From Pararhodobacter sp. SW119 (lineage in GTDB: Bacteria; Pseudomonadota; Alphaproteobacteria; Rhodobacterales; Rhodobacteraceae), in the NCBI RefSeq assembly GCF_017811755.1, contig NZ_JADDJF010000018.1, forward strand, positions 1 to 64,000: a stretch of 64,000 nt of DNA. Direction: 5' to 3'. Of this stretch, positions 1 through 64,000 are shown piece by piece. Within the stretch, counting starts at the first letter, position 1. Every line of letters starts with the position of its first letter. Under the pieces are notes generated by a model. That model searched no databases. It was given only the letters and a program-made list of their open reading frames with translations, and was not told the DNA's origin. The position numbers were made by a program, and so were the translations under genes.

Positions 1-1287
1 CAGGAAAGGCTGAACGCCAGCTTCTGTCCAGGTAACGGGCAAATCCACGGCTGGGCCGCCCATAGGGGGGCGGAACGCGCCTTCAGCGGGAACCTCGGCG
101 ACAACGGTAAGCACGACAAGCATCTCTTGCCCACCGCGCCCGTGCTCATGAGCTACGGCGCGAGAAACGGCCTTCACGAGGCTCATGGGGCGGTCGAGAG
201 GCAAGGGGCCGCGAGGGGTGTGGACTACCTGCGCCAGGTCTGACACGGCGTTTTCGTCCATGACGAAGGCTGGATCCATGTTCAGCACAGGCGACCAATC
301 AGCCTGGAACACGGAGGGACCGAAGGGGATGCTGATCGGCGCCCGAACGCCGCGATGGATGCGGTTCGTACTTGCCTGAGCCGCATAGCTGTCGAAGCCC
401 TGCTTGTCGGCGTCCGAGGGGTCGATCTGCAGGCCATGGACATAGCGGCCGATAAGATTGCGGCCGGCATAGGTGAAGGCGTGCGTGTCGTCGGTGCTTT
501 CGACCCGGCGGCATGCCGGATCGGTCGCGGTCAGCTTGAGGCCTGGCTGCATCACCACGAACCAATCGCCGGTGCAGTACTGTCCGACCTGCGCGGGTTC
601 GTTGAAGAAGAATGTCACGCCGTCCTTTTCGACGCTCGTGCGCAGTTCGATCGCCGCCGGCGTGTAGTCGGGCTCTGTCCCAGCATCTTCGCGCTCGAGC
701 GTTATCTGGAAGCTGCTCGCGGCGCTGCCGCCAGAGTTCTGCGCGGTCACGGTGACTGTGCCGGAGGTCCAGCTGCGGTCCGTGTCGATCGAGACGCGGC
801 CGGTCGTGACGTCGATCGTCACCCCCTCGGGGCCCGTCACGGCGAAGCGCAGGTTCTCGCCGGTGAAGTCAACCGCGACTTCGACCGTCCGGATGCCCTC
901 GCCGTGATCGAGGATCTCGTCGGGCAGCGCCTTCGCCGCGGTGGGGGCGGGATAACGCGCGACGATTCCCTCGGTCACGGCAGAGCCTTCGCCCTCGCTG
1001 TTGCGCGCCGTCAGGCGACAGGAGAGCGTGGCAAGGTCATCCTCGGGCCGGATCGTGTAGTCGGGGCCGGTCACCCCGGGGATCGAGGTGCCGTCGCGCC
1101 GCCATTCGTAGCGGAGTTCGGGCGCCGGCTCGCCGGTGGCGAGCGTGCCGTTCAGCGACAGTTCCGTGCCGATCGTGCCGGTGCCGACCAGCGTCGGTGT
1201 TTGCGGGAACCGCGGCGCCTCGAGTGCGGCCGGCGCGGCATTGACGATGAGGCGGAGGATCCCGCCAGGAAGCTTAATGGACATCAT
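1..1287 (-). CDS. Ig-like repeat protein, C-terminus cut by window edge
   Basis: An open minus-strand frame of 429 codons starts at tandem ATG codons (1287 or 1284) and runs off the left edge, so the C-terminus is unseen. The N-terminal half shows an Ig-like stretch with a YEWRRDG motif followed by a module of the type LPDxxLDxGxGI...GENLRF...GVTID..TG.VSIDTD. The same two module types occur in the next gene upstream (1349-3355), so the two proteins are related. The second half, about residues 190-429, is unlike the neighbour and I do not recognise it. It lies about 60 bp after its neighbour on the same strand and probably belongs to the same operon as the spike-base gene at 3368-3631. A role as a virion or surface fibre component is inferred from that context only. 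Confidence 0.7.
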   Translation of the reverse strand, partial: MMSIKLPGGILRLIVNAAPAALEAPRFPQTPTLVGTGTIGTELSLNGTLATGEPAPELRYEWRRDGTSIPGVTGPDYTIRPEDDLATLSCRLTARNSEGEGSAVTEGIVARYPAPTAAKALPDEILDHGEGIRTVEVAVDFTGENLRFAVTGPEGVTIDVTTGRVSIDTDRSWTSGTVTVTAQNSGGSAASSFQITLEREDAGTEPDYTPAAIELRTSVEKDGVTFFFNEPAQVGQYCTGDWFVVMQPGLKLTATDPACRRVESTDDTHAFTYAGRNLIGRYVHGLQIDPSDADKQGFDSYAAQASTNRIHRGVRAPISIPFGPSVFQADWSPVLNMDPAFVMDENAVSDLAQVVHTPRGPLPLDRPMSLVKAVSRAVAHEHGRGGQEMLVVLTVVAEVPAEGAFRPPMGGPAVDLPVTWTEAGVQPFL

Positions 1288-1348
1288 TCACCTTTTGATG
1301 GGGGATTGTGGTGTTTCAGGCACCAAAGGAAAAGAGGTTGTGCCGAAA

Positions 1349-3355
1349 TCACCCTTCCCGAATACGGAGGACGACGGCGCCCGACCCGCCCGGCGGGCTA
1401 TCGTAGCCGAAGGCGCCACTGCCGCCTGCGCCGCCACCCAGCCCGTCGACGCCCCTCGCACCGATTTCGTTCGCGCCGCCGCCGTTGCCGCCGCCGCCCA
1501 GGCCGCCTGCGCCGCCCGGGATGGCAGTCGAGCCGCCACCGGCCCCGCCGCCGCCGTAATGGGCCGCCGCGCCGGTGATCGCGCTGGCAATGCCGTCGCC
1601 GCCATTGCCGCCACGGGTTTCCAGGCCGTCCTGGCCGGACCCGCCAGCACCGCCGCCTCCCGATCCATGCAGCGTGCTGAGGGGCGAGGAGCCGCCCCCA
1701 TGGCCTGGATTGCCTGCCCCGCCCTGCGCCACGCCGCGGCAGGAACCGCCGCCGTTGCCGCCATTGGAGCCATTGCGCTGGCCGGCCGCAGCCGTGCCGC
1801 CGCCGCCGCCGCCCGCTGCTTCGATGCCGGCGAAGGCCGAGGTGCCGCCCACCCCGCCGCGGGCATTCGAGACGAAGGTGCCGCCGGCGCCCACGGCGAC
1901 CGGGTAGGTCCCCGCCTCTACCGCCAGCGGGCTGGTGCCGGTATTGGCACCCTCGCCCGCGACGAATTTCGTCACCCAGCCGCCTGCCCCGCCGCCCGAG
2001 CCGCGCTGGCGCGACCCCGCCGCCCCGCCGCCGCCAACTATCAGGTATTCCACCTCACCGGGCTTGGCGAAGGTGATTGAGCCGCCGGCCGGGTCTTCGA
2101 AGCGGTAGACGGCGAATTTTCCGTCCTGGGTGTCGATCACCGTCTTGGTGCCGCCCGCGAAGCTGTCGACGGCCGCCCAGCCGTCATGCACCGCCGCCTC
2201 GATCTCGAAGGCGATCGACTGGACCTCGGAGAAGAGCCCTTGGTCATCCTGCAGGACAGCATGCAGGTGCCAGGCGCCCGGATCGAGCTTGGTAAGGTCG
2301 ATGTCGTTCGAGGCCGTTCCCGACCCGACGGCGAAGGCGCCCGCGGCGGCGCCTCCGGCTGCGATCTCGGCCGCGCCGAGCTCTTTCTGCGCATCGATCC
2401 GCCAGAAGAAGGTACCCGGGGCATCTGTCGCCCACGACAGCGAGGGGGGCGTGGTCTGGAGATCGATCACCAGCGCCGAAAGGACCGGGGGCCGGGCTGC
2501 CGCCTCGACCGTTATGGCAAAACCGCGCTCGACCGCGCCACCGCTGTTCTCGGCGCGCACGACCACCGCGGCGGCCTCCATCACTGTCTCAGTGGGAAGG
2601 CTCACCCGGCCGGTCGTCGCTTCGACCGACACGCCGGCCGGGGCGGCGGCCAGGCTGTAGCTCAGCCCCTGCCCGGCAAAGACTGCGCCGGCCTCGACGA
2701 CCTGCATCCCGGTGCCCTCGGTATAGTACACGTCGGCCAGTTGGCCGGTTGCCACCGGCGCGGGGTAGACCGCCTTGCGCGGCGCACTCTTCACCGCGGC
2801 ATCACCGGCCTGGTTGGTCGCCACCACCCGGCAGAGGATCTCGGCCCGGTCGTCGGCCGGCTGTAGGACGTAGCGCATCTCGCTCGCACCGGGGATCGTC
2901 GCACCGTCGCGGCGCCACTCGTAGCCCAGGACCGGCTTCGGCGTGCCGCTCACGCTCAGCGGGCTGAGGATCAGCTCTTCGCCGATCAGCCCGCTGCCCA
3001 GGATCTCGGGCACGCCGCCGAAGGCGGGCGGTTCCTGCACCTGCAGGCTGAAGGTCGCGCTGTCCGAGCCGCCGGAATTGACCGCCGTCACCGTTACCGC
3101 GGTTGCAGCCATCGGATCGTCAGTGACGACCGAGACCATGCCGGTCTGCGGATCGATCGTCACGCCGATGACCGCATTGATGCTGAAGCGTAGATTTTCA
3201 CCCATGAAGCTTGCCTCTGTTCTTATGGTTTGCAGACCGCTGCCGCGGTCCAAGGTCTGGTCGGGAAGGGGAAAGGCGCGGGGCGGCGACATCCCGATAA
3301 GGACGGGTTTGCGCCCGCGCTGTGTGGTGGCGGAAAGGGACAGGCCCAAATGCAT
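1349..3355 (-). CDS. Ig-like domain protein with glycine-rich C-terminal domain (tail/spike-fibre-like)
   Basis: The 668-residue product has Ig-like modules over roughly residues 30-440 (two copies of the YEWRRDG / GVTID..TG.VS pattern shared with the downstream gene). An intermediate region follows, then a strongly glycine-rich C-terminus (about residues 440-668) that begins with YLIVGGGG and ends in AVVLRIREG. That ending is typical of glycine-rich domains on phage tail and receptor-binding proteins. The ATG at 3355 is preferred over the internal ATG at 3205 because homology to the neighbour (LPDxxLDxGxG) begins before residue 51. No signal peptide is visible. It lies 12 bp after the spike-base gene. 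By analogy with ghsA-ghsB of the Rhodobacter capsulatus gene transfer agent it could be the fibre mounted on the spike base; this is inference. Confidence 0.75.
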   Translation of the reverse strand: MHLGLSLSATTQRGRKPVLIGMSPPRAFPLPDQTLDRGSGLQTIRTEASFMGENLRFSINAVIGVTIDPQTGMVSVVTDDPMAATAVTVTAVNSGGSDSATFSLQVQEPPAFGGVPEILGSGLIGEELILSPLSVSGTPKPVLGYEWRRDGATIPGASEMRYVLQPADDRAEILCRVVATNQAGDAAVKSAPRKAVYPAPVATGQLADVYYTEGTGMQVVEAGAVFAGQGLSYSLAAAPAGVSVEATTGRVSLPTETVMEAAAVVVRAENSGGAVERGFAITVEAAARPPVLSALVIDLQTTPPSLSWATDAPGTFFWRIDAQKELGAAEIAAGGAAAGAFAVGSGTASNDIDLTKLDPGAWHLHAVLQDDQGLFSEVQSIAFEIEAAVHDGWAAVDSFAGGTKTVIDTQDGKFAVYRFEDPAGGSITFAKPGEVEYLIVGGGGAAGSRQRGSGGGAGGWVTKFVAGEGANTGTSPLAVEAGTYPVAVGAGGTFVSNARGGVGGTSAFAGIEAAGGGGGGTAAAGQRNGSNGGNGGGSCRGVAQGGAGNPGHGGGSSPLSTLHGSGGGGAGGSGQDGLETRGGNGGDGIASAITGAAAHYGGGGAGGGSTAIPGGAGGLGGGGNGGGANEIGARGVDGLGGGAGGSGAFGYDSPPGGSGAVVLRIREG

Positions 3356-3367
3356 GGCGGCCGGTCC

Positions 3368-3631
3368 TCAACTCAGCCCCACAAGCCCGGTTGCCGTCGT
3401 CCCGGTCGCCAGCACCTGGCGCAGGCGCAACGGATAGGACATGCCCGCCTGCATGCCGGCGAAGGTCACCGCTTCGCCCGAGATCATTCGTACGCGCAGA
3501 TCGCCCGCGCCGCCGACGTAGATGGCGCGGGTTGCCCGGGGCAGTTCCGCGCTGTCGCTGGGAACGATCGCCTCGGCCCGCTCGGCCGGCGCGGTCAGGC
3601 TCGTCTCGTGGCGGCGGAAGTCATCCTGCAT
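3368..3631 (-). CDS. ghsA: Spike base protein, RCAP_Rcc01079 (GhsA) family
   Basis: The 87-residue protein carries the features I associate with the Rcc01079 spike-base family: a central stretch with RAIYVGGAGDLRVRM, then GEAVTFAGMQAGMSYPLR, ending in TTATGLVGL. In Rhodobacter capsulatus the homologue GhsA forms, with GhsB, the head spikes of the gene transfer agent particle, which help it attach to capsulated cells. Here it is first in a three-gene minus-strand run with two Ig-like/glycine-rich proteins that could be the fibres. No capsid, portal or terminase gene is in the window, so this is an isolated spike cassette. Nothing in the sequence shows whether it belongs to a GTA or to a phage remnant. 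Confidence 0.7.
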   Translation of the reverse strand: MQDDFRRHETSLTAPAERAEAIVPSDSAELPRATRAIYVGGAGDLRVRMISGEAVTFAGMQAGMSYPLRLRQVLATGTTATGLVGLS

Positions 3632-3829
3632 GGCAGCTCCGGGATCGGGGGACGTCGCGGCGGCGGGCGGTTCGGAGCGAGAGAGGTATCGCGAATCTCT
3701 GAAATCCCTGACGCCTGACCGTGCGCTGCTTCCGCAACACCCCGGCTCCGCCTTGCGGAGTGAGACGCGGTATATCGTCGCTGACTATCCCCGGTGACAG
3801 CGCTTGCAGGATCGGGCAGTCTTGCATCC

Positions 3830-5488
3830 ATGTGGTTTCCCCTGCTGCCGGCCGCTGGCCTTGTCCTTCTCATTGCTGCCGCACCGGTGGGTGCCGACGA
3901 GACGCCGACGACGGGGCCTCTGACGGCACCCCCGTTGCGGATCGGGCTTGAGCAGCTGGCCCCGGGTCCGGCCCTGATCTCGCATGTTGCACCCGGCCCC
4001 GACCGGGCGGCACTGACGGACTTGCCGGTTCTTGACGCAGGCGTGCGCGACGAGGCCGCGACCCTGTTGCGCAGCCTGGCGGCGCGGGGCCGGGCGGCGG
4101 GGCTGGTGGGTGTGCTCTACGACAATCGGGATGCGGGTCATTCCCTACTGGACGTTTCCCGTTTTCCCCAGCTTACGCCTGTGGAATACGCCGAGGACGC
4201 GATCGCCGAGCGTCTGCACTACAGCCTGGCCGGGCCGATCCTGTTTCGCAGCCCGGTGATCGGCAATGCCTCGGTCGCGATGACCTCGGGTCTCCTGCAG
4301 CGCAGCATGGGACGGCTTGCCATGACCAGTCCCGGCGGGCCGGAGCGGGCGGCGATCGCCTATCTGTCCAACCACCTCTATGTCTATCCCGAGCATCGCG
4401 ACCACGACGATGTCGACCTCTATCCGGCGAACTGGCCCTACACGCTTTTCAGCCAGGGGTCGTCCTACAGCGACCGCCCTTTCCTCGAGGCGCTGGTCTA
4501 TGCGCTGGCCGCCTTTCGCCCCGAGACCCGCGCCCGGCTCGAGGCGGAGCGGCTGATCGCGCCGACGCTGCAGATGGTCCTACGCCGATCGCTTACCACC
4601 GTGCGCTCGCGGGAGGCGTATCTTTCAGGCGTTGCCCATCCGACAGTCTTCCGGCGCGGGGATCTTGCGGCGCAGCGGATGGTGGCGCTGGCCAATGCGA
4701 TCACCCCCGCCGATATCCCTCCGCTTGTCGTGCTGCGGGTGGAGGCCGAGAGCTTCCGCCCCGTGGCCGGGCTGGCCGAGATGTCCGAGGGGCTCTTCGA
4801 CACGCCCGCGGCGATCGCCCGCATCTGGCGTGGCTGGGAGAGCCGCAAGGAAATGATCGTCTCGGCAGCGGCCACTCGCGATCCGAACGGGCGGCCGCTG
4901 ACCTTCACCTGGGTGCTGCTGCGTGGCGATCCCGAGAAGGTCCGGATCACGCCGCTCGATCCGGCGGGCACGCGCGCGCGGATCACGCTCGACTGGCACG
5001 ACCGCTATCCGATCAGCCCGCACGGCCCGCGTCTGACCGAGCGGGTCGACATCGCCATCATCGCGCATAACGGCGTGCATGACAGCGCGCCGTCCTTCGT
5101 TTCGGTCAGCTTTCCGACGCATGAGTTGCGCCGCTACGAGGCCGGGCCCGACGGGATGCTGCGCCTGCACGAGATCGACTATGACGCGGTGGCGCGCGAG
5201 GCCCGGTTCGATCCGGTGCTGCACTGGTCGGCCCCCTGGCGCGACGTCTTCGACCATGACGGGGACGGCCGGATCACCGGCTGGACGCGTCATCACGCCG
5301 ACGGCGGGACCAGCACGCATGTCCTGCCGGAAGGGGCGACGGGCTATCGGATCGTCCAGTCGGGCAACAGGGTGCCGCGTCTGGCCCCGCCCGAAGCCGC
5401 CGAGGCGTCCGAGGGAGGCGAAGACGGGCCCCCCGTCCTGGACGGATCGGACGGCCTGCCCGACCCGGCCGAGGCGGACACCCCCTGA
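3830..5488 (+). CDS. Secreted protein of unknown function with Ca-binding-like loop
   Basis: The ATG at 3830 gives a clean signal peptide (a short start, a hydrophobic run LLPAAGLVLLIAAAP, cleavage probably after GADA-like residues near VGADE). An in-frame GTG at 3794 would add 12 residues and spoil the signal. The mature part is about 530 residues with no domain I recognise. Near residue 470 a DHDGDGRITG stretch looks like an EF-hand or dockerin-type calcium loop, and the C-terminus is acidic. It is divergent from the spike cassette and is followed by 380 bp without genes. I can offer no function beyond an exported, possibly Ca-binding protein. Confidence 0.7.
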   Translation: MWFPLLPAAGLVLLIAAAPVGADETPTTGPLTAPPLRIGLEQLAPGPALISHVAPGPDRAALTDLPVLDAGVRDEAATLLRSLAARGRAAGLVGVLYDNRDAGHSLLDVSRFPQLTPVEYAEDAIAERLHYSLAGPILFRSPVIGNASVAMTSGLLQRSMGRLAMTSPGGPERAAIAYLSNHLYVYPEHRDHDDVDLYPANWPYTLFSQGSSYSDRPFLEALVYALAAFRPETRARLEAERLIAPTLQMVLRRSLTTVRSREAYLSGVAHPTVFRRGDLAAQRMVALANAITPADIPPLVVLRVEAESFRPVAGLAEMSEGLFDTPAAIARIWRGWESRKEMIVSAAATRDPNGRPLTFTWVLLRGDPEKVRITPLDPAGTRARITLDWHDRYPISPHGPRLTERVDIAIIAHNGVHDSAPSFVSVSFPTHELRRYEAGPDGMLRLHEIDYDAVAREARFDPVLHWSAPWRDVFDHDGDGRITGWTRHHADGGTSTHVLPEGATGYRIVQSGNRVPRLAPPEAAEASEGGEDGPPVLDGSDGLPDPAEADTP

Positions 5489-5653
5489 CCCTCGTTCCGG
5501 CGCGTGGGGCGAGGGCATGATCCCCGGTTCCGGTCTCGGCCCCTTTCGGTAGGGGGCGTGCAACTTGCACACCCTGCCCTCTCGGGCACGAAAAGCGTCT
5601 GCATATTGCGCAAAATGCCTCTGGCGTGAGAAATCGAAACGAAAAATCGCCTC

Positions 5654-5787
5654 AGATGAAATGAAGCGACGTTTTTCGACCCGCGACTTTCGCGCGATTT
5701 TCGGGTCGTTTTGGGGTTGGGGGCGTGCCGCATACCATATCTGGTGGCTCGCGCGGGCCGTGCGGCGCCATTTTCCGTCCGTGCCCG
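5654..5787. repeat. Dispersed repeat, copy A (partner at 51631-51765)
   Basis: About 135 bp matches 51631-51765 at roughly 80% identity by eye. The best-kept parts are ACTTTCGC-CGATTTTCGGG, CGTTTTGGGGTTGGG and CGCATACCATATCTGG. It lies in the 380-bp gap (5489-5869) between the secreted protein and the AbrB-Doc pair. The rest of that gap (5489-5653) shows no gene. No inverted ends or open frame of useful length are evident. Confidence 0.7.
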
Positions 5788-5840
5788 GTTAGTTCCTTGC
5801 AACAAAGATCGCTTGTCTTGCGCCGCACCCGATGAAGGTA

Positions 5841-5854
5841 TATACATATGTATA
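5841..5854. promoter_or_regulatory. Palindromic operator of the AbrB-Doc operon
   Basis: TATACATATGTATA is a perfect 14-bp palindrome ending 15 bp before the antitoxin ATG at 5870, followed by a strong AAGGAGG ribosome site (5858-5864). AbrB/MazE antitoxins usually repress their own operon by binding such palindromes, so this is the likely autoregulatory site. Confidence 0.55.
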
Positions 5855-5869
5855 CACAAGGAGGGCGCG

Positions 5870-6094
5870 ATGATAAAAACCAGGATCCGGAAAGTCGGAA
5901 ATTCCGCTGTCATGACGCTGACAACGGAAATGCTGACCATACTGGATGCCAAAGAGGGAGACACCCTCTTCGTGGTGCGTGGAGATGATGGAAGTCTCAG
6001 GGTCATGGCGCATGACCCCTCCGTGGCCGCCGCGCTTGCGGCTGCCGAGGTCGTGATGGATGAGAACCGCGATCTGCTTCAGGCCCTTGCGTGA
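5870..6094 (+). CDS. AbrB/MazE-type antitoxin
   Basis: The 74-residue protein begins IKTRIRKVGNSAVMTLT, the swapped-hairpin AbrB signature (R-x-x-G-N-S), with LDAKEGDTLFVV following. The C-terminal half is the flexible, acidic segment that binds a toxin in MazE-like antitoxins. The start at 5870 has AAGGAGG at a good distance. The stop overlaps the GTG of the Doc-like toxin gene, so the two are translationally coupled. A perfect palindrome lies just upstream and is the likely self-operator. Confidence 0.85.
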   Translation: MIKTRIRKVGNSAVMTLTTEMLTILDAKEGDTLFVVRGDDGSLRVMAHDPSVAAALAAAEVVMDENRDLLQALA

Positions 6095-6474
6095 AGACAC
6101 CCGTCTGGGTTCCGCTTGCCGCTGTCGTCATCATCCACGATCGGCAGATTTCGCGACATGGCGGGGCATCCGGGATGCGCGACATGCCCCTTCTGGAGAT
6201 GGGCTGTGCCCGCGCGATGAATGCCGCCTATTCGAATGCGGGAATCGCGGAGATCGCAGCAGCCTATGCCTTCGGGATATCGAAGGCCCAAGCCTTCGTG
6301 GACGGCAACAAGCGCACGGCTTTCGTGACGGCCGTCACGTTCCTGCGCCTGAATGGATACGCCTTTCGTCCCGATCCAATCGATGGCGTCAGGATGATGG
6401 AAGCCCTGGCGACGGGGAAAGTCGACGAGGCCGGGTTTGCAGAATGGCTGACAGCCGGCTTGAAGCCGATCTGA
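6091..6474 (+). CDS. Doc (death-on-curing, Fic-fold) toxin with His-to-Gln change in the motif
   Basis: The 127-residue protein starts at GTG 6091, overlapping the antitoxin stop by four bases. It has the Doc signature in the form QAFVDGNKRTA followed by FVTAVTFLRLNGY. In Doc (HxFx-D/N-x-NKR) the first histidine is essential; P1 Doc kinase phosphorylates EF-Tu, and changing His66 abolishes toxicity. Here residue 67 is Gln (codon CAA), while Phe, Asp, Asn, Lys and Arg are kept. The toxin may therefore be inactive or altered, or the pair may be decaying. The frame is otherwise intact and of normal length. Confidence 0.85.
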   Translation: MKTPVWVPLAAVVIIHDRQISRHGGASGMRDMPLLEMGCARAMNAAYSNAGIAEIAAAYAFGISKAQAFVDGNKRTAFVTAVTFLRLNGYAFRPDPIDGVRMMEALATGKVDEAGFAEWLTAGLKPI

Positions 6475-6574
6475 GGCTTCGAAGATGGTCGCGGGGCGAT
6501 AGGGCGCAATTCGGTCGATCTCCGCAGCGATCCGGCGCGGCTTTCAACGTCCACCGGGGGGCTGGACCGGCGGC

Positions 6575-7264
6575 TTACTTGCCGGTGCAGAGGAAGACGA
6601 CGCGGATGGTTCCCAGGATCACCCTCAGGTCGGTGATCAGCGACATCTTGCGGTCATAGGCCGCGTCGAACTTCGCGCGGCTGGCGAACGAACTCCGGTT
6701 GCGCTGGGAGATCTGCCAGAAACCGGTGACGCCGGGCCGCAGGCGGTAATAGGCGGTGCCCGGGTAGAGAACCTGCTGGCAGGGCATCATCGGGCGCGGG
6801 CCGACAAGGCTCATGTCGCCGCGGATCACGTTCCACAACTGCGGCAGTTCGTCGAAGGAGGAGCGGCGCAGAAAACCGCCCAGCCGGGTGATGCGGGGGT
6901 CGTCGTCAAGCTTCTGCGACGTTTCCCATTCCGCGCGCGCTTCGGGGTTGGTGGCCAGATAGCCATCCAGCAGCGCGTCGGCATCCGTCACCATGCTGCG
7001 CAGCTTCCACATCCAGAAGGTGCGTCCGTCCTTTCCCACGCGGCGCTGGCGGTAGAAGGGCTGGCCACCGTCGCGCCATACCAGGATCGCCAGAAAGGCG
7101 ACCAGCGGTACGAACACAGGCGACGCGAGCACGACCAGCAGGATGTCGACGATGCGCTTGATGCTGTTGCGGTAGAAACCGCGGGTGGCGGCGAAATCGG
7201 AAGAAGACGGAGATCTGGACAGTACCTCGGCATGCGGCTCGAAATGATTCAAATGAACCGTCAT
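6575..7264 (-). CDS. Initiating sugar transferase (ExoY/WbaP-type, undecaprenyl-phosphate hexose-1-P transferase)
   Basis: The 229-residue protein has one membrane segment near residues 40-62 (IVDILLVVLASPVFVPLVAF). The catalytic domain of the bacterial sugar transferase family follows: PFYRQRRVGKDGRTFWMWKLRSM, then LDDDPRITRLGGFLRRSSFDELPQLWNV..GDMSLVGPRP, and near the end LRPGVTGFWQIS. These enzymes load the first sugar phosphate onto undecaprenyl phosphate at the inner membrane and so start a polysaccharide repeat unit. It is transcribed away from the ATPase gene at 7715. The sugar donor cannot be told from the sequence. Confidence 0.92.
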   Translation of the reverse strand: MTVHLNHFEPHAEVLSRSPSSSDFAATRGFYRNSIKRIVDILLVVLASPVFVPLVAFLAILVWRDGGQPFYRQRRVGKDGRTFWMWKLRSMVTDADALLDGYLATNPEARAEWETSQKLDDDPRITRLGGFLRRSSFDELPQLWNVIRGDMSLVGPRPMMPCQQVLYPGTAYYRLRPGVTGFWQISQRNRSSFASRAKFDAAYDRKMSLITDLRVILGTIRVVFLCTGK

Positions 7265-7714
7265 TCTTTGTCCTCACCCAAACTGGCCCGAATCGTGGAC
7301 CCACCACCACACAAGGGCCGAATGACACACACATCGCCGTCGGCCCGATCAATCACACGACTTTACAAGAATCTGTCAGGAATTTGCAGAGAATTATTCC
7401 GATTCTGGCGGAAAAAAGCCAATGGCTGGTTAATGATAGGCCTTGACAGTGGGTTGCCGGGATGCGCTTCGGGGATCTGCGTCCCGCGCTTGCAACCAGA
7501 GCGGGCGACACTCCGAAGGCCCTACAACCCGGGCTTCCATCGGCGGAGGAAAATTCCGTCGGGGGCGGTTTCAGGGCGGGGTGATTCGAAGGTCACGAGC
7601 GATGGGCAGGCGAATCGTGAAGCCGGCGTGGAAAGATCAACGCCGATAGACTAAAAGACCTGATCCTCCGGCCGAGCCGGAAAAGCCGTGCGCGCGGCAC
7701 GAGGGACAACGCAG
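7265..7714. other. 450-bp divergent intergenic region
   Basis: No gene is supported here. It must hold the promoters for the sugar transferase (minus) and the ATPase/ligase operon (plus). It includes a TTGACA at about 7443 without a convincing -10, and an AT-richer patch near 7370-7440. No clear sigma-54 or repressor site was found. Confidence 0.4.
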
Positions 7715-8575
7715 ATGCAGATGACTGGTTCGCTCGATCTCTACAACGATTTCTTTGGCCTGACCGAACGCCCCTTCTCGCTGGTGCCGGACCCCGACTT
7801 CCTGTTCTGGTCGGACAACCACCGCCGCGCCTACACGATGCTTGAATACGGCCTGATGACCGGCGCGCCGATCACGCTGATCACCGGCGAGGTGGGCGCG
7901 GGCAAGACGACGCTGGTGCATCACCTGCTCAAGCAGCTGCCAATCGAGATGACGGTGGGGCTGGTGTCGAATGCGCAGGGCGACCGGGGCAAGCTGGTGC
8001 GCTGGGTCTTGATGGCGCTGGGGCAGGAGGCCCCGACGAACGAGCCCTATGTCGACCTCTTCAACCGGCTGCAGACCTTCCTGATCGACGAATACGCCGC
8101 CGGGCGGCGCGTGATCCTGATCTTCGACGAGGCGCAGAACCTTTCCCGCGACGCGCTGGAAGAGTTGCGGATGTTCACCAACATCAACTCCAACAAGGAC
8201 GAGCTGGTGCATCTGGTCCTTGTCGGCCAGCCCGAGCTGCGCGACATCATCCGCCGGCCCGACCTGAAGCAGTTCGCGCAGCGCGTGGCGGCGAGCTTTC
8301 ACCTCAAGGCGATGGATGCCGAGACGGTGCGCGCCTATGTCAACCACCGGATGGCGAAGGCCGGCGCCAAGACCGAGATCTTTTCCGAACGCGCCTGCAA
8401 GCTGATCCACAAGGCGACGGGCGGCGTGCCGCGGCTGGTGAACCAGCTGTGCGATTTCTGCCTCGTCTATGCCAGTTCGGACGGCCAGGCCGGGGTGAAG
8501 CTGGAAACCGTGCAGCGGGTGCTCGACGACGGGGTGTTCTTCGGCGCCCTCTCCGAGCCGCTGAAGGACGACTGA
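7715..8575 (+). CDS. PEP-CTERM/exosortase-locus AAA ATPase (ExeA/GspA-like)
   Basis: The 286-residue protein starts YNDFFGLTERPFSLVPDPDFLFWS, the hallmark of the ExeA-like ATPases found in exosortase/exopolysaccharide loci. Walker A is GEVGAGKTT, Walker B is VILIFDEAQNL, and the sensor region reads LVGQPELRD. It ends in a winged-helix-like lid with TGGVPRLVNQLCD. The ATG at 7715 follows GAGGGA by eight bases and is chosen over an in-frame GTG at 7688. The family is thought to energise export or assembly of the polymer. It lies 77 bp before the asparagine-synthase-like gene; both leaders share a very similar GCACGAGGGAC ribosome-site segment. Confidence 0.88.
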   Translation: MQMTGSLDLYNDFFGLTERPFSLVPDPDFLFWSDNHRRAYTMLEYGLMTGAPITLITGEVGAGKTTLVHHLLKQLPIEMTVGLVSNAQGDRGKLVRWVLMALGQEAPTNEPYVDLFNRLQTFLIDEYAAGRRVILIFDEAQNLSRDALEELRMFTNINSNKDELVHLVLVGQPELRDIIRRPDLKQFAQRVAASFHLKAMDAETVRAYVNHRMAKAGAKTEIFSERACKLIHKATGGVPRLVNQLCDFCLVYASSDGQAGVKLETVQRVLDDGVFFGALSEPLKDD

Positions 8576-8652
8576 GCCCTTCTCCCCCGGATATCGAACC
8601 CTGCGCGGGCCTGACGGATGCAGGGTCGGCGCGCGCCGCACGAGGGACCGCC

Positions 8653-10119
8653 ATGCCCGATTTTGCCAGCCTCGACTTCTCCGACCTGCCCAAGCAATGG
8701 ATCGTCGCGCCGAGCCCCCTGCCCGATCCTGTGGCGGGCAAACGCGACCGTTTCGCCGGATACGATCTGGCCATGGCCGACGCGGTGCCTGTCCAGATCC
8801 TGCGCGACGCGCGCGGCGCCGAGGTTGGGCGCCTGATCGGCTGGCCGATCCACGGCGAGACGCTGCATCGCGCCGACGGCACTCTCCGCCTGGCCGAAGG
8901 CGAAGGCCCCGAGGATTTGTTCGACACCCTCGGCGGGCGGTTCGTCCTGCTCTGGCAGGCCGAGGACGGCCGTGTTTTGCTGCGCGAGGATTCGGCGGGC
9001 AGCCTGCCGGCGATCTTCGCCCCCGCTGCGGGGATTGTCGCGGCGACGGTCACGCTGATGGACCAATTGCACCCGCTGCCGGTTGCGACAGAGGTCGAGG
9101 CGATCTTCGATTTTCCCACCCGCCGGGGCTTCCTGCCCTTCGGCCTGACCCCGCGGCAGGGGGCGCACCGGCTGATGCCGAACCATGCGCTGGACCTTTC
9201 CACGATGAGCACGCGGCGAGTCTGGCCCGATGCCGCCTTCGCCGCCCGCCCCCCCCTGACTGACACCCGGATCGCCGCGGGCGTGGCCGAGACCGCCGCC
9301 ATCCTGCGCCGTCACATGACCGCGATCCTGAAGCAGGGCGAGACGGTGCTCTACCTCAGCGGCGGGCAGGATTCTCGCACGGTCCTGGCCGCGGCGCGCG
9401 GGATGACCGAAAACCTGCGCGCCGAGACACTGGGCGACGCGGGGCTGCTCGATGCCCATGTCGCGGCCCAGGTCGCCCGCGCCGCCGGCATCCCGCATGC
9501 CCGCGTCTCCGTCCTGCCGGTCTCGGGGACCGAGATCGAGACCTGGCTCACCCGCTCGGGCCGGATGATGTTCGACCCGGTGACGCTGCTGTCGGCGACG
9601 GCGGTGAAGATCCACACCGGCAACCACCCGATCTCGGGCACCGGGGCCGAGATCATGCGCGCCTCGAACTGGGGCGCGGACGACCTGGAGGCGCCGGAGA
9701 TCGACGTCGACCGGCTCCTGGCGCGGGTGCGCATGCCCGACTTGCCGGTGACCCGCCGCGCCGCCCAGGCCTGGATCGACAGCCTGCCGCCGATGGATGC
9801 GGCACTGGCCATCGACCTTGCCAAGATCGAGCAGATCCACGGCTGCTGGTCCGGCGCCGAAGCTTATGGCCACCCGCTGCCATTCCCCACGCTCAACCCT
9901 TTCTCCGGCCAGCAGTTGAACGAGATCGCGCTGGCCATGCCGGGGAAGTATCGCCTGTCGAACGCGATGTTCGGCGAACTGATGCGCAGCCTCTGGCCCG
10001 AGCTTCTGGAGGTGCCGATCAACCGCGCCACGGGCCTTTCCCGCCTGCGCTTCTGGCGCGCCGAGATCACCCGGATGATCCCCGCGGGATTGCGTCGGAA
10101 GCTCAAGCCCTTGCGCTAA
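8653..10119 (+). CDS. Asparagine-synthase-like ATP-pyrophosphatase (no glutaminase cysteine)
   Basis: The 488-residue protein has an N-terminal Ntn-like region (GGRFVLLWQAEDGRVLLREDSAG) and a C-terminal PP-loop domain with YLSGGQDSRTVLAA at residues 234-247. This is the architecture of asparagine synthase and beta-lactam-synthetase-like enzymes, which activate a carboxyl group as its adenylate. The start reads MPDFASL, so the catalytic Cys2 of a true glutamine amidotransferase is absent and ammonia from glutamine is not expected. The likely role is amide formation with another amine during polysaccharide modification. The start at 8653 has GAGGGA upstream. Family members recur in exosortase/EPS loci. 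Confidence 0.8.
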   Translation: MPDFASLDFSDLPKQWIVAPSPLPDPVAGKRDRFAGYDLAMADAVPVQILRDARGAEVGRLIGWPIHGETLHRADGTLRLAEGEGPEDLFDTLGGRFVLLWQAEDGRVLLREDSAGSLPAIFAPAAGIVAATVTLMDQLHPLPVATEVEAIFDFPTRRGFLPFGLTPRQGAHRLMPNHALDLSTMSTRRVWPDAAFAARPPLTDTRIAAGVAETAAILRRHMTAILKQGETVLYLSGGQDSRTVLAAARGMTENLRAETLGDAGLLDAHVAAQVARAAGIPHARVSVLPVSGTEIETWLTRSGRMMFDPVTLLSATAVKIHTGNHPISGTGAEIMRASNWGADDLEAPEIDVDRLLARVRMPDLPVTRRAAQAWIDSLPPMDAALAIDLAKIEQIHGCWSGAEAYGHPLPFPTLNPFSGQQLNEIALAMPGKYRLSNAMFGELMRSLWPELLEVPINRATGLSRLRFWRAEITRMIPAGLRRKLKPLR

Positions 10120-10232
10120 CGAGGGCTCGCCCTGAGGTTGCGTAAGTAACTGAAAATACAGCTTTGTTTTCCATTCTGTACACGTCACCTTCAGCCGGCC
10201 GGATTTCGGCGCGATGGTTTTTGGGGTGAAGA

Positions 10233-10976
10233 ATGTTCTGGAAAAAGCTCTTTCTCGTTTTGATCGTCTGTCTGGGAATTTCAGGACCTTTGGGGAGCCA
10301 GGCCCGCGCCGACAGCTGTTGGTCCTTTGAAGGAAATTTCTGGGAGGCATCGTCATCTGTCATGAGGGGGGTGCTGCATGACTGCATGCGGGAGTGGTAC
10401 GTCCCGGGCATCGACATAAGGCCTTTTCAGTGGATGGGCTGGGGCAATGGTTCGTCAGGATCGGTTTCGATGCTTGAATGGCTCGGCGGCGAAGAGGACC
10501 ATGCCGTCGCAATCTTCGATTTTCGATACGACCTTTCCCGGCACGGATTCTCGTCGTCCTTGGACGATCTTCCTCTCGGAACGTCTTTTTCATCCATCTC
10601 CTTCAGCATGAACCCACAATACATGGGCATTACCCTCGACGAATGGGCGTCGGGCGTCATGGCCAAGGGAACCGCGTCCCTGGCTTCTGCCAGACTGGAT
10701 TTCGTGCTCGCCGGGCCTGTCGTCCTGACCGAACGCCCGGATAGCAAGGCGCTCTTTCTCTCGAGTTTTGCGAACGCTTACGGTGGCTGGGGCGAGTATG
10801 GCGAAGGACAATACATCGACCATCTCGGCACATGGGCCAACCTTTCTGGATTTCACGCGGATGTCTTGAAGGTGGTTCCCATCCCCCAGCCCCCCGCCCT
10901 GCCGCTCCTGCTCGGTGGCCTCGCCGGACTCGGCTGGATGGCGCGGCGGTCGGGATCGAGAACAGCTGTCGGCTGA
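10233..10976 (+). CDS. Exported protein with variant VPLPA/PEP-CTERM sorting signal
   Basis: The 247-residue protein has a signal peptide (KKLFLVLIVCLGISGPLGSQARA). It ends in a tripartite sorting tail: VVPIPQPPALP, a hydrophobic helix LLLGGLAGLGWMA, then RRSGSR. This matches the layout of the VPLPA-CTERM type, with PQPPALP in place of the canonical proline-alanine motif. The body has no recognised domain. A sorted protein next to EPS genes is the usual arrangement, and the exosortase at 41511-43124 is the likely processing enzyme. The ribosome site is weak. Confidence 0.72.
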   Translation: MFWKKLFLVLIVCLGISGPLGSQARADSCWSFEGNFWEASSSVMRGVLHDCMREWYVPGIDIRPFQWMGWGNGSSGSVSMLEWLGGEEDHAVAIFDFRYDLSRHGFSSSLDDLPLGTSFSSISFSMNPQYMGITLDEWASGVMAKGTASLASARLDFVLAGPVVLTERPDSKALFLSSFANAYGGWGEYGEGQYIDHLGTWANLSGFHADVLKVVPIPQPPALPLLLGGLAGLGWMARRSGSRTAVG

Positions 10977-11033
10977 CCCCCGACCCTCCCCGCCTCGTCT
11001 TGCGACACGGCTCCGGGACCGTTGCAACCAGTC

Positions 11034-12119
11034 TTAGGCCTTTGTGTTCTGGGGCCGGGGAGGCTGGACAGAGAGTTGTGCGGACTTCACCCCCTGCAAC
11101 TCGCAGGCCATCCGACCCACCGGCGTATCGGCTAGGCCGCCCCAAGAGTCTTCGAATATGTCCGGATCCCAGTTGTGGTTGGCTTCCAGAAGAAGCACGC
11201 CCTCTTCGGTTATGGCTACATCCCAACCAAGGGTTTGCAAGGGCAGCATCGCATCTGCGGCACGCGCCACGGTGTCGCGAAGAAGTTGCCAATGTGGCAC
11301 GACTATCCCCTCGAAAACCACGCCCGTATCCGGGTGATGGTCATAGACCTTGGTGCTGAACTTCGGCTTCTGGCGGCCGACAGACTGAAGCTTCCCGGAC
11401 TCCACGTCGATTCCGATGGACACTCCCCCCGCCGATCCGTTGTCCACGATGCTCTTGCCGACGCCGGCCTTGAGAACCGCGGCACTGTTGACCCAATGAT
11501 CCTCAACGCGAAGCGTGTCTATGCGCACGGTGTTCGCCGAATGCGGCGAGAGTTCTTGCAGCAGTGGATGCTGACGAATGCGCGGCTGGACAATGACGTT
11601 GCGTGCAGTCAACACGAAGGTCGCGACATCATCCCCTGGGCGGATCAGCCGGACATCTCTCCCCATTCCTCCGTCGATTGGTTTTACGAAAAACTCACCC
11701 TCGCGGACCAGCATTGCCGCGTCTTCGGGTGCAAGCACCTGTCCATCGGGACTCTGGATCGCACCCGCTGCATCGATCGTGAATACCTCCCGGATCGTCG
11801 GCAGGCCGGCGGCTTCGATCCGCTCCCGGAAAAGCCGCTTGTCTTTGACAAACTTTTCTGCCTCTTTCGGATTAAGTTGGTTCTGCAAGCGCCGGATGAA
11901 AGCATATGGAAGTCGGTCCTGCCAATCTGCCGGCGCCGTTTTCATATAAAGGCCGTAACGCAAGTACTGCACGGGGGGATATCGATACCGCCAGAACATC
12001 TGGGCGGCCTCCACCGCTTGTCTTGCCAAAGATTTGCGGCCCGGCGATGCCAGCATTCGTTGAAAACGCTCTGCGTGAATTCCGCGCCAGTTGCGCACAA
12101 AACCTTTGAGCTTCATCAA
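11034..12119 (-). CDS. Sugar-transfer-associated ATP-grasp ligase, paralogue 1
   Basis: The 361-residue protein has an ATP-grasp fold. Its ATP-lysine and glycine loop are FFVKPIDGGMGRDV (residues 143-156), followed by VIVQPRIRQHP, NTVRIDTLR, VDNGSAGG and, at the end, LGWDVAITEEGVLLLEANHNWD with the Mg-binding E and N (about 312 and 314). This matches the sugar-transfer-associated ATP-grasp family, predicted to join an amine to a carboxylate during modification of polysaccharides. It is the last of five paralogues in a row and is closest to paralogue 3 (about two thirds identical by eye), indicating recent duplication. It sits 53 bp after paralogue 2. No substrate can be read from the sequence. 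Confidence 0.85.
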   Translation of the reverse strand: MMKLKGFVRNWRGIHAERFQRMLASPGRKSLARQAVEAAQMFWRYRYPPVQYLRYGLYMKTAPADWQDRLPYAFIRRLQNQLNPKEAEKFVKDKRLFRERIEAAGLPTIREVFTIDAAGAIQSPDGQVLAPEDAAMLVREGEFFVKPIDGGMGRDVRLIRPGDDVATFVLTARNVIVQPRIRQHPLLQELSPHSANTVRIDTLRVEDHWVNSAAVLKAGVGKSIVDNGSAGGVSIGIDVESGKLQSVGRQKPKFSTKVYDHHPDTGVVFEGIVVPHWQLLRDTVARAADAMLPLQTLGWDVAITEEGVLLLEANHNWDPDIFEDSWGGLADTPVGRMACELQGVKSAQLSVQPPRPQNTKA

Positions 12120-12172
12120 CCATTCCCTTTTAAAGCCGCCGACCCGGTCAGCCTACACCGCGATCACGGTAT

Positions 12173-13282
12173 CTAAGAGGATATGCGTGGTTTTCGCCAG
12201 TAATTTTCCCAGCCCAGTCCGGCAAAGCACGGGCCGACCAAAGCTTCAGTGACTTCCAGGCCCGGATTGAAGTTCCACTCGAGAATGACGACCGACCCAT
12301 CCTCCTCAACCGCAAGATCCCAACCAATCAACCGAACGTAAGGGAAGGCGGCATGCAAGCGCCGGGCCAATTCGACGGCTTCGGGGAAGCTTGGCAACGG
12401 ATGCCCGTCGAAGACAATCCCCGTATCGGGGTGTATCTCGAACTTTTGCCAGTTCGCATCATATCCCGGGCTGCTCAGGCAACCGGTCGTGAAGTCAACG
12501 CCGGAAACGAAGCGCTCTCCCGATCCAACATGTGGCTGCCCTCGTCGGCCCATCCGCAGGGTGCTTCCCCGAGTAGAAACTTGCCCACTCTCATCCAGCC
12601 AGGTGAGAATGCGCAGGGTCGCAATCGGGCCGGGAGAGACCGCAGCCAAGTCTTTGTGTTGCGTAACGAAGCGCTGGAAGACGCCACTGCCGAAGTGTGT
12701 GAAACACGCGGTGTCGAATTGAGCGGAATCCAGTACACTTATTGATCGTGCCCCAAAGCTTGCATCTCCCTTGAAGATTATTTGATCATGATCATCTGAT
12801 ATCCTTTTGAAGAAATCCGATCTTGACTGTGCTTCACCACTAGCACTGATAAACATACCGTTGCTGAAGTATCCAATATCCGGAAGGGGTGCCTCCGGAA
12901 GCAACCGACGCGTGATCGTCTTCAGGCCAGATACTCTGAAAAGGTGGCCAGATGCAATTTGATCGACATGGCGTTGGCGATAGATCGCCGGAATCCATTC
13001 CCGGCGAAACTCTCCTGCTACAGCAGTGTTGAGCGCCAAGGGAAGCCAGTAGTCTTCTGACCCAAGCACTTCCCGGGCATGGGCACGAATCTGCTCGCGT
13101 GTACTGCTATCGATTTTACCGTAGATCTTCTCAAGCTTCGTCAGCTGAGATTTTTGACGCCAGCGCCGAGATTCGCGGTTCTTTAGGTCATCAAGTTTGC
13201 GTACAATCCTGGCCGGAGCATTGACCGAAAGCCGCGCAAAGTTTTTAAGAGAGGTCGATGAAAAATAACGATTAAGCATCAT
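12173..13282 (-). CDS. ATP-grasp ligase, paralogue 2 (divergent)
   Basis: The 369-residue protein keeps the ATP-grasp core: IIFKGDASFGARSI for nucleotide binding, TLRILTW, FVSGVDFTTG, and GWDLAVEEDGSVVILEWNFNPG with the metal-binding E and N. The N-terminal 120 residues are basic and unlike the other four copies (RIVRKLDDLKNRESRRWRQK). The gene is clearly AT-richer than its neighbours, and so is the 193-bp gap upstream, which holds its own promoter-like sequence. It appears to have been acquired separately from the other paralogues. Same strand and probable operon with paralogue 1. Confidence 0.8.
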   Translation of the reverse strand: MMLNRYFSSTSLKNFARLSVNAPARIVRKLDDLKNRESRRWRQKSQLTKLEKIYGKIDSSTREQIRAHAREVLGSEDYWLPLALNTAVAGEFRREWIPAIYRQRHVDQIASGHLFRVSGLKTITRRLLPEAPLPDIGYFSNGMFISASGEAQSRSDFFKRISDDHDQIIFKGDASFGARSISVLDSAQFDTACFTHFGSGVFQRFVTQHKDLAAVSPGPIATLRILTWLDESGQVSTRGSTLRMGRRGQPHVGSGERFVSGVDFTTGCLSSPGYDANWQKFEIHPDTGIVFDGHPLPSFPEAVELARRLHAAFPYVRLIGWDLAVEEDGSVVILEWNFNPGLEVTEALVGPCFAGLGWENYWRKPRISS

Positions 13283-13314
13283 CTGCCTTTCGAGAATTAT
13301 CTACGAATCTGTTC

Positions 13315-13342
13315 ATTGTTCCGCACAATAGAGGCTTGTCAA
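13315..13342 (-). promoter_or_regulatory. Sigma-70-type promoter for ATP-grasp paralogues 2 and 1
   Basis: On the minus strand TTGACA (13342-13337) is followed after 16 bp by AACAAT (13320-13315), about 35 bp before the start at 13282. It lies in the AT-rich 13283-13475 gap, the only large spacer inside the ATP-grasp run. Confidence 0.45.
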
Positions 13343-13475
13343 AGACCGCTTGTCTTCCGCGAGGCTTTCAGCCTCCTTGGGGTTCCAATTGCGCAAAGTG
13401 CTCCTGATCACCATGAAATTTTAGCCTCTGAATGGATCAGATACGACGCACTCGTGCTCATCCGGATGACAGACC

Positions 13476-14534
13476 TCAGTTGCCGGCTTCTTTTCTAGGC
13501 TTCAGTCCATGCAATTCGCAGGCCATCCGCCCGACCGGGGTATCAGCCAGTCCGCCCCAGCCAATCTCGAAGATGTCGGGATCCCAGTTGTGGTTGGCTT
13601 CGAGGAGCAGCACGCCGTCTTCGGTGATGGCCACATCCCAGCCGAGAGTCTGAAGCGGCAGCATCACCTCGGCGGCGCGTGTGACCGTTTCACGCAGCAA
13701 GGCCCAGTGCGGCACGACGAAATCCTCGAACACCACGCCCGTATCGGGGTGACGTTCATAGACCGCGGTACTAAACTTTGTCTTCTGGCGCCCGATTGCC
13801 TGAAGCGTTCCCGACTCCAGATCGATGCCGACAAACACACCGCCGGCCGAGCCGTTGTCCACGATACTGTCGCCGACGCCGGCCTTCAGCACCGCGGCAC
13901 TGTTGATCCAGGCCTTGCCAACGCGCAGTGTGTCAATCCGTACCGTATTCACCGAATGCGGCGAAAGCCGATGCAGAAGCGGGTGTTGGCGGATGCGGGG
14001 CTGGACGATAACCTTGCGTGCATCGGCCACGAAGGCTTCCACATCATCCCCCGGGCGGACCAGTCGAGCCTCCTTCCCCTGGATGCCGTCGATGGGCTTC
14101 GAGAAGAACTCGCCCTCGCGGATCAGCGCAGCGGCATCTCCGGGTGCAAGCTCCTGGCCGTCCGGATCGCGGGTCATCCCTGCCGCATCGACCGTGAAGA
14201 CCTCGCGGATCGTTGGTAGGCCGGCGGCTTCCATACGCTCTCGAAAAAGTCGTTTGTCCTCGGCAAACTTTATGGCCTCTGCCGGATTGAGTGACTTCTG
14301 CAGACGAAAGATAAGCGGGTGCGGAAGGCGTTCTTTCCAGTCCGACGGAGCAGTTTTCAGATATAGACCATAACGCAAATATTGTGTGGGAGGATTCCGA
14401 TACAGCCAGAACATCCTGGCTATTTCCACTGTCTGGCGTACGAATGACTTCCGATCGGGAGACGCCAGCATCCTAACAAATTCCGTGTGATAAAGTTCGC
14501 GCCAATTACGAATACGTGATTTCAACCTCATCAT
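13476..14534 (-). CDS. ATP-grasp ligase, paralogue 3
   Basis: The 352-residue protein starts MMRLKSRIRNWREL, colinear with paralogue 1 (MMKLKGFVRNWRGI), so the ATG pair at 14534/14531 is chosen over upstream in-frame starts. Its first base overlaps the stop of paralogue 4 (TAATG), which implies coupled translation. Motifs are EFFSKPIDGIQGKEARLV, VIVQPRIRQHP, NTVRIDTLR, VDNGSAGG and LGWDVAITEDGVLLLEANHNWD, complete for an ATP-grasp ligase. It is very similar to paralogue 1 at protein and nucleotide level. Confidence 0.85.
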   Translation of the reverse strand: MMRLKSRIRNWRELYHTEFVRMLASPDRKSFVRQTVEIARMFWLYRNPPTQYLRYGLYLKTAPSDWKERLPHPLIFRLQKSLNPAEAIKFAEDKRLFRERMEAAGLPTIREVFTVDAAGMTRDPDGQELAPGDAAALIREGEFFSKPIDGIQGKEARLVRPGDDVEAFVADARKVIVQPRIRQHPLLHRLSPHSVNTVRIDTLRVGKAWINSAAVLKAGVGDSIVDNGSAGGVFVGIDLESGTLQAIGRQKTKFSTAVYERHPDTGVVFEDFVVPHWALLRETVTRAAEVMLPLQTLGWDVAITEDGVLLLEANHNWDPDIFEIGWGGLADTPVGRMACELHGLKPRKEAGN

Positions 14535-15574
14535 TAATTCCCATGGTTGATACGCGCCAATTGCCCAACCGGCGTGTTGCCAAGCCCCCCCCAACCTGCC
14601 TGAAAGAGATTTGCGCACCATTTGTCGTTCGCTTCGAGCAGGATCACGCCGGTCTCGGTGATCACGACATCCCAGCCTAGGCTTTCGAGTGGCAGCGCGG
14701 CCTCGGCCGCCCGCCTGATGGTTTCGCGCAACAGATCCCAGTGTGGAAGAACAAGTCCTTCGAAAGCGGAGCCCGTAGTGGGGTGATGGGTGTAGAGGCG
14801 ATCGCCAAACTTCATTCGCTGACGGCCAAAGGGACGCAGCGTTCCAGTCTCGATATTAACGCCGACGATCAGTCCCCCGGCCGAGCCGTTGTCCACAATG
14901 CTGCCGTCGACCCCCAGCTTCAACACGGCGGCGTTGCTGATCCAGCGAGCCCCATCGCGCATCGTGTCGATGCGCACGGTGTTGACCGCATGCGGATAGA
15001 GGCGGTCGAGCAGTGGATGCTGACGGATGCGGGGCTGGACGATGGTGTTGCGCGCCTCGGCCAGGAAGGCGGGAACATCGTCACCGGGGCGGATAACGCG
15101 GGCGCCGCGGCCATAGGTACCGTCGGTTGGCTTGGCGAAGAACTCTCCCTCCTGCAGCAACACGGCGGCGGCCCCGGCATCCAGAACCGCGCCGGCGGAA
15201 TCACGGATCACGCCCACATGGTCCAGCGTCAGCACTTCGCGCACGACGGGCAGGCCCGCTTCCTCCATCCGCTGCCGGAAGAGTTGCTTGTTTTTGGCGA
15301 GGATGCGCGCCTCGACCGGGTTCAGGCGTTCCTGCAGGTAGCGGATTAGGCGCGGCGGCATATAGGCGTCGATCGGCTCGGGTGCCGATTTCAGATAGAG
15401 GCCGGCCTTGAGATACTGATAGGGCGGATACCGGTAGCGCCGAAAGAGCTGCGACGCCTCCCGCAATTGCTGGATGAGCGGCTTACGGTCACGGGCTGCA
15501 AGGTAGGGCCGAAGCTCTTCGGCATGGATCTCTTTCAGCTTGTTCAGGAGCGAGCCAAGACGCACCAATATCAC
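14534..15574 (-). CDS. ATP-grasp ligase, paralogue 4
   Basis: The 346-residue protein has the same layout: FFAKPTDGTYGRGARVI, TIVQPRIRQHP, NTVRIDTMR, VDNGSAGG, LGWDVVITETGVILLEANDKWC. The change from NHNWD to NDKWC after the metal-binding E-x-N suggests a different pocket from paralogues 1 and 3. It lies 79 bp after paralogue 5 and overlaps the start of paralogue 3 by one base. It has no membrane segment, so it should act in the cytoplasm on a soluble or membrane-associated precursor. Confidence 0.85.
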   Translation of the reverse strand: MILVRLGSLLNKLKEIHAEELRPYLAARDRKPLIQQLREASQLFRRYRYPPYQYLKAGLYLKSAPEPIDAYMPPRLIRYLQERLNPVEARILAKNKQLFRQRMEEAGLPVVREVLTLDHVGVIRDSAGAVLDAGAAAVLLQEGEFFAKPTDGTYGRGARVIRPGDDVPAFLAEARNTIVQPRIRQHPLLDRLYPHAVNTVRIDTMRDGARWISNAAVLKLGVDGSIVDNGSAGGLIVGVNIETGTLRPFGRQRMKFGDRLYTHHPTTGSAFEGLVLPHWDLLRETIRRAAEAALPLESLGWDVVITETGVILLEANDKWCANLFQAGWGGLGNTPVGQLARINHGN

Positions 15575-15653
15575 TCCTGAAAGACGACCCGGGTGCGGCG
15601 GGGCACCATCGGATCTGAAGTTGCGCGAAGAAACGGCATTTCGTCTGTCATCC

Positions 15654-16736
15654 TCAGGTTTTCAGCGGTTCCGACGCGATCGGTACGGATGCGCCAATGT
15701 GGCGCAGCCCGTGCTTCTGCGCGGCGTAGCGGCCGATTGTCGTGTCACGCAGGCCACCGCAGCTTTTTTGCATGACATTGATGTTCCAGAAATCGTTCGC
15801 CTCGACCAGAAGCGGGCCGTCCTCGGCGATGGCCACGTCCCAGCAGAGCGTGCGCAGGTCCGGCAGGGACAGGGCCGCGCGGATGACCAGATCCTTGACT
15901 GCGTCCCAGTGCGGCAGTTGATAGCCCTCGAACGCCACTCCAGTATCAGGGTGGCTTTCATAGGCGGTGTGATCGCCAAAGCGGGACTTCCGGTAGGCCA
16001 GCGGAAAGAGCTTTCCGGTCTGAAGATCGATGCCGACGGCCAGTCCCCCTGCCCCCCAGTTGTCGAAGACCATGGTGCCGGATCCCATCCGCAGCGCGCT
16101 GGCACTGTGCCGAACGTTGCCTCCGTCAAGGAAACTGTCCAACCGGATCGTGTTCAGCGCACGCGGAAAAAGCGCCGAAAGCGCCGGATGCTGGCGCACG
16201 CGGGGCTGGATCAGCGTGTCCACCATCCCGGCCAGGGCCTCGGGGGTCAGATCCTCGGCGCGCACCACTCGGACATCACGACCGAAACTGCCGCGTACGG
16301 GCTTGGCGAAAAGATCGCCGGTAAGGGCCGTCGCCGTCTCGCGGAAGACCTCATGGGGCACAACCTCGTCACGGGCGTTGCGCAGAACACCCCCCTCGGT
16401 CACCAGGCACGAGGGCGTGATGCAGCGGACGCCATGGGCATTCATGTGCGCCTCGAAGCGGCGCTTGTCGCGCACGATGCCGAGTTGTGGACCGCGGTTT
16501 TCAGCCTCCTGCACGTTTCGGATCAGCATCGACGGGATAAAGGCCAGGATGTCGCCCGAGAAGTCCTTCGCGTAGAGTTCGTACTTGACGTACTGGTAAG
16601 GTGCGTAGCGCCAGTAGCGCCAGAGTCGGTACATCTCGGCCAGTTGCACGTACAGCGGCTTCTTGCCCCGGTAGCGAAGATAGGGGCCGACCTCGCTGCT
16701 CAGGAAACTGCGAACGGCCGAGGTCAGGGTACCCAT
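15654..16736 (-). CDS. ATP-grasp ligase, paralogue 5
   Basis: The 360-residue protein carries LFAKPVRGSFGRDVRVV, LIQPRVRQHP, NTIRLDSF, FDNWGAGG, and LCWDVAIAEDGPLLVEANDFWN. It is more distant from paralogues 1, 3 and 4 but has the same order of motifs and an N-terminal WRYWRYAPYQYVKYELY resembling their RYRYPPxQYLRYGLY. Its ATG lies inside the last 13 bases of the glycosyltransferase gene, so the two are coupled. Confidence 0.85.
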   Translation of the reverse strand: MGTLTSAVRSFLSSEVGPYLRYRGKKPLYVQLAEMYRLWRYWRYAPYQYVKYELYAKDFSGDILAFIPSMLIRNVQEAENRGPQLGIVRDKRRFEAHMNAHGVRCITPSCLVTEGGVLRNARDEVVPHEVFRETATALTGDLFAKPVRGSFGRDVRVVRAEDLTPEALAGMVDTLIQPRVRQHPALSALFPRALNTIRLDSFLDGGNVRHSASALRMGSGTMVFDNWGAGGLAVGIDLQTGKLFPLAYRKSRFGDHTAYESHPDTGVAFEGYQLPHWDAVKDLVIRAALSLPDLRTLCWDVAIAEDGPLLVEANDFWNINVMQKSCGGLRDTTIGRYAAQKHGLRHIGASVPIASEPLKT

Positions 16737-17734
16737 GGGATCCGTCCGTTTCCTGTCTGCGCGAAGACCTCAAATCCATCCGCCCGCAGCGATTTCCGGT
16801 AAAGGAATTTCGCGCGCCGTTCTTTCATGGTGCGCAGGATGGTGTCCAGCCTGCGATATTCGGACGACCCGTAGGCATAGGCCCCCGTGGCCAGGGCGTA
16901 CTGAGTTCGCCGATAGAGATCGGGGGTGAACTTGTAGTGCTTTATCGGCAGCAGAATGTCGGAAGCGACAGGCAGGTCGGACCAGTGCGAATTGAGGAAA
17001 ATGTCCCCTTCCTGCCATTTCACCACCGGCAGCTTGAAGGTCCAGTTCGCCGATGCATAGGCATTTCCGCGCCGCAACCGACGCAGGAGGCGCCACAAGA
17101 TCGTCTCGCGTTTGAGGTAGTGAGATCTCAGCCGAGCGCGCACGCCGTGGTGCAGCATCGTCGGCTGTTCCGTGCCGTTCAGCTTCAGATGTGGCTCACC
17201 ATCGAAATACCAGTCCCCGTCGGGATCGAACTCCGTGTTGCTTCGTAATGCCGAGACATCTTCGGGATACAGGTCCAGCATCACGCCAGCCACGCCGCGT
17301 ACGCCCATCTTTTCGGCGTGGCGGAACAGGTCGGGGAAGTCCATTTTTTCAGGCAGGACTATGAATTCGTCAGCATCCAGGACCAGCGCCCAGTTTCCCA
17401 GGGTGAAGCGGCGCAGCAGAAGGGTTCTCCAAGCATGCACCATGCGAACCCTGCGCCGGTCCGGATCCGGATCGTCGGGAAAGATAGGCTCTCCGAAATG
17501 GCGGTCACTTGCTACCAGCAGCACATCGTCCTGAGCGGCCAGAAACTCTCGGCTACCATCGTCGGAACGGTCATCAAGCAGGACGAAACGTTCGATCCCC
17601 AGTCGCCGGTAATAATCCAGGAAATGGGGCAGGAAATAGAGTTCGTTCTTCACGACTGCGGTAACGCTTGGACCGGCTCGATCCGCCAGATGCGCGTTTG
17701 CGACCACTCGCAGATCATCACAATGCTCATACAT
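16724..17734 (-). CDS. Family 2-type glycosyltransferase
   Basis: The ATG at 17734 gives 336 residues starting MYEHCDDL; longer in-frame starts run into the preceding gene. Motifs are SVTAVVKNELYFLPHFLDYYRRLGIERFVLLDDRSDDGS and, further on, WALVLDADEFIVLP (the DxD-like DADEF). These mark the glycosyl transferase family 2 type common in polysaccharide loci (sugar added at the cytoplasmic face). It follows the PrsT-like gene by 22 bp and overlaps ATP-grasp 5, tying sugar transfer and ligase steps in one operon. Confidence 0.88.
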   Translation of the reverse strand: MYEHCDDLRVVANAHLADRAGPSVTAVVKNELYFLPHFLDYYRRLGIERFVLLDDRSDDGSREFLAAQDDVLLVASDRHFGEPIFPDDPDPDRRRVRMVHAWRTLLLRRFTLGNWALVLDADEFIVLPEKMDFPDLFRHAEKMGVRGVAGVMLDLYPEDVSALRSNTEFDPDGDWYFDGEPHLKLNGTEQPTMLHHGVRARLRSHYLKRETILWRLLRRLRRGNAYASANWTFKLPVVKWQEGDIFLNSHWSDLPVASDILLPIKHYKFTPDLYRRTQYALATGAYAYGSSEYRRLDTILRTMKERRAKFLYRKSLRADGFEVFAQTGNGRIPWVP

Positions 17735-17756
17735 GTTGCACACACTCGTTCTGATC

Positions 17757-20198
17757 TCAGTCTGCCTCCGCAGGCAGGCTGTCGAGCGTCTCGCGCGCGG
17801 TAAGGAACTGCGGCAACGGGCTGTTGCCGGCCAGTTCCAGGGCATGTTCCAGCGCGACGCGGGCGTCTGCGGGGCGTTCCAGCGCCGCGTAGGTCATGCC
17901 GAGGTGATATTGCACCAGGGCGCTTTCGGGCAGTCCGGCGGCGGCCGGTTCGAGATGTTCGAGCGCTTCGGCATAGCGGCCGCGGCGATAGGCAATCCAG
18001 CCGTAGGTGTCCTGGAAGGCCGGCATGTCGAGCCCGCGCAGGCGCTGTGCCACCGCATGGGCGCGTTCGAGGCTTTCATCATCGTCGCGATGGATCGACA
18101 GGAGGCTCGCAAGGTTGTTGGCGATCAGCGTGTTGTTGCGATTGGCCTCGTAGAGGCGTTCGTAGATGGCGATCGCCCCCTCGAAATCGCCGGCGCGCTC
18201 CATCTCGCCGGCGCGCAGCCAGTTCAGGAAGACCGACTCCGGCATGCGGTCGAGCGCGGCCTGCAGGGTCGCGCTGGCGGCCTCGGCATCGCCGGACTGC
18301 ACATCGAGTTGGTAGAGCGCGCGCACCGGCGCCTCGTCGGTCGGGTACTCGGCGATCAGCGCGACATAGGTCGCACGGGCATCGTCCAGCCGTCCCTGCG
18401 CCGTCTGCAGCCCCGCCATCAGGAAGCGCAGCGACGGATTGGACGGATCCTCGGCCAGCCGCGCCGTCAGATATTCCTCGGCCTCGGCCATGCGGCCGGC
18501 CTGCAGGTGGCCCTGTACGACCAGCGCGGCGGCGCGGACATCGGCCTCGCCGCTCTGGATCAGTCCCTCCAGGAAGGCGATGCTTTCCTCGGTGCGGCCC
18601 TGGGCGACCAGGAAACGGTTGCGCAATTCGTTCGCGGCGGCGCGGGCCTCGGTCGTGCCCAGCTGCTGCAACGCGGCGATCATCGATTCCGCGCGTTCCC
18701 ATTCCTGCAGCGCCAGATGGACCTGGCCCAGAACCAGCATCAGGTCGGCGTTCTGCGGATTGAGGCGCAGCGATTCCTGCAAGGCGGCGCGGGCGGTGGT
18801 CAGACGCTCTTCCGACACCAGGTAGCGCGCGTAGCGCAGCGCTTGCTCCGGCGCCTGTCCAGAAGCCTCCATCGCCAGCGCCAGCCGGTCGCCCATCAGT
18901 TGCCGATCGCCCATCCGCTCATGGGCTTGGGCCAGCAGGGTCAGCGCGCCCACATCGCGCGGCGCCCGGTCGAGCGCCCGGCGCAGAAGCGCGATGGCTT
19001 CCTCGGGGCGGTCGGCCCCGATCTGCCAGCCCGCCTGCATCTTCAGCGCCTCGACATGGCTGCCGTCCTCGGCAAGGATCGTCTCGATCTGCGCGCGGGC
19101 GCCGACGCTGTTGCCCTGCGCCTGGTAGACCCGCGCCAGAACCAGGCGGATATCGCGCAGCCGATCCGAAGCGGTGCCACCCTCGACCAGTGCCTCAAGC
19201 TCGGCCACGCCCTCGTTGACGCGCCCTTCCTCGATGTTCAGAACCGCCCGCGTGGCGCGGAAGGTCTCGGGATGGTTGCCCTCCGCGATCAGCCGGTCCA
19301 GTTCGGCAAAGGCCGCGTCGCTGCCTTGGGTCTGGCGCAGGAACCGTACTACCGCCACCGCCTGATCGGGGGTCTCGGCGCCCTCGGCAAGCTGGCGCAG
19401 GAAGGCTTCGGCGCCTTCCAGGTTCTCGGTCGAGATGTACCACTGGATAAGCCCGCTGCGCAGCGCCTCGTTCTCGGGGAAGCGGCGATACATCTCTTCG
19501 AACTGCTCGGTCGCGGCAGGCACGTCGCCCCGCGCGATCAGAAGGCGCAGCTTGACCTCCTGGTATTCCAGGTTGTCCGGGTCCTCGGCCAGCGCCGCCT
19601 CCAGTTCGGGCATGGCCGCCTGCGGGTCCTCGCCGGCGAGAAGCTCGTTGATTACCACCCGGCGGGCGATGATCCGGGCGCTATCCGAGACCGTCTCGTC
19701 GCCCAGCGTGGCTTGTGCCAGCTGCACCGCCTCCGTCCGCCGGGTGCCGTCCTCGGCGACAAGCGCCTCGCGGTATTCGAGCGTGGTAAGCATCGCTTGG
19801 ACCAGAGAGTCCTCGGGCGCCAGGGCCTGCGCCTGAGTGATGTGGCGCTCGGCCTCTTCCCAATCGCCCGAAGCCAGCGCCATCTCGCCAAGCGCAAGGC
19901 GGCCGTCCAGATCCTCGGGGTATTGTTCGACGAGGCGCAGGTAGTGCCCGTAGGCGTCGCGCAGATTGCCGCGCTCGCGCATCAGGCGCGCATAGGCGGC
20001 GCGGGCCTCTCGGTGCTGACCGTCAAGGTTGAAGACGTTGCGGAACTCCACCAACGCGCGGTCGATGTCGCCATCTTCGACCAGCGCCATGCCGGACTGG
20101 TAATGCGCTTCGGCCCGTTCCGCCGCGCTGTCGCATTGACCGAGGATGAGAGGCAGCGCGACAAGACCGGCAATGAGGGCGGGAGAACGCAATATCAT
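17757..20198 (-). CDS. prsT: PEP-CTERM-system TPR-repeat protein (PrsT-like)
   Basis: The 813-residue protein has an N-terminal hydrophobic signal ending LPLILGQCD, then TPR repeats from about residue 28 to the end (motifs such as A.Y..G....GD...A...F). Length and layout fit the large TPR lipoproteins of exosortase/EPS loci. Cys22 would be the lipidated residue, but Gln at -1 is unusual for a lipobox, so it might instead be a periplasmic protein with an uncleaved anchor. The ATG at 20198 is preferred to a TTG six bases earlier. It is first in the minus-strand operon that continues through the glycosyltransferase and the ATP-grasp genes. Confidence 0.82.
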   Translation of the reverse strand: MILRSPALIAGLVALPLILGQCDSAAERAEAHYQSGMALVEDGDIDRALVEFRNVFNLDGQHREARAAYARLMRERGNLRDAYGHYLRLVEQYPEDLDGRLALGEMALASGDWEEAERHITQAQALAPEDSLVQAMLTTLEYREALVAEDGTRRTEAVQLAQATLGDETVSDSARIIARRVVINELLAGEDPQAAMPELEAALAEDPDNLEYQEVKLRLLIARGDVPAATEQFEEMYRRFPENEALRSGLIQWYISTENLEGAEAFLRQLAEGAETPDQAVAVVRFLRQTQGSDAAFAELDRLIAEGNHPETFRATRAVLNIEEGRVNEGVAELEALVEGGTASDRLRDIRLVLARVYQAQGNSVGARAQIETILAEDGSHVEALKMQAGWQIGADRPEEAIALLRRALDRAPRDVGALTLLAQAHERMGDRQLMGDRLALAMEASGQAPEQALRYARYLVSEERLTTARAALQESLRLNPQNADLMLVLGQVHLALQEWERAESMIAALQQLGTTEARAAANELRNRFLVAQGRTEESIAFLEGLIQSGEADVRAAALVVQGHLQAGRMAEAEEYLTARLAEDPSNPSLRFLMAGLQTAQGRLDDARATYVALIAEYPTDEAPVRALYQLDVQSGDAEAASATLQAALDRMPESVFLNWLRAGEMERAGDFEGAIAIYERLYEANRNNTLIANNLASLLSIHRDDDESLERAHAVAQRLRGLDMPAFQDTYGWIAYRRGRYAEALEHLEPAAAGLPESALVQYHLGMTYAALERPADARVALEHALELAGNSPLPQFLTARETLDSLPAEAD

Positions 20199-20568
20199 GG
20201 TCAATCCACTCAGAAATCCGGGGGCGGAGCACCGTAGCGATGCGCTAACCCGGCAAGGTTACGATGCCATGAAGTCTATGCCAGCTTGCGCCCCGATGCG
20301 AGGGGGGAAGCGGCTCACGTCTGCGCGCTTAGCGCTTACCCGGAGGGCCTGACCGTCGCCAACGGAGCCGGTATCCGCTTTTCCCGGTTCAACTCATGCT
20401 GAATAAGTGGGAAAATACGCTTTCGGTAATGGCATGGTGACCATCCTGACGCTAAAGGGGGCATGAGTTTGAGAAATTGCGCCAGGGGCGACGCCCTGTG
20501 GACGGGACCCTGTCCATACCGGCAAACAGTGTCATGATGCGACCGGCCGGGTCGAATGGAGAACCTGC
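20199..20568. other. 370-bp divergent promoter region between prsT and the chain-length gene
   Basis: No gene is supported. It must carry the promoters of both halves of the left EPS cluster. GGAGAA just before 20569 is the ribosome site of the Wzz-like gene. No clear -35/-10 pair or operator could be assigned. Confidence 0.4.
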
Positions 20569-22113
20569 ATGAGCTTCGACATCAAGTATTACCTGTCGAT
20601 CTTCTGGCGGCGGTTTCCTTATTTCCTGATCGTCGCCACGCTGATCGGCGCGATCGGCGTCTCTGTCGCTTCGGTCCTGCCACCCAGCTACCGGGCCGAG
20701 GCACTGCTCCTGGTCGAAAGCCCGCAGATCCCGACCAACCTTGCGGTCTCGACCGTGCAGACCGATGCCGCGACCGAAGTAGCGATCATCGAGCAGCGGC
20801 TGATGACGCGCGCCAACCTGATCGACACAGCCAACCGGCTGGGCCTTTACAGTGATGCACCCGGGGTGTCGCCCGACCAGGTGGTCGCCGACATGCGCCG
20901 GCGCATCCAGATCCGCTCGGCGGGTCTGGGAAGGCGCTCGACGGCGGCGCCGACCGTGCGCGTGAGCTTCCAGAGCCGCGATCCGCAGATGTCGGCCCGG
21001 GTCGTCAACGAATTCGTCGGCATGATCGAGCGCGAGAATGTCGACATGCGCCGCGGCGTGGCCAGCGAAACGCTGCGCTTCTTCCGCGAGGAGGCGAACC
21101 GGCTGAGCGAGGAAATCAGCATCCGTCGCGCGCGGGTGCTGGATTTCCGGGTAGAGAACCGCGAGACCCTGCCCGAGAGCCTCGATTTCCGGCGCTCCCA
21201 GCAGGGTCGACTGGAAGATCAGTTGCGCCAGCTGTCGCGCGAGGACACCCAGCTTGAGCAGCGCCGCACCGAACTTGTCGCACTGTTCCAGAGCACCGGC
21301 CGGCTGAGCACCGAACCGAGCGCGCCCGAGCGCGAGCTGGCTCAGGCCCGCGAACAGCTTGCCAGCGCGCTGCGCCTCTATTCGGCGCAGAACCCACGGG
21401 TGCGCGTGATCCAGGCCCGCGTTTCCGAACTGGAAAACATGGTAGAGGAACAGACGGGCACGCGCGGCGAGGCCGCTTCGGCCGAGTTCGAGCAACTGCT
21501 CGCCTCAATCGACGATTCTCGCGCCGCGCTGGACGAGGAGCGCGCCCGCATCGAGGCCGAAATCCTGGCGCTGCAGGAAACGATCGACGCCACCGCCACG
21601 ACCGGGCTCCGCCTGGCCGAACTGGAGCGCGAGCTTTCGGCGATCGAGGCGCAGCATCGCAACGCCGTCGACCGGCTGACCCAGGCGCAGATGGGCGAGC
21701 GGATCGAACTCATGTCCCGTGGCCAGCGGATCACGGTGCTGGAACAGGCCTCGGTGCCCAATGCGCCCACCAGTCCCAACCGCCCGGTGATCGCCGCCGC
21801 CGGCGTCGGCGGGGGCATGGCGGCCGGACTGGCGCTGGTGGCGCTGCTGGAGTTGCTCAATCGCTCGATCCGCCGCCCCGGCGAGATCACCCGGCGGATG
21901 GGCATCACGCCCCTGGCCACCCTGCCCTACGTGCGCTCGCGCAAGCAGCAGATGGCACGCCGGGCTATCATCGGGGTGGCGCTGTTTGTCACGCTGGTCG
22001 GGGTGCCGGTCGCACTCTGGGCGGTTCATAATTTCTACCTGCCGCTCGATCTGCTGATCGACCGGCTTTTTGATCGGCTGGGCATCAATCGCATGTTGCA
22101 GAACTTCATGTGA
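20569..22113 (+). CDS. Wzz-type polysaccharide chain-length determinant (exosortase-locus subfamily)
   Basis: The 514-residue protein has an N-terminal membrane helix (YFLIVATLIGAIGVSVASVLPPSYRAEALLLVE), the Wzz start. A long periplasmic coiled-coil section (about residues 150-390, rich in RxxELxxL) follows, then a proline-rich VPNAPTSPNRP, a second helix (VIAAAGVGGGMAAGLALVALLEL) and a third, unusual helix near the C-terminus. This is the subunit that sets chain length and partners the tyrosine kinase encoded 60 bp downstream. GGAGAA supports the start. Confidence 0.9.
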   Translation: MSFDIKYYLSIFWRRFPYFLIVATLIGAIGVSVASVLPPSYRAEALLLVESPQIPTNLAVSTVQTDAATEVAIIEQRLMTRANLIDTANRLGLYSDAPGVSPDQVVADMRRRIQIRSAGLGRRSTAAPTVRVSFQSRDPQMSARVVNEFVGMIERENVDMRRGVASETLRFFREEANRLSEEISIRRARVLDFRVENRETLPESLDFRRSQQGRLEDQLRQLSREDTQLEQRRTELVALFQSTGRLSTEPSAPERELAQAREQLASALRLYSAQNPRVRVIQARVSELENMVEEQTGTRGEAASAEFEQLLASIDDSRAALDEERARIEAEILALQETIDATATTGLRLAELERELSAIEAQHRNAVDRLTQAQMGERIELMSRGQRITVLEQASVPNAPTSPNRPVIAAAGVGGGMAAGLALVALLELLNRSIRRPGEITRRMGITPLATLPYVRSRKQQMARRAIIGVALFVTLVGVPVALWAVHNFYLPLDLLIDRLFDRLGINRMLQNFM

Positions 22114-22172
22114 ATGTTGTCCCGCCGCGGTCTGGTGCGGCCTGAATTGGCGGGTATTCGAGAGGACGGGTT

Positions 22173-23123
22173 ATGGAACGGATCCAGATGGCGCTGGAAA
22201 AGGCGCGGGCAAAGCGGACCGGCTCGGCGGGAACCAAGCCCGCGGCCCACGATCCCGCGGAGCCGGCGGGTCCGACCGCGGCGAATGCGGATGCACCGGC
22301 CCCCGCCGCACCGAGCCAGACGGCAGCAACCCCGGCTCGAACCCCCCCCGCCCCGCCGGACGCCCCCCGCCCCGCCGCCAGTTCTGCTAACGTAGCTGAA
22401 ATCGCACCCGAGATCCGCGCGCGCTGGGAAGCCCTGCCCGCCTTCACGCCCAAACCCGCGCTGATGGCCAGCAACCGGATCATCGGCTATGCCGGCGGCC
22501 GTGACGCCGGACCGGTCGACATGATGCGCACGCGCATCCTGCAGGAGATGCGCAAGAACGGCTGGCGCCGGCTGGCTGTCACCTCGCCCAATCCCGGTTG
22601 TGGCAAGACCACGACCTGCCTCAACCTCGCCTTCAGCCTGGGCCGGCAGGCCAACCAGCGCACGGTTCTCGCCGACCTCGACATGCGACGGCCCGGCCTG
22701 GCGCGGATGCTCGGGCTGCAGCCGCCACACCGCTTCGCGCAGGTGATCGCCGGCAAGGCCCCGGCGCGGGATCACATGGCGCGCTACGGCACGAACCTGG
22801 CCTTCGGCACCCTGGACGCCCCCGCGCGCAACCCGGCCGAGTTGTTGCAGGGCGCCGAGATCGGCCCCGCGCTGGCACAGATCGAGACCGACTACGCGGT
22901 CACGATGATGGTCTTCGACATGCCGCCGATGATGATGAGCGACGACATGATGGCCTTCGCCCCGCATGTCGACTGCGTCCTGCTGCTCGCCGGCGCCGAA
23001 ACCACCGCGCTCGACGACCTCGACCGCTGCGAACGCGAACTGGCCGGCGTGACCAATGTCCTGGGCGTGGTGCTGAACAAGTGTCGCTACATGGAGCCCG
23101 GCTACGGCTACGGCTACTACTGA
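22173..23123 (+). CDS. CpsD/CapB-type tyrosine autokinase of the EPS locus
   Basis: The 316-residue protein has a Pro/Ala-rich linker (residues 20-75) and a P-loop kinase domain: Walker A TSPNPGCGKTTT (137-148), Walker A' VLADLDMRRPGL, Walker B MMVFDMPPM. The C-terminus is a tyrosine cluster, GYGYGYY, the usual autophosphorylated tail. Such BY-kinases cycle with the Wzz partner to control polymer length and export. GAGGA precedes the ATG. It is the last EPS gene before the IS3 remnant and the integrated element. Confidence 0.9.
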   Translation: MERIQMALEKARAKRTGSAGTKPAAHDPAEPAGPTAANADAPAPAAPSQTAATPARTPPAPPDAPRPAASSANVAEIAPEIRARWEALPAFTPKPALMASNRIIGYAGGRDAGPVDMMRTRILQEMRKNGWRRLAVTSPNPGCGKTTTCLNLAFSLGRQANQRTVLADLDMRRPGLARMLGLQPPHRFAQVIAGKAPARDHMARYGTNLAFGTLDAPARNPAELLQGAEIGPALAQIETDYAVTMMVFDMPPMMMSDDMMAFAPHVDCVLLLAGAETTALDDLDRCERELAGVTNVLGVVLNKCRYMEPGYGYGYY

Positions 23124-23139
23124 GCCGCCGCACCGTTCC

Positions 23140-23310
23140 TGCGGAAGACTGCTGGGCGCTGAGGTCTTCTACTCGCTCAGGGAGGCCCAGATCCTCATCA
23201 AACGGTGGCGCCGCCACTACAACACGGTCAGGCCGCATAGCTCGCTGGGCTATCGGCCACCCGCAACGGAGACCTTCGTCCCGATAGACCAGAGACCGAC
23301 GATGCACCAA
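23140..23310 (+). pseudogene. IS3-family transposase (OrfB) C-terminal remnant
   Basis: Reading in the frame GAG at 23161, the translation gives EVFYSLREAQILIKRWRRHY then NTVRPHSSLGYRPPATE, the classic end of an IS3-type integrase-core transposase (last catalytic region, HYN-x-x-RPHSSLGY). No N-terminal part, DDE start or upstream OrfA is present. The remnant lies between the kinase gene and the recombinase at 23328 and marks an insertion scar at the edge of the EPS cluster. Confidence 0.75.
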
Positions 23311-23327
23311 CAATCGACCCGCACGGC

Positions 23328-25025
23328 CTATTCGTCGAAGCACTCCGCCAGCAGCCCGTCGACCATGTCCTGACCCTTGCGCCGCTGGGCGGCGGCCACC
23401 GCCTTGCCTTGGTAGTAAACCTTGCTGCGCTCATCGCGTTGCGCTTCGAGGGCCAGGGCGGCCTCCACGCCCTCGGGGCCGAGCTGGCCCAGCTCGGTAT
23501 GCACGCGGCTGCGCGAGACATGCGCGCCGGTCCCAAAATGCGCGCGCCAGACCTTGGAGGGGTAGGTTCGGGCGAGGATGCGGCCGTCCACGTCACGGAA
23601 GAGCGGCAATTCCTCGTTCATGGCCCGTTGCCGCATCTCGTCGAGCCAGGCCGGATCGAGGCCACGCAGCACCAGCGCATCGAGAAACGGCGTCAGCACC
23701 CTGTGCAGGGCGCCCCGCAGCGGCTCATCCTCCTTGGCGGTCTCGATATCGACCCGGTAACGGGTGCCGTCGAACCGGACGTCCCGACCCCAGCAGAGCT
23801 GCCCGTCGCGCCGCCGGAGCGGCAGCAGCGTCCAGATGGCGACGACGGCGGCCTCGTTGAGCAGGCGCAGCGCGGTCTGACGCCGTGCCGCCTCGGCGCT
23901 CTCTGCCAGAAGGCTCGCGGCCAGCGTCCAGGTGGCCTTGAGGCCGGGCAACTTGTCGAGCCTGGCGAATTTCAGCGGAACCACGGTTCCCAGTTGCCGG
24001 CGCAGCACGTTCTCATGGGTGCGCAAGTCGGCCAGTATCGCCGGATCGAGCCCGAGCGCCGCGCCGAACTGCTGCAAACGCATCACGGCGGTATGCCGTG
24101 TCGCGGGCCGGTTGCCCTGGTCACGGTATTTTGGCGCCTCGCGCGCCGCCGCATGGGCCGCGCGCGAGGCTTCGAACCGGCGCACGCCCTCTACGGAAAT
24201 CTCGACCGGGGCGCCTGCGTCGAGCTGCACCTTCGCATACTCGCGCAGCACGTCCTCCATGCTGTCGACGAGAGAGGCCGGCGGCACAGCAACATGCAAC
24301 GGCAGGGCGCCGAGGCGCATGTTGCGCAGCAGCGATTGCCACGCGTCGGGAAGCTCGGAGACATCGACACGCCGCACCGCCGCGGCGCGCAGGTTCCGTT
24401 TGCCGCAGACCGGGCGCGCGGGGGTCTTCGTCTTGATCGCCGCCGCCAGGACCACGTGCACCGCCGGATTGCCCGGCAGCAGGCGGTCGAGCGCGGATTT
24501 GAGACCGCGCAGACGCCGGCTTGAGCCGGTATCGGCGGTGAACGCCAGGTAATCCGCCTCGGTGGGCACGGTCACGCCCCGTTCCTCGGCGAGGGCGAGG
24601 AACCGCGCCAGCAGACGCAACTCCTCCAGCGGTACCTCCGCAAAGGCCGGCAGGTTGCGATAGGGCGCCAGCAGCGTATAATTGCGCAGCGCCTCACGGT
24701 TCCGCCAGTCGCAGGCCCGGCTGCGCGGGCGTTTCGCGCGGATCGCCGCGCGGACCGTGTCGCACACGGGCGTGCCTGCCGGCAGCAGCCGGTCGAACGC
24801 GACGCGCAGGTCGTCGAGCCGCCGCGTCGAGCTGCCTTCCCCGGCGAAGGCCAGAAAGTCGCCGACCGCCGGCACGGTGACACCGCGCACCTCGGCGAAG
24901 GTGAAGAAGCGGTCCAGCGTGCGGAGTTCGCGCAGATTGACCTGCGCCATCCCCGGCATCTCCCGGAACGCGTCGAAGTGGCCCGCCGCGAGGATGTCCT
25001 CGCGGCCTCTCGTGTCATAGGTCAT
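23328..25025 (-). CDS. Tyrosine recombinase-like integrase with duplicated N-terminal module
   Basis: The 565-residue protein carries a C-terminal region compatible with tyrosine recombinases (LPLRRRDGQLCW with a candidate first Arg, TAKEDE with Lys, HVSRSRVHTELGQLG, and RSKVYY with a candidate nucleophile Tyr), although the His-x-x-Arg box is poorly kept. Residues about 22-99 and 123-200 are an internal repeat, each with LRELRTLDRF / LEELRLLARF, RGVTVP, S-RRL and DRLLP. It starts one base after the stop of the 25027-26874 gene, so the two are coupled and probably work together. Function as a working recombinase is uncertain. Confidence 0.6.
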   Translation of the reverse strand: MTYDTRGREDILAAGHFDAFREMPGMAQVNLRELRTLDRFFTFAEVRGVTVPAVGDFLAFAGEGSSTRRLDDLRVAFDRLLPAGTPVCDTVRAAIRAKRPRSRACDWRNREALRNYTLLAPYRNLPAFAEVPLEELRLLARFLALAEERGVTVPTEADYLAFTADTGSSRRLRGLKSALDRLLPGNPAVHVVLAAAIKTKTPARPVCGKRNLRAAAVRRVDVSELPDAWQSLLRNMRLGALPLHVAVPPASLVDSMEDVLREYAKVQLDAGAPVEISVEGVRRFEASRAAHAAAREAPKYRDQGNRPATRHTAVMRLQQFGAALGLDPAILADLRTHENVLRRQLGTVVPLKFARLDKLPGLKATWTLAASLLAESAEAARRQTALRLLNEAAVVAIWTLLPLRRRDGQLCWGRDVRFDGTRYRVDIETAKEDEPLRGALHRVLTPFLDALVLRGLDPAWLDEMRQRAMNEELPLFRDVDGRILARTYPSKVWRAHFGTGAHVSRSRVHTELGQLGPEGVEAALALEAQRDERSKVYYQGKAVAAAQRRKGQDMVDGLLAECFDE

Positions 25026-25026
25026 C

Positions 25027-26874
25027 TCACTCCTCCATCAGCCCGACGAGCAGGTCCTGGCCGCGCTCGACGAGCTTCATCGAATTCAGCCAGCCATAGA
25101 ACTGGCGCAGGGTCCCCGGCGTGTCGTCGATCCGCTTTGCGATCACGTCGACCTCAGTCGGGTGCCTGTCGAGGAGCAGCGAGGTCTGCCCGTGGCGCAT
25201 CTGATGCGGCGTCATCGGGAGATCCACCACCGTCCGCATCAGCCCGGCGAATTCAGCCCCGAAATAGTCGGCATTGAGATGCGCGCCCGGCGTCGTCACC
25301 GCCGGGAACAGGAACGGGTTCGCCGCGGCATGCGGAAACAGCGGGCGGACCGCTTGCAGGTACCAGCGGATCGTGTCGTGACAGCCGAACCTGTTGGGCT
25401 TGATCGGGAACGCGATCTCGACCTTGTTCTTGGTAAGCTCCGCCGGGATGAGCACCTGGATCGCCTTCTTGCCCTTCGCGGGAACCCGGATCTGCGCATC
25501 CTCGCCGTCGCAGGTCAGGCACATGGCGTTCTCGACGCGGATCGGCGCACCGCCGATCTCGATCGCCGCGAAAGCGGCCGCGGTCCCGAGCATCCGCACG
25601 CGCACGATCTCGTGCGCCGTCGGCTTACGGTTTTCCGCGGCGGCCTGTGCCAGGATCGCCTCCGCGGCCTCGCGCAGCACCTTGAACGAGCCGAGAAACC
25701 GCCCGCGGATGGCCGGTGTTGCAACAACTTCCTCGCAGAACTTGCGGTTCTTCGGTGTCATGCATTTGTCGGCCTTCCTGCCCGCGCGCGCGACGGCGTT
25801 GTTGGACAGAACCAGGTCCAGCATGTGCGTGTTGATGCCGAGATGAGCGCGCACCTGATTCAGTGCCTTCAGGTATTTGCGCGCCGTGCGCGGCTCGAGG
25901 CGGCCGTCCTTTTTCGAACGCGTGCGCCGGGCAAACATCTCCCCTGCGATGGCACAGAGGATCTCGTCCTCGGCGAGAACGGCCTTGAGTTCCGCCTGGT
26001 CCGGGCGGATCTGGCCAAGCTCGAGACCTATCCGTAGGGCGGTGCGGAACGCCGATCGCATGACATGGGCGTGTTTGGCGTGATCGTCTGCGAAGACCTT
26101 GTCGACCGGATCCCAATTGGATTTCGTGACCTCCTCGATCCACGCCAGGAACTGCGCCTCCCAGTCCGGGTTCAGTGCCGCCAGCAGCGGGACGCGGCGC
26201 ACGGCGGACAATCCGATCGGTCGCGCTGGCAGCAACGGCAGGAGCTGCGGAAAGTCCCGCAGCTCGTCGAGCCGCCGGAGCGCACGGTGGTTCGCGTCCC
26301 GCTTGTTGCCGCGGAAATCGGCGTCGATCCGCTGTGCCTTGACCAGCGTCAGGTCGCGCGGCTGCCAGCCGTAGGACCGGGCCACGAGCGCGAAGGTCTT
26401 GAGCGCCGCGAGCTTCATCGGGTGCCAGTCGGCGTTCTTGCCGACGCGCCCTTCCGTCAGCGGCTTGATCGCGGCGAGGAGCTGCGTCCAGTCATCCTGC
26501 TGCGCCCGCAGCGCGGCCTGCGCCGCGTGCACGCCCAGGAACTCCCGTAGGGGGGCCTGGAGCCGGCGCCGAAAGAGGTTGTAGGCGGCATTCGTGGTCC
26601 AGTGGCTGGCGTCATAGCCGTCGAGCGGAAACCGCTCCTCGACGAGGGACAGCTCGGCCAGGATCGCGGCGAGCGGCCGGTTGATGATGCGTCCCGCCTC
26701 ATCGATCGCGCCGAGATATCGGGCACGGACCGACGGCTTGAGATCGGTGCGCGCCGCCACATGGGCGCGGAGCTCGGCGAGTGTCGGGCCGGGCTGACCC
26801 GACATCACGGGTGCGGGGCCGGCGGCGGCGATGGCCAGGGCGGAGGTTTGGGGGCGGCCGGTCAGATCAAGCAT
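25027..26874 (-). CDS. Large tyrosine recombinase/integrase
   Basis: The ATG at 26874 follows AGGAAAGG and gives 615 residues; a longer frame exists but lacks a ribosome site. The C-terminus reads MTPHQMRHGQTSLLL and, about 30 residues later, LRQFYGW, the His-x-x-Arg-His and Tyr of tyrosine recombinases. Earlier there are Cys-rich (MCLTCDG) and basic stretches. It is twice the size of phage integrases, with an N-terminal half of about 350 residues that I do not recognise. It is the third gene of a tightly packed four-gene minus operon. Confidence 0.75.
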   Translation of the reverse strand: MLDLTGRPQTSALAIAAAGPAPVMSGQPGPTLAELRAHVAARTDLKPSVRARYLGAIDEAGRIINRPLAAILAELSLVEERFPLDGYDASHWTTNAAYNLFRRRLQAPLREFLGVHAAQAALRAQQDDWTQLLAAIKPLTEGRVGKNADWHPMKLAALKTFALVARSYGWQPRDLTLVKAQRIDADFRGNKRDANHRALRRLDELRDFPQLLPLLPARPIGLSAVRRVPLLAALNPDWEAQFLAWIEEVTKSNWDPVDKVFADDHAKHAHVMRSAFRTALRIGLELGQIRPDQAELKAVLAEDEILCAIAGEMFARRTRSKKDGRLEPRTARKYLKALNQVRAHLGINTHMLDLVLSNNAVARAGRKADKCMTPKNRKFCEEVVATPAIRGRFLGSFKVLREAAEAILAQAAAENRKPTAHEIVRVRMLGTAAAFAAIEIGGAPIRVENAMCLTCDGEDAQIRVPAKGKKAIQVLIPAELTKNKVEIAFPIKPNRFGCHDTIRWYLQAVRPLFPHAAANPFLFPAVTTPGAHLNADYFGAEFAGLMRTVVDLPMTPHQMRHGQTSLLLDRHPTEVDVIAKRIDDTPGTLRQFYGWLNSMKLVERGQDLLVGLMEE

Positions 26875-27097
26875 GGGATTTCCTTTCCTGTTGTGCTTGC
26901 GTCGAATTCGAGAGAGGGGGTGGGTCGCTTGCGCGCGCTTCCGGTCGCCAAAGCGCGCCCGGGACACACACGCCGTCGAGGTTGCCGCCCGTGAAACCGG
27001 CCGGACGTTCGTATCCCGGTCGCTTACGCGTGGGTCCGGTCGCTTGGGCGTGCAGCGCCGTGTCCCAGCCGCGGAAAGGCATCGATTCAGACCTCAT
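26867..27097 (-). CDS. Small ORF between HTH and recombinase genes
   Basis: A 76-codon frame begins at an ATG that overlaps the HTH stop (ATGA at 27094-27097) and ends eight bases into the recombinase gene. Chained overlaps on both sides and GC-rich third positions suggest it is translated, but it has no recognised motif, and the similar 26.9-27.1 kb sequence could be only a spacer. Confidence 0.35.
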   Translation of the reverse strand: MRSESMPFRGWDTALHAQATGPTRKRPGYERPAGFTGGNLDGVCVPGALWRPEARASDPPPLSNSTQAQQERKSHA

Positions 27098-27549
27098 GGC
27101 GTGGGGGTGAGGGCGCCGAAGACCGGCGCGGGTCTGGCGTATCGGGGAAGCTCATTACCGGTATGCCACGCGAGCACCTCGGCCCGGCGCCAGCGCTTGG
27201 CGCGGGCTCCCTTGCGACCGTTCGAGAGGTCGATGGAGGCGGGGAAAGACGACGCGCCAGCCGGCACCTTGCCTTTCTCCCAGCGGTAGACGATCGACGG
27301 ATCAGCGACGCCGACGAGGTCGGCGACGCCCCGCGCCGTGAGCAGCGGCGCGGTCAGCTCGGCGTGGTGCGCGTGGTCCTGTTCGGCGGCGAGACCGAGC
27401 GCGCGCCAGACCACCGGCCAGCGCGTGGTACCGCCGCGCAGGGTGATCTTGAGATGGCGCAGGACACGGGCCAGCGGCCGAGTGTCCTCGGTCTCCGGCA
27501 GAGCGAAGAAGGCGATGAGATCGGTGCGGGTTAGGGGCTTGTCGAGCAT
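27094..27549 (-). CDS. Helix-turn-helix regulator/excisionase-like protein
   Basis: The 151-residue protein has ARGVADLVGVADPSIVYRWEKGKVP, a helix-turn-helix of the MerR/excisionase kind (the helix pair followed by YRWEKG), with a basic stretch NGRKGARAKRWRRAEVLAWH after it. It is first in the operon with two tyrosine recombinases, so it is probably the directionality factor or operon regulator of the integrative element. Its ATG lies near the long inverted repeat at 27700-27742. Confidence 0.65.
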   Translation of the reverse strand: MLDKPLTRTDLIAFFALPETEDTRPLARVLRHLKITLRGGTTRWPVVWRALGLAAEQDHAHHAELTAPLLTARGVADLVGVADPSIVYRWEKGKVPAGASSFPASIDLSNGRKGARAKRWRRAEVLAWHTGNELPRYARPAPVFGALTPTP

Positions 27550-27699
27550 GGCCCGACCGAATTAGGCCCCGTTTCAGAGATCCAAAAAATGGTTCCCGGA
27601 ATTTTGGGTAACGGATCAGATGGCGTGTTTGCGCGGGCATCTATCCGGGTGAAAATCGGCTCCGAGGCGGCTTTTCCGGGTGCGTGAGAACGGACCTAT

Positions 27700-27742
27700 C
27701 TGCTGATCAACGCGGTTCATTCCGATCCGCGCTGATCAGCAG
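27700..27742. promoter_or_regulatory. Long inverted repeat between recombinase operon and 27758 gene
   Basis: CTGCTGATCA-a-CGCGG and CCGCG-c-TGATCAGCAG form 16-bp arms with one mismatch around an 11-bp centre. It ends 15 bp before the ATG at 27758, just ahead of its AAGGA site. It could be an operator, an attenuating hairpin or a recombinase core site; the sequence does not decide between them. Confidence 0.6.
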
Positions 27743-27757
27743 AACAAGGACCTGCCC

Positions 27758-28588
27758 ATGCTCGATAGACCCATAATCTCTACTTCCGACTGCCAACCCG
27801 TCTGGAACAGCCGTTTCAGGCAAACCGAAACATGGACGTTCGAGTGTGACGCTGCAAACCTGCGGTTCGACATCACCCGCGTCAACGGTGTCACGAATGC
27901 CCAGAGCATCCATGTCTGGACCGTCCACGGGGGCATGCAATACATCAAGAGCGTCGGGGAGCGCCGATGGACCGTCGGCATGGCGACCGGGCGTCTTCCC
28001 CTGGAACCTCCTTCGGAAGCCCGCGCACGAACCTTCGCCGGTGCCGCTCTCGCCGCGTTCGATGCGGTCTGGGAAAATCTTCCCGCGGACCACCTTCCGG
28101 GCTACGCGCTCGCCAACCTCGAAAGCGAAGACCGTGACCTCGTGCACAGTGTATTTCCCGAGGCCTTCGCGGCCAGCGAGGTGGTCTGTGCAAACTTTGG
28201 TGAGGGCTTGCTCGCCCTTGCCCGCGAAATCGTCGCCGGGCGGGATTTCGAGATCCGCCAGCGGGAGGAGGCTGAGTGGCACAGACGGGTCAAGAAACAG
28301 TTCAAGCAGTTGCCGAACGGGACCGTCCTGGTGCATCGCGACCACGCCGCGATGATTGGCGTCATCTCGAACGCGCCCGGGCGACGGACGAAGCGCAGCC
28401 TCAAGGTGTATTGGGGAACCGCCTGCATCGGGCGGAAGGACCTCACCAAGGCATTACGCACCAGTTACCGATTGATGACCCCGGAGCAGGTGGCAAAGCT
28501 CCCGCGATCCGTATTTTCGTCCCATGAGATTCTCGTGGCGGTGGGGCACGCAGGCAGGCTCGCGGCGCATTGCCCGGACCTTGCCTGA
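27758..28588 (+). CDS. Conserved-looking protein of unknown function in integrated element
   Basis: The 276-residue protein has no signal peptide or membrane helix. It contains a WTFECDAANLRFDITRVNG stretch, a central helical part with basic residues (WHRRVKKQFKQLPNGTVLVHRD), and RRTKRSLKVYWGTACIGRKDL near the end. I recognise no family. AAGGA precedes the start, a long inverted repeat lies upstream and a strong terminator follows at 28629-28660, so it is a single-gene transcription unit. Confidence 0.6.
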   Translation: MLDRPIISTSDCQPVWNSRFRQTETWTFECDAANLRFDITRVNGVTNAQSIHVWTVHGGMQYIKSVGERRWTVGMATGRLPLEPPSEARARTFAGAALAAFDAVWENLPADHLPGYALANLESEDRDLVHSVFPEAFAASEVVCANFGEGLLALAREIVAGRDFEIRQREEAEWHRRVKKQFKQLPNGTVLVHRDHAAMIGVISNAPGRRTKRSLKVYWGTACIGRKDLTKALRTSYRLMTPEQVAKLPRSVFSSHEILVAVGHAGRLAAHCPDLA

Positions 28589-28628
28589 TCGTAGAGAAGA
28601 CATCCGCTCTGCCAAGAGCGACACATGC

Positions 28629-28660
28629 ATGAGACCGCGGTTTTCAGCCCGCGGTCTCAT
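28629..28660 (+). terminator. Rho-independent terminator after the 27758 gene
   Basis: ATGAGACCGCGG and CCGCGGTCTCAT form a perfect 12-bp stem around an 8-base loop, followed by TCGTTTTG. It sits 40 bp after the stop at 28588. Confidence 0.85.
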
Positions 28661-28740
28661 TCGTTTTGCTGGCACCCGCGCCTCAAGCCCTCAGGATGGG
28701 CTGCGACAGTCCTGCGTTGCATCAGCCGGCGCTGTGGCCG

Positions 28741-29211
28741 CTATCGCGGATTGCGCGGCAGGCCTATACGGGCGTTAATCGTCTCGTCGCGCTCGATGAA
28801 GTCCTGCAGTCGGTCGGCATGCCAAAGGCAGGACTCCGCGACGGCACTCTGCGGATCGAGCGCGGCCAGAGATACGGGATGGGGGCCGAAAGGGCCGTCG
28901 AGATGTTCGAGCGTCAGAAACTCGAACAGGCCTGCGAGCCGAGTTGCGAACGAACTTTGCCAGGTTGTGGCGGAACGGATCGCAGCGCTGAGTTCACCCG
29001 CCTGCTTAGCCGCCGGCGCACCCGCGACCGCGTGCAGGGCATCGATCAGCGTGGAACCATGCTGGTCGAAGAACAGGCGGCAATTCGCGAGCAGCGCCGC
29101 GCGCCGGATCAGGAGCGAAGTGGCCGAGGCCTCATGGGAGAGACCCAGGCTCGGCGGTGTCTCGCCCGCGCGGGCATCGCCGTCGGTGTCGTGGTCGTCA
29201 GGGATTGTCAT
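28741..29211 (-). CDS. Protein of unknown family, paralogue A of the 33375-33812 protein
   Basis: The ATG at 29211 gives 156 residues. After a polar N-terminus the middle and C-terminal parts match the protein at 33375-33812: C-x3-F...H..(S/T)LI....AG, then W..(A/S)FA.RL, L.(L/R)LEHLD, LDP...V...C.WH.(D/E)RL...I.R...I.A. The two genes bracket the putative Rep-like gene, the methyltransferase and the PemK-like gene. No known family is recognised. Confidence 0.6.
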   Translation of the reverse strand: MTIPDDHDTDGDARAGETPPSLGLSHEASATSLLIRRAALLANCRLFFDQHGSTLIDALHAVAGAPAAKQAGELSAAIRSATTWQSSFATRLAGLFEFLTLEHLDGPFGPHPVSLAALDPQSAVAESCLWHADRLQDFIERDETINARIGLPRNPR

Positions 29212-29460
29212 GTTGTCGCTTTCCTTTGCGTGAGGTCTCGGGGCAACGATCGCCGCCCAAGAAGAATGTGGTTTTGGGCCGGGTCGTCTGGAAACGCCGA
29301 CAGGATATTTTCTGGCTCTGCCGGCATTTTTCGGGAGGAGCGGACCGGCTCCTTGTCGCCAGGGACGGAAAGAACCGGGCGTCGCGCGCCACGTCAGGCA
29401 TGCGCGGATCCAGCGCGACAGCTGCAGCAATGTCCGGGGCCCTGTTTCTATTGCTGATCG

Positions 29461-30303
29461 CTACTCCGGCGTTCGCGTAAAAAACCTCTGCGTCGCCGCG
29501 GCGGCGTCTTTCCGGTTCACCTCGAGGCAGGTTTCCTGGTCGACGAGCAGAATCTTCCGCACCGTGCAATTCGGCATTGGCGCGGTCAGCGCCTCCCAGC
29601 TCCAGCGAGAATGCTGGTGGCGGAGACGAATGGTGGCCGTGTCCACGCCACGCCGCGTTCCCCGGCATTCCAGCAGCACCACGCAGCCAGACTGAAACCT
29701 TGCGGCGGACTTTTGCAGCGCATGCACGACATCTGCCCGCATGCGGTGCCATTCTGGCGCGCGGCCGAGCGAGGCTGCATATCCATCAAGCGACAGCGAA
29801 ACCTCCGGCCGCCTCATCGCGCGCACGATTCCGAGCTCGCCATAGACCATGAGGTCAAGGGGCGCCCGGAAACCGGCGAGATCGCGGATGTTGAAATAGC
29901 CGTAGGGCTCGGTGCCGAAGAGGCGTTCGAAGAGATCGTTGCGCAGTCGCCAAGAGAGCCAATGATGGTCATGGACAAAGCCGATCCAGTCGAAAAGTTG
30001 AGCGACGCGCAGTTCCTCGATGCCATCCTCGAGGGCCCGATTTCCGTTCGAGCGCTCGAGGCCGAGGTGCCGACGGAAGACAAGGCATCCCTGCCCATCG
30101 CCCGCCTCGGGCTGGTCGACCGTCAGCCGGTGCCAGTCGGGCACCTGTCGGCAAATCGCATGAGCGATGAGATGCAAGAGCCGCAGGCCCTGGAGTCCGA
30201 GCCCGCGGCTCTGAACAATATCGAGGAAAGGCTGCGAGAGCCGGTAGAGCCCGTCGCGCGGGCGATCGGGGGCGGGTGTGAGGGTCTTGGCAATATGCAT
30301 CAT
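29461..30303 (-). CDS. Winged-helix protein, possibly a Rep_3-type replication initiator
   Basis: The 280-residue protein has two helical/winged-helix-like parts. The second reads WLSWRLRNDLFERLFGTEPYGYFNIRDLAGFRAPLDLMVYGEL..., followed by SLDGYAASLGRAPEWHRMRADVVHAL, which resembles the linker and second wing of Rep_3-type initiators (a structural element, then Y....I, then SxxxLxxxLG...W...R..V). No iterons were found beside it. A regulator with the same fold is the alternative. Confidence 0.45.
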   Translation of the reverse strand: MMHIAKTLTPAPDRPRDGLYRLSQPFLDIVQSRGLGLQGLRLLHLIAHAICRQVPDWHRLTVDQPEAGDGQGCLVFRRHLGLERSNGNRALEDGIEELRVAQLFDWIGFVHDHHWLSWRLRNDLFERLFGTEPYGYFNIRDLAGFRAPLDLMVYGELGIVRAMRRPEVSLSLDGYAASLGRAPEWHRMRADVVHALQKSAARFQSGCVVLLECRGTRRGVDTATIRLRHQHSRWSWEALTAPMPNCTVRKILLVDQETCLEVNRKDAAAATQRFFTRTPE

Positions 30304-30688
30304 GAGGCTCCTTTGGATGGGAGGAGAATGATGGTGTTGACCGCGCCGCTGCGGAAATCGGATGGCTTTCAGGAACCCCGCTTACGGGCGGGGCCGCTCC
30401 GGATGTCAGCCACGGGACCCCGATCAGATACGGTGATCTCCCGGCGATCCCGGTGATTTGCCCGCGGTTCTGCGGGACCGGTCCCAACACGGGATTGATC
30501 TGAAATGGAAATAGCACCGCGGAATCCCTGAAACTCAGAACCCCCAGAAAAAGGAAATATTGGGGGCTCGCGAGCGCCGCGACCGGCCGGGCCTCTTCCG
30601 TTCCCTGTCAGGCGATCAGGGCGAAGGTTAGACATTTCCGCCGAAGCCGCCGCATCCCGGATTTTTTTGGCCACCTCAATCGACCCAC
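30304..30688. other. Gene-free gap upstream of the methyltransferase
   Basis: No coding frame is supported. The region contains a weak CCCCCA...TGGGGG inverted pair near 30540-30565 and a run of Ts near 30662-30668, but no clear promoter. Confidence 0.35.
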
Positions 30689-30714
30689 GTCCTTCGGATA
30701 AATCACCGAAGGAC
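30689..30714. promoter_or_regulatory. Perfect inverted repeat in front of the methyltransferase
   Basis: GTCCTTCGG and CCGAAGGAC form 9-bp arms around an 8-base AT-rich centre (30698-30705). The right arm ends six bases before the GTG start at 30720 and overlaps the ribosome-site area. A regulator-binding operator or a translation-blocking hairpin are the two readings. Confidence 0.6.
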
Positions 30715-30719
30715 CTCCT

Positions 30720-32510
30720 GTGCAATTTTCCCCCGTATCCGCCGGCGCTTTCGGCACCATTCCGGTCTGGCCCGCCGCGGCCGACTTGCCCGGCGTTTCC
30801 GCGGCTCTCGCCACCGCCCGCGTCCTCGTCAAGGATATCGACGCCCCGAGCGCAGTCACGACGGCGCGCGGTGTCCTGGTGGCCGCCATTGGCGCCTTTT
30901 GGACCGTCCTCTCTCCCGGCTCGAAACCGAGAGAGCCGATCTGGAAGGACGAGATCGTGTCGGTATCCCCGGACCTCATCGCGATCGCAGACCGAATTGG
31001 AACCGCCGCAGCGGGCCTCTGCCTGGAGGTGGCCTGCGACCTGCTCGGCAGGCTCTATTGCTCCCTTCTGCCCCGTAGCCTGCGGGCGAACCAGGGCAGC
31101 TACTACACACCGCCGGCACTTGCGGTGCTGTTGCTGCAACGGGCGACCGAGGCCGGCACGGACTGGCGTAGTTGCCGCGTCCTCGATCCCGCCTGCGGCG
31201 GTGGTGCGCTCCTGCTGCCAGCCCTGCGGCGCCTTCTCGCGGCAATCGGCGATTGCGGTCCAGTAGTGGTGCTGGCAGAGGTTGCGGATCGGCTCCGGGG
31301 CACCGATCTCGACCCGGCCGCCGCCTGGCTTGCCCAAGTCATGATCGACGCGGCGCTTCTGCCCTGGACCTCGCAAATTGGCCTTGGGGCGCCGCGCATC
31401 GTGCAGGTGGCGGACAGCCTCGACACGCGCCAGATGGCCGCCTTCGACCTGATCGTCGGTAATCCGCCCTACGGTACTATCGCACTTTCGGGCGAGCAGA
31501 AGGCGCGCTTTGCGCGCAGTACCCATGGCCGTGCCAACTTGTACGGCCTGTTCCTCGACCGGGCCCTCGACCTCGTTCTCCCCGGCGGCGTCATCGCCTA
31601 TCTGACTCCGACGAGTTGCCTCGGCGGCGAGTACTACAAGAACCTGCGTGCGCTGCTTGCGCGCGAGGCGCCTCCGAACACGATCGACTTCATCGTCCAG
31701 CGCGGCGGTGTCTTTGATGCGTGCCAGGAGACGATGCTCACGACCTGGTGGCGGGGCGCATCGCCCGGTCCGATCCGGGTTTCGGAGATCCGCGTCAAGG
31801 GGCAGCAGACCGCGATCCGGCCACTGGGCCTGGGCCAGCTTCCCTGCGATCCGGCCGCCCCGTGGCCCTTGCCGCGCCGGGTGGCGCATGCGCTCGTCGC
31901 GCCAGCGTTGCATCGCGCGCCGCACCGGCTGGAGGATTGGGGCTACCGGGTGCGGACGGGTCCGGTCGATGCCAGCCGACACAAGGGCAGCGTCGCCGCC
32001 GAGCCAGCGCCGGGATATGTGCCGTTGATTTGGGCCGAGGCTGTCCGGCCGGCAGGTCTCGTCTGGCCGGGATCACCACGGCGTCAGGCCGCCTGGTTCG
32101 ATGCGCGCGGCAACGAGCGGCTTCTCGTCCGGACGCCGGCCCTGCTGCTGCAGCGTACCACCGCGCCCGAGCAGCCGCGGCGCTTGGTTGCGGCACCCCT
32201 CACTGCGGCTCTTCTTCGGGAACACGGCGCCACGGCCATCGAGAACCATGTGAATCTTGTCGAGCCAATCGCGGCGACGCCGCCGGTTTCGCTGGAAGCG
32301 CTGGCAGCTTTTCTGGGCAGCGCTGCGGCGGACACGGCGTTCCGCTGCTTGAGCGGCAGCGTTGCCGTGTCAGCGTACGAGCTACGGGCGCTTCCGCTGC
32401 CACGCGCGGCGGAAATGGGACCGCTGTCGCGCATGCTATTGGCCGACACCGGGACGGTCGAGGTGGAGGCAGAGTGCCGACGCCTCTATCGCAACTGCAC
32501 TGGCAGCTGA
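30720..32510 (+). CDS. Adenine-specific DNA methyltransferase (Eco57I/type IIG-like, no nuclease seen)
   Basis: The 596-residue protein starts at GTG 30720 and has the N6-adenine methyltransferase order: GSYYTPPALAVLLL (residues 127-140), the AdoMet motif DPACGGGALLLPAL (156-169), and catalytic NPPYG (248-252). A long C-terminal region of about 300 residues is suitable for target recognition. No endonuclease motif is visible in it. A 31-codon frame starting at GTG 32474 overlaps its end and stops at 32569, possibly the stump of a lost downstream gene. It may be a solitary methylase or the remains of a restriction-modification system. It is likely cytoplasmic and acts on host or element DNA. 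Confidence 0.82.
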   Translation: MQFSPVSAGAFGTIPVWPAAADLPGVSAALATARVLVKDIDAPSAVTTARGVLVAAIGAFWTVLSPGSKPREPIWKDEIVSVSPDLIAIADRIGTAAAGLCLEVACDLLGRLYCSLLPRSLRANQGSYYTPPALAVLLLQRATEAGTDWRSCRVLDPACGGGALLLPALRRLLAAIGDCGPVVVLAEVADRLRGTDLDPAAAWLAQVMIDAALLPWTSQIGLGAPRIVQVADSLDTRQMAAFDLIVGNPPYGTIALSGEQKARFARSTHGRANLYGLFLDRALDLVLPGGVIAYLTPTSCLGGEYYKNLRALLAREAPPNTIDFIVQRGGVFDACQETMLTTWWRGASPGPIRVSEIRVKGQQTAIRPLGLGQLPCDPAAPWPLPRRVAHALVAPALHRAPHRLEDWGYRVRTGPVDASRHKGSVAAEPAPGYVPLIWAEAVRPAGLVWPGSPRRQAAWFDARGNERLLVRTPALLLQRTTAPEQPRRLVAAPLTAALLREHGATAIENHVNLVEPIAATPPVSLEALAAFLGSAAADTAFRCLSGSVAVSAYELRALPLPRAAEMGPLSRMLLADTGTVEVEAECRRLYRNCTGS

Positions 32511-32843
32511 TCCAAGCAGGTCAGCGGGGCCTCGGCGGTTCCACCTCTGGCCCGGCCACATCAGCATGAACGCATTCCCGATCGCTTTTTTGCGCTCGCC
32601 AAGCGACACCATATCCAGATTCCCAGTCGGAGGACGGGCATGTGAGCCACCGCACAGGCGGCTGAGAGCAAGGCAACGGAGTATCCGTCACCGAACCCGG
32701 CATCGCAAAGATGCATCAAACAGGTCCCTGCAGTCGCGGGGATGATCGAACCGACTGGCATCCTGCATTCGCGGGGGGTATTGAGGCGCTCCGGTCCGAT
32801 TACGGAACCGGAACGCCTCAAGACGTTCGGATTTTCCTTATGA
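32511..32843. other. Gap after the methyltransferase with possible gene stump
   Basis: Only a 31-codon frame (32474-32569) overlapping the methyltransferase end and scattered short frames are present. The end of the gap holds the hairpin at 32781-32821. The stretch looks like decayed sequence. Confidence 0.3.
32781..32821. terminator. Imperfect 15-bp hairpin between convergent genes
   Basis: TTGAGGCGcTCCGGT and ACCGGAaCGCCTCAA pair with one mismatch around an 11-base loop. It lies between the methyltransferase (plus) and the PemK-like gene (minus), where a two-way terminator would be expected; no T-run is evident on either side. Confidence 0.5.
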
Positions 32844-33311
32844 TCATGCAGGTCTCCTGTCTTGTTGGGTAGGAAAAGCCCGGCCTCCAGCCGGGCGCCG
32901 CAGGTGGCCGCGGCGGAAGCGCCGCGGGTTCACTTGACGAATGCGGTCAAGGCGCGGACGGTAGCTATCGCCAAGCCGGCCGAGGACGGCCGTGCCATCG
33001 CGGCACTCGACGAAGCGGTCGCAGCAAAGGGGCACTTGGACGCGGCGCGCGCCGACGAACCGTGTCGGCCGGTTCAGCGAGGCCTCGTCGCAGTCGGCGC
33101 GCCCAGTGACGTGCAGTTCATGGCCTCGGTTCGGACCCGTCCAGCGGGACGTGCCGTAGACGACGACAGCATTGCCGGCGATCCGGTCGACATCGACGAC
33201 GAGGCAGGGGCGTGGCTTCTCTGCCAGAGGCTCGTCAAGGCAGGGAAATCTAAACGCAACGATGTCGCCGGCCGCGAGCGTGTCGCGCCAGGTCAGGGGA
33301 TGGGCGTTCAT
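32844..33311 (-). CDS. PemK/MazF-like protein without visible antitoxin
   Basis: The 155-residue protein has GDIVAFRFP, EKPRPCLVVDVD and VVVYGTSRW, the barrel motifs of the PemK/MazF ribonuclease fold (G-D-I-V at the start, R-P-x-L-V-V, then the TS pair). No antitoxin gene adjoins it: the next gene upstream (33375-33812) is an unknown family. Such lone PemK-like proteins occur in mobile elements. The C-terminus is a basic, Arg-rich tail. Confidence 0.6.
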   Translation of the reverse strand: MNAHPLTWRDTLAAGDIVAFRFPCLDEPLAEKPRPCLVVDVDRIAGNAVVVYGTSRWTGPNRGHELHVTGRADCDEASLNRPTRFVGARRVQVPLCCDRFVECRDGTAVLGRLGDSYRPRLDRIRQVNPRRFRRGHLRRPAGGRAFPTQQDRRPA

Positions 33312-33374
33312 GTGGGAAACTCCTTGGCCCGCGCCCGGCGGTGCCGGAACGCGGGTGTCAGTCTGGGAATGCGC

Positions 33375-33812
33375 TCAGGCCGAGCGCAGCGGCCGCCGGA
33401 CGGGAAGGCGCGGCAGGCGCATGGCGTGGGCGGAGATGGCGTCGCTGCGCGCGATCAGTGCCTCCAGGCGTTCGACATGCCAGCAGCAATCGGTCACGCG
33501 CGCGGGATCGGGGTCGAGCACCTCGGTGGGCACCGGATAGGGGGAGTCAGGATCATCGAGATGATCGAGACGCAGCAGCCCACACAGCGTGCACAGCCGT
33601 CGCGCGAAGGCCGCATGCCAGCGGTCAGCCGCGGCGATATCGCTACAAAGCTGATGCGCCAGGCGCGTGCCGGTGTCGCCTGCGGTGAAACCCGCCACTT
33701 CGATCAGCGAGGCCTTGTGGGCTTGAAGGTAGTTCTGGCATGTGTCGAGCAACTCGGCATGCGCCTGCGCAAGCGTGGTGGGGTATTGGATAAGAGAGGC
33801 AGTCGTTGGCAT
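33375..33812 (-). CDS. Protein of unknown family, paralogue B of the 28741-29211 protein
   Basis: The 145-residue protein matches the protein at 28741-29211 over most of its length (a shared C-x3-L...H..SLIE..G.TAG, W..AFARRL..L..LL.LDHLD, VLDP...V..CCWHVERLE.LI.R.DAI.A pattern). Only paralogue B has the doubled CCWH. It precedes the PemK-like gene by 63 bp on the same strand. Function is unknown. Confidence 0.6.
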   Translation of the reverse strand: MPTTASLIQYPTTLAQAHAELLDTCQNYLQAHKASLIEVAGFTAGDTGTRLAHQLCSDIAAADRWHAAFARRLCTLCGLLRLDHLDDPDSPYPVPTEVLDPDPARVTDCCWHVERLEALIARSDAISAHAMRLPRLPVRRPLRSA

Positions 33813-33965
33813 CGTTTTCTATCCCTTTTGCGGTTGATCCGACCTGCCCCTCTCCTTCCCCTTTCTCGGGCCGCGGAGGTTCGGGCGTGTCAAACCGACC
33901 ACGCCCGGACCAGCCGCCGGCCCCCTTGCCAAGCTTCGGCGATATGCCTCCGACGTTTTTCCTGA

Positions 33966-34015
33966 TTACAAGCAACCGCTAAACACTATATGATAGCGCA
34001 AGGTATTACCTTTGC
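33966..34015 (+). promoter_or_regulatory. Promoter and operator of the RHH-ParE operon
   Basis: A TATGAT -10 (33989-33994) lies 17 bp after a weak -35-like TTACAA (33966-33971). An imperfect palindrome GCAAGGTATTACCTTTGC (33998-34015) follows just before the ATG at 34027, in the position expected for self-repression by the ribbon-helix-helix antitoxin. Confidence 0.55.
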
Positions 34016-34026
34016 TCGGAGGTCAC

Positions 34027-34305
34027 ATGGCGTCGGCAACATCCATCAAACTGGACGACAACATGAAAGGACGCGTCCAGCATCTCGCTAAAGTTCGTAA
34101 ACGCACATCCCACTGGATCATGCGTGAAGCCATTGCGCAGTATGTCGAGCGAGAGGAGAAGCGTGAGGTGCTGCGTCTGGATACACTCAAGGCATGGGAA
34201 GAGTTTCAGGATGCCAGGCTGCACACGACCGCTGAAAAGGTCGACGAGTGGCTGGCGAGCTGGGGACTTGAGAACGAACTACCTGCCCCTGAATGCCACA
34301 AGTAG
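34027..34305 (+). CDS. Ribbon-helix-helix antitoxin (CopG/ParD-like)
   Basis: The 92-residue protein from ATG 34027 has SIKLDDNMKGRVQHLAKVRKRTSHWIMREAIAQYVEREE, a ribbon-helix-helix DNA-binding start. Its C-terminal tail VDEWLASWGLENELPAPE closely resembles that of the antitoxin at 48902-49186, so the two antitoxins share a toxin-binding tail. It overlaps the toxin gene by 13 bp. CTCGGAGG precedes the start. Confidence 0.85.
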   Translation: MASATSIKLDDNMKGRVQHLAKVRKRTSHWIMREAIAQYVEREEKREVLRLDTLKAWEEFQDARLHTTAEKVDEWLASWGLENELPAPECHK

Positions 34306-34586
34306 AATTTGCTCCGGCGGCAATCCGGGACCTGCAACGACTGCGTGATTTCCTGCGCCCAAAGAGCGCCGATGCAGCGCATCGGGCGGGTGAGGCGATC
34401 CGGCAGGGCTTGAACCTGCTTGGTACGCATCCCCGCCTCGGACGGGTGGTCGACGATCTGCCCGAAGAGTTTCGGGAATGGCTCATCGACTTCGGCGACA
34501 GCGGCTATGTCGTTCGATACCACCTTGACGATGATACCGTGACAATCCTCGCAATCCGGCACCAGAAAGAGGCCGGATATCACTAA
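34293..34586 (+). CDS. ParE/RelE-family toxin
   Basis: The 97-residue protein has the ParE/RelE shape: V.FAPAAIRDLQRLRDFL, then RLGRVVDDLPEEFREWLIDFG, and GYVVRYHLDDDTVTILAIRHQKEAGY at the end (the strand-rich core followed by IRHQKE). RelE-type toxins cut mRNA on the ribosome and ParE types inhibit gyrase; the sequence does not say which. It is paired with the RHH antitoxin upstream. Confidence 0.87.
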   Translation: MPQVEFAPAAIRDLQRLRDFLRPKSADAAHRAGEAIRQGLNLLGTHPRLGRVVDDLPEEFREWLIDFGDSGYVVRYHLDDDTVTILAIRHQKEAGYH

Positions 34587-34761
34587 GGTGTTGCTTCAGA
34601 AAAAGCGCCCCCGCAGAAATCTGCAAAGGTGATTATCCATTTGAAAGCACATCCCGCTTCGCTTCTGGCCGTTTGGCACCTGCACGTCCGGACATAAACG
34701 GTCGTTTTTGTTCCTCCGGTGACGGCAGACGATCCGTCAATCGCTTGACGCAGACAAAAAT

Positions 34762-34792
34762 CCCTCCCAAAACCGTTGTGCTTTTGGGAGGG
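34762..34792 (+). promoter_or_regulatory. Strong hairpin covering the ribosome site of the invertase
   Basis: CCCTCCCAAAA and TTTTGGGAGGG form a perfect 11-bp stem with a 9-base loop, followed by TTTT. The right arm contains GGGAGGG, the ribosome site of the ATG at 34801. It could end transcription from the TA operon or hide the ribosome site. Confidence 0.75.
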
Positions 34793-34800
34793 TTTTGGCC

Positions 34801-35343
34801 ATGATCCTGGGCTATGCGCGCGTCTCGACCTTGGAACAGAGCCTCGACAGCCAGCGCGATGCGCTGACCGCCGCCGGGGCGGAGCGTATCTTCGCCGACA
34901 CAATCACCGGCACTGCCCGCAACCGCCCCGAACTCGACCGGCTGCTGGAGCAACTGCGTCCTGGCGATGTGGTCGTGGTGACCAAATACGATCGCCTTGC
35001 GCGCAGCCTGAAAGATCTCCTGGAAATCGTCGAGCACATCAAGAAGCACGGAGCGGGGTTCCGCTCGCTGGCCGAGGATATCGACACCACCACCCCGGCC
35101 GGGCGGCTGGTCTTCCACGTCTTCGCCTCCATCGCCCAGTTCGAGCGTGAGCGCATCGCCGAGCGCACGCGCGAGGGGTTGGAAGCCGCGCGAAAGCGGG
35201 GCCGGGTCGGCGGACGGCCGCGCGCGCTGACGCCGGCACAGGTGACCGAGGTGCGCCGCATGCGCGACGAAGAGATGCGACCGCTTCCCGAGATTGCCGC
35301 GCTTTTCAAGGTCAGCACGAAGACCGTCAGAAGAGTGACGTGA
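34801..35343 (+). CDS. Serine recombinase (resolvase/invertase family)
   Basis: The 180-residue protein begins ILGYARVSTLEQSLDSQRDAL (catalytic Ser in YARVST). It continues with RPELDRLLEQLRPGDVVVVTKYDRLARS, then the long helix AQFERERIAERTREGL and a C-terminal helix-turn-helix with RKRGRVGGRPRALTPAQ and IAALFKVSTKTVRR. This is the small Tn3-resolvase/DNA-invertase type. No transposase adjoins it. The ATG at 34801 is preceded by a hairpin that contains the ribosome site. Confidence 0.93.
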   Translation: MILGYARVSTLEQSLDSQRDALTAAGAERIFADTITGTARNRPELDRLLEQLRPGDVVVVTKYDRLARSLKDLLEIVEHIKKHGAGFRSLAEDIDTTTPAGRLVFHVFASIAQFERERIAERTREGLEAARKRGRVGGRPRALTPAQVTEVRRMRDEEMRPLPEIAALFKVSTKTVRRVT

Positions 35344-35580
35344 TCGGCGCAATCTCGTCGCCGGACCCCCTCGGTTCCGGATCGATCCGATCCGACGGCT
35401 GGCCCGCGGCCCGCGCGACCTTCGCCGTCCGCCTTGCAACTTCAGCGGTTTCGATGGCGCAAAAAGCGGGTTTCCGCGCAACGTCGCAACTGTGGCGGGA
35501 ACTGAAGGAACGGCCTCTCCTTCCTGCTGTTGTGTTGCGAAGCCGCCGGACGGCTTCCTGACAACTGAGAGGAAAAGACC

Positions 35581-35829
35581 ATGAAGAAGCATCTTGCAAT
35601 CGCCGCCAGCGTGATCGCTCTTGCCGGCGCGCCGGCCCTGGCCGACAGCCATGACGCTGCCGAGCATGAGTTCCCGCTGACAATGGCAGACTTCATGATG
35701 GCCTATCCGGACGTCACGCCCGAGGAGTTCGAGCAGATCGACACCGATGGCGACGGTCAGGTCTCGGAGGACGAATACAACGAAGCCCGCGAAAGCGGTG
35801 TGATCGGCGACGACGAAAGCGAAGGCTGA
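35581..35829 (+). CDS. Secreted EF-hand protein
   Basis: The 82-residue protein has a signal peptide (MKKHLAIAASVIALAGAPALA, cleavage after ALA). A single clear EF-hand-like loop, DTDGDGQVSEDEY, lies in the acidic mature part. AGAGGAAAAG precedes the ATG, and a terminator-like stem lies 35 bp after the stop. It is probably a periplasmic Ca-binding protein. Confidence 0.8.
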   Translation: MKKHLAIAASVIALAGAPALADSHDAAEHEFPLTMADFMMAYPDVTPEEFEQIDTDGDGQVSEDEYNEARESGVIGDDESEG

Positions 35830-35865
35830 TCACCACACGGTTGCCCGCGCGTCGGGCACCACAGG

Positions 35866-35889
35866 ACGGCGGTGCTCCGGCACCGCCGT
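35866..35889 (+). terminator. Terminator-like stem after EF-hand gene
   Basis: ACGGCGGTGC and GCACCGCCGT form a perfect 10-bp stem with a 4-base loop, followed by the T-poor TCGTCGTTG. Confidence 0.7.
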
Positions 35890-36057
35890 TCGTCGTTGCG
35901 CCCCGACCCGGCGCAGTGCCCGCCTGAAAGGCCCTCCTTTCCGATCTGGTCCCGCCAAAAGGCGCGAACTACGCTGCAACGCGAATCGCGGCACGAACGC
36001 GGAACCGATACAGCAAGGGCCTGATAAGGGACGGGCACCCGGGCGGGCAGGAACCGG

Positions 36058-37260
36058 ATGACAGCGAAAGACGGGCCGGCCTTTCGGCCTTCCTTCCGGC
36101 GATGGCCAGTGATCTCGGCCCTGGGTGTCGTCCAGATCCTGGCCTGGGGCAGTTCCTATTATCTGCTGGCGGTGCTGGCCGCCCCGATCGCCCGGGATAC
36201 CGGCTGGCCGCTGACCTGGATCGTCTTCGGCCTGTCGATCGGGCTGTTCGTGGCGGGCATGGTTTCACCGCGTGTGGGAGAGGCCATTCGCCAGAACGGG
36301 GGCCGGCCTGTCCTGGCGCTGTCGGCCCTTCTTCTCTCGGCGGGACTGCTGACCTTGGCCATCGCCCCGGTGCTGCCGGTCTTCGTCGCCGGCTGGGTGC
36401 TGATCGGGCTCGGCATGGGCGCGGGGCTTTACGATGCGGCCTTCGCCACCTTGGGCGGCCTTTACGGACGCAGCGCACGGCCGGCGATCACGGTCCTCAC
36501 GCTCTGGGGAGGGTTCGCCAGCACGGTCTGCTGGCCGCTCTCGGCGTTTCTGGTCGCGCATCTGGGCTGGCGCGGGGCCTGCGCAGGCTATGCCGCGCTT
36601 CAACTGGCGGTCAGCCTGCCGCTGATCCTGATGGTCCTGCCCCGAAAGATCGCCACACCGCCTGTAACGCCCGGCGCCATGCCCGCGAATGCACGGCTGG
36701 CACCGATGGAGCGGCTGGTCTTCATCCTTCTCATGGCCATCGCGGTGCTGTCCGGGCTGACCGTCACCATCGTCTCGGTCCATCTACTGACCATTCTGCA
36801 GGGCCGCGGCCTGTCACTGGCCGAGGCGGTCGCCCTCGGCGCGCTGATCGGCCCGGCGCAGGTGGCGGCACGGCTGCTGGAAATGGCCAGTGGCGGACGG
36901 CATCATCCGGTCTGGACCCTGGCCGGCGCCACGGGCCTGGCGGCCGCGGGGCTGGGCATGATGGCGCTGGGGCTGCCCTTCGTCGGCGCAGCGATCTTTC
37001 TCTACGGAGCCGGCAACGGCATCTTCTCGATCGCGCGCGGCACGCTGCCGATGGCACTGTTCGGCCCCGACCGCTACGCCCCGATAATGGGGCAGTTGGC
37101 GCGCCCTGCACTAATCGCTCAGGCGCTCGCCCCTTCGGTGGGGGCGGTCCTGCTGTCCGTCGGCGGTGCCGACCTGACGCTGGACACCCTGGGCCTGCTC
37201 GCCCTGCTCAACGTGGTCCTGACGGCGCTCCTGTGGCAGAGCGCACGCGCCTTGCGCTGA
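36058..37260 (+). CDS. MFS transporter
   Basis: The 400-residue protein consists of about twelve hydrophobic helices (for example VVQILAWGSSYYLLAVLAAPIA, LSALLLSAGLLTLAIAPVLPVFVAGW). An RxGExxRxxGGRP loop sits between helices 2 and 3 (MFS signature), and a polar central loop near residue 205. The substrate is not indicated. The stop is followed by a par-site palindrome at 37315-37330 and the end of repA. It stands alone on the plus strand. Confidence 0.88.
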   Translation: MTAKDGPAFRPSFRRWPVISALGVVQILAWGSSYYLLAVLAAPIARDTGWPLTWIVFGLSIGLFVAGMVSPRVGEAIRQNGGRPVLALSALLLSAGLLTLAIAPVLPVFVAGWVLIGLGMGAGLYDAAFATLGGLYGRSARPAITVLTLWGGFASTVCWPLSAFLVAHLGWRGACAGYAALQLAVSLPLILMVLPRKIATPPVTPGAMPANARLAPMERLVFILLMAIAVLSGLTVTIVSVHLLTILQGRGLSLAEAVALGALIGPAQVAARLLEMASGGRHHPVWTLAGATGLAAAGLGMMALGLPFVGAAIFLYGAGNGIFSIARGTLPMALFGPDRYAPIMGQLARPALIAQALAPSVGAVLLSVGGADLTLDTLGLLALLNVVLTALLWQSARALR

Positions 37261-37314
37261 GTGGCAAGCCCGCCCCCCCTGCCCCGCCGCGTCGGCGCGA
37301 TATCGGTTCGGGGT

Positions 37315-37330
37315 GTTTCGCGCGCGAAAC
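37315..37330. other. parS: parS-like palindrome 1
   Basis: GTTTCGCGCGCGAAAC, a perfect 16-bp palindrome between the MFS gene and the repA stop. Exact copies are at 40325, 40397, 41458, 47370 and 54173, with a one-base variant at 45326. It resembles parS (GTTTCACGTGAAAC) with a GC core. Confidence 0.7.
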
Positions 37331-37337
37331 GCCTGCT

Positions 37338-38348
37338 TCACCCCAGACGCTTTTCCAGCCAGCCGAGGAAGGCGCGGTCGGGGTTGCGCAGGCGCCGCCG
37401 GCCCGAGCGCAGCCAGAACCCCTGCCACTCGGCAACAAGCGCATGCACGTCCCAGCCCGCGGCGCGGGTGCGCGCGCGATCCAGCGTGGCCTCGGCCAGA
37501 AGCGGCACGGTGCCCGGCTCGATCACCACGGCGCGCGGGCAGACGCGGAAGATATCGCCCGGCTCCTCGGACAGCGTGTAGTCGGGCAGCGTGTCGGCGA
37601 CGATCATGTCGCGGATCATCTTGCGAAAAACCCGCCGCGGGCTGGCCGAGCCCGACTTCTTCAGGAGCACCTCGAGCGAGACGCGCCATTCGGGCTGGTG
37701 GCCGCAATGCTTGCGCGCCAGTTCGTAGACCCGGCGCTCCAGCGGCTTTCGCAACCGGAAATACTGCCGGCTCAGGGTCAGCACCGACTTCGCCAACACC
37801 GCGCGAAAAAGCCATTCCGACAGCTGCACGGTGACCGAGATCATCCGGCCGCCCTTCGACCGGCGGCGGATCTGCCAGGTCTCGATCATGCCGAAGCCTG
37901 TCGTCACCTCCTCGCCACCGGTCACCACATTGGTGGTGATGCGCGTGCCCGAGAGCCGCTCAAAGGCCTCGCGCAGGCGAGTGTAGCCATCGCCCGAGGT
38001 TTCGCGGTTCGTCGCCACCAGCAGGTCATGGGCCTTCAGGTGCAACACGCGCGCGACGGGCCGGCCGGCGTTCAGCGCCGCCATGAGCTGGCTGATGCAA
38101 TAGATCAGGATGTCCTTGTCGAAGATCGTCGCCAGCCCCTTGACCGACGGCGTCACGGTGATCGCGACGCCGTTGTGGTCGTAGCGCAAGATGCGCCGGT
38201 CGGGCCGGGTGGAGAGCGAGAACATCGGATGCTCCATGCTCGCCAGATCATCCTTGGGCAACGCGCCCAGGATGTCACACAGAAAGAAATCCGCTGTCGG
38301 GTGACGGTCGGGCAGAAGCCCCTGCCCCGCTGCTATCGCCTGGCCCAT
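37338..38348 (-). CDS. repA: Replication initiator protein RepA (RPA-type)
   Basis: The ATG at 38348 gives 336 residues; a GTG at 38447 would extend the frame by 33. The translation has DRHPTADFFLCDI...PKDDLASMEHPMFSLSTRPDRRILRYDHNG, typical of the RPA replication initiators of alphaproteobacterial plasmids. Then come RVLHLKAHDLLVATNR, SGTRITTNVVTGG and RKPLERRVYELARKHCGHQPEW. It should bind the iterons upstream (38521-38586) and open the origin. It is transcribed away from parAB, the standard RepA-parAB arrangement of Rhodobacteraceae plasmids. Confidence 0.87.
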   Translation of the reverse strand: MGQAIAAGQGLLPDRHPTADFFLCDILGALPKDDLASMEHPMFSLSTRPDRRILRYDHNGVAITVTPSVKGLATIFDKDILIYCISQLMAALNAGRPVARVLHLKAHDLLVATNRETSGDGYTRLREAFERLSGTRITTNVVTGGEEVTTGFGMIETWQIRRRSKGGRMISVTVQLSEWLFRAVLAKSVLTLSRQYFRLRKPLERRVYELARKHCGHQPEWRVSLEVLLKKSGSASPRRVFRKMIRDMIVADTLPDYTLSEEPGDIFRVCPRAVVIEPGTVPLLAEATLDRARTRAAGWDVHALVAEWQGFWLRSGRRRLRNPDRAFLGWLEKRLG

Positions 38349-38482
38349 GCCTGCCCTCGTGCCCAAGCCTTGCCGCCCCGTTCCGGGATCTGATCGTGGC
38401 TCTCTGGTCTGCTCGCGGGGCGACTTCGGACCGTGAAATCCGGCCACCCTCTATCGTGGTTTCAGTGACACCGAGCCTAAAG

Positions 38483-38586
38483 TTATCCACAGCCTGCGTC
38501 CAGCCTGGAATGACCGAAGGATCGGGGGTTCGGAATCGTTTCTTCGGGGGATCCGATTCACCCTATCGGGGGTTCGGATTCACTGC
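38483..38586. other. oriV: Replication origin: DnaA box plus three 22-bp iterons
   Basis: TTATCCACA at 38483-38491 is a perfect DnaA box. Three head-to-tail iterons of 22 bp lie at 38521-38542, 38543-38564 and 38565-38586, with core TCGGGGGTTCGGA-TC (copy 2 has ATCCG in the middle). The following 240 bp up to parA is AT-richer with short repeats, as for a melting region. RepA is the likely iteron binder. Confidence 0.85.
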
Positions 38587-38904
38587 CCTTCCGACCAGTA
38601 GGTTCAACCGCTTGGGAAACAAGCCATATCCAAAGAACCCAGAAGGCTGTAACTAATGAAATAACTGGAAACTAACTGGGAAGAAATCTGCGACACGCCT
38701 GACGCACCATCGGTCATACCCTCCCACAGCCTGAAATTGCTGAGAAAAAGCAGTGATGTGCGGAAAATGCTTCCGGGTGCTGCGAATCGTGATATGCTGT
38801 GAAAAACACGATACATGACCGGATCGAACGGTCGGGACATCGAGCAACCGGCAAAAAGGGCGGCACCAGAACCGGGCCGCCTAAACACCGGACAGGAGGC
38901 GGGC

Positions 38905-40281
38905 ATGGCAGAGGTGCCGTCCTATTTCAACATCGCGCCCGACCAGGCGATGGCCGCGCTTGACGCGCCGACGACCTCGGCCGGCTTTGCAGCCATCGCA
39001 GAAGCCTGCGCGCGCGGACGGGCGGACCTAGCCGGCCGGGGGCTGGATGCGCGCGGCGAGCGCGTACTCCGGCGCTTCTCGACCTGGGAAATCACGCGCT
39101 ACCTGATCCCTGTCGCGCCGGCCCATTTCCGCCGGGTGCTGCGCGCCAACCCCGAGCTGCCGCAAGGCCTGAGCCAGACCGAAGGCGGCGCGAAATGGTT
39201 CACCCTCGACGAGGTGCTGCGCCTGCGGGCCCACTTCGCCGCGGAGGGATCGCGCGCCAAGGAGTACCTGCCCTACCGGCCCCAGGGCCTGCCCGCGAAG
39301 ATCGTGGCGGTCGCCAACTTCAAGGGTGGCGTCGGCAAGACGTCGACCGCGGCGCATCTGGCGATGTCGGCGGCGCTGGATGGCTACCGGGTGCTCGTCG
39401 TCGATCTGGACAGCCAGGGGTCGATGACCTCGATCTTCGGGGGGCAGGTCGCCGACGAATGGGGCACGGTCTTTCCGCTGCTGGCCCGCCACTACGCCCG
39501 GCATCTGCGCGAGGCCAACCAGGCGCGGCTCGAGCGCGGCGAGAATCCGCAACCGCTGGACGACACGCTGGCCGAAGCGCTGAAGATCACCGCCGGCGAT
39601 CTGATCCGGCCCACCCACTGGCCGACCATCGACCTGATCGGCGCGCAGCTGAACCTCTACTGGGCCGAATTCCAGATCCCGGTCTGGCGGATGGCGGCGC
39701 GCGGCTGGAAACTCTGGGACGCGCTGACCGAGAGCCTGGAGGCCGATGGCGTCCTGGACCGCTACGACGTGATCTTCGTCGACACCCCCCCTGCCCTTGG
39801 CTATCTGACGATCAATGGCCTCGCCGCGGCCGACATCCTGCTGGTCCCGTTCGGCGCCTCGTTTCTGGAATTCGACTCGACCGGGCGCTTCTTCGACATG
39901 CTGCATTCGACCTTTGCGAGCATCGAGGAGGCCGAAAACATGGCCGCCCGCGCGCTGGGAACCGAAGGCCTGCGGTTCGAGTGGGACGCGGTGCGCGCCG
40001 TGCTGACGCGCTACGACGCCAACCAGCAGGGCGAGCTGGCGGCGCTGATCCAGGCCTATCTCGGGCGCACGCTCTCGCCCTCGCGGCAGGAATTCACCGC
40101 GCTCATCGGTCAGGCCGGCGAGCAGGTCTCGGGCATCTACGAGGCCGACTACCGCGACTTCAACCGCGACACCTATGCGCGCGGCCGGGAAACCTTTGAT
40201 GAAACCTATGCTGCTTTCAAGAAGCTGCTGGTCGGCGTCTGGCGGCGCGACGAACTGGCGGCAAGGGCGGCCGCGGAATGA
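38905..40281 (+). CDS. parA: ParA partition ATPase
   Basis: The ATG at 38905 follows CAGGAGGCGGGC and gives 458 residues; an upstream in-frame ATG at 38815 has no ribosome site. It has a 110-residue N-terminal helix-turn-helix part (LDEVLRLRAHFA), then the deviant Walker A NFKGGVGKTSTA (residues 138-149), LVVDLDSQGSMTSIFG, and Walker B VIFVDTPPALG. This type-Ia ParA binds DNA through its N-terminus and probably represses the operon. It is 149 bp ahead of parB, with two parS-like palindromes in the gap. Confidence 0.93.
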   Translation: MAEVPSYFNIAPDQAMAALDAPTTSAGFAAIAEACARGRADLAGRGLDARGERVLRRFSTWEITRYLIPVAPAHFRRVLRANPELPQGLSQTEGGAKWFTLDEVLRLRAHFAAEGSRAKEYLPYRPQGLPAKIVAVANFKGGVGKTSTAAHLAMSAALDGYRVLVVDLDSQGSMTSIFGGQVADEWGTVFPLLARHYARHLREANQARLERGENPQPLDDTLAEALKITAGDLIRPTHWPTIDLIGAQLNLYWAEFQIPVWRMAARGWKLWDALTESLEADGVLDRYDVIFVDTPPALGYLTINGLAAADILLVPFGASFLEFDSTGRFFDMLHSTFASIEEAENMAARALGTEGLRFEWDAVRAVLTRYDANQQGELAALIQAYLGRTLSPSRQEFTALIGQAGEQVSGIYEADYRDFNRDTYARGRETFDETYAAFKKLLVGVWRRDELAARAAAE

Positions 40282-40324
40282 GGAGGTCAGGCATGGACGA
40301 AATGGGCGGGAACGGGACGGGCAT

Positions 40325-40340
40325 GTTTCGCGCGCGAAAC
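40325..40340. other. parS: parS-like palindrome 2
   Basis: GTTTCGCGCGCGAAAC, in the 149-bp parA-parB gap. Confidence 0.75.
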
Positions 40341-40396
40341 GGCACGACTGCTTTTAAGGTGGTTTGCCAATGGGACGCGGGTCCCCGGCGCGCGGT

Positions 40397-40412
40397 GTTT
40401 CGCGCGCGAAAC
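40397..40412. other. parS: parS-like palindrome 3
   Basis: GTTTCGCGCGCGAAAC, 72 bp after copy 2 and 18 bp ahead of the parB start. Two copies between parA and parB are the strongest sign that this is the ParB target. Confidence 0.75.
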
Positions 40413-40430
40413 GCAGGCAGGGTCTGAGCC

Positions 40431-41432
40431 ATGGCCAAGCGTCGTCGCCTGACCGCCGCGCCCCTGCTCGCCGGATCCCCACCCGCCGAAGCGGCCGCCC
40501 CGATCCCCCTGCGCCGTCCGCCGATCGCCGAAGTGGCCGGCGAGGCGGCCGCGACCTCGGCGCTCGCCGACATGGCGCAACGGTTCGAACGCGCGCGGAC
40601 CGAGGGACGCATGATCCAGTCCCTGCCGCTGGATGCGATCGAGACCGACTGGCTGGTCCGTGACCGGCTGAGGATCGAGGACGAGGGGCAGGCGGCGCTG
40701 ATCGCCTCGATCCGGGCGCGCGGCCAGCAGGTCCCCGTCGAGGTGGTGGACCTCGGCGACGGGCGCTACGGCCTGATCTCGGGTTGGCGGCGGATCGCGG
40801 CGTTGAGATCGCTGCACGAGGAGACCGACGAGGCGCGTTTCGACGCCGCGCTCGCCATCCTGCGTCGGCCCGCCGATGCCCCCGAGGCCTATCTGGCGAT
40901 GGTCGAGGAGAACGAGATCCGCGCCGGGCTTTCCTATTACGAGCGCGCCCGCATCGTCGCCCGCGCCGTCGAGGCCGGGGTCTTTCCCGGCGACACGGCG
41001 GCGCTTCAGGCACTCTTCGCCGCCGCCTCGCGACCCCGCCGGTCCAAGATCGGCTCGTTTCTGCGCATCGTGCGGGAACTGGATGCGGCGCTACGCTTTC
41101 CCGCCGCGATCCCCGAGCGGTTGGGGCTGCGGCTGTCGGCCGCGCTGGCCGAGGATCCGGACCTTGGCGCGCGCATCACCGGCGAACTGGGCCAGAACCC
41201 GCCCGAAAGCGCCGAGGCGGAACTTGCGCGCCTCTCCCGTCTTGCCGCGCCTGCCCCAAGAACCCCCCCTGGCCAAACCCGGAAGCCGGCGGGGTCCGCG
41301 ACCGAACCATCGGCGCAAACGCCCATCGTCACCTACGAGCCCGAACGCGGCCGCATAACCCTCACCGGTTCGGGTATCGACGCCGCGCTGGCCCGCCGGC
41401 TGCGCACCTGGCTGAGCGACGGGCAGGGCTGA
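40431..41432 (+). CDS. parB: ParB partition protein
   Basis: The 333-residue protein has a basic N-terminus, then IETDWLVRDRLRIED, IRARGQQVPVEVVDLGDGRYGLISGWRRIAALR (the ParB/Srx CTP-binding fold, with GWRRIAAL as its arginine-rich motif), and MVEENEIRAGLSYYERARIVARAVEAG (ENEIR-x-x-LS-x-x-ERA). An HTH follows near residues 170-210, with PRRSKIGSFLRIVREL. It would load at parS-like sites and act with ParA. A GC-rich, less conserved C-terminus ends in a possible dimer helix. Confidence 0.92.
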   Translation: MAKRRRLTAAPLLAGSPPAEAAAPIPLRRPPIAEVAGEAAATSALADMAQRFERARTEGRMIQSLPLDAIETDWLVRDRLRIEDEGQAALIASIRARGQQVPVEVVDLGDGRYGLISGWRRIAALRSLHEETDEARFDAALAILRRPADAPEAYLAMVEENEIRAGLSYYERARIVARAVEAGVFPGDTAALQALFAAASRPRRSKIGSFLRIVRELDAALRFPAAIPERLGLRLSAALAEDPDLGARITGELGQNPPESAEAELARLSRLAAPAPRTPPGQTRKPAGSATEPSAQTPIVTYEPERGRITLTGSGIDAALARRLRTWLSDGQG

Positions 41433-41457
41433 CACGCGGACGACGGACGGGCAGGGC

Positions 41458-41473
41458 GTTTCGCGCGCGAAAC
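41458..41473. other. parS: parS-like palindrome 4
   Basis: GTTTCGCGCGCGAAAC, 25 bp after parB. Confidence 0.75.
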
Positions 41474-41510
41474 GGTTTCGTCGCGGTTCTCGCGTCGTCA
41501 GGCGGCGCCG

Positions 41511-43124
41511 CTATTCGGGGATGAACCGGGGCAGGGCGGGGATGGTCTGGCGCATGAACTCCTGCAGGCGGGCATCGGCCGCGCCCTCGGGTTCGGACGG
41601 GTCGATCGGGGTGATGAAGCGCACGATCGCGCCGTCGGTGCGGTCGATCATCAGGCTGTCGTAGACCACGGTCATCTTCGCCACGAAGTCGTTGGTGATG
41701 CGCCGCCCGCGCTGTTCGAACCAGTAATAGACCAGCTGTTCTTCCATCCCCTTGCGGATGACCGCGCGGTTGACCGCGAAATCGCCGAAGGGCGTGGCGG
41801 ACATGTCCAGCGGATGGTTCTCGAAACTGGCGATCTCCCAGCCGCCGGCGGGCAGGCAGACCTCGGGCGAGTGGATGCCCGAGCCGCCGGTCTGTTCGTC
41901 GTAATAGGCCACGAAGAGGTTGATCCGCTCGCCGCTTGCGGGGTTGGCGAAATGCATGTCCATGTAGTCGGTCGCCCCGAGCACCCGTTCGATGCCGGGA
42001 TCGAGGAAGGCCTGCCGCCCGCGCCATTCGCCCACGTCGCGCGGGAAGATCGAGAAGGGGTCGCGGTCGGGGCGGATCGGATCGCTGCCGGTCTCGATCA
42101 GCTGGACCGCCGAGGCGCCCATGGTCAGCATAGCGGCCAGCGCCAGCCCCAGCGAGGCCCGGATGCCGAGCCCCCGCGCCGCGATCCCGCCCAGGCCCTG
42201 AGTGTCCAGGTCGATCGCGCGGCTGAGCGGCAGCGGGTTTGGAGTCAGCCGTTGCAGCGCGATCGCCACCAGGAACAGGATGCCAATGCAGGTGATGAAG
42301 ATCACCCAGCCCTCGAAGGCGTGAAGGAAGCCCTCGGCATGTTCGATCCCGTAGGAATTGACGAGGATCGCGATCATCCCGATGCGGAAGGAATTCATCA
42401 GCACCGTCAGGGGGGCGGCCAGCAGGAACAGGAAGACCTTGTGCCACATCGGCCCGCGATAGAGGATCGCGAAGAGATAGGTGAACGACAGGATCGGGAA
42501 GAGGTATTGCAGCCCGGCGCAGGCCTCGGCCACCTGCAGCTTGTAAACGCCGAGGTCGATGACGTTGCCTTCCAGGAAGACCGGAATGCCCATCAGACGG
42601 ACGAACAGCACCCCGATCTCGGACGACACGCCCTGCAGGAAGATGATCAGCTTGAAATAGACGAAGGTCGGCAGCGGCAGCATGAAGATCAGGTGGAAGA
42701 CTGGCAACTGGTGGCGCCGTCCGCGGTCCCAGCCGAAGACCGTCAGCACCACGCCGCCCACCCAGAGGATCAGCCCGTAGGTCACCAGGTCGTTGATCCG
42801 CGTCAGGTTCCCGGCCATCGCCACGGCGAGGCCCAGAAACACGACCGCCAGTCCCTGCCAGCGTTGTGCCAGCCCCATCGCGGGCAATTGCGGAGGGGGC
42901 GGTGCCCCCCGCAACTCGCGCAGGAAGAGGAAAAGCGAGATGGCGGGGATCAGCCAGCCGTGGCTGTATTCCGGCGTCGACCAGGCCCGGACGAGCGAGC
43001 GGAACCCGTCCCAGAAGACCGGCAGCGAGGCGACGACGAGGCCCAGGAACAGCGCCACGCCGAGCGGATTGAAGGCCACGGACCCGCCGCGCGGGAATCG
43101 GGTCAGCGTGTCAGAAAACGACAT
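41511..43124 (-). CDS. xrtD: Exosortase D fused to EpsI domain (VPLPA-CTERM-specific)
   Basis: The 537-residue protein has an N-terminal integral-membrane exosortase domain with the invariant Cys in [11 protein letters not shown] (Cys202), the Arg in NSFRIGM (Arg247) and His in GFLHAFEGW (His268). This is the transpeptidase-like triad that cleaves sorting signals. A C-terminal EpsI-like domain (from about residue 330) has [12 protein letters not shown] and ITNDFVAKM. Its expected substrates are the proteins at 60392-61504 and 10233-10976. It is read toward parB, separate from both EPS clusters. Confidence 0.92.
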
Positions 43125-43459
43125 CGTCGAAACACCACTTTCTTCATCGACGCCGTCCGGTTTCCCGCGGGCATCGGAACCAAATCTGATCGTTTCCTAC
43201 CGCAACGGCCTGATCGATGCGACAGATTCCTCCATGGGATCACGCAAATGACACTGTCGGCTTAATTATTCGCGCCCGGATTCCGTTCAGGGTTGTGAAG
43301 TGCCAGGACTGGTTCGCGCGGTGGGTGAAGGGGGCGCCGCGTCCTCGCGCGCTCCTCGGGTGGCCGAGGACCGGGAGCGGTGCGCACCGAGCCGGGGTAC
43401 AGAAGTTCGACAGCAAAACCGATAAGTGTATGATTTAACTATGTCCGGATAGACCATTT
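43125..43459. other. Gap between xrtD and insertion sequence
   Basis: No gene is supported. It includes the xrtD promoter region and an AT-rich patch (43400-43460). A hairpin-like CGCTCC...GGAGCG stretch lies near 43350. Confidence 0.35.
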
Positions 43460-45191
43460 TGTGACTACACGTCGGCCGTTAGCTGGGTTTGGGCAGGTTC
43501 AGGGTGTCGAAAAGCTCCAGTTGTTCTGGCGTTGTTGTCGATAGGCCGTCGACCATGCTCTGTCCGATCCTTGCCCTGTGCATCTGGATGCGCGCGAGCA
43601 TGTCGAGGGCGGTGCGCGGGCTGGCGCTGTGGCCCTTGACCTTCATGCGCATGCGCATGACCCGCCAGAGGACGAGGGCGAGGAAGCAGATCAGCGCATG
43701 GGCGCGGATGCGCTCCGGCAGGCGGTGGTGGACCGGGGCGATCTCGATGTCTGATTTCAAGACGCGAAAGCCGCGCTCGATATCGGCGAGCGCCTTGTAG
43801 TGCGCGACGGCCTCCGCTGGGGTCAGGTCTGGGGCGTTGGTGATCAGCGCGAGCTTGCCGTCGAAGAGTGCGGCTTCGGCGATGGCATCCTCGTCGACGC
43901 TGTAGCTGAAACGGTCGGCCTGGAGGTCGGCTTTCAGGAAGCGGGTGAGTTCCGCCTCGGCGACCGCGCGGGTGAACCGGCTGTAGGCGCCACGGTCCGA
44001 GGCGCGGCGGCCGCGGGCGGTCTGGCCGTCGTCCTGGGCATCGAGTTTCTTGACCATCTTGCCGGCCATGTCCTCAAGTGCGGTGATGCGGGCATGGCGC
44101 CGATCGGATTGCTCGGCGGCGCGCAGGGGATCATGAGCGACGATCAGGCGGTGGCCGGCGAAGGTGCTTTCGGCCAGGCCTTCTTCATCGAAGGGGAGTC
44201 CCCTGAAAGTCCCCACGAGTTCCGCGTAGCGCCGCGCCGGCACGGCGAGGATGAACTCCAGCCGGCGGCTGCCCCGCTCTGCCAGGGCAGTCAGCTCGCC
44301 GATGTTCTCAAGGCTCAGCAGCCCGCGGTCAGCCACGAGGATCACGCGCTGGATCGGGAAGCGCTCCAGCACCGTTGTCAGCATGGCCTGCAACGTCTTC
44401 GTCTCCGCCACGTTGCCCGGGTGGACGGTGTGCATGAGCGGCAGCCCCTCGGCAGTCTGCACCACGCCGAGCACGAACTGCCGGGCGATGCCGCCGATCT
44501 CCTTGTTCATGCCGAAGGCGCGGATGTCGTCCTCGACTGCGCCTTCCCCGTGGATGCGCACGGTGGTCAGGTCGTAGAAGACGATCGACAGGTCCTGATC
44601 CACCAGCGGTCGGATCTGTTTGGCCAGTTCCATCTCGACCCGTTCGGCATGGTCCATCAGCGCGTCCATCGCGCGCAGGAGATGCTGGTGGGTCACGGCG
44701 TCGGGCATGGCCGGCATCGCGACGGTCTCCAGCCAGCGCAGGCAGCCCAACTTCGAGTCCGGCGCGCACAACCGGTTGAACACCATGGCCCGGATGAGGG
44801 CCTCGACGTCGAGCTTGCGCTTGCCGGAGCGCAAGCTTCGGCTGAGTGCCCGATCGAAGCCAAGATCCTTCCAGAGTTCGTGCAGAGCGAAGACGTCGCC
44901 ATAGGCGCGTGCCGGCTCATGGGTGATCTCAAGCTTGGCGGGCTCCTCGCGTCCGGCCGCACGACAGAGCCCTCGGATCAGAGCATCGAGCTGGCTGCCA
45001 TCCTTATCGTCGAGGCGCCCGAGATTGGCCACGACACGATGCCGCGGCTTGCCCGCTTCGTTGCGGAAGGACTCGACAATCTGAAGATAGCGTCGCCCTC
45101 CGCTCTCGTTGATGCGCACGAACATGCCTACAAATTGCCACGCAAACCCTAACCATGCAAGAGCATGAATGAGCCATTCGTGTGACTACAC
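43460..45191 (-). mobile_element. IS1634-family insertion sequence
   Basis: The transposase gene is bracketed by TGTGACTACAC at 43460-43470 and again, in the same orientation, at 45181-45191. Whether these are target duplications or part of the ends cannot be settled; no long terminal inverted repeat is clear by eye. The insertion separates xrtD from the DUF892 gene. Confidence 0.65.
43479..45125 (-). CDS. IS1634-family transposase
   Basis: The 548-residue protein has the IS4/IS1634-type DDE layout: FYDLTTVRI for the first Asp, ILVADRGLLSLENI for the second, and DIERGFRVLKSDIEIAPVHHRLPERIRAHALICFLALVL for the Glu-containing YREK-like region. The frame is intact and the length normal, so the element may be active. 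It starts MFVRINESGGRRYLQIVES, typical of the family. Confidence 0.92.
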   Translation of the reverse strand: MFVRINESGGRRYLQIVESFRNEAGKPRHRVVANLGRLDDKDGSQLDALIRGLCRAAGREEPAKLEITHEPARAYGDVFALHELWKDLGFDRALSRSLRSGKRKLDVEALIRAMVFNRLCAPDSKLGCLRWLETVAMPAMPDAVTHQHLLRAMDALMDHAERVEMELAKQIRPLVDQDLSIVFYDLTTVRIHGEGAVEDDIRAFGMNKEIGGIARQFVLGVVQTAEGLPLMHTVHPGNVAETKTLQAMLTTVLERFPIQRVILVADRGLLSLENIGELTALAERGSRRLEFILAVPARRYAELVGTFRGLPFDEEGLAESTFAGHRLIVAHDPLRAAEQSDRRHARITALEDMAGKMVKKLDAQDDGQTARGRRASDRGAYSRFTRAVAEAELTRFLKADLQADRFSYSVDEDAIAEAALFDGKLALITNAPDLTPAEAVAHYKALADIERGFRVLKSDIEIAPVHHRLPERIRAHALICFLALVLWRVMRMRMKVKGHSASPRTALDMLARIQMHRARIGQSMVDGLSTTTPEQLELFDTLNLPKPS

Positions 45192-45325
45192 AAGATTCAC
45201 ATCATGGCTCATCTAACCTATTGAACGGATTCTCTCAGGCATCGCAAATCGCGCCCAATCGAAGGCGATTTTGTCGAACTTCGGGGGGTAATGGCGGGGA
45301 TCGCGGAAGAGTGCCGCAGGGGGGC

Positions 45326-45341
45326 GTTTCGCGTGCGAAAC
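45326..45341. other. parS: parS-like palindrome 5 (one-base variant)
   Basis: GTTTCGCGTGCGAAAC differs from the other copies by one base in the core. It is 46 bp from the DUF892 stop. Confidence 0.6.
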
Positions 45342-45388
45342 AGCGGCGCGGTGCCCGGTCGCCGGAGCCGGCGACCGAGCAGGGGGCG

Positions 45389-45877
45389 TCAGGACTTGCG
45401 CTTGCCCTTGGGGTTCACGGCTTCCACGGCGAGCGCGGTCAGCTTCGCGTTCGCCGCCTTCTCCTCGTCGAGGATCGTGCCGAGAAGCGCATGGGCCTCG
45501 TCATGGCCAAGCTCTTTAGCCCATTCGCGCAGGGTGCCGTAGCGGGCAATCTCGTAATGCTCGATCGCCTGTGCCGCCCCGATGACGGACACGTCCAGCG
45601 CATGCCCTTCGGCTTCTTCCAGCAGCCCGTCGGCTTCCTTCAGAAGGCCGTCCATCGCGTCGCATTTCTCGCCCGAGGCCGACTTGCCGAGGCTCTTGAA
45701 GACCTTTTCCAGGGTCTTGATATGGCCCTTGGTCTCCTTGAGGTGATCGTCGAAGGCCGCCTTGAGATCGGCATTGCCAACCGCCTTCGAGACCTTGGGA
45801 AGCGCCTTCGAGAGCGCGTTCTCGGCCCAGTAGATGTCCTGGAGGGTGTGTTCGAAGGCTTCGTTCAGGGTCTTCAT
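45389..45877 (-). CDS. Ferritin-like DUF892 (YciF-type) protein
   Basis: The 162-residue protein starts MKTLNEAFEHTLQDIYWAENAL and has HLKETKGHIKTLEKVFKSLG, ALDVSVIGAAQAIEHYEIARYGTL and LLGTILDEEKAANAKL. This is the four-helix pattern of the YciE/YciF ferritin-like family, tied to stress responses. A short hairpin with the ribosome site in its centre abuts the ATG. It is read toward the IS element. Confidence 0.92.
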   Translation of the reverse strand: MKTLNEAFEHTLQDIYWAENALSKALPKVSKAVGNADLKAAFDDHLKETKGHIKTLEKVFKSLGKSASGEKCDAMDGLLKEADGLLEEAEGHALDVSVIGAAQAIEHYEIARYGTLREWAKELGHDEAHALLGTILDEEKAANAKLTALAVEAVNPKGKRKS

Positions 45878-45894
45878 GTGAAAGCTCCTTTCAC
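45878..45894 (-). promoter_or_regulatory. Hairpin carrying the ribosome site of the DUF892 gene
   Basis: On the minus strand GTGAAAG-gag-CTTTCAC is a 7-bp inverted repeat with the AGGAG of the ribosome site spanning its centre, immediately before ATG 45877. Translation control is possible. Confidence 0.4.
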
Positions 45895-46167
45895 GGTATG
45901 AGGTGTTGCGCCCCTGGATCCGCGCGGCACCTGTTCGCCCGCCCGCCCGCATGCGGGCGCGCCCGAGCGTGCGCCGTCTCCTTGAGCCACCTTGATTCCG
46001 GTCTGCCATGAACGCGGTTCCGTTCTGCCAGCCCGTCGAGAGCGCAACTCGGCAACCCGAGCGGGGGTTCCCGCGCTTCGGCGTCGCTTCGCGGGTTCCT
46101 GCCGGGCAAGCCCAAGTCCTCGCTTGCCATCGCATTCCCCGGGCTGGTAAGTGCCGAACACCGATGC

Positions 46168-46257
46168 GGAGAGGTGGCCGAGTGGTCGAAGGCGCACGCC
46201 TGGAAAGCGTGTAGGCGGGAAACCGTCTCGGGGGTTCGAATCCCCCTCTCTCCGCCA
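46168..46257 (+). tRNA. tRNA-Ser (GGA anticodon)
   Basis: A 90-nt class II tRNA. The acceptor stem GGAGAGG pairs with CCTCTCC, the anticodon stem CACGC/GCGTG carries loop CTGGAAA with GGA at 46202-46204, and a long variable arm, GGTTCGAATCC T-arm and encoded CCA are present. Confidence 0.95.
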
Positions 46258-46516
46258 GTCCGGCTGGCGGTCCGATCGGCCTCCCGCAGGGGCGGGGCTT
46301 CTGGCCTCCGGGGGGTGTCGCCCAAGCTTGCGCGGTATTCGGATCGGGCGTAGACTTATGCCCATTACCTCGTTTCCTGATCATCGGCGGCCTTCCGGGC
46401 ACTCCTTCCGGGGCCCTGAAGTCTGTTCCGATACCTGTGACAGAAACGGGTCCGGGTGCCCGACCGAGACGCCCGGCCCTGCGCATCGTTTTCGATGCCG
46501 GTCGAGGAAAACGATC

Positions 46517-47359
46517 ATGGCGGAAGCCTTCCATCTGCCTTGGGAATATGTCGACCACCTGATCAAGCCCGGCCTTCTGACCACGGGCGGGCGGGTGAAG
46601 CTCAACCAGTATCTCTGCTCGACGCGGTCGAACGGGGGCAACGACGGGGCCACAAGCTTCTACAAGAACTTCCGCTGGATCCGCACCGCCAGCGGCGAGC
46701 GGCTGCACGACCATGTCGGCGGCTCGGCGATCGACCTGGCGCTGAAGGGGCAGGGCAACGACAAGGCGTTCGTGAAGATCTGGAACTTCATGCTGAAGAA
46801 CAAGGATCTGCTGGACAAGTACACGGTCGAGGTCTGCGACCGGGCGAAGAAGGATGGCAGCAAGAACACCCGCAAGAGCGGCAAGATCAAGCGGATGTAT
46901 TTCGACAAGATGTCGGATGCCCAGGCGCTGCAGACGATGGTCGAGGACCGCTTCTTCGGCATGGACTGCATCGGCTTCGTGGCGAACTACCTGATCTGGG
47001 TGGGCGAGTGGGACCGTTATCATTCGGTCGGCGCGCGCCACTACCCGCGTGATGTCTGCAAGATCAACATCGACGATATCACCGAGGTGAAGCCCCTCGA
47101 CTTCATGTGCTGGCCGGGACACGTGGCGCTGATCGACTGGGTCTGGAAGCAGCTGCCCGACAAGCGCGCGCAGATCGACATGTGCCAGAGTTCGAGCGGC
47201 AAGGCGACGGGCCCGCAGACGAACGAATACGTCATCCTGCGCCAGACCGGCCAGAAGAGCGAGGGCGGCAAGCGGCTCTTCACCATCGATGGCGGCAACC
47301 CGGCGCCGCCGGTGCGTGGCCATTTCACCATCTGGCGGCGCGAAGGCTTCTGGTACTGA
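46517..47359 (+). CDS. NlpC/P60-like cysteine-hydrolase candidate
   Basis: The 280-residue protein has GMDCIGFVANYL (Cys151) and, 50 residues on, CWPGHVALIDW (His202). The spacing and the D-C-x-G-F-V and P-G-H-V motifs match the NlpC/P60 catalytic core. No signal peptide is visible, so it is either cytoplasmic or exported by another route. GAGGAAAACG precedes the ATG. It lies after tRNA-Ser and just before a par palindrome. Activity on peptidoglycan or on amide-linked EPS side chains is possible but not shown. Confidence 0.5.
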   Translation: MAEAFHLPWEYVDHLIKPGLLTTGGRVKLNQYLCSTRSNGGNDGATSFYKNFRWIRTASGERLHDHVGGSAIDLALKGQGNDKAFVKIWNFMLKNKDLLDKYTVEVCDRAKKDGSKNTRKSGKIKRMYFDKMSDAQALQTMVEDRFFGMDCIGFVANYLIWVGEWDRYHSVGARHYPRDVCKINIDDITEVKPLDFMCWPGHVALIDWVWKQLPDKRAQIDMCQSSSGKATGPQTNEYVILRQTGQKSEGGKRLFTIDGGNPAPPVRGHFTIWRREGFWY

Positions 47360-47369
47360 CCGCACCCCC

Positions 47370-47385
47370 GTTTCGCGCGCGAAAC
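47370..47385. other. parS: parS-like palindrome 6
   Basis: GTTTCGCGCGCGAAAC, starting 11 bp after the NlpC/P60-like gene. Confidence 0.75.
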
Positions 47386-47478
47386 ACCCGCCCCCTGCGG
47401 CTGAGCATTCCGCGCAGTGGGAGATGCCTGGCCGCCAACCTGTCGCAAAAACGTCGGCGGTGCACGTTCAGCCCACGT

Positions 47479-48066
47479 TCAGATCGCGAGGTCGGCCGCG
47501 TAGACGCCGAGAATCCAGCGCGGCAGCGTCGGCGCTGCCTGAACCAGGCGGCCGCTTGCAAAGACCAGCATCTGTTGCGGCGGCGTATTGAGGCGGGAGT
47601 TGTCAAAGACCATACCCCTATCAGCGCCCAACACCGCCTGGCGAATGAGCGGCTGGCTGCGTTCGTATCGCGCGCGGATCTTGTCTTCGGGAACGCCGTG
47701 GCCACCTTCTTCAGCGCGGCCGCGCACGCGTTCGACGGACAGGTCCGGGCTGTCGACGCCGACATGCATGACCACAACGAGGTATCCACGCGCCCGGGCG
47801 CTCTCGATGATCTCGAGCTTGGAGGGATGGGAGAAGACCGTCTCTGCGGCAAAGCTCGTGCCCGCCAGCAGCATCTCCTCACGGCGCCTTTCGGCGATCC
47901 GGGCGGCCTCATAGGAGGCCTCCATCGACGGATCTCGCAGCTCGTCACGCTGGATGATGTCGGCATTGATGAAGGGACCCGCGAAGCTGGGGGCCACGCG
48001 GGTCTGGTAGAGGGTGGACTTGCCGGCGCCATTGGGACCGGCAAGCAGGACAAGGCTGGGCCTCAT
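47479..48066 (-). CDS. Zeta-type toxin
   Basis: The 195-residue protein has Walker A AGPNGAGKST (residues 9-18), PFINADIIQRDEL, and GTSFAAETVFSH. The zeta family phosphorylates UDP-N-acetylglucosamine or related sugar nucleotides and so blocks wall synthesis. It overlaps its antitoxin by four bases (ATGA). Confidence 0.9.
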   Translation of the reverse strand: MRPSLVLLAGPNGAGKSTLYQTRVAPSFAGPFINADIIQRDELRDPSMEASYEAARIAERRREEMLLAGTSFAAETVFSHPSKLEIIESARARGYLVVVMHVGVDSPDLSVERVRGRAEEGGHGVPEDKIRARYERSQPLIRQAVLGADRGMVFDNSRLNTPPQQMLVFASGRLVQAAPTLPRWILGVYAADLAI

Positions 48067-48419
48067 GCAGCAGCATCATCCTTGGCGTAGACGAGGTTGC
48101 CACCGGCATCGAGCCCGACGCCCCGGCCGAGGGCCTGGCGGCCAGCGTGGAAGGCCTCTTCAGTCTCGGAGGGTTGCCCCATCTTTCTGGTGAAGGCGTC
48201 GAGCCAGGCGGCCTCCTCCTCCGCGCGCAGCTGAGTAGTATCAAGCCGCCCCTCCAGGGCCGCAGTGACGCGCGCATGATCGTAAGTGCCGGATTGCTCT
48301 ATCGCTCGGCCGATCCTGAGCCAGTGGGTGATCTGGCCGGCCACCGAGCGGCTGTGAAGCTCTGCTTCACGCCGAACCAGAGCCATGACTTCGTCGGCAA
48401 GTTTCACGGATTGCGCCAT
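48063..48419 (-). CDS. ParD-like antitoxin of the zeta pair
   Basis: The 118-residue protein starts MAQSVKLADEVMALVRREAELHSRSVAGQITHWLRIGRAIEQSG, the ParD-like ribbon-helix-helix seen with zeta toxins. A 17-bp palindrome upstream (48446-48462) and AAGGAGGGCG before the ATG support a self-regulated operon. Confidence 0.85.
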   Translation of the reverse strand: MAQSVKLADEVMALVRREAELHSRSVAGQITHWLRIGRAIEQSGTYDHARVTAALEGRLDTTQLRAEEEAAWLDAFTRKMGQPSETEEAFHAGRQALGRGVGLDAGGNLVYAKDDAAA

Positions 48420-48445
48420 GTTCGCCCTCCTTGTGTCAAGCTATA

Positions 48446-48462
48446 GGTAGCAAAATGCTACC
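48446..48462. promoter_or_regulatory. Operator of the zeta operon
   Basis: GGTAGCA-AAA-TGCTACC is a perfect 7-bp-arm palindrome, 27 bp before the antitoxin start, overlapping the likely promoter. Confidence 0.65.
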
Positions 48463-48623
48463 TTAAAATCAAGGATCGAGCCCATTTTGATAGCTCCCAC
48501 CGCGCGGAATGCGTCACCCTGCGGCGCCCGGTTCCCAGCCCCTGACGGTAAAGTTGAAGGCAGCGCCGTGGCGGGCGCCGGCTGTTCTTGGGTCGTTGAA
48601 TTTTGGCCTGATTGGCGAAAGTC

Positions 48624-48905
48624 TCAGTATTCGGTGCCTTGCCTGATATCCCAAAGCCGAAGAACCCCGATCTGGGTTGGCATCACGCGATAGACGACCA
48701 TGAAGGGAGTCCGGGGTATGGAAAACTCCCGCACTGTCTTTCGTGTGTCACTGGAATGACCAGCGTAGGGATTGGCAGCCAATGTTGCCTGGATGGCCTT
48801 CATCTTGTCGCGAGCCTTGGCGCTGCCCGCGGGGAAAACAGATCGATAATAGTAACGGAACCATTGGATGTCCTGCACCGCGCTTTCCAGGAAGACGATC
48901 TTCAT
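48624..48905 (-). CDS. RelE/ParE-family toxin
   Basis: The 93-residue protein has FLESAVQDIQWFRYYYRSVFP, NPYAGHSSDTRKTVREFSIPRTPFMVVYRVMPTQIGVLRLWDIRQG, the ParE/RelE barrel ending in a basic C-terminus. It overlaps the antitoxin gene by four bases. Confidence 0.87.
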   Translation of the reverse strand: MKIVFLESAVQDIQWFRYYYRSVFPAGSAKARDKMKAIQATLAANPYAGHSSDTRKTVREFSIPRTPFMVVYRVMPTQIGVLRLWDIRQGTEY

Positions 48906-49186
48906 GCGCTGTCGCGCGTGATGTCAGCCTTCGGTGCGGGGAGTTCGTTTTCGCTGTCCCACGAGGCGATCCAGGCATTCACCGCTTCGGCAGAGATAAA
49001 TTTCCCCTGATCTGCTTCTTCAAGGGCTGCGTCGATGGCCGCGCGCTTGGCTGCCTTGGCTTTCAGCATCGAGCGAATGGCGCGTACCGCGAGCTGCGCA
49101 GGCGGACGATCCTCGATCTCCGCTTCTTTCTCCAGTGATCTCCTCAAGTCATCGTCGAGACGAATCGAATAGGGTGTGGTGCCCAT
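48902..49186 (-). CDS. RHH antitoxin
   Basis: The 94-residue protein starts TTPYSIRLDDDLRRSLEKEAEIEDRPPAQLAVRAIRSMLKAK (ribbon-helix-helix). Its tail WIASWDSENELPAPK matches that of the antitoxin at 34027-34305. Inverted repeat arms at 49190-49196 and 49220-49226 lie upstream. Confidence 0.85.
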   Translation of the reverse strand: MGTTPYSIRLDDDLRRSLEKEAEIEDRPPAQLAVRAIRSMLKAKAAKRAAIDAALEEADQGKFISAEAVNAWIASWDSENELPAPKADITRDSA

Positions 49187-49189
49187 GGC

Positions 49190-49226
49190 GTATTCCTTTC
49201 GGCTGCGATGAACTACAATGGAATAC
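49190..49226. promoter_or_regulatory. Inverted repeat upstream of RHH-RelE operon
   Basis: GTATTCC and GGAATAC (7-bp arms, 23-bp centre) lie just ahead of the antitoxin start and may be its operator. Confidence 0.45.
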
Positions 49227-49456
49227 GAAGCGGGGTCGAAGGCAAGCGGCGTTCGATGAACCTCACGTCAAACGGGGCTCTCGAAGATTTATTCGGGGAA
49301 TGCCGCGTTGGAACAGGGAAGTCTGCCCAAGTGACCAGCGATGTCTTCAACATTTACCGTCAGGGGCTGGGCCCGGTTCGCGCCCTTCGTTCGCCCCGTC
49401 CCCTGGGCCAGACCCGCATTGCACGACGCCCGCGCTGGTCCTATGAGGGCCCCAGC

Positions 49457-49546
49457 GGATGGGTGGCCGAGTGGTTTAAGGCACCGGTCTTGAAAACCGG
49501 CGTGGGGGAGACCTCACCGTGGGTTCGAATCCCACCCCATCCGCCA
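49457..49546 (+). tRNA. tRNA-Ser (TGA anticodon)
   Basis: A 90-nt class II tRNA. GGATGGG pairs with CCCATCC, the anticodon stem CCGGT/ACCGG carries loop CTTGAAA with TGA at 49491-49493, and GGTTCGAATCC and encoded CCA are present. Confidence 0.95.
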
Positions 49547-49743
49547 TCAGCCGCAAAGCTCCTCGCCATCGTCGCCGCTCGGTGATCCGGACAGGTCTTG
49601 CGCCATGATCTTTCGGTTCAGGCAGTTAACTACGCCGGTGTTTCGTCACTATGCGCCACGCCGCCGTCATTCTACGGTCCAGAAATTGCCGGATTCAAGG
49701 CGCGTTATCTACGGTCTATCGTGCGCGTATGCAGGAGTAGCGA

Positions 49744-50157
49744 GTGGAAGCCCGATTTCCGAAATGGCAAAAGGCCTGGTGCGGTCGCCTGGCCGACGAG
49801 TCCGGCAGCGCATCGCTGGAAGCGGTGCTCTGGACGCCCGTCTTCATCGCCTTCATCGCGCTTGTTTTCGATGCATCCATGATCCTGATGAACCGTGCGC
49901 ATGTGCTGCGGGCAATCCAGGACGGCAATCGCGCTTACGCCGTCGGTCGGCTTGACAGCCTGGAGGCGACCGAGGCGGCGATCGCGGCGGGCGCGGCGCG
50001 CTTCGGCGCCATTGTCGCGCCCGAGAGCACGCGGCAGGGAGACATCGTGCAGAGCGTCGTGCGCGTGCGTGCGGGCGATCTTTCCGGCGTGGGGCTGCTG
50101 CAGCCCTTTGCCAACATGCAACTCACCATCTTCTCTCATCACCTGATCGAAAATTGA
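49744..50157 (+). CDS. TadE-like pilus protein
   Basis: The 137-residue protein starts at GTG 49744 after AGGAG. It has an N-terminal ESGSASLEAVLWTPVFIAFIALVFDASMILM, the TadE/F-type prepilin-like helix with Glu at +5 of the mature part. TadE-type minor pseudopilins assemble the Flp pilus. It is followed by a TadG-like gene; no TadZ, RcpA or other Tad genes are in the window. Confidence 0.8.
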   Translation: MEARFPKWQKAWCGRLADESGSASLEAVLWTPVFIAFIALVFDASMILMNRAHVLRAIQDGNRAYAVGRLDSLEATEAAIAAGAARFGAIVAPESTRQGDIVQSVVRVRAGDLSGVGLLQPFANMQLTIFSHHLIEN

Positions 50158-50178
50158 GGACCGATAGCGAGAAACGGC

Positions 50179-51507
50179 ATGCGCATGACTGAATCCTCCA
50201 TCTTCCGTCCGCGCGATTTCTTCAGCAATGAGGACGGCTTCTTCACGGTCTTCAGCCTCTACGTGCTGATCGTCATGATCCTGCTGTCCGGCTTCGCGCT
50301 GGATCTCGCCAACCACTACTCGGCGCGCACGCAGCTGCAGACGGCCGCCGACAGCGCCGCCCATGCCGCGCTGGTTGTCCGGCAGCGCGAGGAGGCGGTC
50401 GATGCCGTCGACTTCGCGCTCGCGGTGCACGTGGCCAACATGTCGCCCGAGCGCTTCGGCGCGGTGCTCACCGACGAGGACATCGAGTTCGGCACCTGGA
50501 GCTTCCAGGCGCGCGAATTCGTGCCGGATCCGGACTCGCTCACCGCGGCGCGGGCCACGACGCGGCTGGCCAACAGCCGCGCCAACCAGCTGCGCACCTT
50601 CCTGTTGCGCTTCGCCGGCGTCGACTCCTTCGACGTCCAGGCGACCGCGGTCTTCGCGCGCTACCAGCCGGCCTGCCTGCGCGAGGGCTTCGTCGCCGAG
50701 GGCAAGGTCGACATGCAGTCGAACAACAACTTCTTCAACGGCTTCTGCATCCATTCCAACGACCACGTACGCTTCAACCAGAACAACTATTTCGAGGAAG
50801 GCACGATCGTCTCGATGCCCGATCTTGACAAGCTCGACATCCCTAACAGCGGTTTCTCGCAGAACGAGGGGCTGGAGGCGGCGCTGCGCGAGGGGAAGAT
50901 GGACATCCGCATCCTCGACGAGCTGGAGAACATCATCGAGGGGCTGGGCGATCGCGAAGCCGCCTACCTGCCCGACTACGTCAACCCGCTCGATCCGGTG
51001 ATCACCATCGCGCCGAACAACAACCTCGAGGCGGGCGACTTCACCCCGGGGCGGGTCCACCGGATCAACTGCAGCAATTCCAACGGCAAGTTCGGGTTCA
51101 AGAACAACGTGGTCCTGACCGAGGTCGTCATCGTCACCAATTGCCAGGTCAGCATGAGCCAGAACATGCGGCTCGAAGACGTGATCCTGGCAACCACGAA
51201 TACCAACACCAAGTCGATCAGCGGTGCGTCGAGCGCGAATTTCGGGCGCGACGACGACTGTGCCCCCGGCGGCGGGGCGCAGATCATCACGCTCGGCGGG
51301 ATGGAGTTCCCCTCGAGCCTGGGGATCTTCGGCAGCCAGCTTTTGGCGCAGGGCAACATCGAGTTCGCGGCGCGGGCCGACGGGATCCAGGGCGCGTCGC
51401 TGGTTGCCGGCGGTCAGATCGACGGCACCTCGAATTCCAGCATGTCGCTGTGCGGTAGCGGCATGGAGGGCAACTTCGAGGCCAACTATTTCCGCATGGT
51501 GTTCTGA
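50179..51507 (+). CDS. TadG-like pilus assembly protein
   Basis: The 442-residue protein begins DFFSNEDGFFTVFSLYVLIVMILLSGFALDLANHYSARTQLQTAADSAAHAAL, the TadG N-terminal helix (vWA-type pilus-assembly proteins start like this). The rest has no clear VWA site but has repeated Asn/Gly-rich, beta-helix-looking stretches. It may be a surface adhesin-type pseudopilin. Same operon as the TadE-like gene. Confidence 0.75.
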   Translation: MRMTESSIFRPRDFFSNEDGFFTVFSLYVLIVMILLSGFALDLANHYSARTQLQTAADSAAHAALVVRQREEAVDAVDFALAVHVANMSPERFGAVLTDEDIEFGTWSFQAREFVPDPDSLTAARATTRLANSRANQLRTFLLRFAGVDSFDVQATAVFARYQPACLREGFVAEGKVDMQSNNNFFNGFCIHSNDHVRFNQNNYFEEGTIVSMPDLDKLDIPNSGFSQNEGLEAALREGKMDIRILDELENIIEGLGDREAAYLPDYVNPLDPVITIAPNNNLEAGDFTPGRVHRINCSNSNGKFGFKNNVVLTEVVIVTNCQVSMSQNMRLEDVILATTNTNTKSISGASSANFGRDDDCAPGGGAQIITLGGMEFPSSLGIFGSQLLAQGNIEFAARADGIQGASLVAGGQIDGTSNSSMSLCGSGMEGNFEANYFRMVF

Positions 51508-51630
51508 GACGCCCTTGTCGATCGCTTCGGGCGTGCGCGTGCGCACACATGGCCCGTCGGGCCTGAAAATCGTCTAGGGATTGCATGAAATCCCCCGTAG
51601 ATGAGATTCAGGAACGGAAAACCGCCCGAA
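51508..51630. other. Start of gap after TadG gene
   Basis: No gene is seen between 51508 and 51820; repeat copy B occupies 51631-51765 and the rest holds no feature that I can assign. Confidence 0.3.
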
Positions 51631-51765
51631 AGTGAAAAGAATCGACGTTTTTTGCCCCGGGACTTTCGCACGATTTTCGGGCCGTTTTGGGGTTGGGATG
51701 GTGGCGCATACCATATCTGGGGGGTCAACCCGGCCGCGCGGCTTCATTTCCCCTGCCGCGCCCCC
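51631..51765. repeat. Dispersed repeat, copy B
   Basis: It matches 5654-5787. Reading minus strand from the CCAGATATGG end, both copies can be translated as a short start M-V-C-x-T-x-P-T-P-K-R-P-E-N-R-A-K-V with few differences, so a tiny coding remnant is one explanation. Confidence 0.7.
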
Positions 51766-51820
51766 GACCGGGCGGCGCGGCGGGGGCCTGACCACGTTGC
51801 ATCCAGGTGCCTCGGGGGCG

Positions 51821-52414
51821 TCAGCCCGCTTCCTGGTCGCAGGCCCCGTCGCCGCCGCCGAAGCGGTGGGACGACCAGCCCTCGGCAATGACCGGCTGGC
51901 CCGGGCCGTTGGTCACGCTCAGATACGCCCAGCCGTCGCGCGGCCAGTATTCGGAATAGACGAACTGCCCCGGCGCCACCCGGCCGGTCACCGGCGCCGC
52001 GGCCGAGGTGCCGGCATGCAGCGTGAAGGGCGCGCCGCGGTAGCCCAGGCAGCCCCAGCCGAGTTCATCGGGCTCGGGCAGGTCGATCAGCCGCGACAGG
52101 CGGGCGTGGATGCCGCGCTGTCCGGCGGAGGGCGCGCGCGACGTGTCCATCCGGCAGCCGATGCGGCCCTCAAGCTCGCGCATCCGCGCCACCGCTGCCC
52201 GGTCCGTGGCCGACAGCGCGGGATCGGTGCCGGTGCAGCCGGAATTGCCGAACAGCTGCTGCGCCAGCGGGCTGGAAAAGCAGTAGCCGGCGCGGTGAAA
52301 GATCATGTTCCGCGTCACCCAGAGCAGGTCGCAGAAGGTGTCGGCCCGCGCCGCGGGCGCCAGCGCCGGCTGGAACAGGACCGAAAGCAGAAGGGCAGGC
52401 AGCAGGTGTCGCAT
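51821..52414 (-). CDS. Exported DUF4453-like protein with SH3-like end
   Basis: The 197-residue protein has a signal peptide (LLPALLLSVLFQPALAPAARA), then CDLLWVTRNMIFHRAGYCFSSPLAQQLFGNSGC, a YARHG/DUF4453-like helical unit common in Rhodobacteraceae. A C-terminal SH3-like strand segment has GRVAPGQFVYSEYWPRDGWAYLSV. It has six or more Cys in the mature part. Function unknown, periplasmic. Confidence 0.7.
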   Translation of the reverse strand: MRHLLPALLLSVLFQPALAPAARADTFCDLLWVTRNMIFHRAGYCFSSPLAQQLFGNSGCTGTDPALSATDRAAVARMRELEGRIGCRMDTSRAPSAGQRGIHARLSRLIDLPEPDELGWGCLGYRGAPFTLHAGTSAAAPVTGRVAPGQFVYSEYWPRDGWAYLSVTNGPGQPVIAEGWSSHRFGGGDGACDQEAG

Positions 52415-52666
52415 GGCGCGGTTCCTTCGCGGGGGATGCGGCGAAGTCTATCATCGCGCGCCGGGTCCGGAGAAGGCGTTTTCCGTCCGTCCCGGGGGTG
52501 GGGCAGGGCGGAATTGACATCCCGGCCCGCGCCGCCTTTTCTGGCCTGGCACAGGCGGGGCGACACAGCCGAAGTCCAGGCCATGCGCGCGCAGGAAGAT
52601 CCGGCGGCGCTATGCGCCGGGCAGGGGGCCGCGCCGGCGTGACGCCCTGAAGGGCAGGGGGCGGCT

Positions 52667-53785
52667 TTGGAACCGGGGGCAGAGGGCAGGGCGGAAACCG
52701 GCGGTGCGGCGCGCAAGATCATCCATGTCGACATGGACGCCTTCTATGCCTCGGTCGAGCAGCGCGACGACCCGGCCTTGCGCGGCAGGCCCGTCGCCGT
52801 CGGCGGCTCGGCCGCGCGCGGCGTGGTGGCGGCGGCCAGCTACGAGGCGCGCGCCTTCGGCGTGCGCTCGGCCATGCCGTCGGTCACGGCGCGGCGCAAA
52901 TGCCCCGAACTGGTCTTCGTGCGCCCGCGGTTCGAGGTCTATCGCGCCGTCTCGGGGCAGATCCGCGCGATCTTTGCCGAGTTCACCGACCTGATCGAGC
53001 CGCTGTCGCTGGACGAGGCCTATCTGGACGTGACCGCGAACAAGCAGGGCCTCGCGCTCGCGACCGAGGTCGCGCGCCGCATCCGCGCCCGCATCCTGGC
53101 GGAAACCGGCCTCACCGCCTCGGCCGGGATTTCGTACTGCAAGTTCCTGGCCAAGATCGCCAGCGACATCAACAAGCCCGACGGGCAGGCGGTGATCCCG
53201 CCGGCGCGCGGGGCCGCCTTCGTGGCCGCGCTGCCGGTGACGAAGTTCCACGGCGTCGGCCCGGCGACGGCGGCGCGGATGGAACGGCTGGGCATCCGCA
53301 CCGGGGCCGACTTGCGGGCCTGCGATCCGGCCTTCCTGCAGGCGCATTTCGGCAAGGCCGGGCGCTGGTATTTCGACATCAGCCGCGGCATTGACACCCG
53401 CCCGGTGCAGCCCCACCGGCCGCGCAAGTCGCTGGGCACCGAGGACACCTTTGCCGCCGACCTTTTCGATGCCGACGCCGCGCGCGCCGAACTGGCGACG
53501 CTGGCCGCCAAGGTCTGGCGGCAGGCCGCGGCGCGCGATCTGCGCGGGCGGACGGTGGTGGTGAAGGTGAAATATGCCGATTTCCGGCAGATCACCCGGT
53601 CGCGCACGCAGGCCACCGCCGTCGCCTCGGAGCCCGAACTGGTGCAGCTGGCCCAGGGGTTGCTGGCGCCGCTTTTCCCCACGCCGCGCGGCATCCGCCT
53701 GCTGGGGGTGACGCTGGCCACGTTCGACCGCGGCGCCGAAGGGGCGGTCCAGCTGCCGCTCTGGCAGGAGGACCCGCCGGGCTGA
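52667..53785 (+). CDS. dinB: DNA polymerase IV
   Basis: The 372-residue Y-family polymerase has IIHVDMDAFYASVEQRDDPALRGRPVAVGG and SLDEAYLDVT for the metal-binding Asp/Glu, then KFLAKIASDINKPDGQAVI, KFHGVGPATAARMERLG (HhH) and a little-finger domain. The start is TTG at 52667; no better in-frame start precedes the conserved HVDMDAF. DinB makes error-prone DNA synthesis past lesions. It stands alone, with a 252-bp gap to the DUF4453 gene. Confidence 0.93.
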   Translation: MEPGAEGRAETGGAARKIIHVDMDAFYASVEQRDDPALRGRPVAVGGSAARGVVAAASYEARAFGVRSAMPSVTARRKCPELVFVRPRFEVYRAVSGQIRAIFAEFTDLIEPLSLDEAYLDVTANKQGLALATEVARRIRARILAETGLTASAGISYCKFLAKIASDINKPDGQAVIPPARGAAFVAALPVTKFHGVGPATAARMERLGIRTGADLRACDPAFLQAHFGKAGRWYFDISRGIDTRPVQPHRPRKSLGTEDTFAADLFDADAARAELATLAAKVWRQAAARDLRGRTVVVKVKYADFRQITRSRTQATAVASEPELVQLAQGLLAPLFPTPRGIRLLGVTLATFDRGAEGAVQLPLWQEDPPG

Positions 53786-53896
53786 GCCCGCGCAGCCGGA
53801 ACCCGGCGGGGGGCCGCGCGTTGAAAGGACAGGCGTCGATCGATGCGCCCCCGGCGCAGCCTACCCGCCCCGATCGACAGGAAATGGAGATCGGCA

Positions 53897-54208
53897 ATGC
53901 GCAGGACACCCATTCACGAGACGTCAGAGCAGAGTACCCCGGAAAACGGATGGGGACGGGCCGCGCCCCTCCTCGGCTTTGCCGCGGTGGCGACGGTGGT
54001 CGCGGTCGGTCTGGAAGGCATCGTCTTCGGCACGGTCCTGCAGGCCGCGGCGGTGGCGATGGCCCTGATGCTGGCGCTGGTTCTGGGGGCGTTCGTGCTT
54101 CTGGTCGTGACCGGGTCCCGTCAGGAGCCGCCGGCGCGCGCCATCCGGATCGAGGCCCGGCCGGACCCGCGCGTTTCGCGCGCGAAACACCCCCGCCGCC
54201 CGTTCTGA
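53897..54208 (+). CDS. Small membrane protein containing a par palindrome in its 3' end
   Basis: The ATG at 53897 gives 103 residues with two hydrophobic helices (LLGFAAVATVVAVGLEGIVFG, AVAMALMLALVLGAFVLLVVTG) and a basic tail. The parS-like palindrome at 54173-54188 is read as part of RVSRAKH near the C-terminus. No family is recognised. Confidence 0.45.
   Translation: MRRTPIHETSEQSTPENGWGRAAPLLGFAAVATVVAVGLEGIVFGTVLQAAAVAMALMLALVLGAFVLLVVTGSRQEPPARAIRIEARPDPRVSRAKHPRRPF
54173..54188. other. parS: parS-like palindrome 7
   Basis: GTTTCGCGCGCGAAAC, the farthest copy from parB (about 13 kb away). Confidence 0.75.
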
Positions 54209-54454
54209 GGTTTTCCCTCCCTTCCGAACCGACGACTTTCCCGCAGAGCGTGCTGAAGCGGGCTGCGCGCGGGTGAAATCCGCTTGTTGCCCCGACGATA
54301 CGCTTCGGGGCAAAGTTTGGTGCTTGCGGGCGAAGGGCTTCTGTTGTTGCCTGCATCCGGTATAGGACAAATACAACTTTGCCCGGATTGCGGGTTCAAC
54401 AGGCTGGACATCCGGCGCGTCGGGTCACCAGCGGTGAGGATTGAAGAGGGACCC

Positions 54455-55096
54455 ATGAGACAGATCTTGCCAATCAGACGGATCGTGCTGGCCATGGTGC
54501 TGACACTGGTCGGCGCGGCGACCGGCCTTCTGGCGCCGGGGGCGGCGCAGGCCCAGGACTACCAGGTGCGTCCGGGCGACGTGTTGCGTGTCGAGGTGCT
54601 GGAGGATTCGAGCCTCAACCGCGAGGCGCTGGTGCTGCCCGACGGGCGGATCTCGTTCCCGCTGGTGGGCACGGTGCCGGTGGGCGGTCGCTCGCTCGAT
54701 CAGGTGCGCACCAACCTTTCCGAGGCGCTGGCGCCGAATTTTGCGGTGCCGCCCAGCGTCTTCGTCTCGATCGCGCGGCTGCGCGACCCCGGCCCGGTCG
54801 GCCCGGCGGCGGCAGCGGCCACGATCCGCGTCTACGCCCTGGGCGAGATCGCCAACCCCGGCCTGCGCGAAGTGGTGCCGGGAACCACCATCCTGCAGTT
54901 CCTCAGCCAGTCGGGCGGGCTGTCGCGCTTTGCCGCGACGCGCCGCATCCAGCTGCGCCGGATCGACGCCCAGGGGCAGGAGCGGGTTTATCCGATCGAT
55001 TACCGCGCGCTTCAGCAGGGAGCGGCGCTGCCCAACCCGATCGTGCTGCAGGAGGGCGACGTGGTCCTGGTGCCGGAGCGGCGGCTCTTCGAATAA
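54455..55096 (+). CDS. Wza-type polysaccharide export protein
   Basis: The 213-residue protein has a signal peptide (VLAMVLTLVGAATGLLAPGAAQA), then DYQVRPGDVLRVEVLEDSSLNREALVLPDGRISFPLVGTVPVGGRS (the poly-export start), VYALGEIANPGLREV and LQEGDVVLVPERRLFE (a soluble SLBB-like part). No lipobox Cys is present, so it is a short periplasmic or outer-membrane-associated form. It is 13 bp ahead of the barrel gene. It is the outer-membrane exit component for the polymer. Confidence 0.9.
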   Translation: MRQILPIRRIVLAMVLTLVGAATGLLAPGAAQAQDYQVRPGDVLRVEVLEDSSLNREALVLPDGRISFPLVGTVPVGGRSLDQVRTNLSEALAPNFAVPPSVFVSIARLRDPGPVGPAAAAATIRVYALGEIANPGLREVVPGTTILQFLSQSGGLSRFAATRRIQLRRIDAQGQERVYPIDYRALQQGAALPNPIVLQEGDVVLVPERRLFE

Positions 55097-55109
55097 GGCG
55101 GGACGCCGG

Positions 55110-56561
55110 ATGCAATCCACCATGCGCAACAGCCGGTCGCGGGCGGTCCGTGCCGGGATCGGCGCGGCCTTCGCGGCGGGGCTTCTGGCCAGCGTGCCGG
55201 CCCTGGCGCAGCAGGGCACGGGCATGCGCGCGGTCTTCGGCTTCTCCCAGGGCTTTGCCGCTGACAGCAACCGCGAACTGGCCCCCTCTGACCCCGGGAG
55301 CAGCCTGGTGTCGACCACGGGGCTGAACTTCGGCCTGCGGTCGGAAACGCGGACCGAGCAGTTCAGCCTGCAGGGGCAGCTGAACGCCCGCCTTTTCGAC
55401 GTGCCGAACGATTCGCGCCGCTTCCGCTTCACCGGCCCGAACCTGACCGCCTCCTACCGGCGGGACGCGGCAAACTCGGGCATCGCCCTCAGCGCCAGCT
55501 ACAACCGCGACAGCCTGGCCTTCCGCCGGCCGATCGACGACTTCCTGGTCAGCCTGCCGGTCGTCGACGACACCGGCCTGCCGGTCCTGGACGAGGCCGG
55601 CGAGCCGACCTTCGTCGATGTCATCATCCTGCCCGAGGACGAGGCGGCGCTTCTGGGCAGCGGCACACGCACCGCCGGCAGCCTGTCCGGGCGGATCGAC
55701 CTGGGGCGCGAGGGGCCGATCGGCTTTACCGGCACCGCCAGCCGCAGGACGCTGCGCTATTCCGTTCCCGCCTCGGGCGCTGACAGCACGCGCGATCAGC
55801 TGGGCCTGACCCTGCGGCTGCGGCTGAGCCCGGTCACCACCGGGCGTATCGCCTTCTCTGCCTCGCGCTTCGATGCCGAGGACGCGGTTCGCACCCTGCG
55901 CGACCGGATCAGCCTGCGCTTCGGCGTGCGGCACGAATTCTCGCAGGTGCTGGTCCTTGACGCGAGCCTGGGTCCCAGCCGGGTGATCACCCGCGAACGC
56001 ACGCCCGGCACCCGTGAGGTGAGCAGCGGCCTCGATGGCGACATCGGGCTGACCCGGAGCCTGCGCAACGGCACCGTCGGGCTGAGCCTGAGCGCGGTCA
56101 CCAACGAGAACGGCACGCGGCGCAGCTTCCGCCTCAACCGGGCGCTGGACCTGCCGCGCGGGGCGCTGTCGGGGTCGATCGGGATGGCGCGCACCGCCGA
56201 GGGCGACCGGCGCACCGTCGGGCAGCTGACCTATCGCCACGACATGCCGACCGGCACGCTGTCGCTGCGCGCCAACCGGGATTTTGGCATCAATGTCGAT
56301 GACGAGGTCGAGGCTTTCACCTCGCTCTCGGTCGATTACAACCACGCAATAAACAGCCTATCCAGCTTCAATCTGGGCGCACGCTATCTTGCGCGGACCG
56401 ACGATAGCGCTACTGTGACCGCGACCTATCGCCGTGCGCTGACCCCGGACTGGAACCTGAACATGGGCTATCGTTTCGATTCCATCGACCGCGCGGCGGG
56501 GCGCACCAGTAATCACGGGGTTTTCCTCAACATTTCGCGCAGTATCGATTTCGGACTCTGA
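55110..56561 (+). CDS. Outer-membrane beta-barrel protein of the EPS locus
   Basis: The 483-residue protein starts at ATG 55110 and has a signal peptide ending SVPALA. It then shows alternating strands throughout, such as SLQGQLNARLFD, TASYRRD, GIALSASYNRDSLAFRRP, and ends in a terminal GVFLNISRSIDFGL whose last residue is compatible with a barrel signature. Such barrels occur beside Wza in exosortase loci and may form the outer-membrane exit pore. It is in an operon with the Wza-like gene and the glycosyltransferase. Confidence 0.8.
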   Translation: MQSTMRNSRSRAVRAGIGAAFAAGLLASVPALAQQGTGMRAVFGFSQGFAADSNRELAPSDPGSSLVSTTGLNFGLRSETRTEQFSLQGQLNARLFDVPNDSRRFRFTGPNLTASYRRDAANSGIALSASYNRDSLAFRRPIDDFLVSLPVVDDTGLPVLDEAGEPTFVDVIILPEDEAALLGSGTRTAGSLSGRIDLGREGPIGFTGTASRRTLRYSVPASGADSTRDQLGLTLRLRLSPVTTGRIAFSASRFDAEDAVRTLRDRISLRFGVRHEFSQVLVLDASLGPSRVITRERTPGTREVSSGLDGDIGLTRSLRNGTVGLSLSAVTNENGTRRSFRLNRALDLPRGALSGSIGMARTAEGDRRTVGQLTYRHDMPTGTLSLRANRDFGINVDDEVEAFTSLSVDYNHAINSLSSFNLGARYLARTDDSATVTATYRRALTPDWNLNMGYRFDSIDRAAGRTSNHGVFLNISRSIDFGL

Positions 56562-56636
56562 TCATCGATCCGGCCGGCCCGGCCGGCTTGACAGCCCGGT
56601 GGTCGGGCCGCGGGACGCGCCACATACGGATCGCCG

Positions 56637-57845
56637 ATGCCCGCCACCGCTGAACGCCGCGTTTTGATCGTCGTCGAGAACCTGCCGGTTCCGCTCGACC
56701 GTCGGGTCTGGCTGGAGGCCACGACGCTGGTGGCGCATGGCTACAAGGTCAGCGTGATCAGCCCCACCGGCCGCGGCTGGGACGAACCCTACGAGGAGAT
56801 CGAGGGCGTCCACATCTACCGCTATCCCGCCCCGCCCGAGGCGCATGTCGGAGCGCTGGCCTATGGGCGCGAATGGGGCGTCTCGCTCTGGCGCATGTTC
56901 CGGCTGGCCCGCCAGGTGTGGCGCGAGCAGGGCTTCGACGTGATCCACGGCTGCAACCCGCCCGATCTGCTCTGGCTGCTGGGGCTGCGCTACCGGCCTC
57001 ATGGCGTGCGTTACCTGTTCGATCACCACGATGTCTGCCCCGAGCTGTTCGAGGCCAAGTTCGGCCGGCGCGGCCTTCTGCACCGCATCATGCTGATCTG
57101 GGAGCGGCTGAATTTCGCCAGCGCCAGCGTCTCGATCGCCACCAACGAGAGTTTCCGCGAGATCGCGCAGGGCCGGGGCCGGATGGCCCCCGAGGATGTC
57201 TTCGTCGTCCGCTCGGCGCCCCGGGTCGAACGCTTCGTGCCCGGCCCGGCCGATCCGGCCGTGCGCAAGGGCGCGGGCACGGTGCTGGGCTATGTCGGGG
57301 TCATCGGCCAGCAGGAGGGGATGGACCTGCTGCTCGGCGCAATCGAGCTTCTGGTGCGGCGGATGGGCCATTCCGACCTGCACGCGGTCATCGTCGGCTT
57401 CGGCCCGCATCTGGACGAGGTGAAGCGCGATGCCGCCGCGCGCGGGCTGGGGGATCACGTCACCTTCGCCGGGGCGCTTTACGGCGACGACCTTCTGCGG
57501 GTGCTCAATTCCATCGACATCGGCGTGGCGCCCGATCCGAAGAACGCGATGAACGACATCTCGACGATGAACAAGGTCATGGAATACATGACGCTGGAAA
57601 AGCCGGTGCTGCAGTTCGACCTGACCGAGGGTCGGGCTTCGGCGGGCGAGGCCTCGCTTTATGCCCAGGCCAACGACCCCGCCGATTTCGCCGGCAAGAT
57701 CGCCGAACTGATCGACAATCCCGAAAAACGCGCCGAGATGGGCCGGCGGGGCCGCGCCCGTGTGCTGGAGCGGCTGAGCTGGGACCATTCGGTGCCGCAT
57801 CTGCTGGCCGCCTACGACCGCATCTTCGCCAAGATGGGGCGCTGA
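56637..57845 (+). CDS. GT4-type glycosyltransferase
   Basis: The 402-residue protein has VLIVVENLPVPLDRRVWLEATTLVAHGYKVSVISP at the start, VIHGCNPPDLLWLL, VLGYVGVIGQQEGMDLLLGAIELL, VIVGFGPHLDEV and, toward the C-terminus, KVMEYMTLEKPVLQFDL (the E-x7-E-like end). This is the GT-B, retaining family 4 pattern. It is 75 bp after the barrel gene; the next genes (MazEF) are convergent. Confidence 0.9.
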   Translation: MPATAERRVLIVVENLPVPLDRRVWLEATTLVAHGYKVSVISPTGRGWDEPYEEIEGVHIYRYPAPPEAHVGALAYGREWGVSLWRMFRLARQVWREQGFDVIHGCNPPDLLWLLGLRYRPHGVRYLFDHHDVCPELFEAKFGRRGLLHRIMLIWERLNFASASVSIATNESFREIAQGRGRMAPEDVFVVRSAPRVERFVPGPADPAVRKGAGTVLGYVGVIGQQEGMDLLLGAIELLVRRMGHSDLHAVIVGFGPHLDEVKRDAAARGLGDHVTFAGALYGDDLLRVLNSIDIGVAPDPKNAMNDISTMNKVMEYMTLEKPVLQFDLTEGRASAGEASLYAQANDPADFAGKIAELIDNPEKRAEMGRRGRARVLERLSWDHSVPHLLAAYDRIFAKMGR

Positions 57846-57853
57846 GGCGCCGC

Positions 57854-58198
57854 TCAGCCGATCCGGGCCCGGATCTCGGTCATGATCTGGGCCAGGGCCG
57901 GCCCTGCCAGCCGGCCCCGCGCGTCGGCGCGGGATGCCTCGATGGTGGCGATCTTCGCCGTGCGCACCAGTGACGGCGCGGGCAGGCCGGCGGCGATATG
58001 ATCGGGGATGGCGATATCCCCCGGCCAGCCCCGGTTCTCGGCCGAGGTGATCATCAGCACCCACAACAGGAAGCCCGGCCCCGGGCCCGAGCGAGCGATG
58101 ACCAGTGCCGGGCGGTGCTGCCGTGCCGCACCGTCTGTATAGGGAAAGGGAACCCGGACGATATCGCCCCGACCGGGCAGGCCGTCAGAACCCGGCAT
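57854..58198 (-). CDS. MazF/PemK-type toxin
   Basis: The 114-residue protein has GRGDIVRVPFPYTDGAARQHRPALVIARS and VLMITSAENRGWPGDIAIPD, typical of the MazF endoribonuclease barrel. It overlaps the AbrB antitoxin gene by 14 bp. Confidence 0.9.
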   Translation of the reverse strand: MPGSDGLPGRGDIVRVPFPYTDGAARQHRPALVIARSGPGPGFLLWVLMITSAENRGWPGDIAIPDHIAAGLPAPSLVRTAKIATIEASRADARGRLAGPALAQIMTEIRARIG

Positions 58199-58409
58199 AG
58201 GCCCGGCTGTCGGCCTCGCCCGCCCATTCGGTGAAGGCGGCGAAGGGATCGTCGGCGGACGCGGCCTCGCTCCGCATCAGGATCACCCGCCCGTCCTCGA
58301 TGACATAGGTCAGGCTGTCACCCGCCCGCAGCCCGAGCGCCTTGCGCACGGCCTGCGGGATCGTGGTCTGCGCCTTGCTGGTAATCTTGCTGACGATCAT
58401 CGTCCCCAT
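58185..58409 (-). CDS. AbrB/MazE-type antitoxin
   Basis: The 74-residue protein has IVSKITSKAQTTIPQAVRKALGLRAGDSLTYVIEDGRVILMRSE, the AbrB swapped-hairpin. A palindrome follows upstream. The start could also be ATG 58400. Confidence 0.9.
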   Translation of the reverse strand: MGTMIVSKITSKAQTTIPQAVRKALGLRAGDSLTYVIEDGRVILMRSEAASADDPFAAFTEWAGEADSRAYAGF

Positions 58410-58420
58410 GCCCGTGTCTG

Positions 58421-58439
58421 TTACCTTCGGACAAGGTAA
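58421..58439. promoter_or_regulatory. Operator of the MazEF operon
   Basis: TTACCTT-CGGAC-AAGGTAA is a perfect 7-bp-arm palindrome, 12 bp before the antitoxin start. Confidence 0.6.
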
Positions 58440-58508
58440 GGAACATCCTTGCCTGGATCAAGTCACGCCCCGTTCGTGATGCGGTGCGAGCTCCTGTTTC
58501 TGCGCCGT

Positions 58509-60224
58509 TCAGCCGCCGATCCGGGCCTCCAGCGCGCGGGCTTCGGCCGGGTCGAGTCCGGCGGCGCGGGCGCGGGTCAGCAGGTCGCGCGCTTCGTCGC
58601 CGCGGCCGAGGGCGGCGGCGGCTTCGGCCAGGCTGCGCAGATAGGAGGCATTTTCCGGCGCCATCCCGACGGCCTCGCGCAGCGGCGCCTCGGCTTCGGC
58701 GGCGCGGTCGGTGCGCAGCAGCGCCAGCCCGAGCGTGTGGTGCACGGCCGGATGGTCGGGGCGCAGCGCGCGGGCGCGTTCGGCCATCGGCAGGGCCTCG
58801 GACGCGGCATCGCGCCCGATCAGCAGCACCGCCAGGTTGTTCAGCGCGGGCCAGAGATCGGGGTCGCGGTCGACCGCGCCCTCGTACGCGGCGATCGCCT
58901 GGTCGATCTCGCCCGTCGCTTCCTCCAGCGTCCCGAGATAGAAGAGATCGCTCGCCTGCACCGCCTCGGTCGCGGCCAGACGGCGGCCGAGATCGCGCGC
59001 GGCCTCCGCCCGCCCCTCCTGCTGATGGGCGCGCAGGGCGCCGCGCAGAAGGCCCGGATGCTCCGGCGCGCGGGTCAGCCCGGCCTCGAAGACGGTCAGC
59101 GCCTCGGCGTAGCGGCGCTGCAGGCCCAGAAGAGCGCCCTGCGCCAGATAGGGCGTGGCGCTGTCGGGATAGGCGCGCTGGAGCGCGGCATAGGTCGCCT
59201 CGGCCGCGTCCAGATCGCCCGCCGCCTGCTGCAGCGCGCCGAGGTCGAAGTAGAGATCGGGCGCGGCGCGGCGGTCGGCGTCCGGCTCGGCGGGCAGCGC
59301 GGCTTCGAGCGTGGCGCGCGCGCCGCCGGTATCGCCCGCCGCCGCCTGCGCCCGTGCCAGCATCAGCGCCAGTGCGTCGTCGGCCGGATCGGCGGCATGA
59401 AATGGGGCGAGCAGGTCCACGGCCGCGCGGGCCTCCTCTGCCTGCAGCAGTGCCCCACCCAAGCCCAGGGCGGTCGCGCTGTCCTCGGGGGCGCTGGCCA
59501 GGGCCTGGCGATACGCGCCGATCGCGGCCTCGGTATCGCCCAGGGCCAGATGCGCATTGCCAAGCGCCCGGCGCACCAGTGCGGGCGTGTCGTCCTGCGC
59601 GGCGAAAGGGGCGAGCAGCACCAGGGACCGGTCGGGGGCGCCGGCGCGGTTGTAAAGCAGCGCCAGGTTGATCTTCACGCCCAGCGTGTCCTCGGGCATG
59701 CCCCGGATGCCGGCCTCGTAATGGCGGATGGCGGCGGGGATGTCGCCGTCCTCCTCGGCCAGAAGGCCCAGGCGCTGATGGCTCAGCCGGTCCTCAGGGG
59801 CGATTTCGGCGGCGCGGGTGAAATAGCCCCGCGCGGTTTCGCGCGCGCCCAAGGCCAGATGCACGTCACCCAGCTTGGTCAGCGCGGTGTATTGTCCGGG
59901 GTCGAGGTCGATCGCGCGTTCGAAGGCGGCGATCGCGTCGTCGAGGTCGCCTTCGAGCGCGTGGATCACGCCCAGAAGCTCCTGCGCGGGGGCGAGGGTG
60001 GGATTGGCGGCCAGGATCGGCTCCAGCCGGGCGCGGGCCTGGACGGGCTGCCCGGCCTGGATGGATTCAAGCACGCGCTGCAGGCGGCTGTCGTCGGTCT
60101 GCACCTGGTCCAGGAAATCGATCGGAGCGGCGGCGACGGGTCCCGTTGCCAGAGGCAGGCCGGACGCCAGGAAAACGGCAAGGACAGCAGGGACGGGGCG
60201 GAACAGATCAGGGGGAAAACGCAT
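58509..60224 (-). CDS. Exported TPR-repeat protein
   Basis: The 571-residue protein from ATG 60224 has a signal peptide (VLAVFLASGLPLATGPVAAA), then at least twelve TPR units (A...G......A...Y..A....P...A......A........G) to the end. TPR proteins in such loci scaffold polymer assembly in the periplasm. It stands after the VWA gene on the same strand, separated by a terminator. Confidence 0.85.
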   Translation of the reverse strand: MRFPPDLFRPVPAVLAVFLASGLPLATGPVAAAPIDFLDQVQTDDSRLQRVLESIQAGQPVQARARLEPILAANPTLAPAQELLGVIHALEGDLDDAIAAFERAIDLDPGQYTALTKLGDVHLALGARETARGYFTRAAEIAPEDRLSHQRLGLLAEEDGDIPAAIRHYEAGIRGMPEDTLGVKINLALLYNRAGAPDRSLVLLAPFAAQDDTPALVRRALGNAHLALGDTEAAIGAYRQALASAPEDSATALGLGGALLQAEEARAAVDLLAPFHAADPADDALALMLARAQAAAGDTGGARATLEAALPAEPDADRRAAPDLYFDLGALQQAAGDLDAAEATYAALQRAYPDSATPYLAQGALLGLQRRYAEALTVFEAGLTRAPEHPGLLRGALRAHQQEGRAEAARDLGRRLAATEAVQASDLFYLGTLEEATGEIDQAIAAYEGAVDRDPDLWPALNNLAVLLIGRDAASEALPMAERARALRPDHPAVHHTLGLALLRTDRAAEAEAPLREAVGMAPENASYLRSLAEAAAALGRGDEARDLLTRARAAGLDPAEARALEARIGG

Positions 60225-60330
60225 GACACTCGCTTTCAGGAACGGCAGCCGGATCAGCATAGCGCGGTGCGGCGGCGAAATCACGCCCTTCACGCCGGTG
60301 CTGCGCGCCGATCCGGATCCCGAAGGGGCG

Positions 60331-60364
60331 GAAACGAAAGGGGCGGGGCGCATGGCCCCGCCCC
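60331..60364 (-). terminator. Terminator after the VWA VPLPA-CTERM gene
   Basis: On the minus strand GGGGCGGGGC and GCCCCGCCCC form a perfect 10-bp stem with a 5-base loop, followed by TTTCGTTTC. It lies 28 bp after the stop at 60392. Confidence 0.85.
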
Positions 60365-60391
60365 CCAAAGGTGCGTTTGACGAAAGCGCCC

Positions 60392-61504
60392 TCAGGCGCG
60401 GCGGCGACGGCGCACCGCGACAAGTGCGCCCAGACCGCCCAGCAGCAGCCAGCCGGCGGCCGGCAGCGGGATCGGCGGGACGTCATCGCCGCGCACGGTG
60501 ATCCGGTCCCTCTCGGTCGCGACGGTGCCGCCGTTGACCAGCGCGTTGATCACGAAGTCATGCGTGCCCGGCACAAGCCCGGTGAAGGTGACGGTGAAGT
60601 CGAAGGTGCGGGTTTCCTCGCGGTCGAATTCGCCGACATAGGGGGCCGAGACCTCGACGCCCACGCCCGGCATGTTGCCGACCGGCCCAAGCGCCACGGT
60701 GTTGTAGGTGGCGAAGGTGCTTTCCACCGCCTCCTTGATCAGATCGGCGATGTTCGCCCCCGAGGCCGCCAGCGCGAAGACGCTGCCGCCCGTGGCATCG
60801 GCGATCCGGTTGGCCTGGCCCGCCGCAGCGCCGCCGGCAGCCGCGTTCATGCCGGAATTGCCGGTGCCGCCGGTATTGCCAATATGGACGGTGATGCCCT
60901 CGGCGTTCAGCGCCGCAATGGCGTTCGCCTCGCTGGAGACGAGAAAGTTGCCGAAGGCGTCGGGCTTGCTGTCGGTGCGTCCGACATGACCCGGTGCATC
61001 GCCGAACATCACGACGACCCGGGTCGAACCGGCGCGCCATTCAGTTTCTTGTGCGACGCGCTGCAGGCCGATCAGGTTCGCCTCGGGGAAGTCGCCGCCA
61101 CCGCCGGCGGTCCACTGGTTGATACCGGTCGTGATTGCGGTTGCGTTGCCGGTCAGCGCCGTATTGGTCCGGTAGGTAAAGGCGTCGCCGGTATCGCGGT
61201 ATTCGCCGACGCCGAAATGCACGTCGCCCAGCCCCGAGAGGCCGGAGATGATCGTGTTGGCGTTGGTTCTCGCCTGGTTGATTTGCCCGCCCATCGAGCC
61301 GGTGCTGTCGGCCAGGAAGAAGATGTCCACCAGGCCGGTGGTGAGCACACCGGCATCGACGGTCACGGTCTTGTTGATCGTCACCGACTCGCCGACGTTG
61401 AGCGTGGCTTCATAGCTTTCGGGAGAGATCGAATCGGCCCAGGCCATTCCGCCGGTCAGGGCGAAACCAGCAGCCAGACCAAGCAGCCTTGGGGTAAGTT
61501 TCAT
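60392..61504 (-). CDS. VWA-domain VPLPA-CTERM protein
   Basis: The 370-residue protein has a signal peptide (LLGLAAGFALTGGMAWA), a VWA domain with MIDAS-like FFLADSTGSMGGQI (about residue 64), FGVGEYRD, and FGDAPGH. The tail is VPPIPLPAAGWLLLGGLGALVAVRRRRRA: VPLPA-type motif, helix and Arg cluster, the signal for exosortase D. The start is supported by AGGAGG. It is the most canonical sorting substrate in the window. Confidence 0.93.
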   Translation of the reverse strand: MKLTPRLLGLAAGFALTGGMAWADSISPESYEATLNVGESVTINKTVTVDAGVLTTGLVDIFFLADSTGSMGGQINQARTNANTIISGLSGLGDVHFGVGEYRDTGDAFTYRTNTALTGNATAITTGINQWTAGGGGDFPEANLIGLQRVAQETEWRAGSTRVVVMFGDAPGHVGRTDSKPDAFGNFLVSSEANAIAALNAEGITVHIGNTGGTGNSGMNAAAGGAAAGQANRIADATGGSVFALAASGANIADLIKEAVESTFATYNTVALGPVGNMPGVGVEVSAPYVGEFDREETRTFDFTVTFTGLVPGTHDFVINALVNGGTVATERDRITVRGDDVPPIPLPAAGWLLLGGLGALVAVRRRRRA

Positions 61505-61803
61505 GGAGGCCTCCTGAAAAAATACATCATGCCCGACGCCGCACCGCTTTAATTCCTGCGGGTCCGACAAGTGACGAGCCAAGCGGGAGTCTACACCTTT
61601 TTGTTAACCATAGCAGTATTTTTTTAATCATTTCAGCAATTTACAACTTAAGGTTTAGGTGCTTCGCAGCAAGACAATCCCTGCGGCAGGGTGCGCGCAA
61701 GCGCCTTGCCCCGGGCCCGCTTGCCGGCCGGGGCCGTTTCACCGATTGTCCATTCGCCCGGCGCAGGATCGCCGGGGTACGCGCAAGGGGCCCAGATTCC
61801 GGC
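61505..61803. other. AT-rich divergent region between VWA gene and GT2 gene
   Basis: It contains A/T runs (TTTTTTTAAT near 61620) and the AGGAGG ribosome site of the VWA gene, so a minus-strand promoter is likely. No exact element can be assigned, and no gene is seen. Confidence 0.4.
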
Positions 61804-62781
61804 ATGGATCTGTCGATCGTCATCGTCAACTGGAACACGCGCGAGATGACCGCCGCGTGCCTGGAGAGCGTCCTTGCCGGGCTGGGTGATCTGGCGGCCG
61901 AGGTGATCGTGGTCGATAACGCCTCCGACGACGGGTCGGCCGATATGGTGGCGGACCGTTTTCCGCGGGCGATCCTGATCCGCAACGACGCGAACCGGGG
62001 CTTCGCCGCGGCCAACAACCAGGGTTTCGCCATCGCCCGCGGGCGGCATGTGCTGCTGCTGAACTCGGACACGCTGGTGCATGGCGCGGTTCTGCCGGCC
62101 TCGGTCGCCTGGCTGGATACGCATGCTGAGGTCGGGGCGATGGGCTGTCGGGTGCTCAATACCGACGGGACGGTGCAGCTGACCTGTTCGCGCTACCCGT
62201 CCATTCCGAACCTGCTCCTGTTGACCTCGGGTCTGGCGAAGCTGTCGCGGCCGGCCTTCCTGGGCCGCTACCAGATGCGCGACTGGGCGCGCGACAGCGA
62301 GCGCGAGGTCGAGGTGATCTCGGGCTGCTACCTGATGGTGCCGCGCGCGGTGATCGAGGCGGTCGGCGGGCTTGACGAGGCGTTCTTCTTCTTCGGCGAG
62401 GAGACCGACTGGTGCCGGCGCATCCGCGCGGCGGGCTGGATGCTGGTCTTTGCCCCGGTGGGTGAGATCACGCATCATGGCGGCGGCACGGTCAAGCGCC
62501 TCAATCATCGCCGCGACGTGATGCTGTCCGAGGCCACGGTGCGGCTGCATCGCAAGCACGGGGGGCGCGCGGCCGCGGCGGCGGTCTTCGCGATCCTGCT
62601 GTTCTTCAACGCCTCGCGCGCGGTCTTCTGGAGCGTGGCCTCGGCCCTGTCGCGCGGCGCCCGCGCCCGCGAACGGGCGCGCCATTTCCGCGCCGTCGTG
62701 GGGCAGACCGCGCAGACCTGGCCGCGCCCGGCGGCCGGGCCGGGCGGAACCGGGTCCGGCGGGGCGGGGGCACGGGCGTGA
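61804..62781 (+). CDS. Family 2 glycosyltransferase (rhamnosyltransferase-like)
   Basis: The 325-residue protein has DLSIVIVNWNTREMTAACLESVLAGL, EVIVVDNASDDGSADMV, NRGFAAANNQGFAIARGRHVLLLNSDTLV and GGLDEAFFFFGEETDWCRRIRAAGW. These are the GT-A, WsaF/rhamnosyltransferase-like motifs with N-x-D/S-D. A basic, Arg-rich tail follows. Its stop overlaps the next gene (GTGA). Confidence 0.9.
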   Translation: MDLSIVIVNWNTREMTAACLESVLAGLGDLAAEVIVVDNASDDGSADMVADRFPRAILIRNDANRGFAAANNQGFAIARGRHVLLLNSDTLVHGAVLPASVAWLDTHAEVGAMGCRVLNTDGTVQLTCSRYPSIPNLLLLTSGLAKLSRPAFLGRYQMRDWARDSEREVEVISGCYLMVPRAVIEAVGGLDEAFFFFGEETDWCRRIRAAGWMLVFAPVGEITHHGGGTVKRLNHRRDVMLSEATVRLHRKHGGRAAAAAVFAILLFFNASRAVFWSVASALSRGARARERARHFRAVVGQTAQTWPRPAAGPGGTGSGGAGARA

Positions 62782-64000
62782 GCGGGGCGCGCAGGGTCGT
62801 GCTGGTGGCGCCGAACATCGACATCAGCGACGTGGGCGAGGCGCATGTCGCCGCCCGCTGGGCCGAGGGGCTGGCCCCGCGGGTCGAGCTGACGGTGCTG
62901 GCCTTCCAGCGGGCGGGGCGGCCGCGCCTGGCCGACCAACTGCGCGGGGCCGAGGTGGTGACCTGGCCCGAGCCCGCCGTCCTTCTGCGCGCCGAGCGGC
63001 TGAACGCGATGCTGAAGCCCGGCTATCCCCTGTTCCTGCGCCATGTCCGGCGCTGGATGCGGGGGCAGGCGGCGCGCGGGCGGGTCTTCGACATCGCGCA
63101 TCAGATCATGCCGCTGGCGGCGCGCTATCCCAGCCCCCTTTACGGGGTGGGCGTGCCGTATGTGCTGGGGCCGGTGGGCGGCACGCTGCCCACGCCACCG
63201 GGTTTCGTGGGCGAGCTGGGCTCGGCACCCTGGTTCACGCGGCTGCGCGGGCTGGATGCCTGGCGGTTCCGGCACGATCCCTGGCTGCGCCGCAGCTATG
63301 CCGGGGCGGACCTGGTCCTGGGCGTCGCCCCCTATATCCGCGCGGCGCTGGCCGACATCCCGATCCAGCGCTTCGAGGCGATGCTGGAGCTGGGCATCGA
63401 CGGGCTGCCGCCCGAACGGCCCGCGCGCGAAGGCCCGGGGCTGCGGCTGCTGCATGTCGGGCGCGCGGTGCGCACCAAGGGGCTGCGCGACGTGATCCGC
63501 GCGCTGGCGCAGCTTTCCGACCTGCCCGACGTCACGCTGACCGCGATCGGCGATGGCGAGGATCTGCCCCACGCCCGCGCCGAGGCCGTCGCCCTGGGCG
63601 TCGCTGACCGCGTCACCTTCCGCGGCCGGCAGCCGAAGGAAGTGGTGATGGAAGCCTACGCCGAGGCCGATGTCTTCGCCTTTCCGTCCTTCCGCGAGCC
63701 GACGGGCGGCGTGCTCTATGAGGCGATGCAGGCGGGCCTGCCGGTGATCACCGTCGATTACGGCGGCCCCGCCTTCATCACCGACGACGCCTGTGCAATC
63801 CGCCTGCAACTCAGTACGCCCGAGGCGCTGGCCCGCGACCTTGCCGCCGCGATCCGCACCCTCTACCACGACCCCGAACGCCGCTCCGCGATGGGCCAGG
63901 CCGCCCGCACCCGCGTCGCAGTCGAGGGCCTCTGGCCACGCAAGATCGACCGGCTGCTGAGGCACTACGACGAGGTCTTGAGGCAAGAGCAGGATAAGAA
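62778..64000 (+). CDS. GT4-type glycosyltransferase, cut by window edge
   Basis: A GTG at 62778 overlaps the previous stop by four bases. The 407 codons seen have VVLVAPNIDISDVGEAHVAARWAEGLAPRVELTVLAF, PYVLGPVGG, GLRLLHVGRAVRTKGLRDVIRAL, VTFRGRQPKEVVMEAYAEADVFAFPSFREPTGGVLYEAMQAGLPVI, a full GT-B family 4 C-terminal domain. No stop is reached. Confidence 0.9.
   Translation, partial: MSGARRVVLVAPNIDISDVGEAHVAARWAEGLAPRVELTVLAFQRAGRPRLADQLRGAEVVTWPEPAVLLRAERLNAMLKPGYPLFLRHVRRWMRGQAARGRVFDIAHQIMPLAARYPSPLYGVGVPYVLGPVGGTLPTPPGFVGELGSAPWFTRLRGLDAWRFRHDPWLRRSYAGADLVLGVAPYIRAALADIPIQRFEAMLELGIDGLPPERPAREGPGLRLLHVGRAVRTKGLRDVIRALAQLSDLPDVTLTAIGDGEDLPHARAEAVALGVADRVTFRGRQPKEVVMEAYAEADVFAFPSFREPTGGVLYEAMQAGLPVITVDYGGPAFITDDACAIRLQLSTPEALARDLAAAIRTLYHDPERRSAMGQAARTRVAVEGLWPRKIDRLLRHYDEVLRQEQDK

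Follow-up and report, generated by a model that had tools for sequence, protein, structure and literature searches.

Five consecutive ATPgrasp_ST ligase genes in an exopolysaccharide locus of Pararhodobacter sp. SW119 and their possible role in polysaccharide amidation

Introduction

Why does a single exopolysaccharide (EPS) locus carry five ATP-grasp ligase genes in a row? The locus lies in Pararhodobacter sp. SW119, and the window analysed here is the whole stretch of 64,000 nucleotides at positions 1 to 64,000 of contig NZ_JADDJF010000018.1. An earlier, sequence-only reading of the window proposed that the five ligases form an ordered set, one ligation per residue. The prediction for the sugar-transfer-associated ATP-grasp family to which they were assigned, ATPgrasp_ST (PF14397), probably comes from Iyer 2009. 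In the literature searched, no paper names 'sugar-transfer associated ATP-grasp' or 'ATPgrasp_ST' and no PF14397 member is characterised.

In Campylobacter jejuni, Cj1438C, the C-terminal TupA-like ATP-grasp domain of Cj1438, amidates the glucuronate of the growing HS:2 capsule with serinol-P or ethanolamine-P (PMC11800379). It is the closest studied precedent for the array, the likeness being a polysaccharide locus that pairs an ATP-grasp ligase with a GT2 glycosyltransferase. Cj1438C, however, is TupA-like, fused to its glycosyltransferase, a single enzyme, and served by known amine-supplying enzymes, whereas the array has a separate glycosyltransferase gene, belongs to another Pfam family and has no amine gene nearby. 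Alkaliphilic Bacillus makes teichuronopeptide, a polymer of glutamate and glucuronate, and its synthesis is linked to tupA (PMC8153356); the cell type of Bacillus is not that of the array's host.

In this paper we describe the gene content, predicted folds, duplication history and distribution of the array and weigh five readings of its function.

Results

Gene content of the locus

The array sits within a 12-kb insert between an ATPase gene and a Wzz-type gene of the EPS core. These two genes adjoin in five other loci, two of them congeneric, and the congener counterpart of the ATPase is 83% identical. The features of the locus are as follows.

6575..7264, minus strand: initiating sugar-1-phosphate transferase, WbaP/WcaJ type (TIGR03022 E 2.4e-75, below curated cut-off)
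7688..8575, plus strand: EPS-core ATPase, left insert edge (TIGR03015 275 bits, cut-off 324.5)
8653..10119, plus strand: asparagine-synthase/beta-lactam-synthetase-like protein without Cys2 (PF00733 22.1 bits, cut-off 21)
10233..10976, plus strand: putative PEP/VPLPA-CTERM protein (TIGR03370 22.0 bits, just below cut-off 25.35)
11034..12119, minus strand: AG1, ATPgrasp_ST ligase (PF14397 E 2e-45)
12173..13282, minus strand: AG2, divergent ATPgrasp_ST ligase of another lineage (PF14397 E 1.1e-27)
13476..14534, minus strand: AG3, ATPgrasp_ST ligase (PF14397 E 7.6e-44)
14534..15574, minus strand: AG4, ATPgrasp_ST ligase (PF14397 E 1.1e-43)
15654..16736, minus strand: AG5, ATPgrasp_ST ligase (PF14397 E 4.6e-39)
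16724..17734, minus strand: GT2-type glycosyltransferase (PF13704 E 5.7e-20)
17757..20204, minus strand: PrsT-like TPR protein, exosortase/EPS core (TIGR02917 197.8 bits, below cut-off 312.2)
20569..22113, plus strand: Wzz-type chain-length protein, right insert edge (PF02706; TIGR03007 155.6 bits)
22173..23123, plus strand: exosortase-associated tyrosine autokinase (TIGR03018 E 4e-22)
41511..43124, minus strand: XrtD exosortase, VPLPA-CTERM specific (TIGR04152 662.6 bits, cut-off 400)

The exosortase/EPS setting given in the sequence-only reading is borne out by XrtD, which scores far over its cut-off at 41517-42995 and lies 25 kb from the array on the same plasmid-type contig; a VPLPA-CTERM target protein is encoded at 60392-61582 (37.7 bits vs cut-off 25.35). 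Two neighbours fared less clearly. The gene next to the glycosyltransferase is PrsT-like, as had been said, but scores under the curated cut-off, and by synteny it is away from its usual site beside the sugar transferase; the gene read as a sorted protein, 10233-10976, likewise falls just short of the VPLPA-CTERM cut-off. Coupling of the array to a glycosyltransferase held, as the AG5 start overlaps the PF13704 gene by 13 nt. The AG3 start and the AG4 end have TGATG in common, and for AG1 the ATG at 12116 is a more likely start than the TTG at 12119. A scan of the array for promoters and terminators gave no excess over chance.

Family membership, catalytic residues and predicted fold

All five frames are intact and open on one strand, and all five proteins are members of PF14397 by score as well as by catalytic residues (97.5-155.6 bits against a curated cut-off of 31.4, Pfam profile search), in agreement with the family assigned from the letters. 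The strong PF14397 matches of the genome are confined to the array; elsewhere it has two more, which are weak or partial. None of the five proteins matches the TupA family at E <= 0.01, and we take TupA to be an ATP-grasp family other than theirs. Against TIGR02291, a RimK-related ligase family, they reach 22-35 bits vs the family cut-off of 314.

Loss of metal or ATP residues, which the sequence-only reading had named as telling against it, is not seen in any copy: K94, K146, R199, D300, E312 and N314 (AG1 numbering) are present in all five. A DN..G motif that is 94-98% conserved in ATPgrasp_ST occurs in AG1, AG3, AG4 and AG5; AG2, which has the lowest G+C of the window, carries P, H and E there instead and retains the K, K, R, D, E and N. 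The five look like active amide-bond-forming enzymes.

No solved structure related by sequence to these ATP-grasps was found. The AF2 model of AG1 (pLDDT 91.6) has ArgX (Z 16.3), RimK (Z 15.7) and LysX (Z 14.9) as its closest solved folds; over the whole group the values are Z 14.5-16.3 for 200-212 residues at 2.9-3.8 A, a likeness of fold and not membership. These enzymes ligate an amine to a carboxylate, but they act on proteins (RpsF, LysW) and are 16-20% identical over about 200 residues. Three long ATP-grasp ORFs from elsewhere were checked for fusion partners as a clue to function, but no additional Pfam domain of a non-ATP-grasp kind was present in them.

The PP-loop ligase lacking Cys2 that had been placed nearby was confirmed. 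The 8653-10119 protein begins MPDF, without the glutaminase Cys2, and retains the PP-loop SGGxDS as YLSGGQDS. Its model (pLDDT 87.3), made from rows drawn solely from the window and whole-genome loci, resembles carbapenam synthetase over a two-domain fold (Z 23.7, 391 aligned, 4.2 A). It shares with carbapenam and beta-lactam synthetases this fold over nearly its whole length and the lack of Cys2, but is 15-18% identical to them, reads GTGAE at the GxGxDE-type motif and stands in an EPS context.

Origin of the array

In the tree AG1, AG3, AG4 and AG5 form an exclusive clade (support 1.0 and 0.96), while AG2 falls in a different lineage and is no close paralogue of the other four. Identity to AG1 in the alignment is 74% for AG3, 55% for AG4, 36% for AG5 and 24% for AG2. 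AG1 and AG3, the closest pair, have in common the motifs QPRIRQHPLL, NTVRIDTLR, DNGSAGG, GWDVAIT and LLEANHNWDPDIF; with dN 0.19 and dS 1.19 (dN/dS about 0.16), the pair is under purifying selection. AG1, AG3, AG4 and AG5 represent a lineage-specific local tandem amplification. Independent PF14397 arrays of varying copy number occur in other genomes, and such runs therefore arise by duplication. Roseovarius albus has a similar amplification that includes broken copies, and arrays of Clostridia and Bacteroidales adjoin PGA_cap, alanine dehydrogenase and LicD genes.

Distribution and nearest relatives

Among 396 genomes of the family, ATPgrasp_ST occurs in 53 others, with one or two copies each, and in none of 17 congeners; five consecutive copies in one genome are exceptional for the sampled family. 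A conserved set of five ligases is absent from every other genome examined, and a general XrtD-ATPgrasp_ST association was rejected (11 genomes with both vs 12.7 expected, Fisher P 0.61, 396 family genomes). The two genes share a contig in 0 of the 10 other genomes carrying both.

The nearest relatives of the array are only about 30-43% identical. Single-copy sister genes of AG1, AG3, AG4 and AG5 (clade support 0.997) are located in polysaccharide loci with a flippase, a polysaccharide deacetylase and a hydrolase, and a sugar dehydrogenase lies near two of them. Two sisters, on rhizobial plasmids, stand in a run of ACP, ligase_PEP_1-like, dCO2ase_PEP1-like and ATP-grasp genes, that is, beside members of the exosortase-A PEP1 set (ligase_PEP_1, dCO2ase_PEP1, hydr1/2_PEP, ACP), for which we know of no proven chemistry. 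In the third (L176) no ACP, ligase or decarboxylase was matched, and of the PEP1 set only the hydrolase is present. The array's own genome has neither ligase_PEP_1 (best score 267.1 bits vs cut-off 592.35) nor dCO2ase_PEP1 (190.7 bits vs 478.45) above cut-off, and an XrtA-type ligase/decarboxylase set elsewhere in it was rejected for want of a match over cut-off.

Discussion

The reading that we prefer, with a probability of roughly 45%, is that AG1-AG5 join amines or amino acids through amide bonds to carboxylates on EPS intermediates, and that duplication diversified the donor or the acceptor. The five would be cytoplasmic ATP-dependent carboxylate-amine ligases working on exopolysaccharide intermediates of this plasmid-borne locus, and we infer a single polymer as their common target. 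In each case a carboxylate, most simply that of a uronic acid in the growing glycan, would be phosphorylated with ATP/Mg before an amine or amino acid attacks it to form the amide. The array would have grown from a single ancestral EPS-modifying ligase, with AG5, AG4 and then AG1/AG3 arising by local tandem duplication and AG2 joining from another lineage. Having diverged with their catalytic residues kept, the copies probably handle distinct amines or acceptor sugars and not consecutive residues in a peptide, and the beta-lactam-synthetase-like neighbour may use adenylation to install or cyclise one more amide. The family scores, the conserved residues, the predicted AG1 fold, the four-gene clade with purifying selection on AG1/AG3, the insertion into the EPS core, the polysaccharide loci of the sister genes and the Cj1438C precedent speak for EPS amidation, and a gene of the UDP-glucose-dehydrogenase type in the genome suits it. 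Against it, no gene supplying an amine or amino acid was found beside the array, dCO2ase_PEP1 and ligase_PEP_1 stay below cut-off in the genome, none of the five matches TupA, the nearest relatives are distant, and some PF14397 arrays (Roseovarius albus, L054) have no visible EPS locus around them.

It is unlikely that the ligases act in turn, each with its own amino acid, to build a peptide side chain on a glycan or lipid-linked sugar. Five co-directional and partly translationally coupled ligases, the RimK-like fold and the neighbours of the Clostridia and Bacteroidales arrays all suit such a scheme, and a polyglutamate-polyglucuronate polymer, teichuronopeptide, has been described (PMC8153356). 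Four of the copies, however, stem from one local amplification and AG1 and AG3 have the same catalytic motifs; AG2 is of another lineage, no conserved set of five recurs in the genomes examined and independent arrays differ in copy number, so that the ordered set of one ligation per residue is not supported. A fuller version, in which an EPS sugar receives a defined oligo-amide or peptide, each bond made by its own ligase, and the beta-lactam-synthetase-like enzyme closes a ring or adds a terminal amide before export, we consider very improbable. Another idea, that the tandem copies perform the same reaction and their number is chemically meaningless, draws on the five motifs common to AG1 and AG3, LLEANHNWDPDIF among them, and on the broken copies of Roseovarius albus. 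Yet AG4, AG5 and AG2 differ strongly from AG1, all five frames are open and selection maintains AG1/AG3; redundancy or dosage is an improbable account as well.

In butirosin synthesis BtrJ, BtrI and BtrK offer a model of carrier-protein loading. By analogy, the ligases might load amino acids on an ACP, with decarboxylation or extension and transfer to a sugar to follow, as the gene run around the two rhizobial-plasmid relatives would suggest. Such genes are not near the array, though, the ligase and decarboxylase are below cut-off in the genome and L176 has no match to either or to an ACP; we regard this route as quite unlikely.

Under the preferred reading of EPS amidation, five apparently active amide-bond-forming neighbours in one EPS cluster mean that the polysaccharide may be unusually amide-decorated. 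Polysaccharide-linked PF14397 ligases are widespread, and in this single EPS locus the reaction of the family could be learned by removing the genes and analysing the polymer. The five copies, four of which share an ancestor, are a natural series for finding the residues that set donor and acceptor. Their nearest relatives are linked to the exosortase-A ligase/decarboxylase/ACP set, and through this link that unexplained set would gain a chemistry open to test.

Identification and rarity of the ATP-grasp array

The features of the window considered here are:

8653-10119, asparagine-synthase homologue, facing the array from the other side
10233-10976, putative PEP/VPLPA-CTERM protein, facing the array from the other side
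11034-12119, minus strand, AG1, PF14397 (probable start ATG 12116)
12173-13282, minus strand, AG2, PF14397
13476-14534, minus strand, AG3, PF14397
14534-15574, minus strand, AG4, PF14397
15654-16736, minus strand, AG5, PF14397
17757-20204, minus strand, PrsT-like gene, upstream of the array
41517-42995, XrtD, the VPLPA-CTERM-specific exosortase

The array AG1-AG5 is real and rare, its enzymes are intact and its evolutionary history is clear. A profile search of the window ORFs confirmed the five ATP-grasp genes first recognised on one strand from sequence alone, all matching ATPgrasp_ST (PF14397) at 97.5 to 155.6 bits, well above the cut-off of 31.4 bits. The start of AG5 shares 13 nt with the GT2-type gene upstream, and that of AG3 falls within the AG4 stop (TGATG); the array is therefore coupled at least in part.

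At E <= 1e-15, PF14397 was found in 54 of 396 Rhodobacteraceae genomes, among which only the genome of the window has more than two copies. None of 17 congeners had a match at 1e-10, and a four-copy profile (A2), run on 391 genomes of the order, gave no match passing 1e-30 outside the window's genome. Of 80 loci retrieved from GTDB genomes, 16 have at least two head-to-tail copies and 6 at least three (at L091 an overlapping frame is counted in). In Roseovarius albus (L054, 6189-14683) five intact and three fragmentary genes stand in a row, the intact copies forming their own clade (support 0.998); such independent arrays indicate that ATPgrasp_ST runs arise repeatedly through duplication. That array is flanked by genes for a solute-binding protein and an alpha/beta hydrolase, and an EPS locus is not obvious.

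Duplication history and nearest relatives

AG1 is 74% identical to AG3, 55% to AG4 and 36% to AG5, and these four stand alone as a clade in two trees, one of 152 and one of about 160 proteins (support 1.0 and 0.96). AG2 is 21-24% identical to the other copies, groups with a Fodinibius protein and has the lowest G+C in the window (0.52; mean 0.66). AG1, AG3, AG4 and AG5 are thus the product of local amplification, and AG2 is of outside origin. Between AG1 and AG3, dN is 0.19 and dS 1.19, so constraint has acted on both copies.

After the tree was extended with plasmid and phylum-wide PF14397 matches, the sisters of the four proved to be single copies on a Shinella plasmid, on a Rhizobium plasmid and in an alphaproteobacterium, G894 (clade support 0.997), all three adjoined by flippase, polysaccharide deacetylase and hydrolase genes. 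The Shinella and Rhizobium copies lie 3' of ACP, AMP-ligase and PLP-decarboxylase genes; the Shinella proteins reach 567 bits against ligase_PEP_1, where the cut-off is 592, and 413 bits against dCO2ase_PEP1, where it is 478, two members of the exosortase-A type set. The run ACP, ligase_PEP_1-like, dCO2ase_PEP1-like, ATPgrasp_ST was seen on rhizobial plasmids L127 (8889-13107) and L128 (8323-12507); neither stretch carries an annotated exosortase gene. The best matches in the window's genome, 267 and 191 bits, fall under the same cut-offs, so any amine or amino acid would come from general metabolism or unrecognised genes. In other family genomes a LysA-like PLP decarboxylase (TIGR01048, 476 bits in the one scanned) adjoins many single-copy or paired ATPgrasp_ST genes. 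Such neighbours were seen at L012, L014-L016, L027, L028, L031, L033, L034 and other loci.

Catalytic residues and predicted fold

The ATP and metal residues have not been lost: K94, K146, R199, D300, E312 and N314 (AG1 numbering) are kept in all five in an alignment with >140 relatives, and in a 58-row alignment (A3) K94 is nearly invariant and the other five residues fully so. The DN..G motif, which 94-98% of the family share, is missing from AG2.

The AG1 model (pLDDT 91.6, pTM 0.89) is nearest to ArgX among solved folds (Z 16.3, 206 residues, 2.9 A), followed by RimK (Z 15.7) and LysX (Z 14.9), with D-Ala-D-Ala ligases behind (Z 13-14), Z values within about 1 counting as tied. ArgX, RimK and LysX are amine-to-carboxylate ligases; AG1 is predicted to have the fold common to such enzymes, a fold that does not itself give the substrate.

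Place in the EPS locus

Five other loci, two of them on contigs of congeners (L184, L185) and the rest in G018 (L187), G111 (L157) and a Pseudorhodobacter turbinis plasmid (L153), have PrsT and a sugar transferase divergent from an ATPase-Wzz pair whose matches lie within about 200 nt of each other; a tyrosine kinase follows where the contig extends that far. In the window the ATPase and Wzz genes are 11,993 nt apart, and the block between them holds the asparagine-synthase homologue, the putative sorted protein, AG1-AG5, a glycosyltransferase and PrsT. By gene order, this block is an insert into the EPS core or a rearrangement of it. Plasmid replication and partition genes at 37338-41432 (replication initiator RPA, RepA/RepB-type partition) adjoin XrtD, and the whole locus looks plasmid-borne. 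An IS1634-family transposase also adjoins XrtD; transposase and Eco57I/N6-type methylase genes (43479-45125 and 30720-32510) are signs of insertions in the locus. Further EPS genes at 56637-62781 (GT4, PrsT-like TPR protein, VPLPA-CTERM protein, GT2) suggest that the EPS locus is split across the window; the GT4 shares 60% identity with a GT4 encoded close to the ATP-grasp sister in G894.

A general tie between XrtD and ATPgrasp_ST finds no support. Of the 396 genomes 93 carry XrtD; PF14397 co-occurs with it in 11, where 12.7 would be expected (Fisher P 0.61). The two never share a contig in the other ten of these, and draft assemblies limit the comparison. The association in the window is local. 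Elsewhere the same genome has another XrtD, accompanied by a PrsT of its own (L136, C138:160242-164292).

The model of the asparagine-synthase homologue (pLDDT 87.3) best fits carbapenam synthetase (Z 23.7, 391 aligned, 4.2 A), with beta-lactam synthetase (Z 22.5) and AsnB (Z 21.4) close in Z. The protein lacks Cys2 and keeps SGGxDS, which is gone in remote members of its group; the later motif is GTGAE. Homologues occur in 16 of 396 family genomes, including EPS loci with no ATP-grasp genes within the stretch examined; it is thus an accessory gene in its own right, with no fixed tie to the array.

Predicted function

The sequence-only reading had proposed ordered ligations, one per enzyme, but what speaks for this is the count of five alone; judged by sequence, the enzymes may have different donors, different acceptors or the same of both. 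The best-supported reading, to which we give a probability of about 0.45, is that AG1-AG5 would amidate carboxylates of EPS precursors. The precedent that has been studied, Cj1438C, amidates glucuronate on the growing capsule with serinol-P or ethanolamine-P (PMC11800379); its Pfam family differs from that of AG1-AG5. Alkaliphilic Bacillus has a glutamate-glucuronate polymer (PMC8153356). At L040 (6591-14476) and L101 (9614-16397) several ATPgrasp_ST genes adjoin PGA_cap genes (capsule poly-glutamate type) or alternate with them; alanine dehydrogenase is also present at L040 and octopine dehydrogenase at L101. That some arrays adjoin PGA_cap, alanine dehydrogenase, octopine dehydrogenase or LicD genes is consistent with a chemistry of amino acids or amines on polymers of the cell surface.
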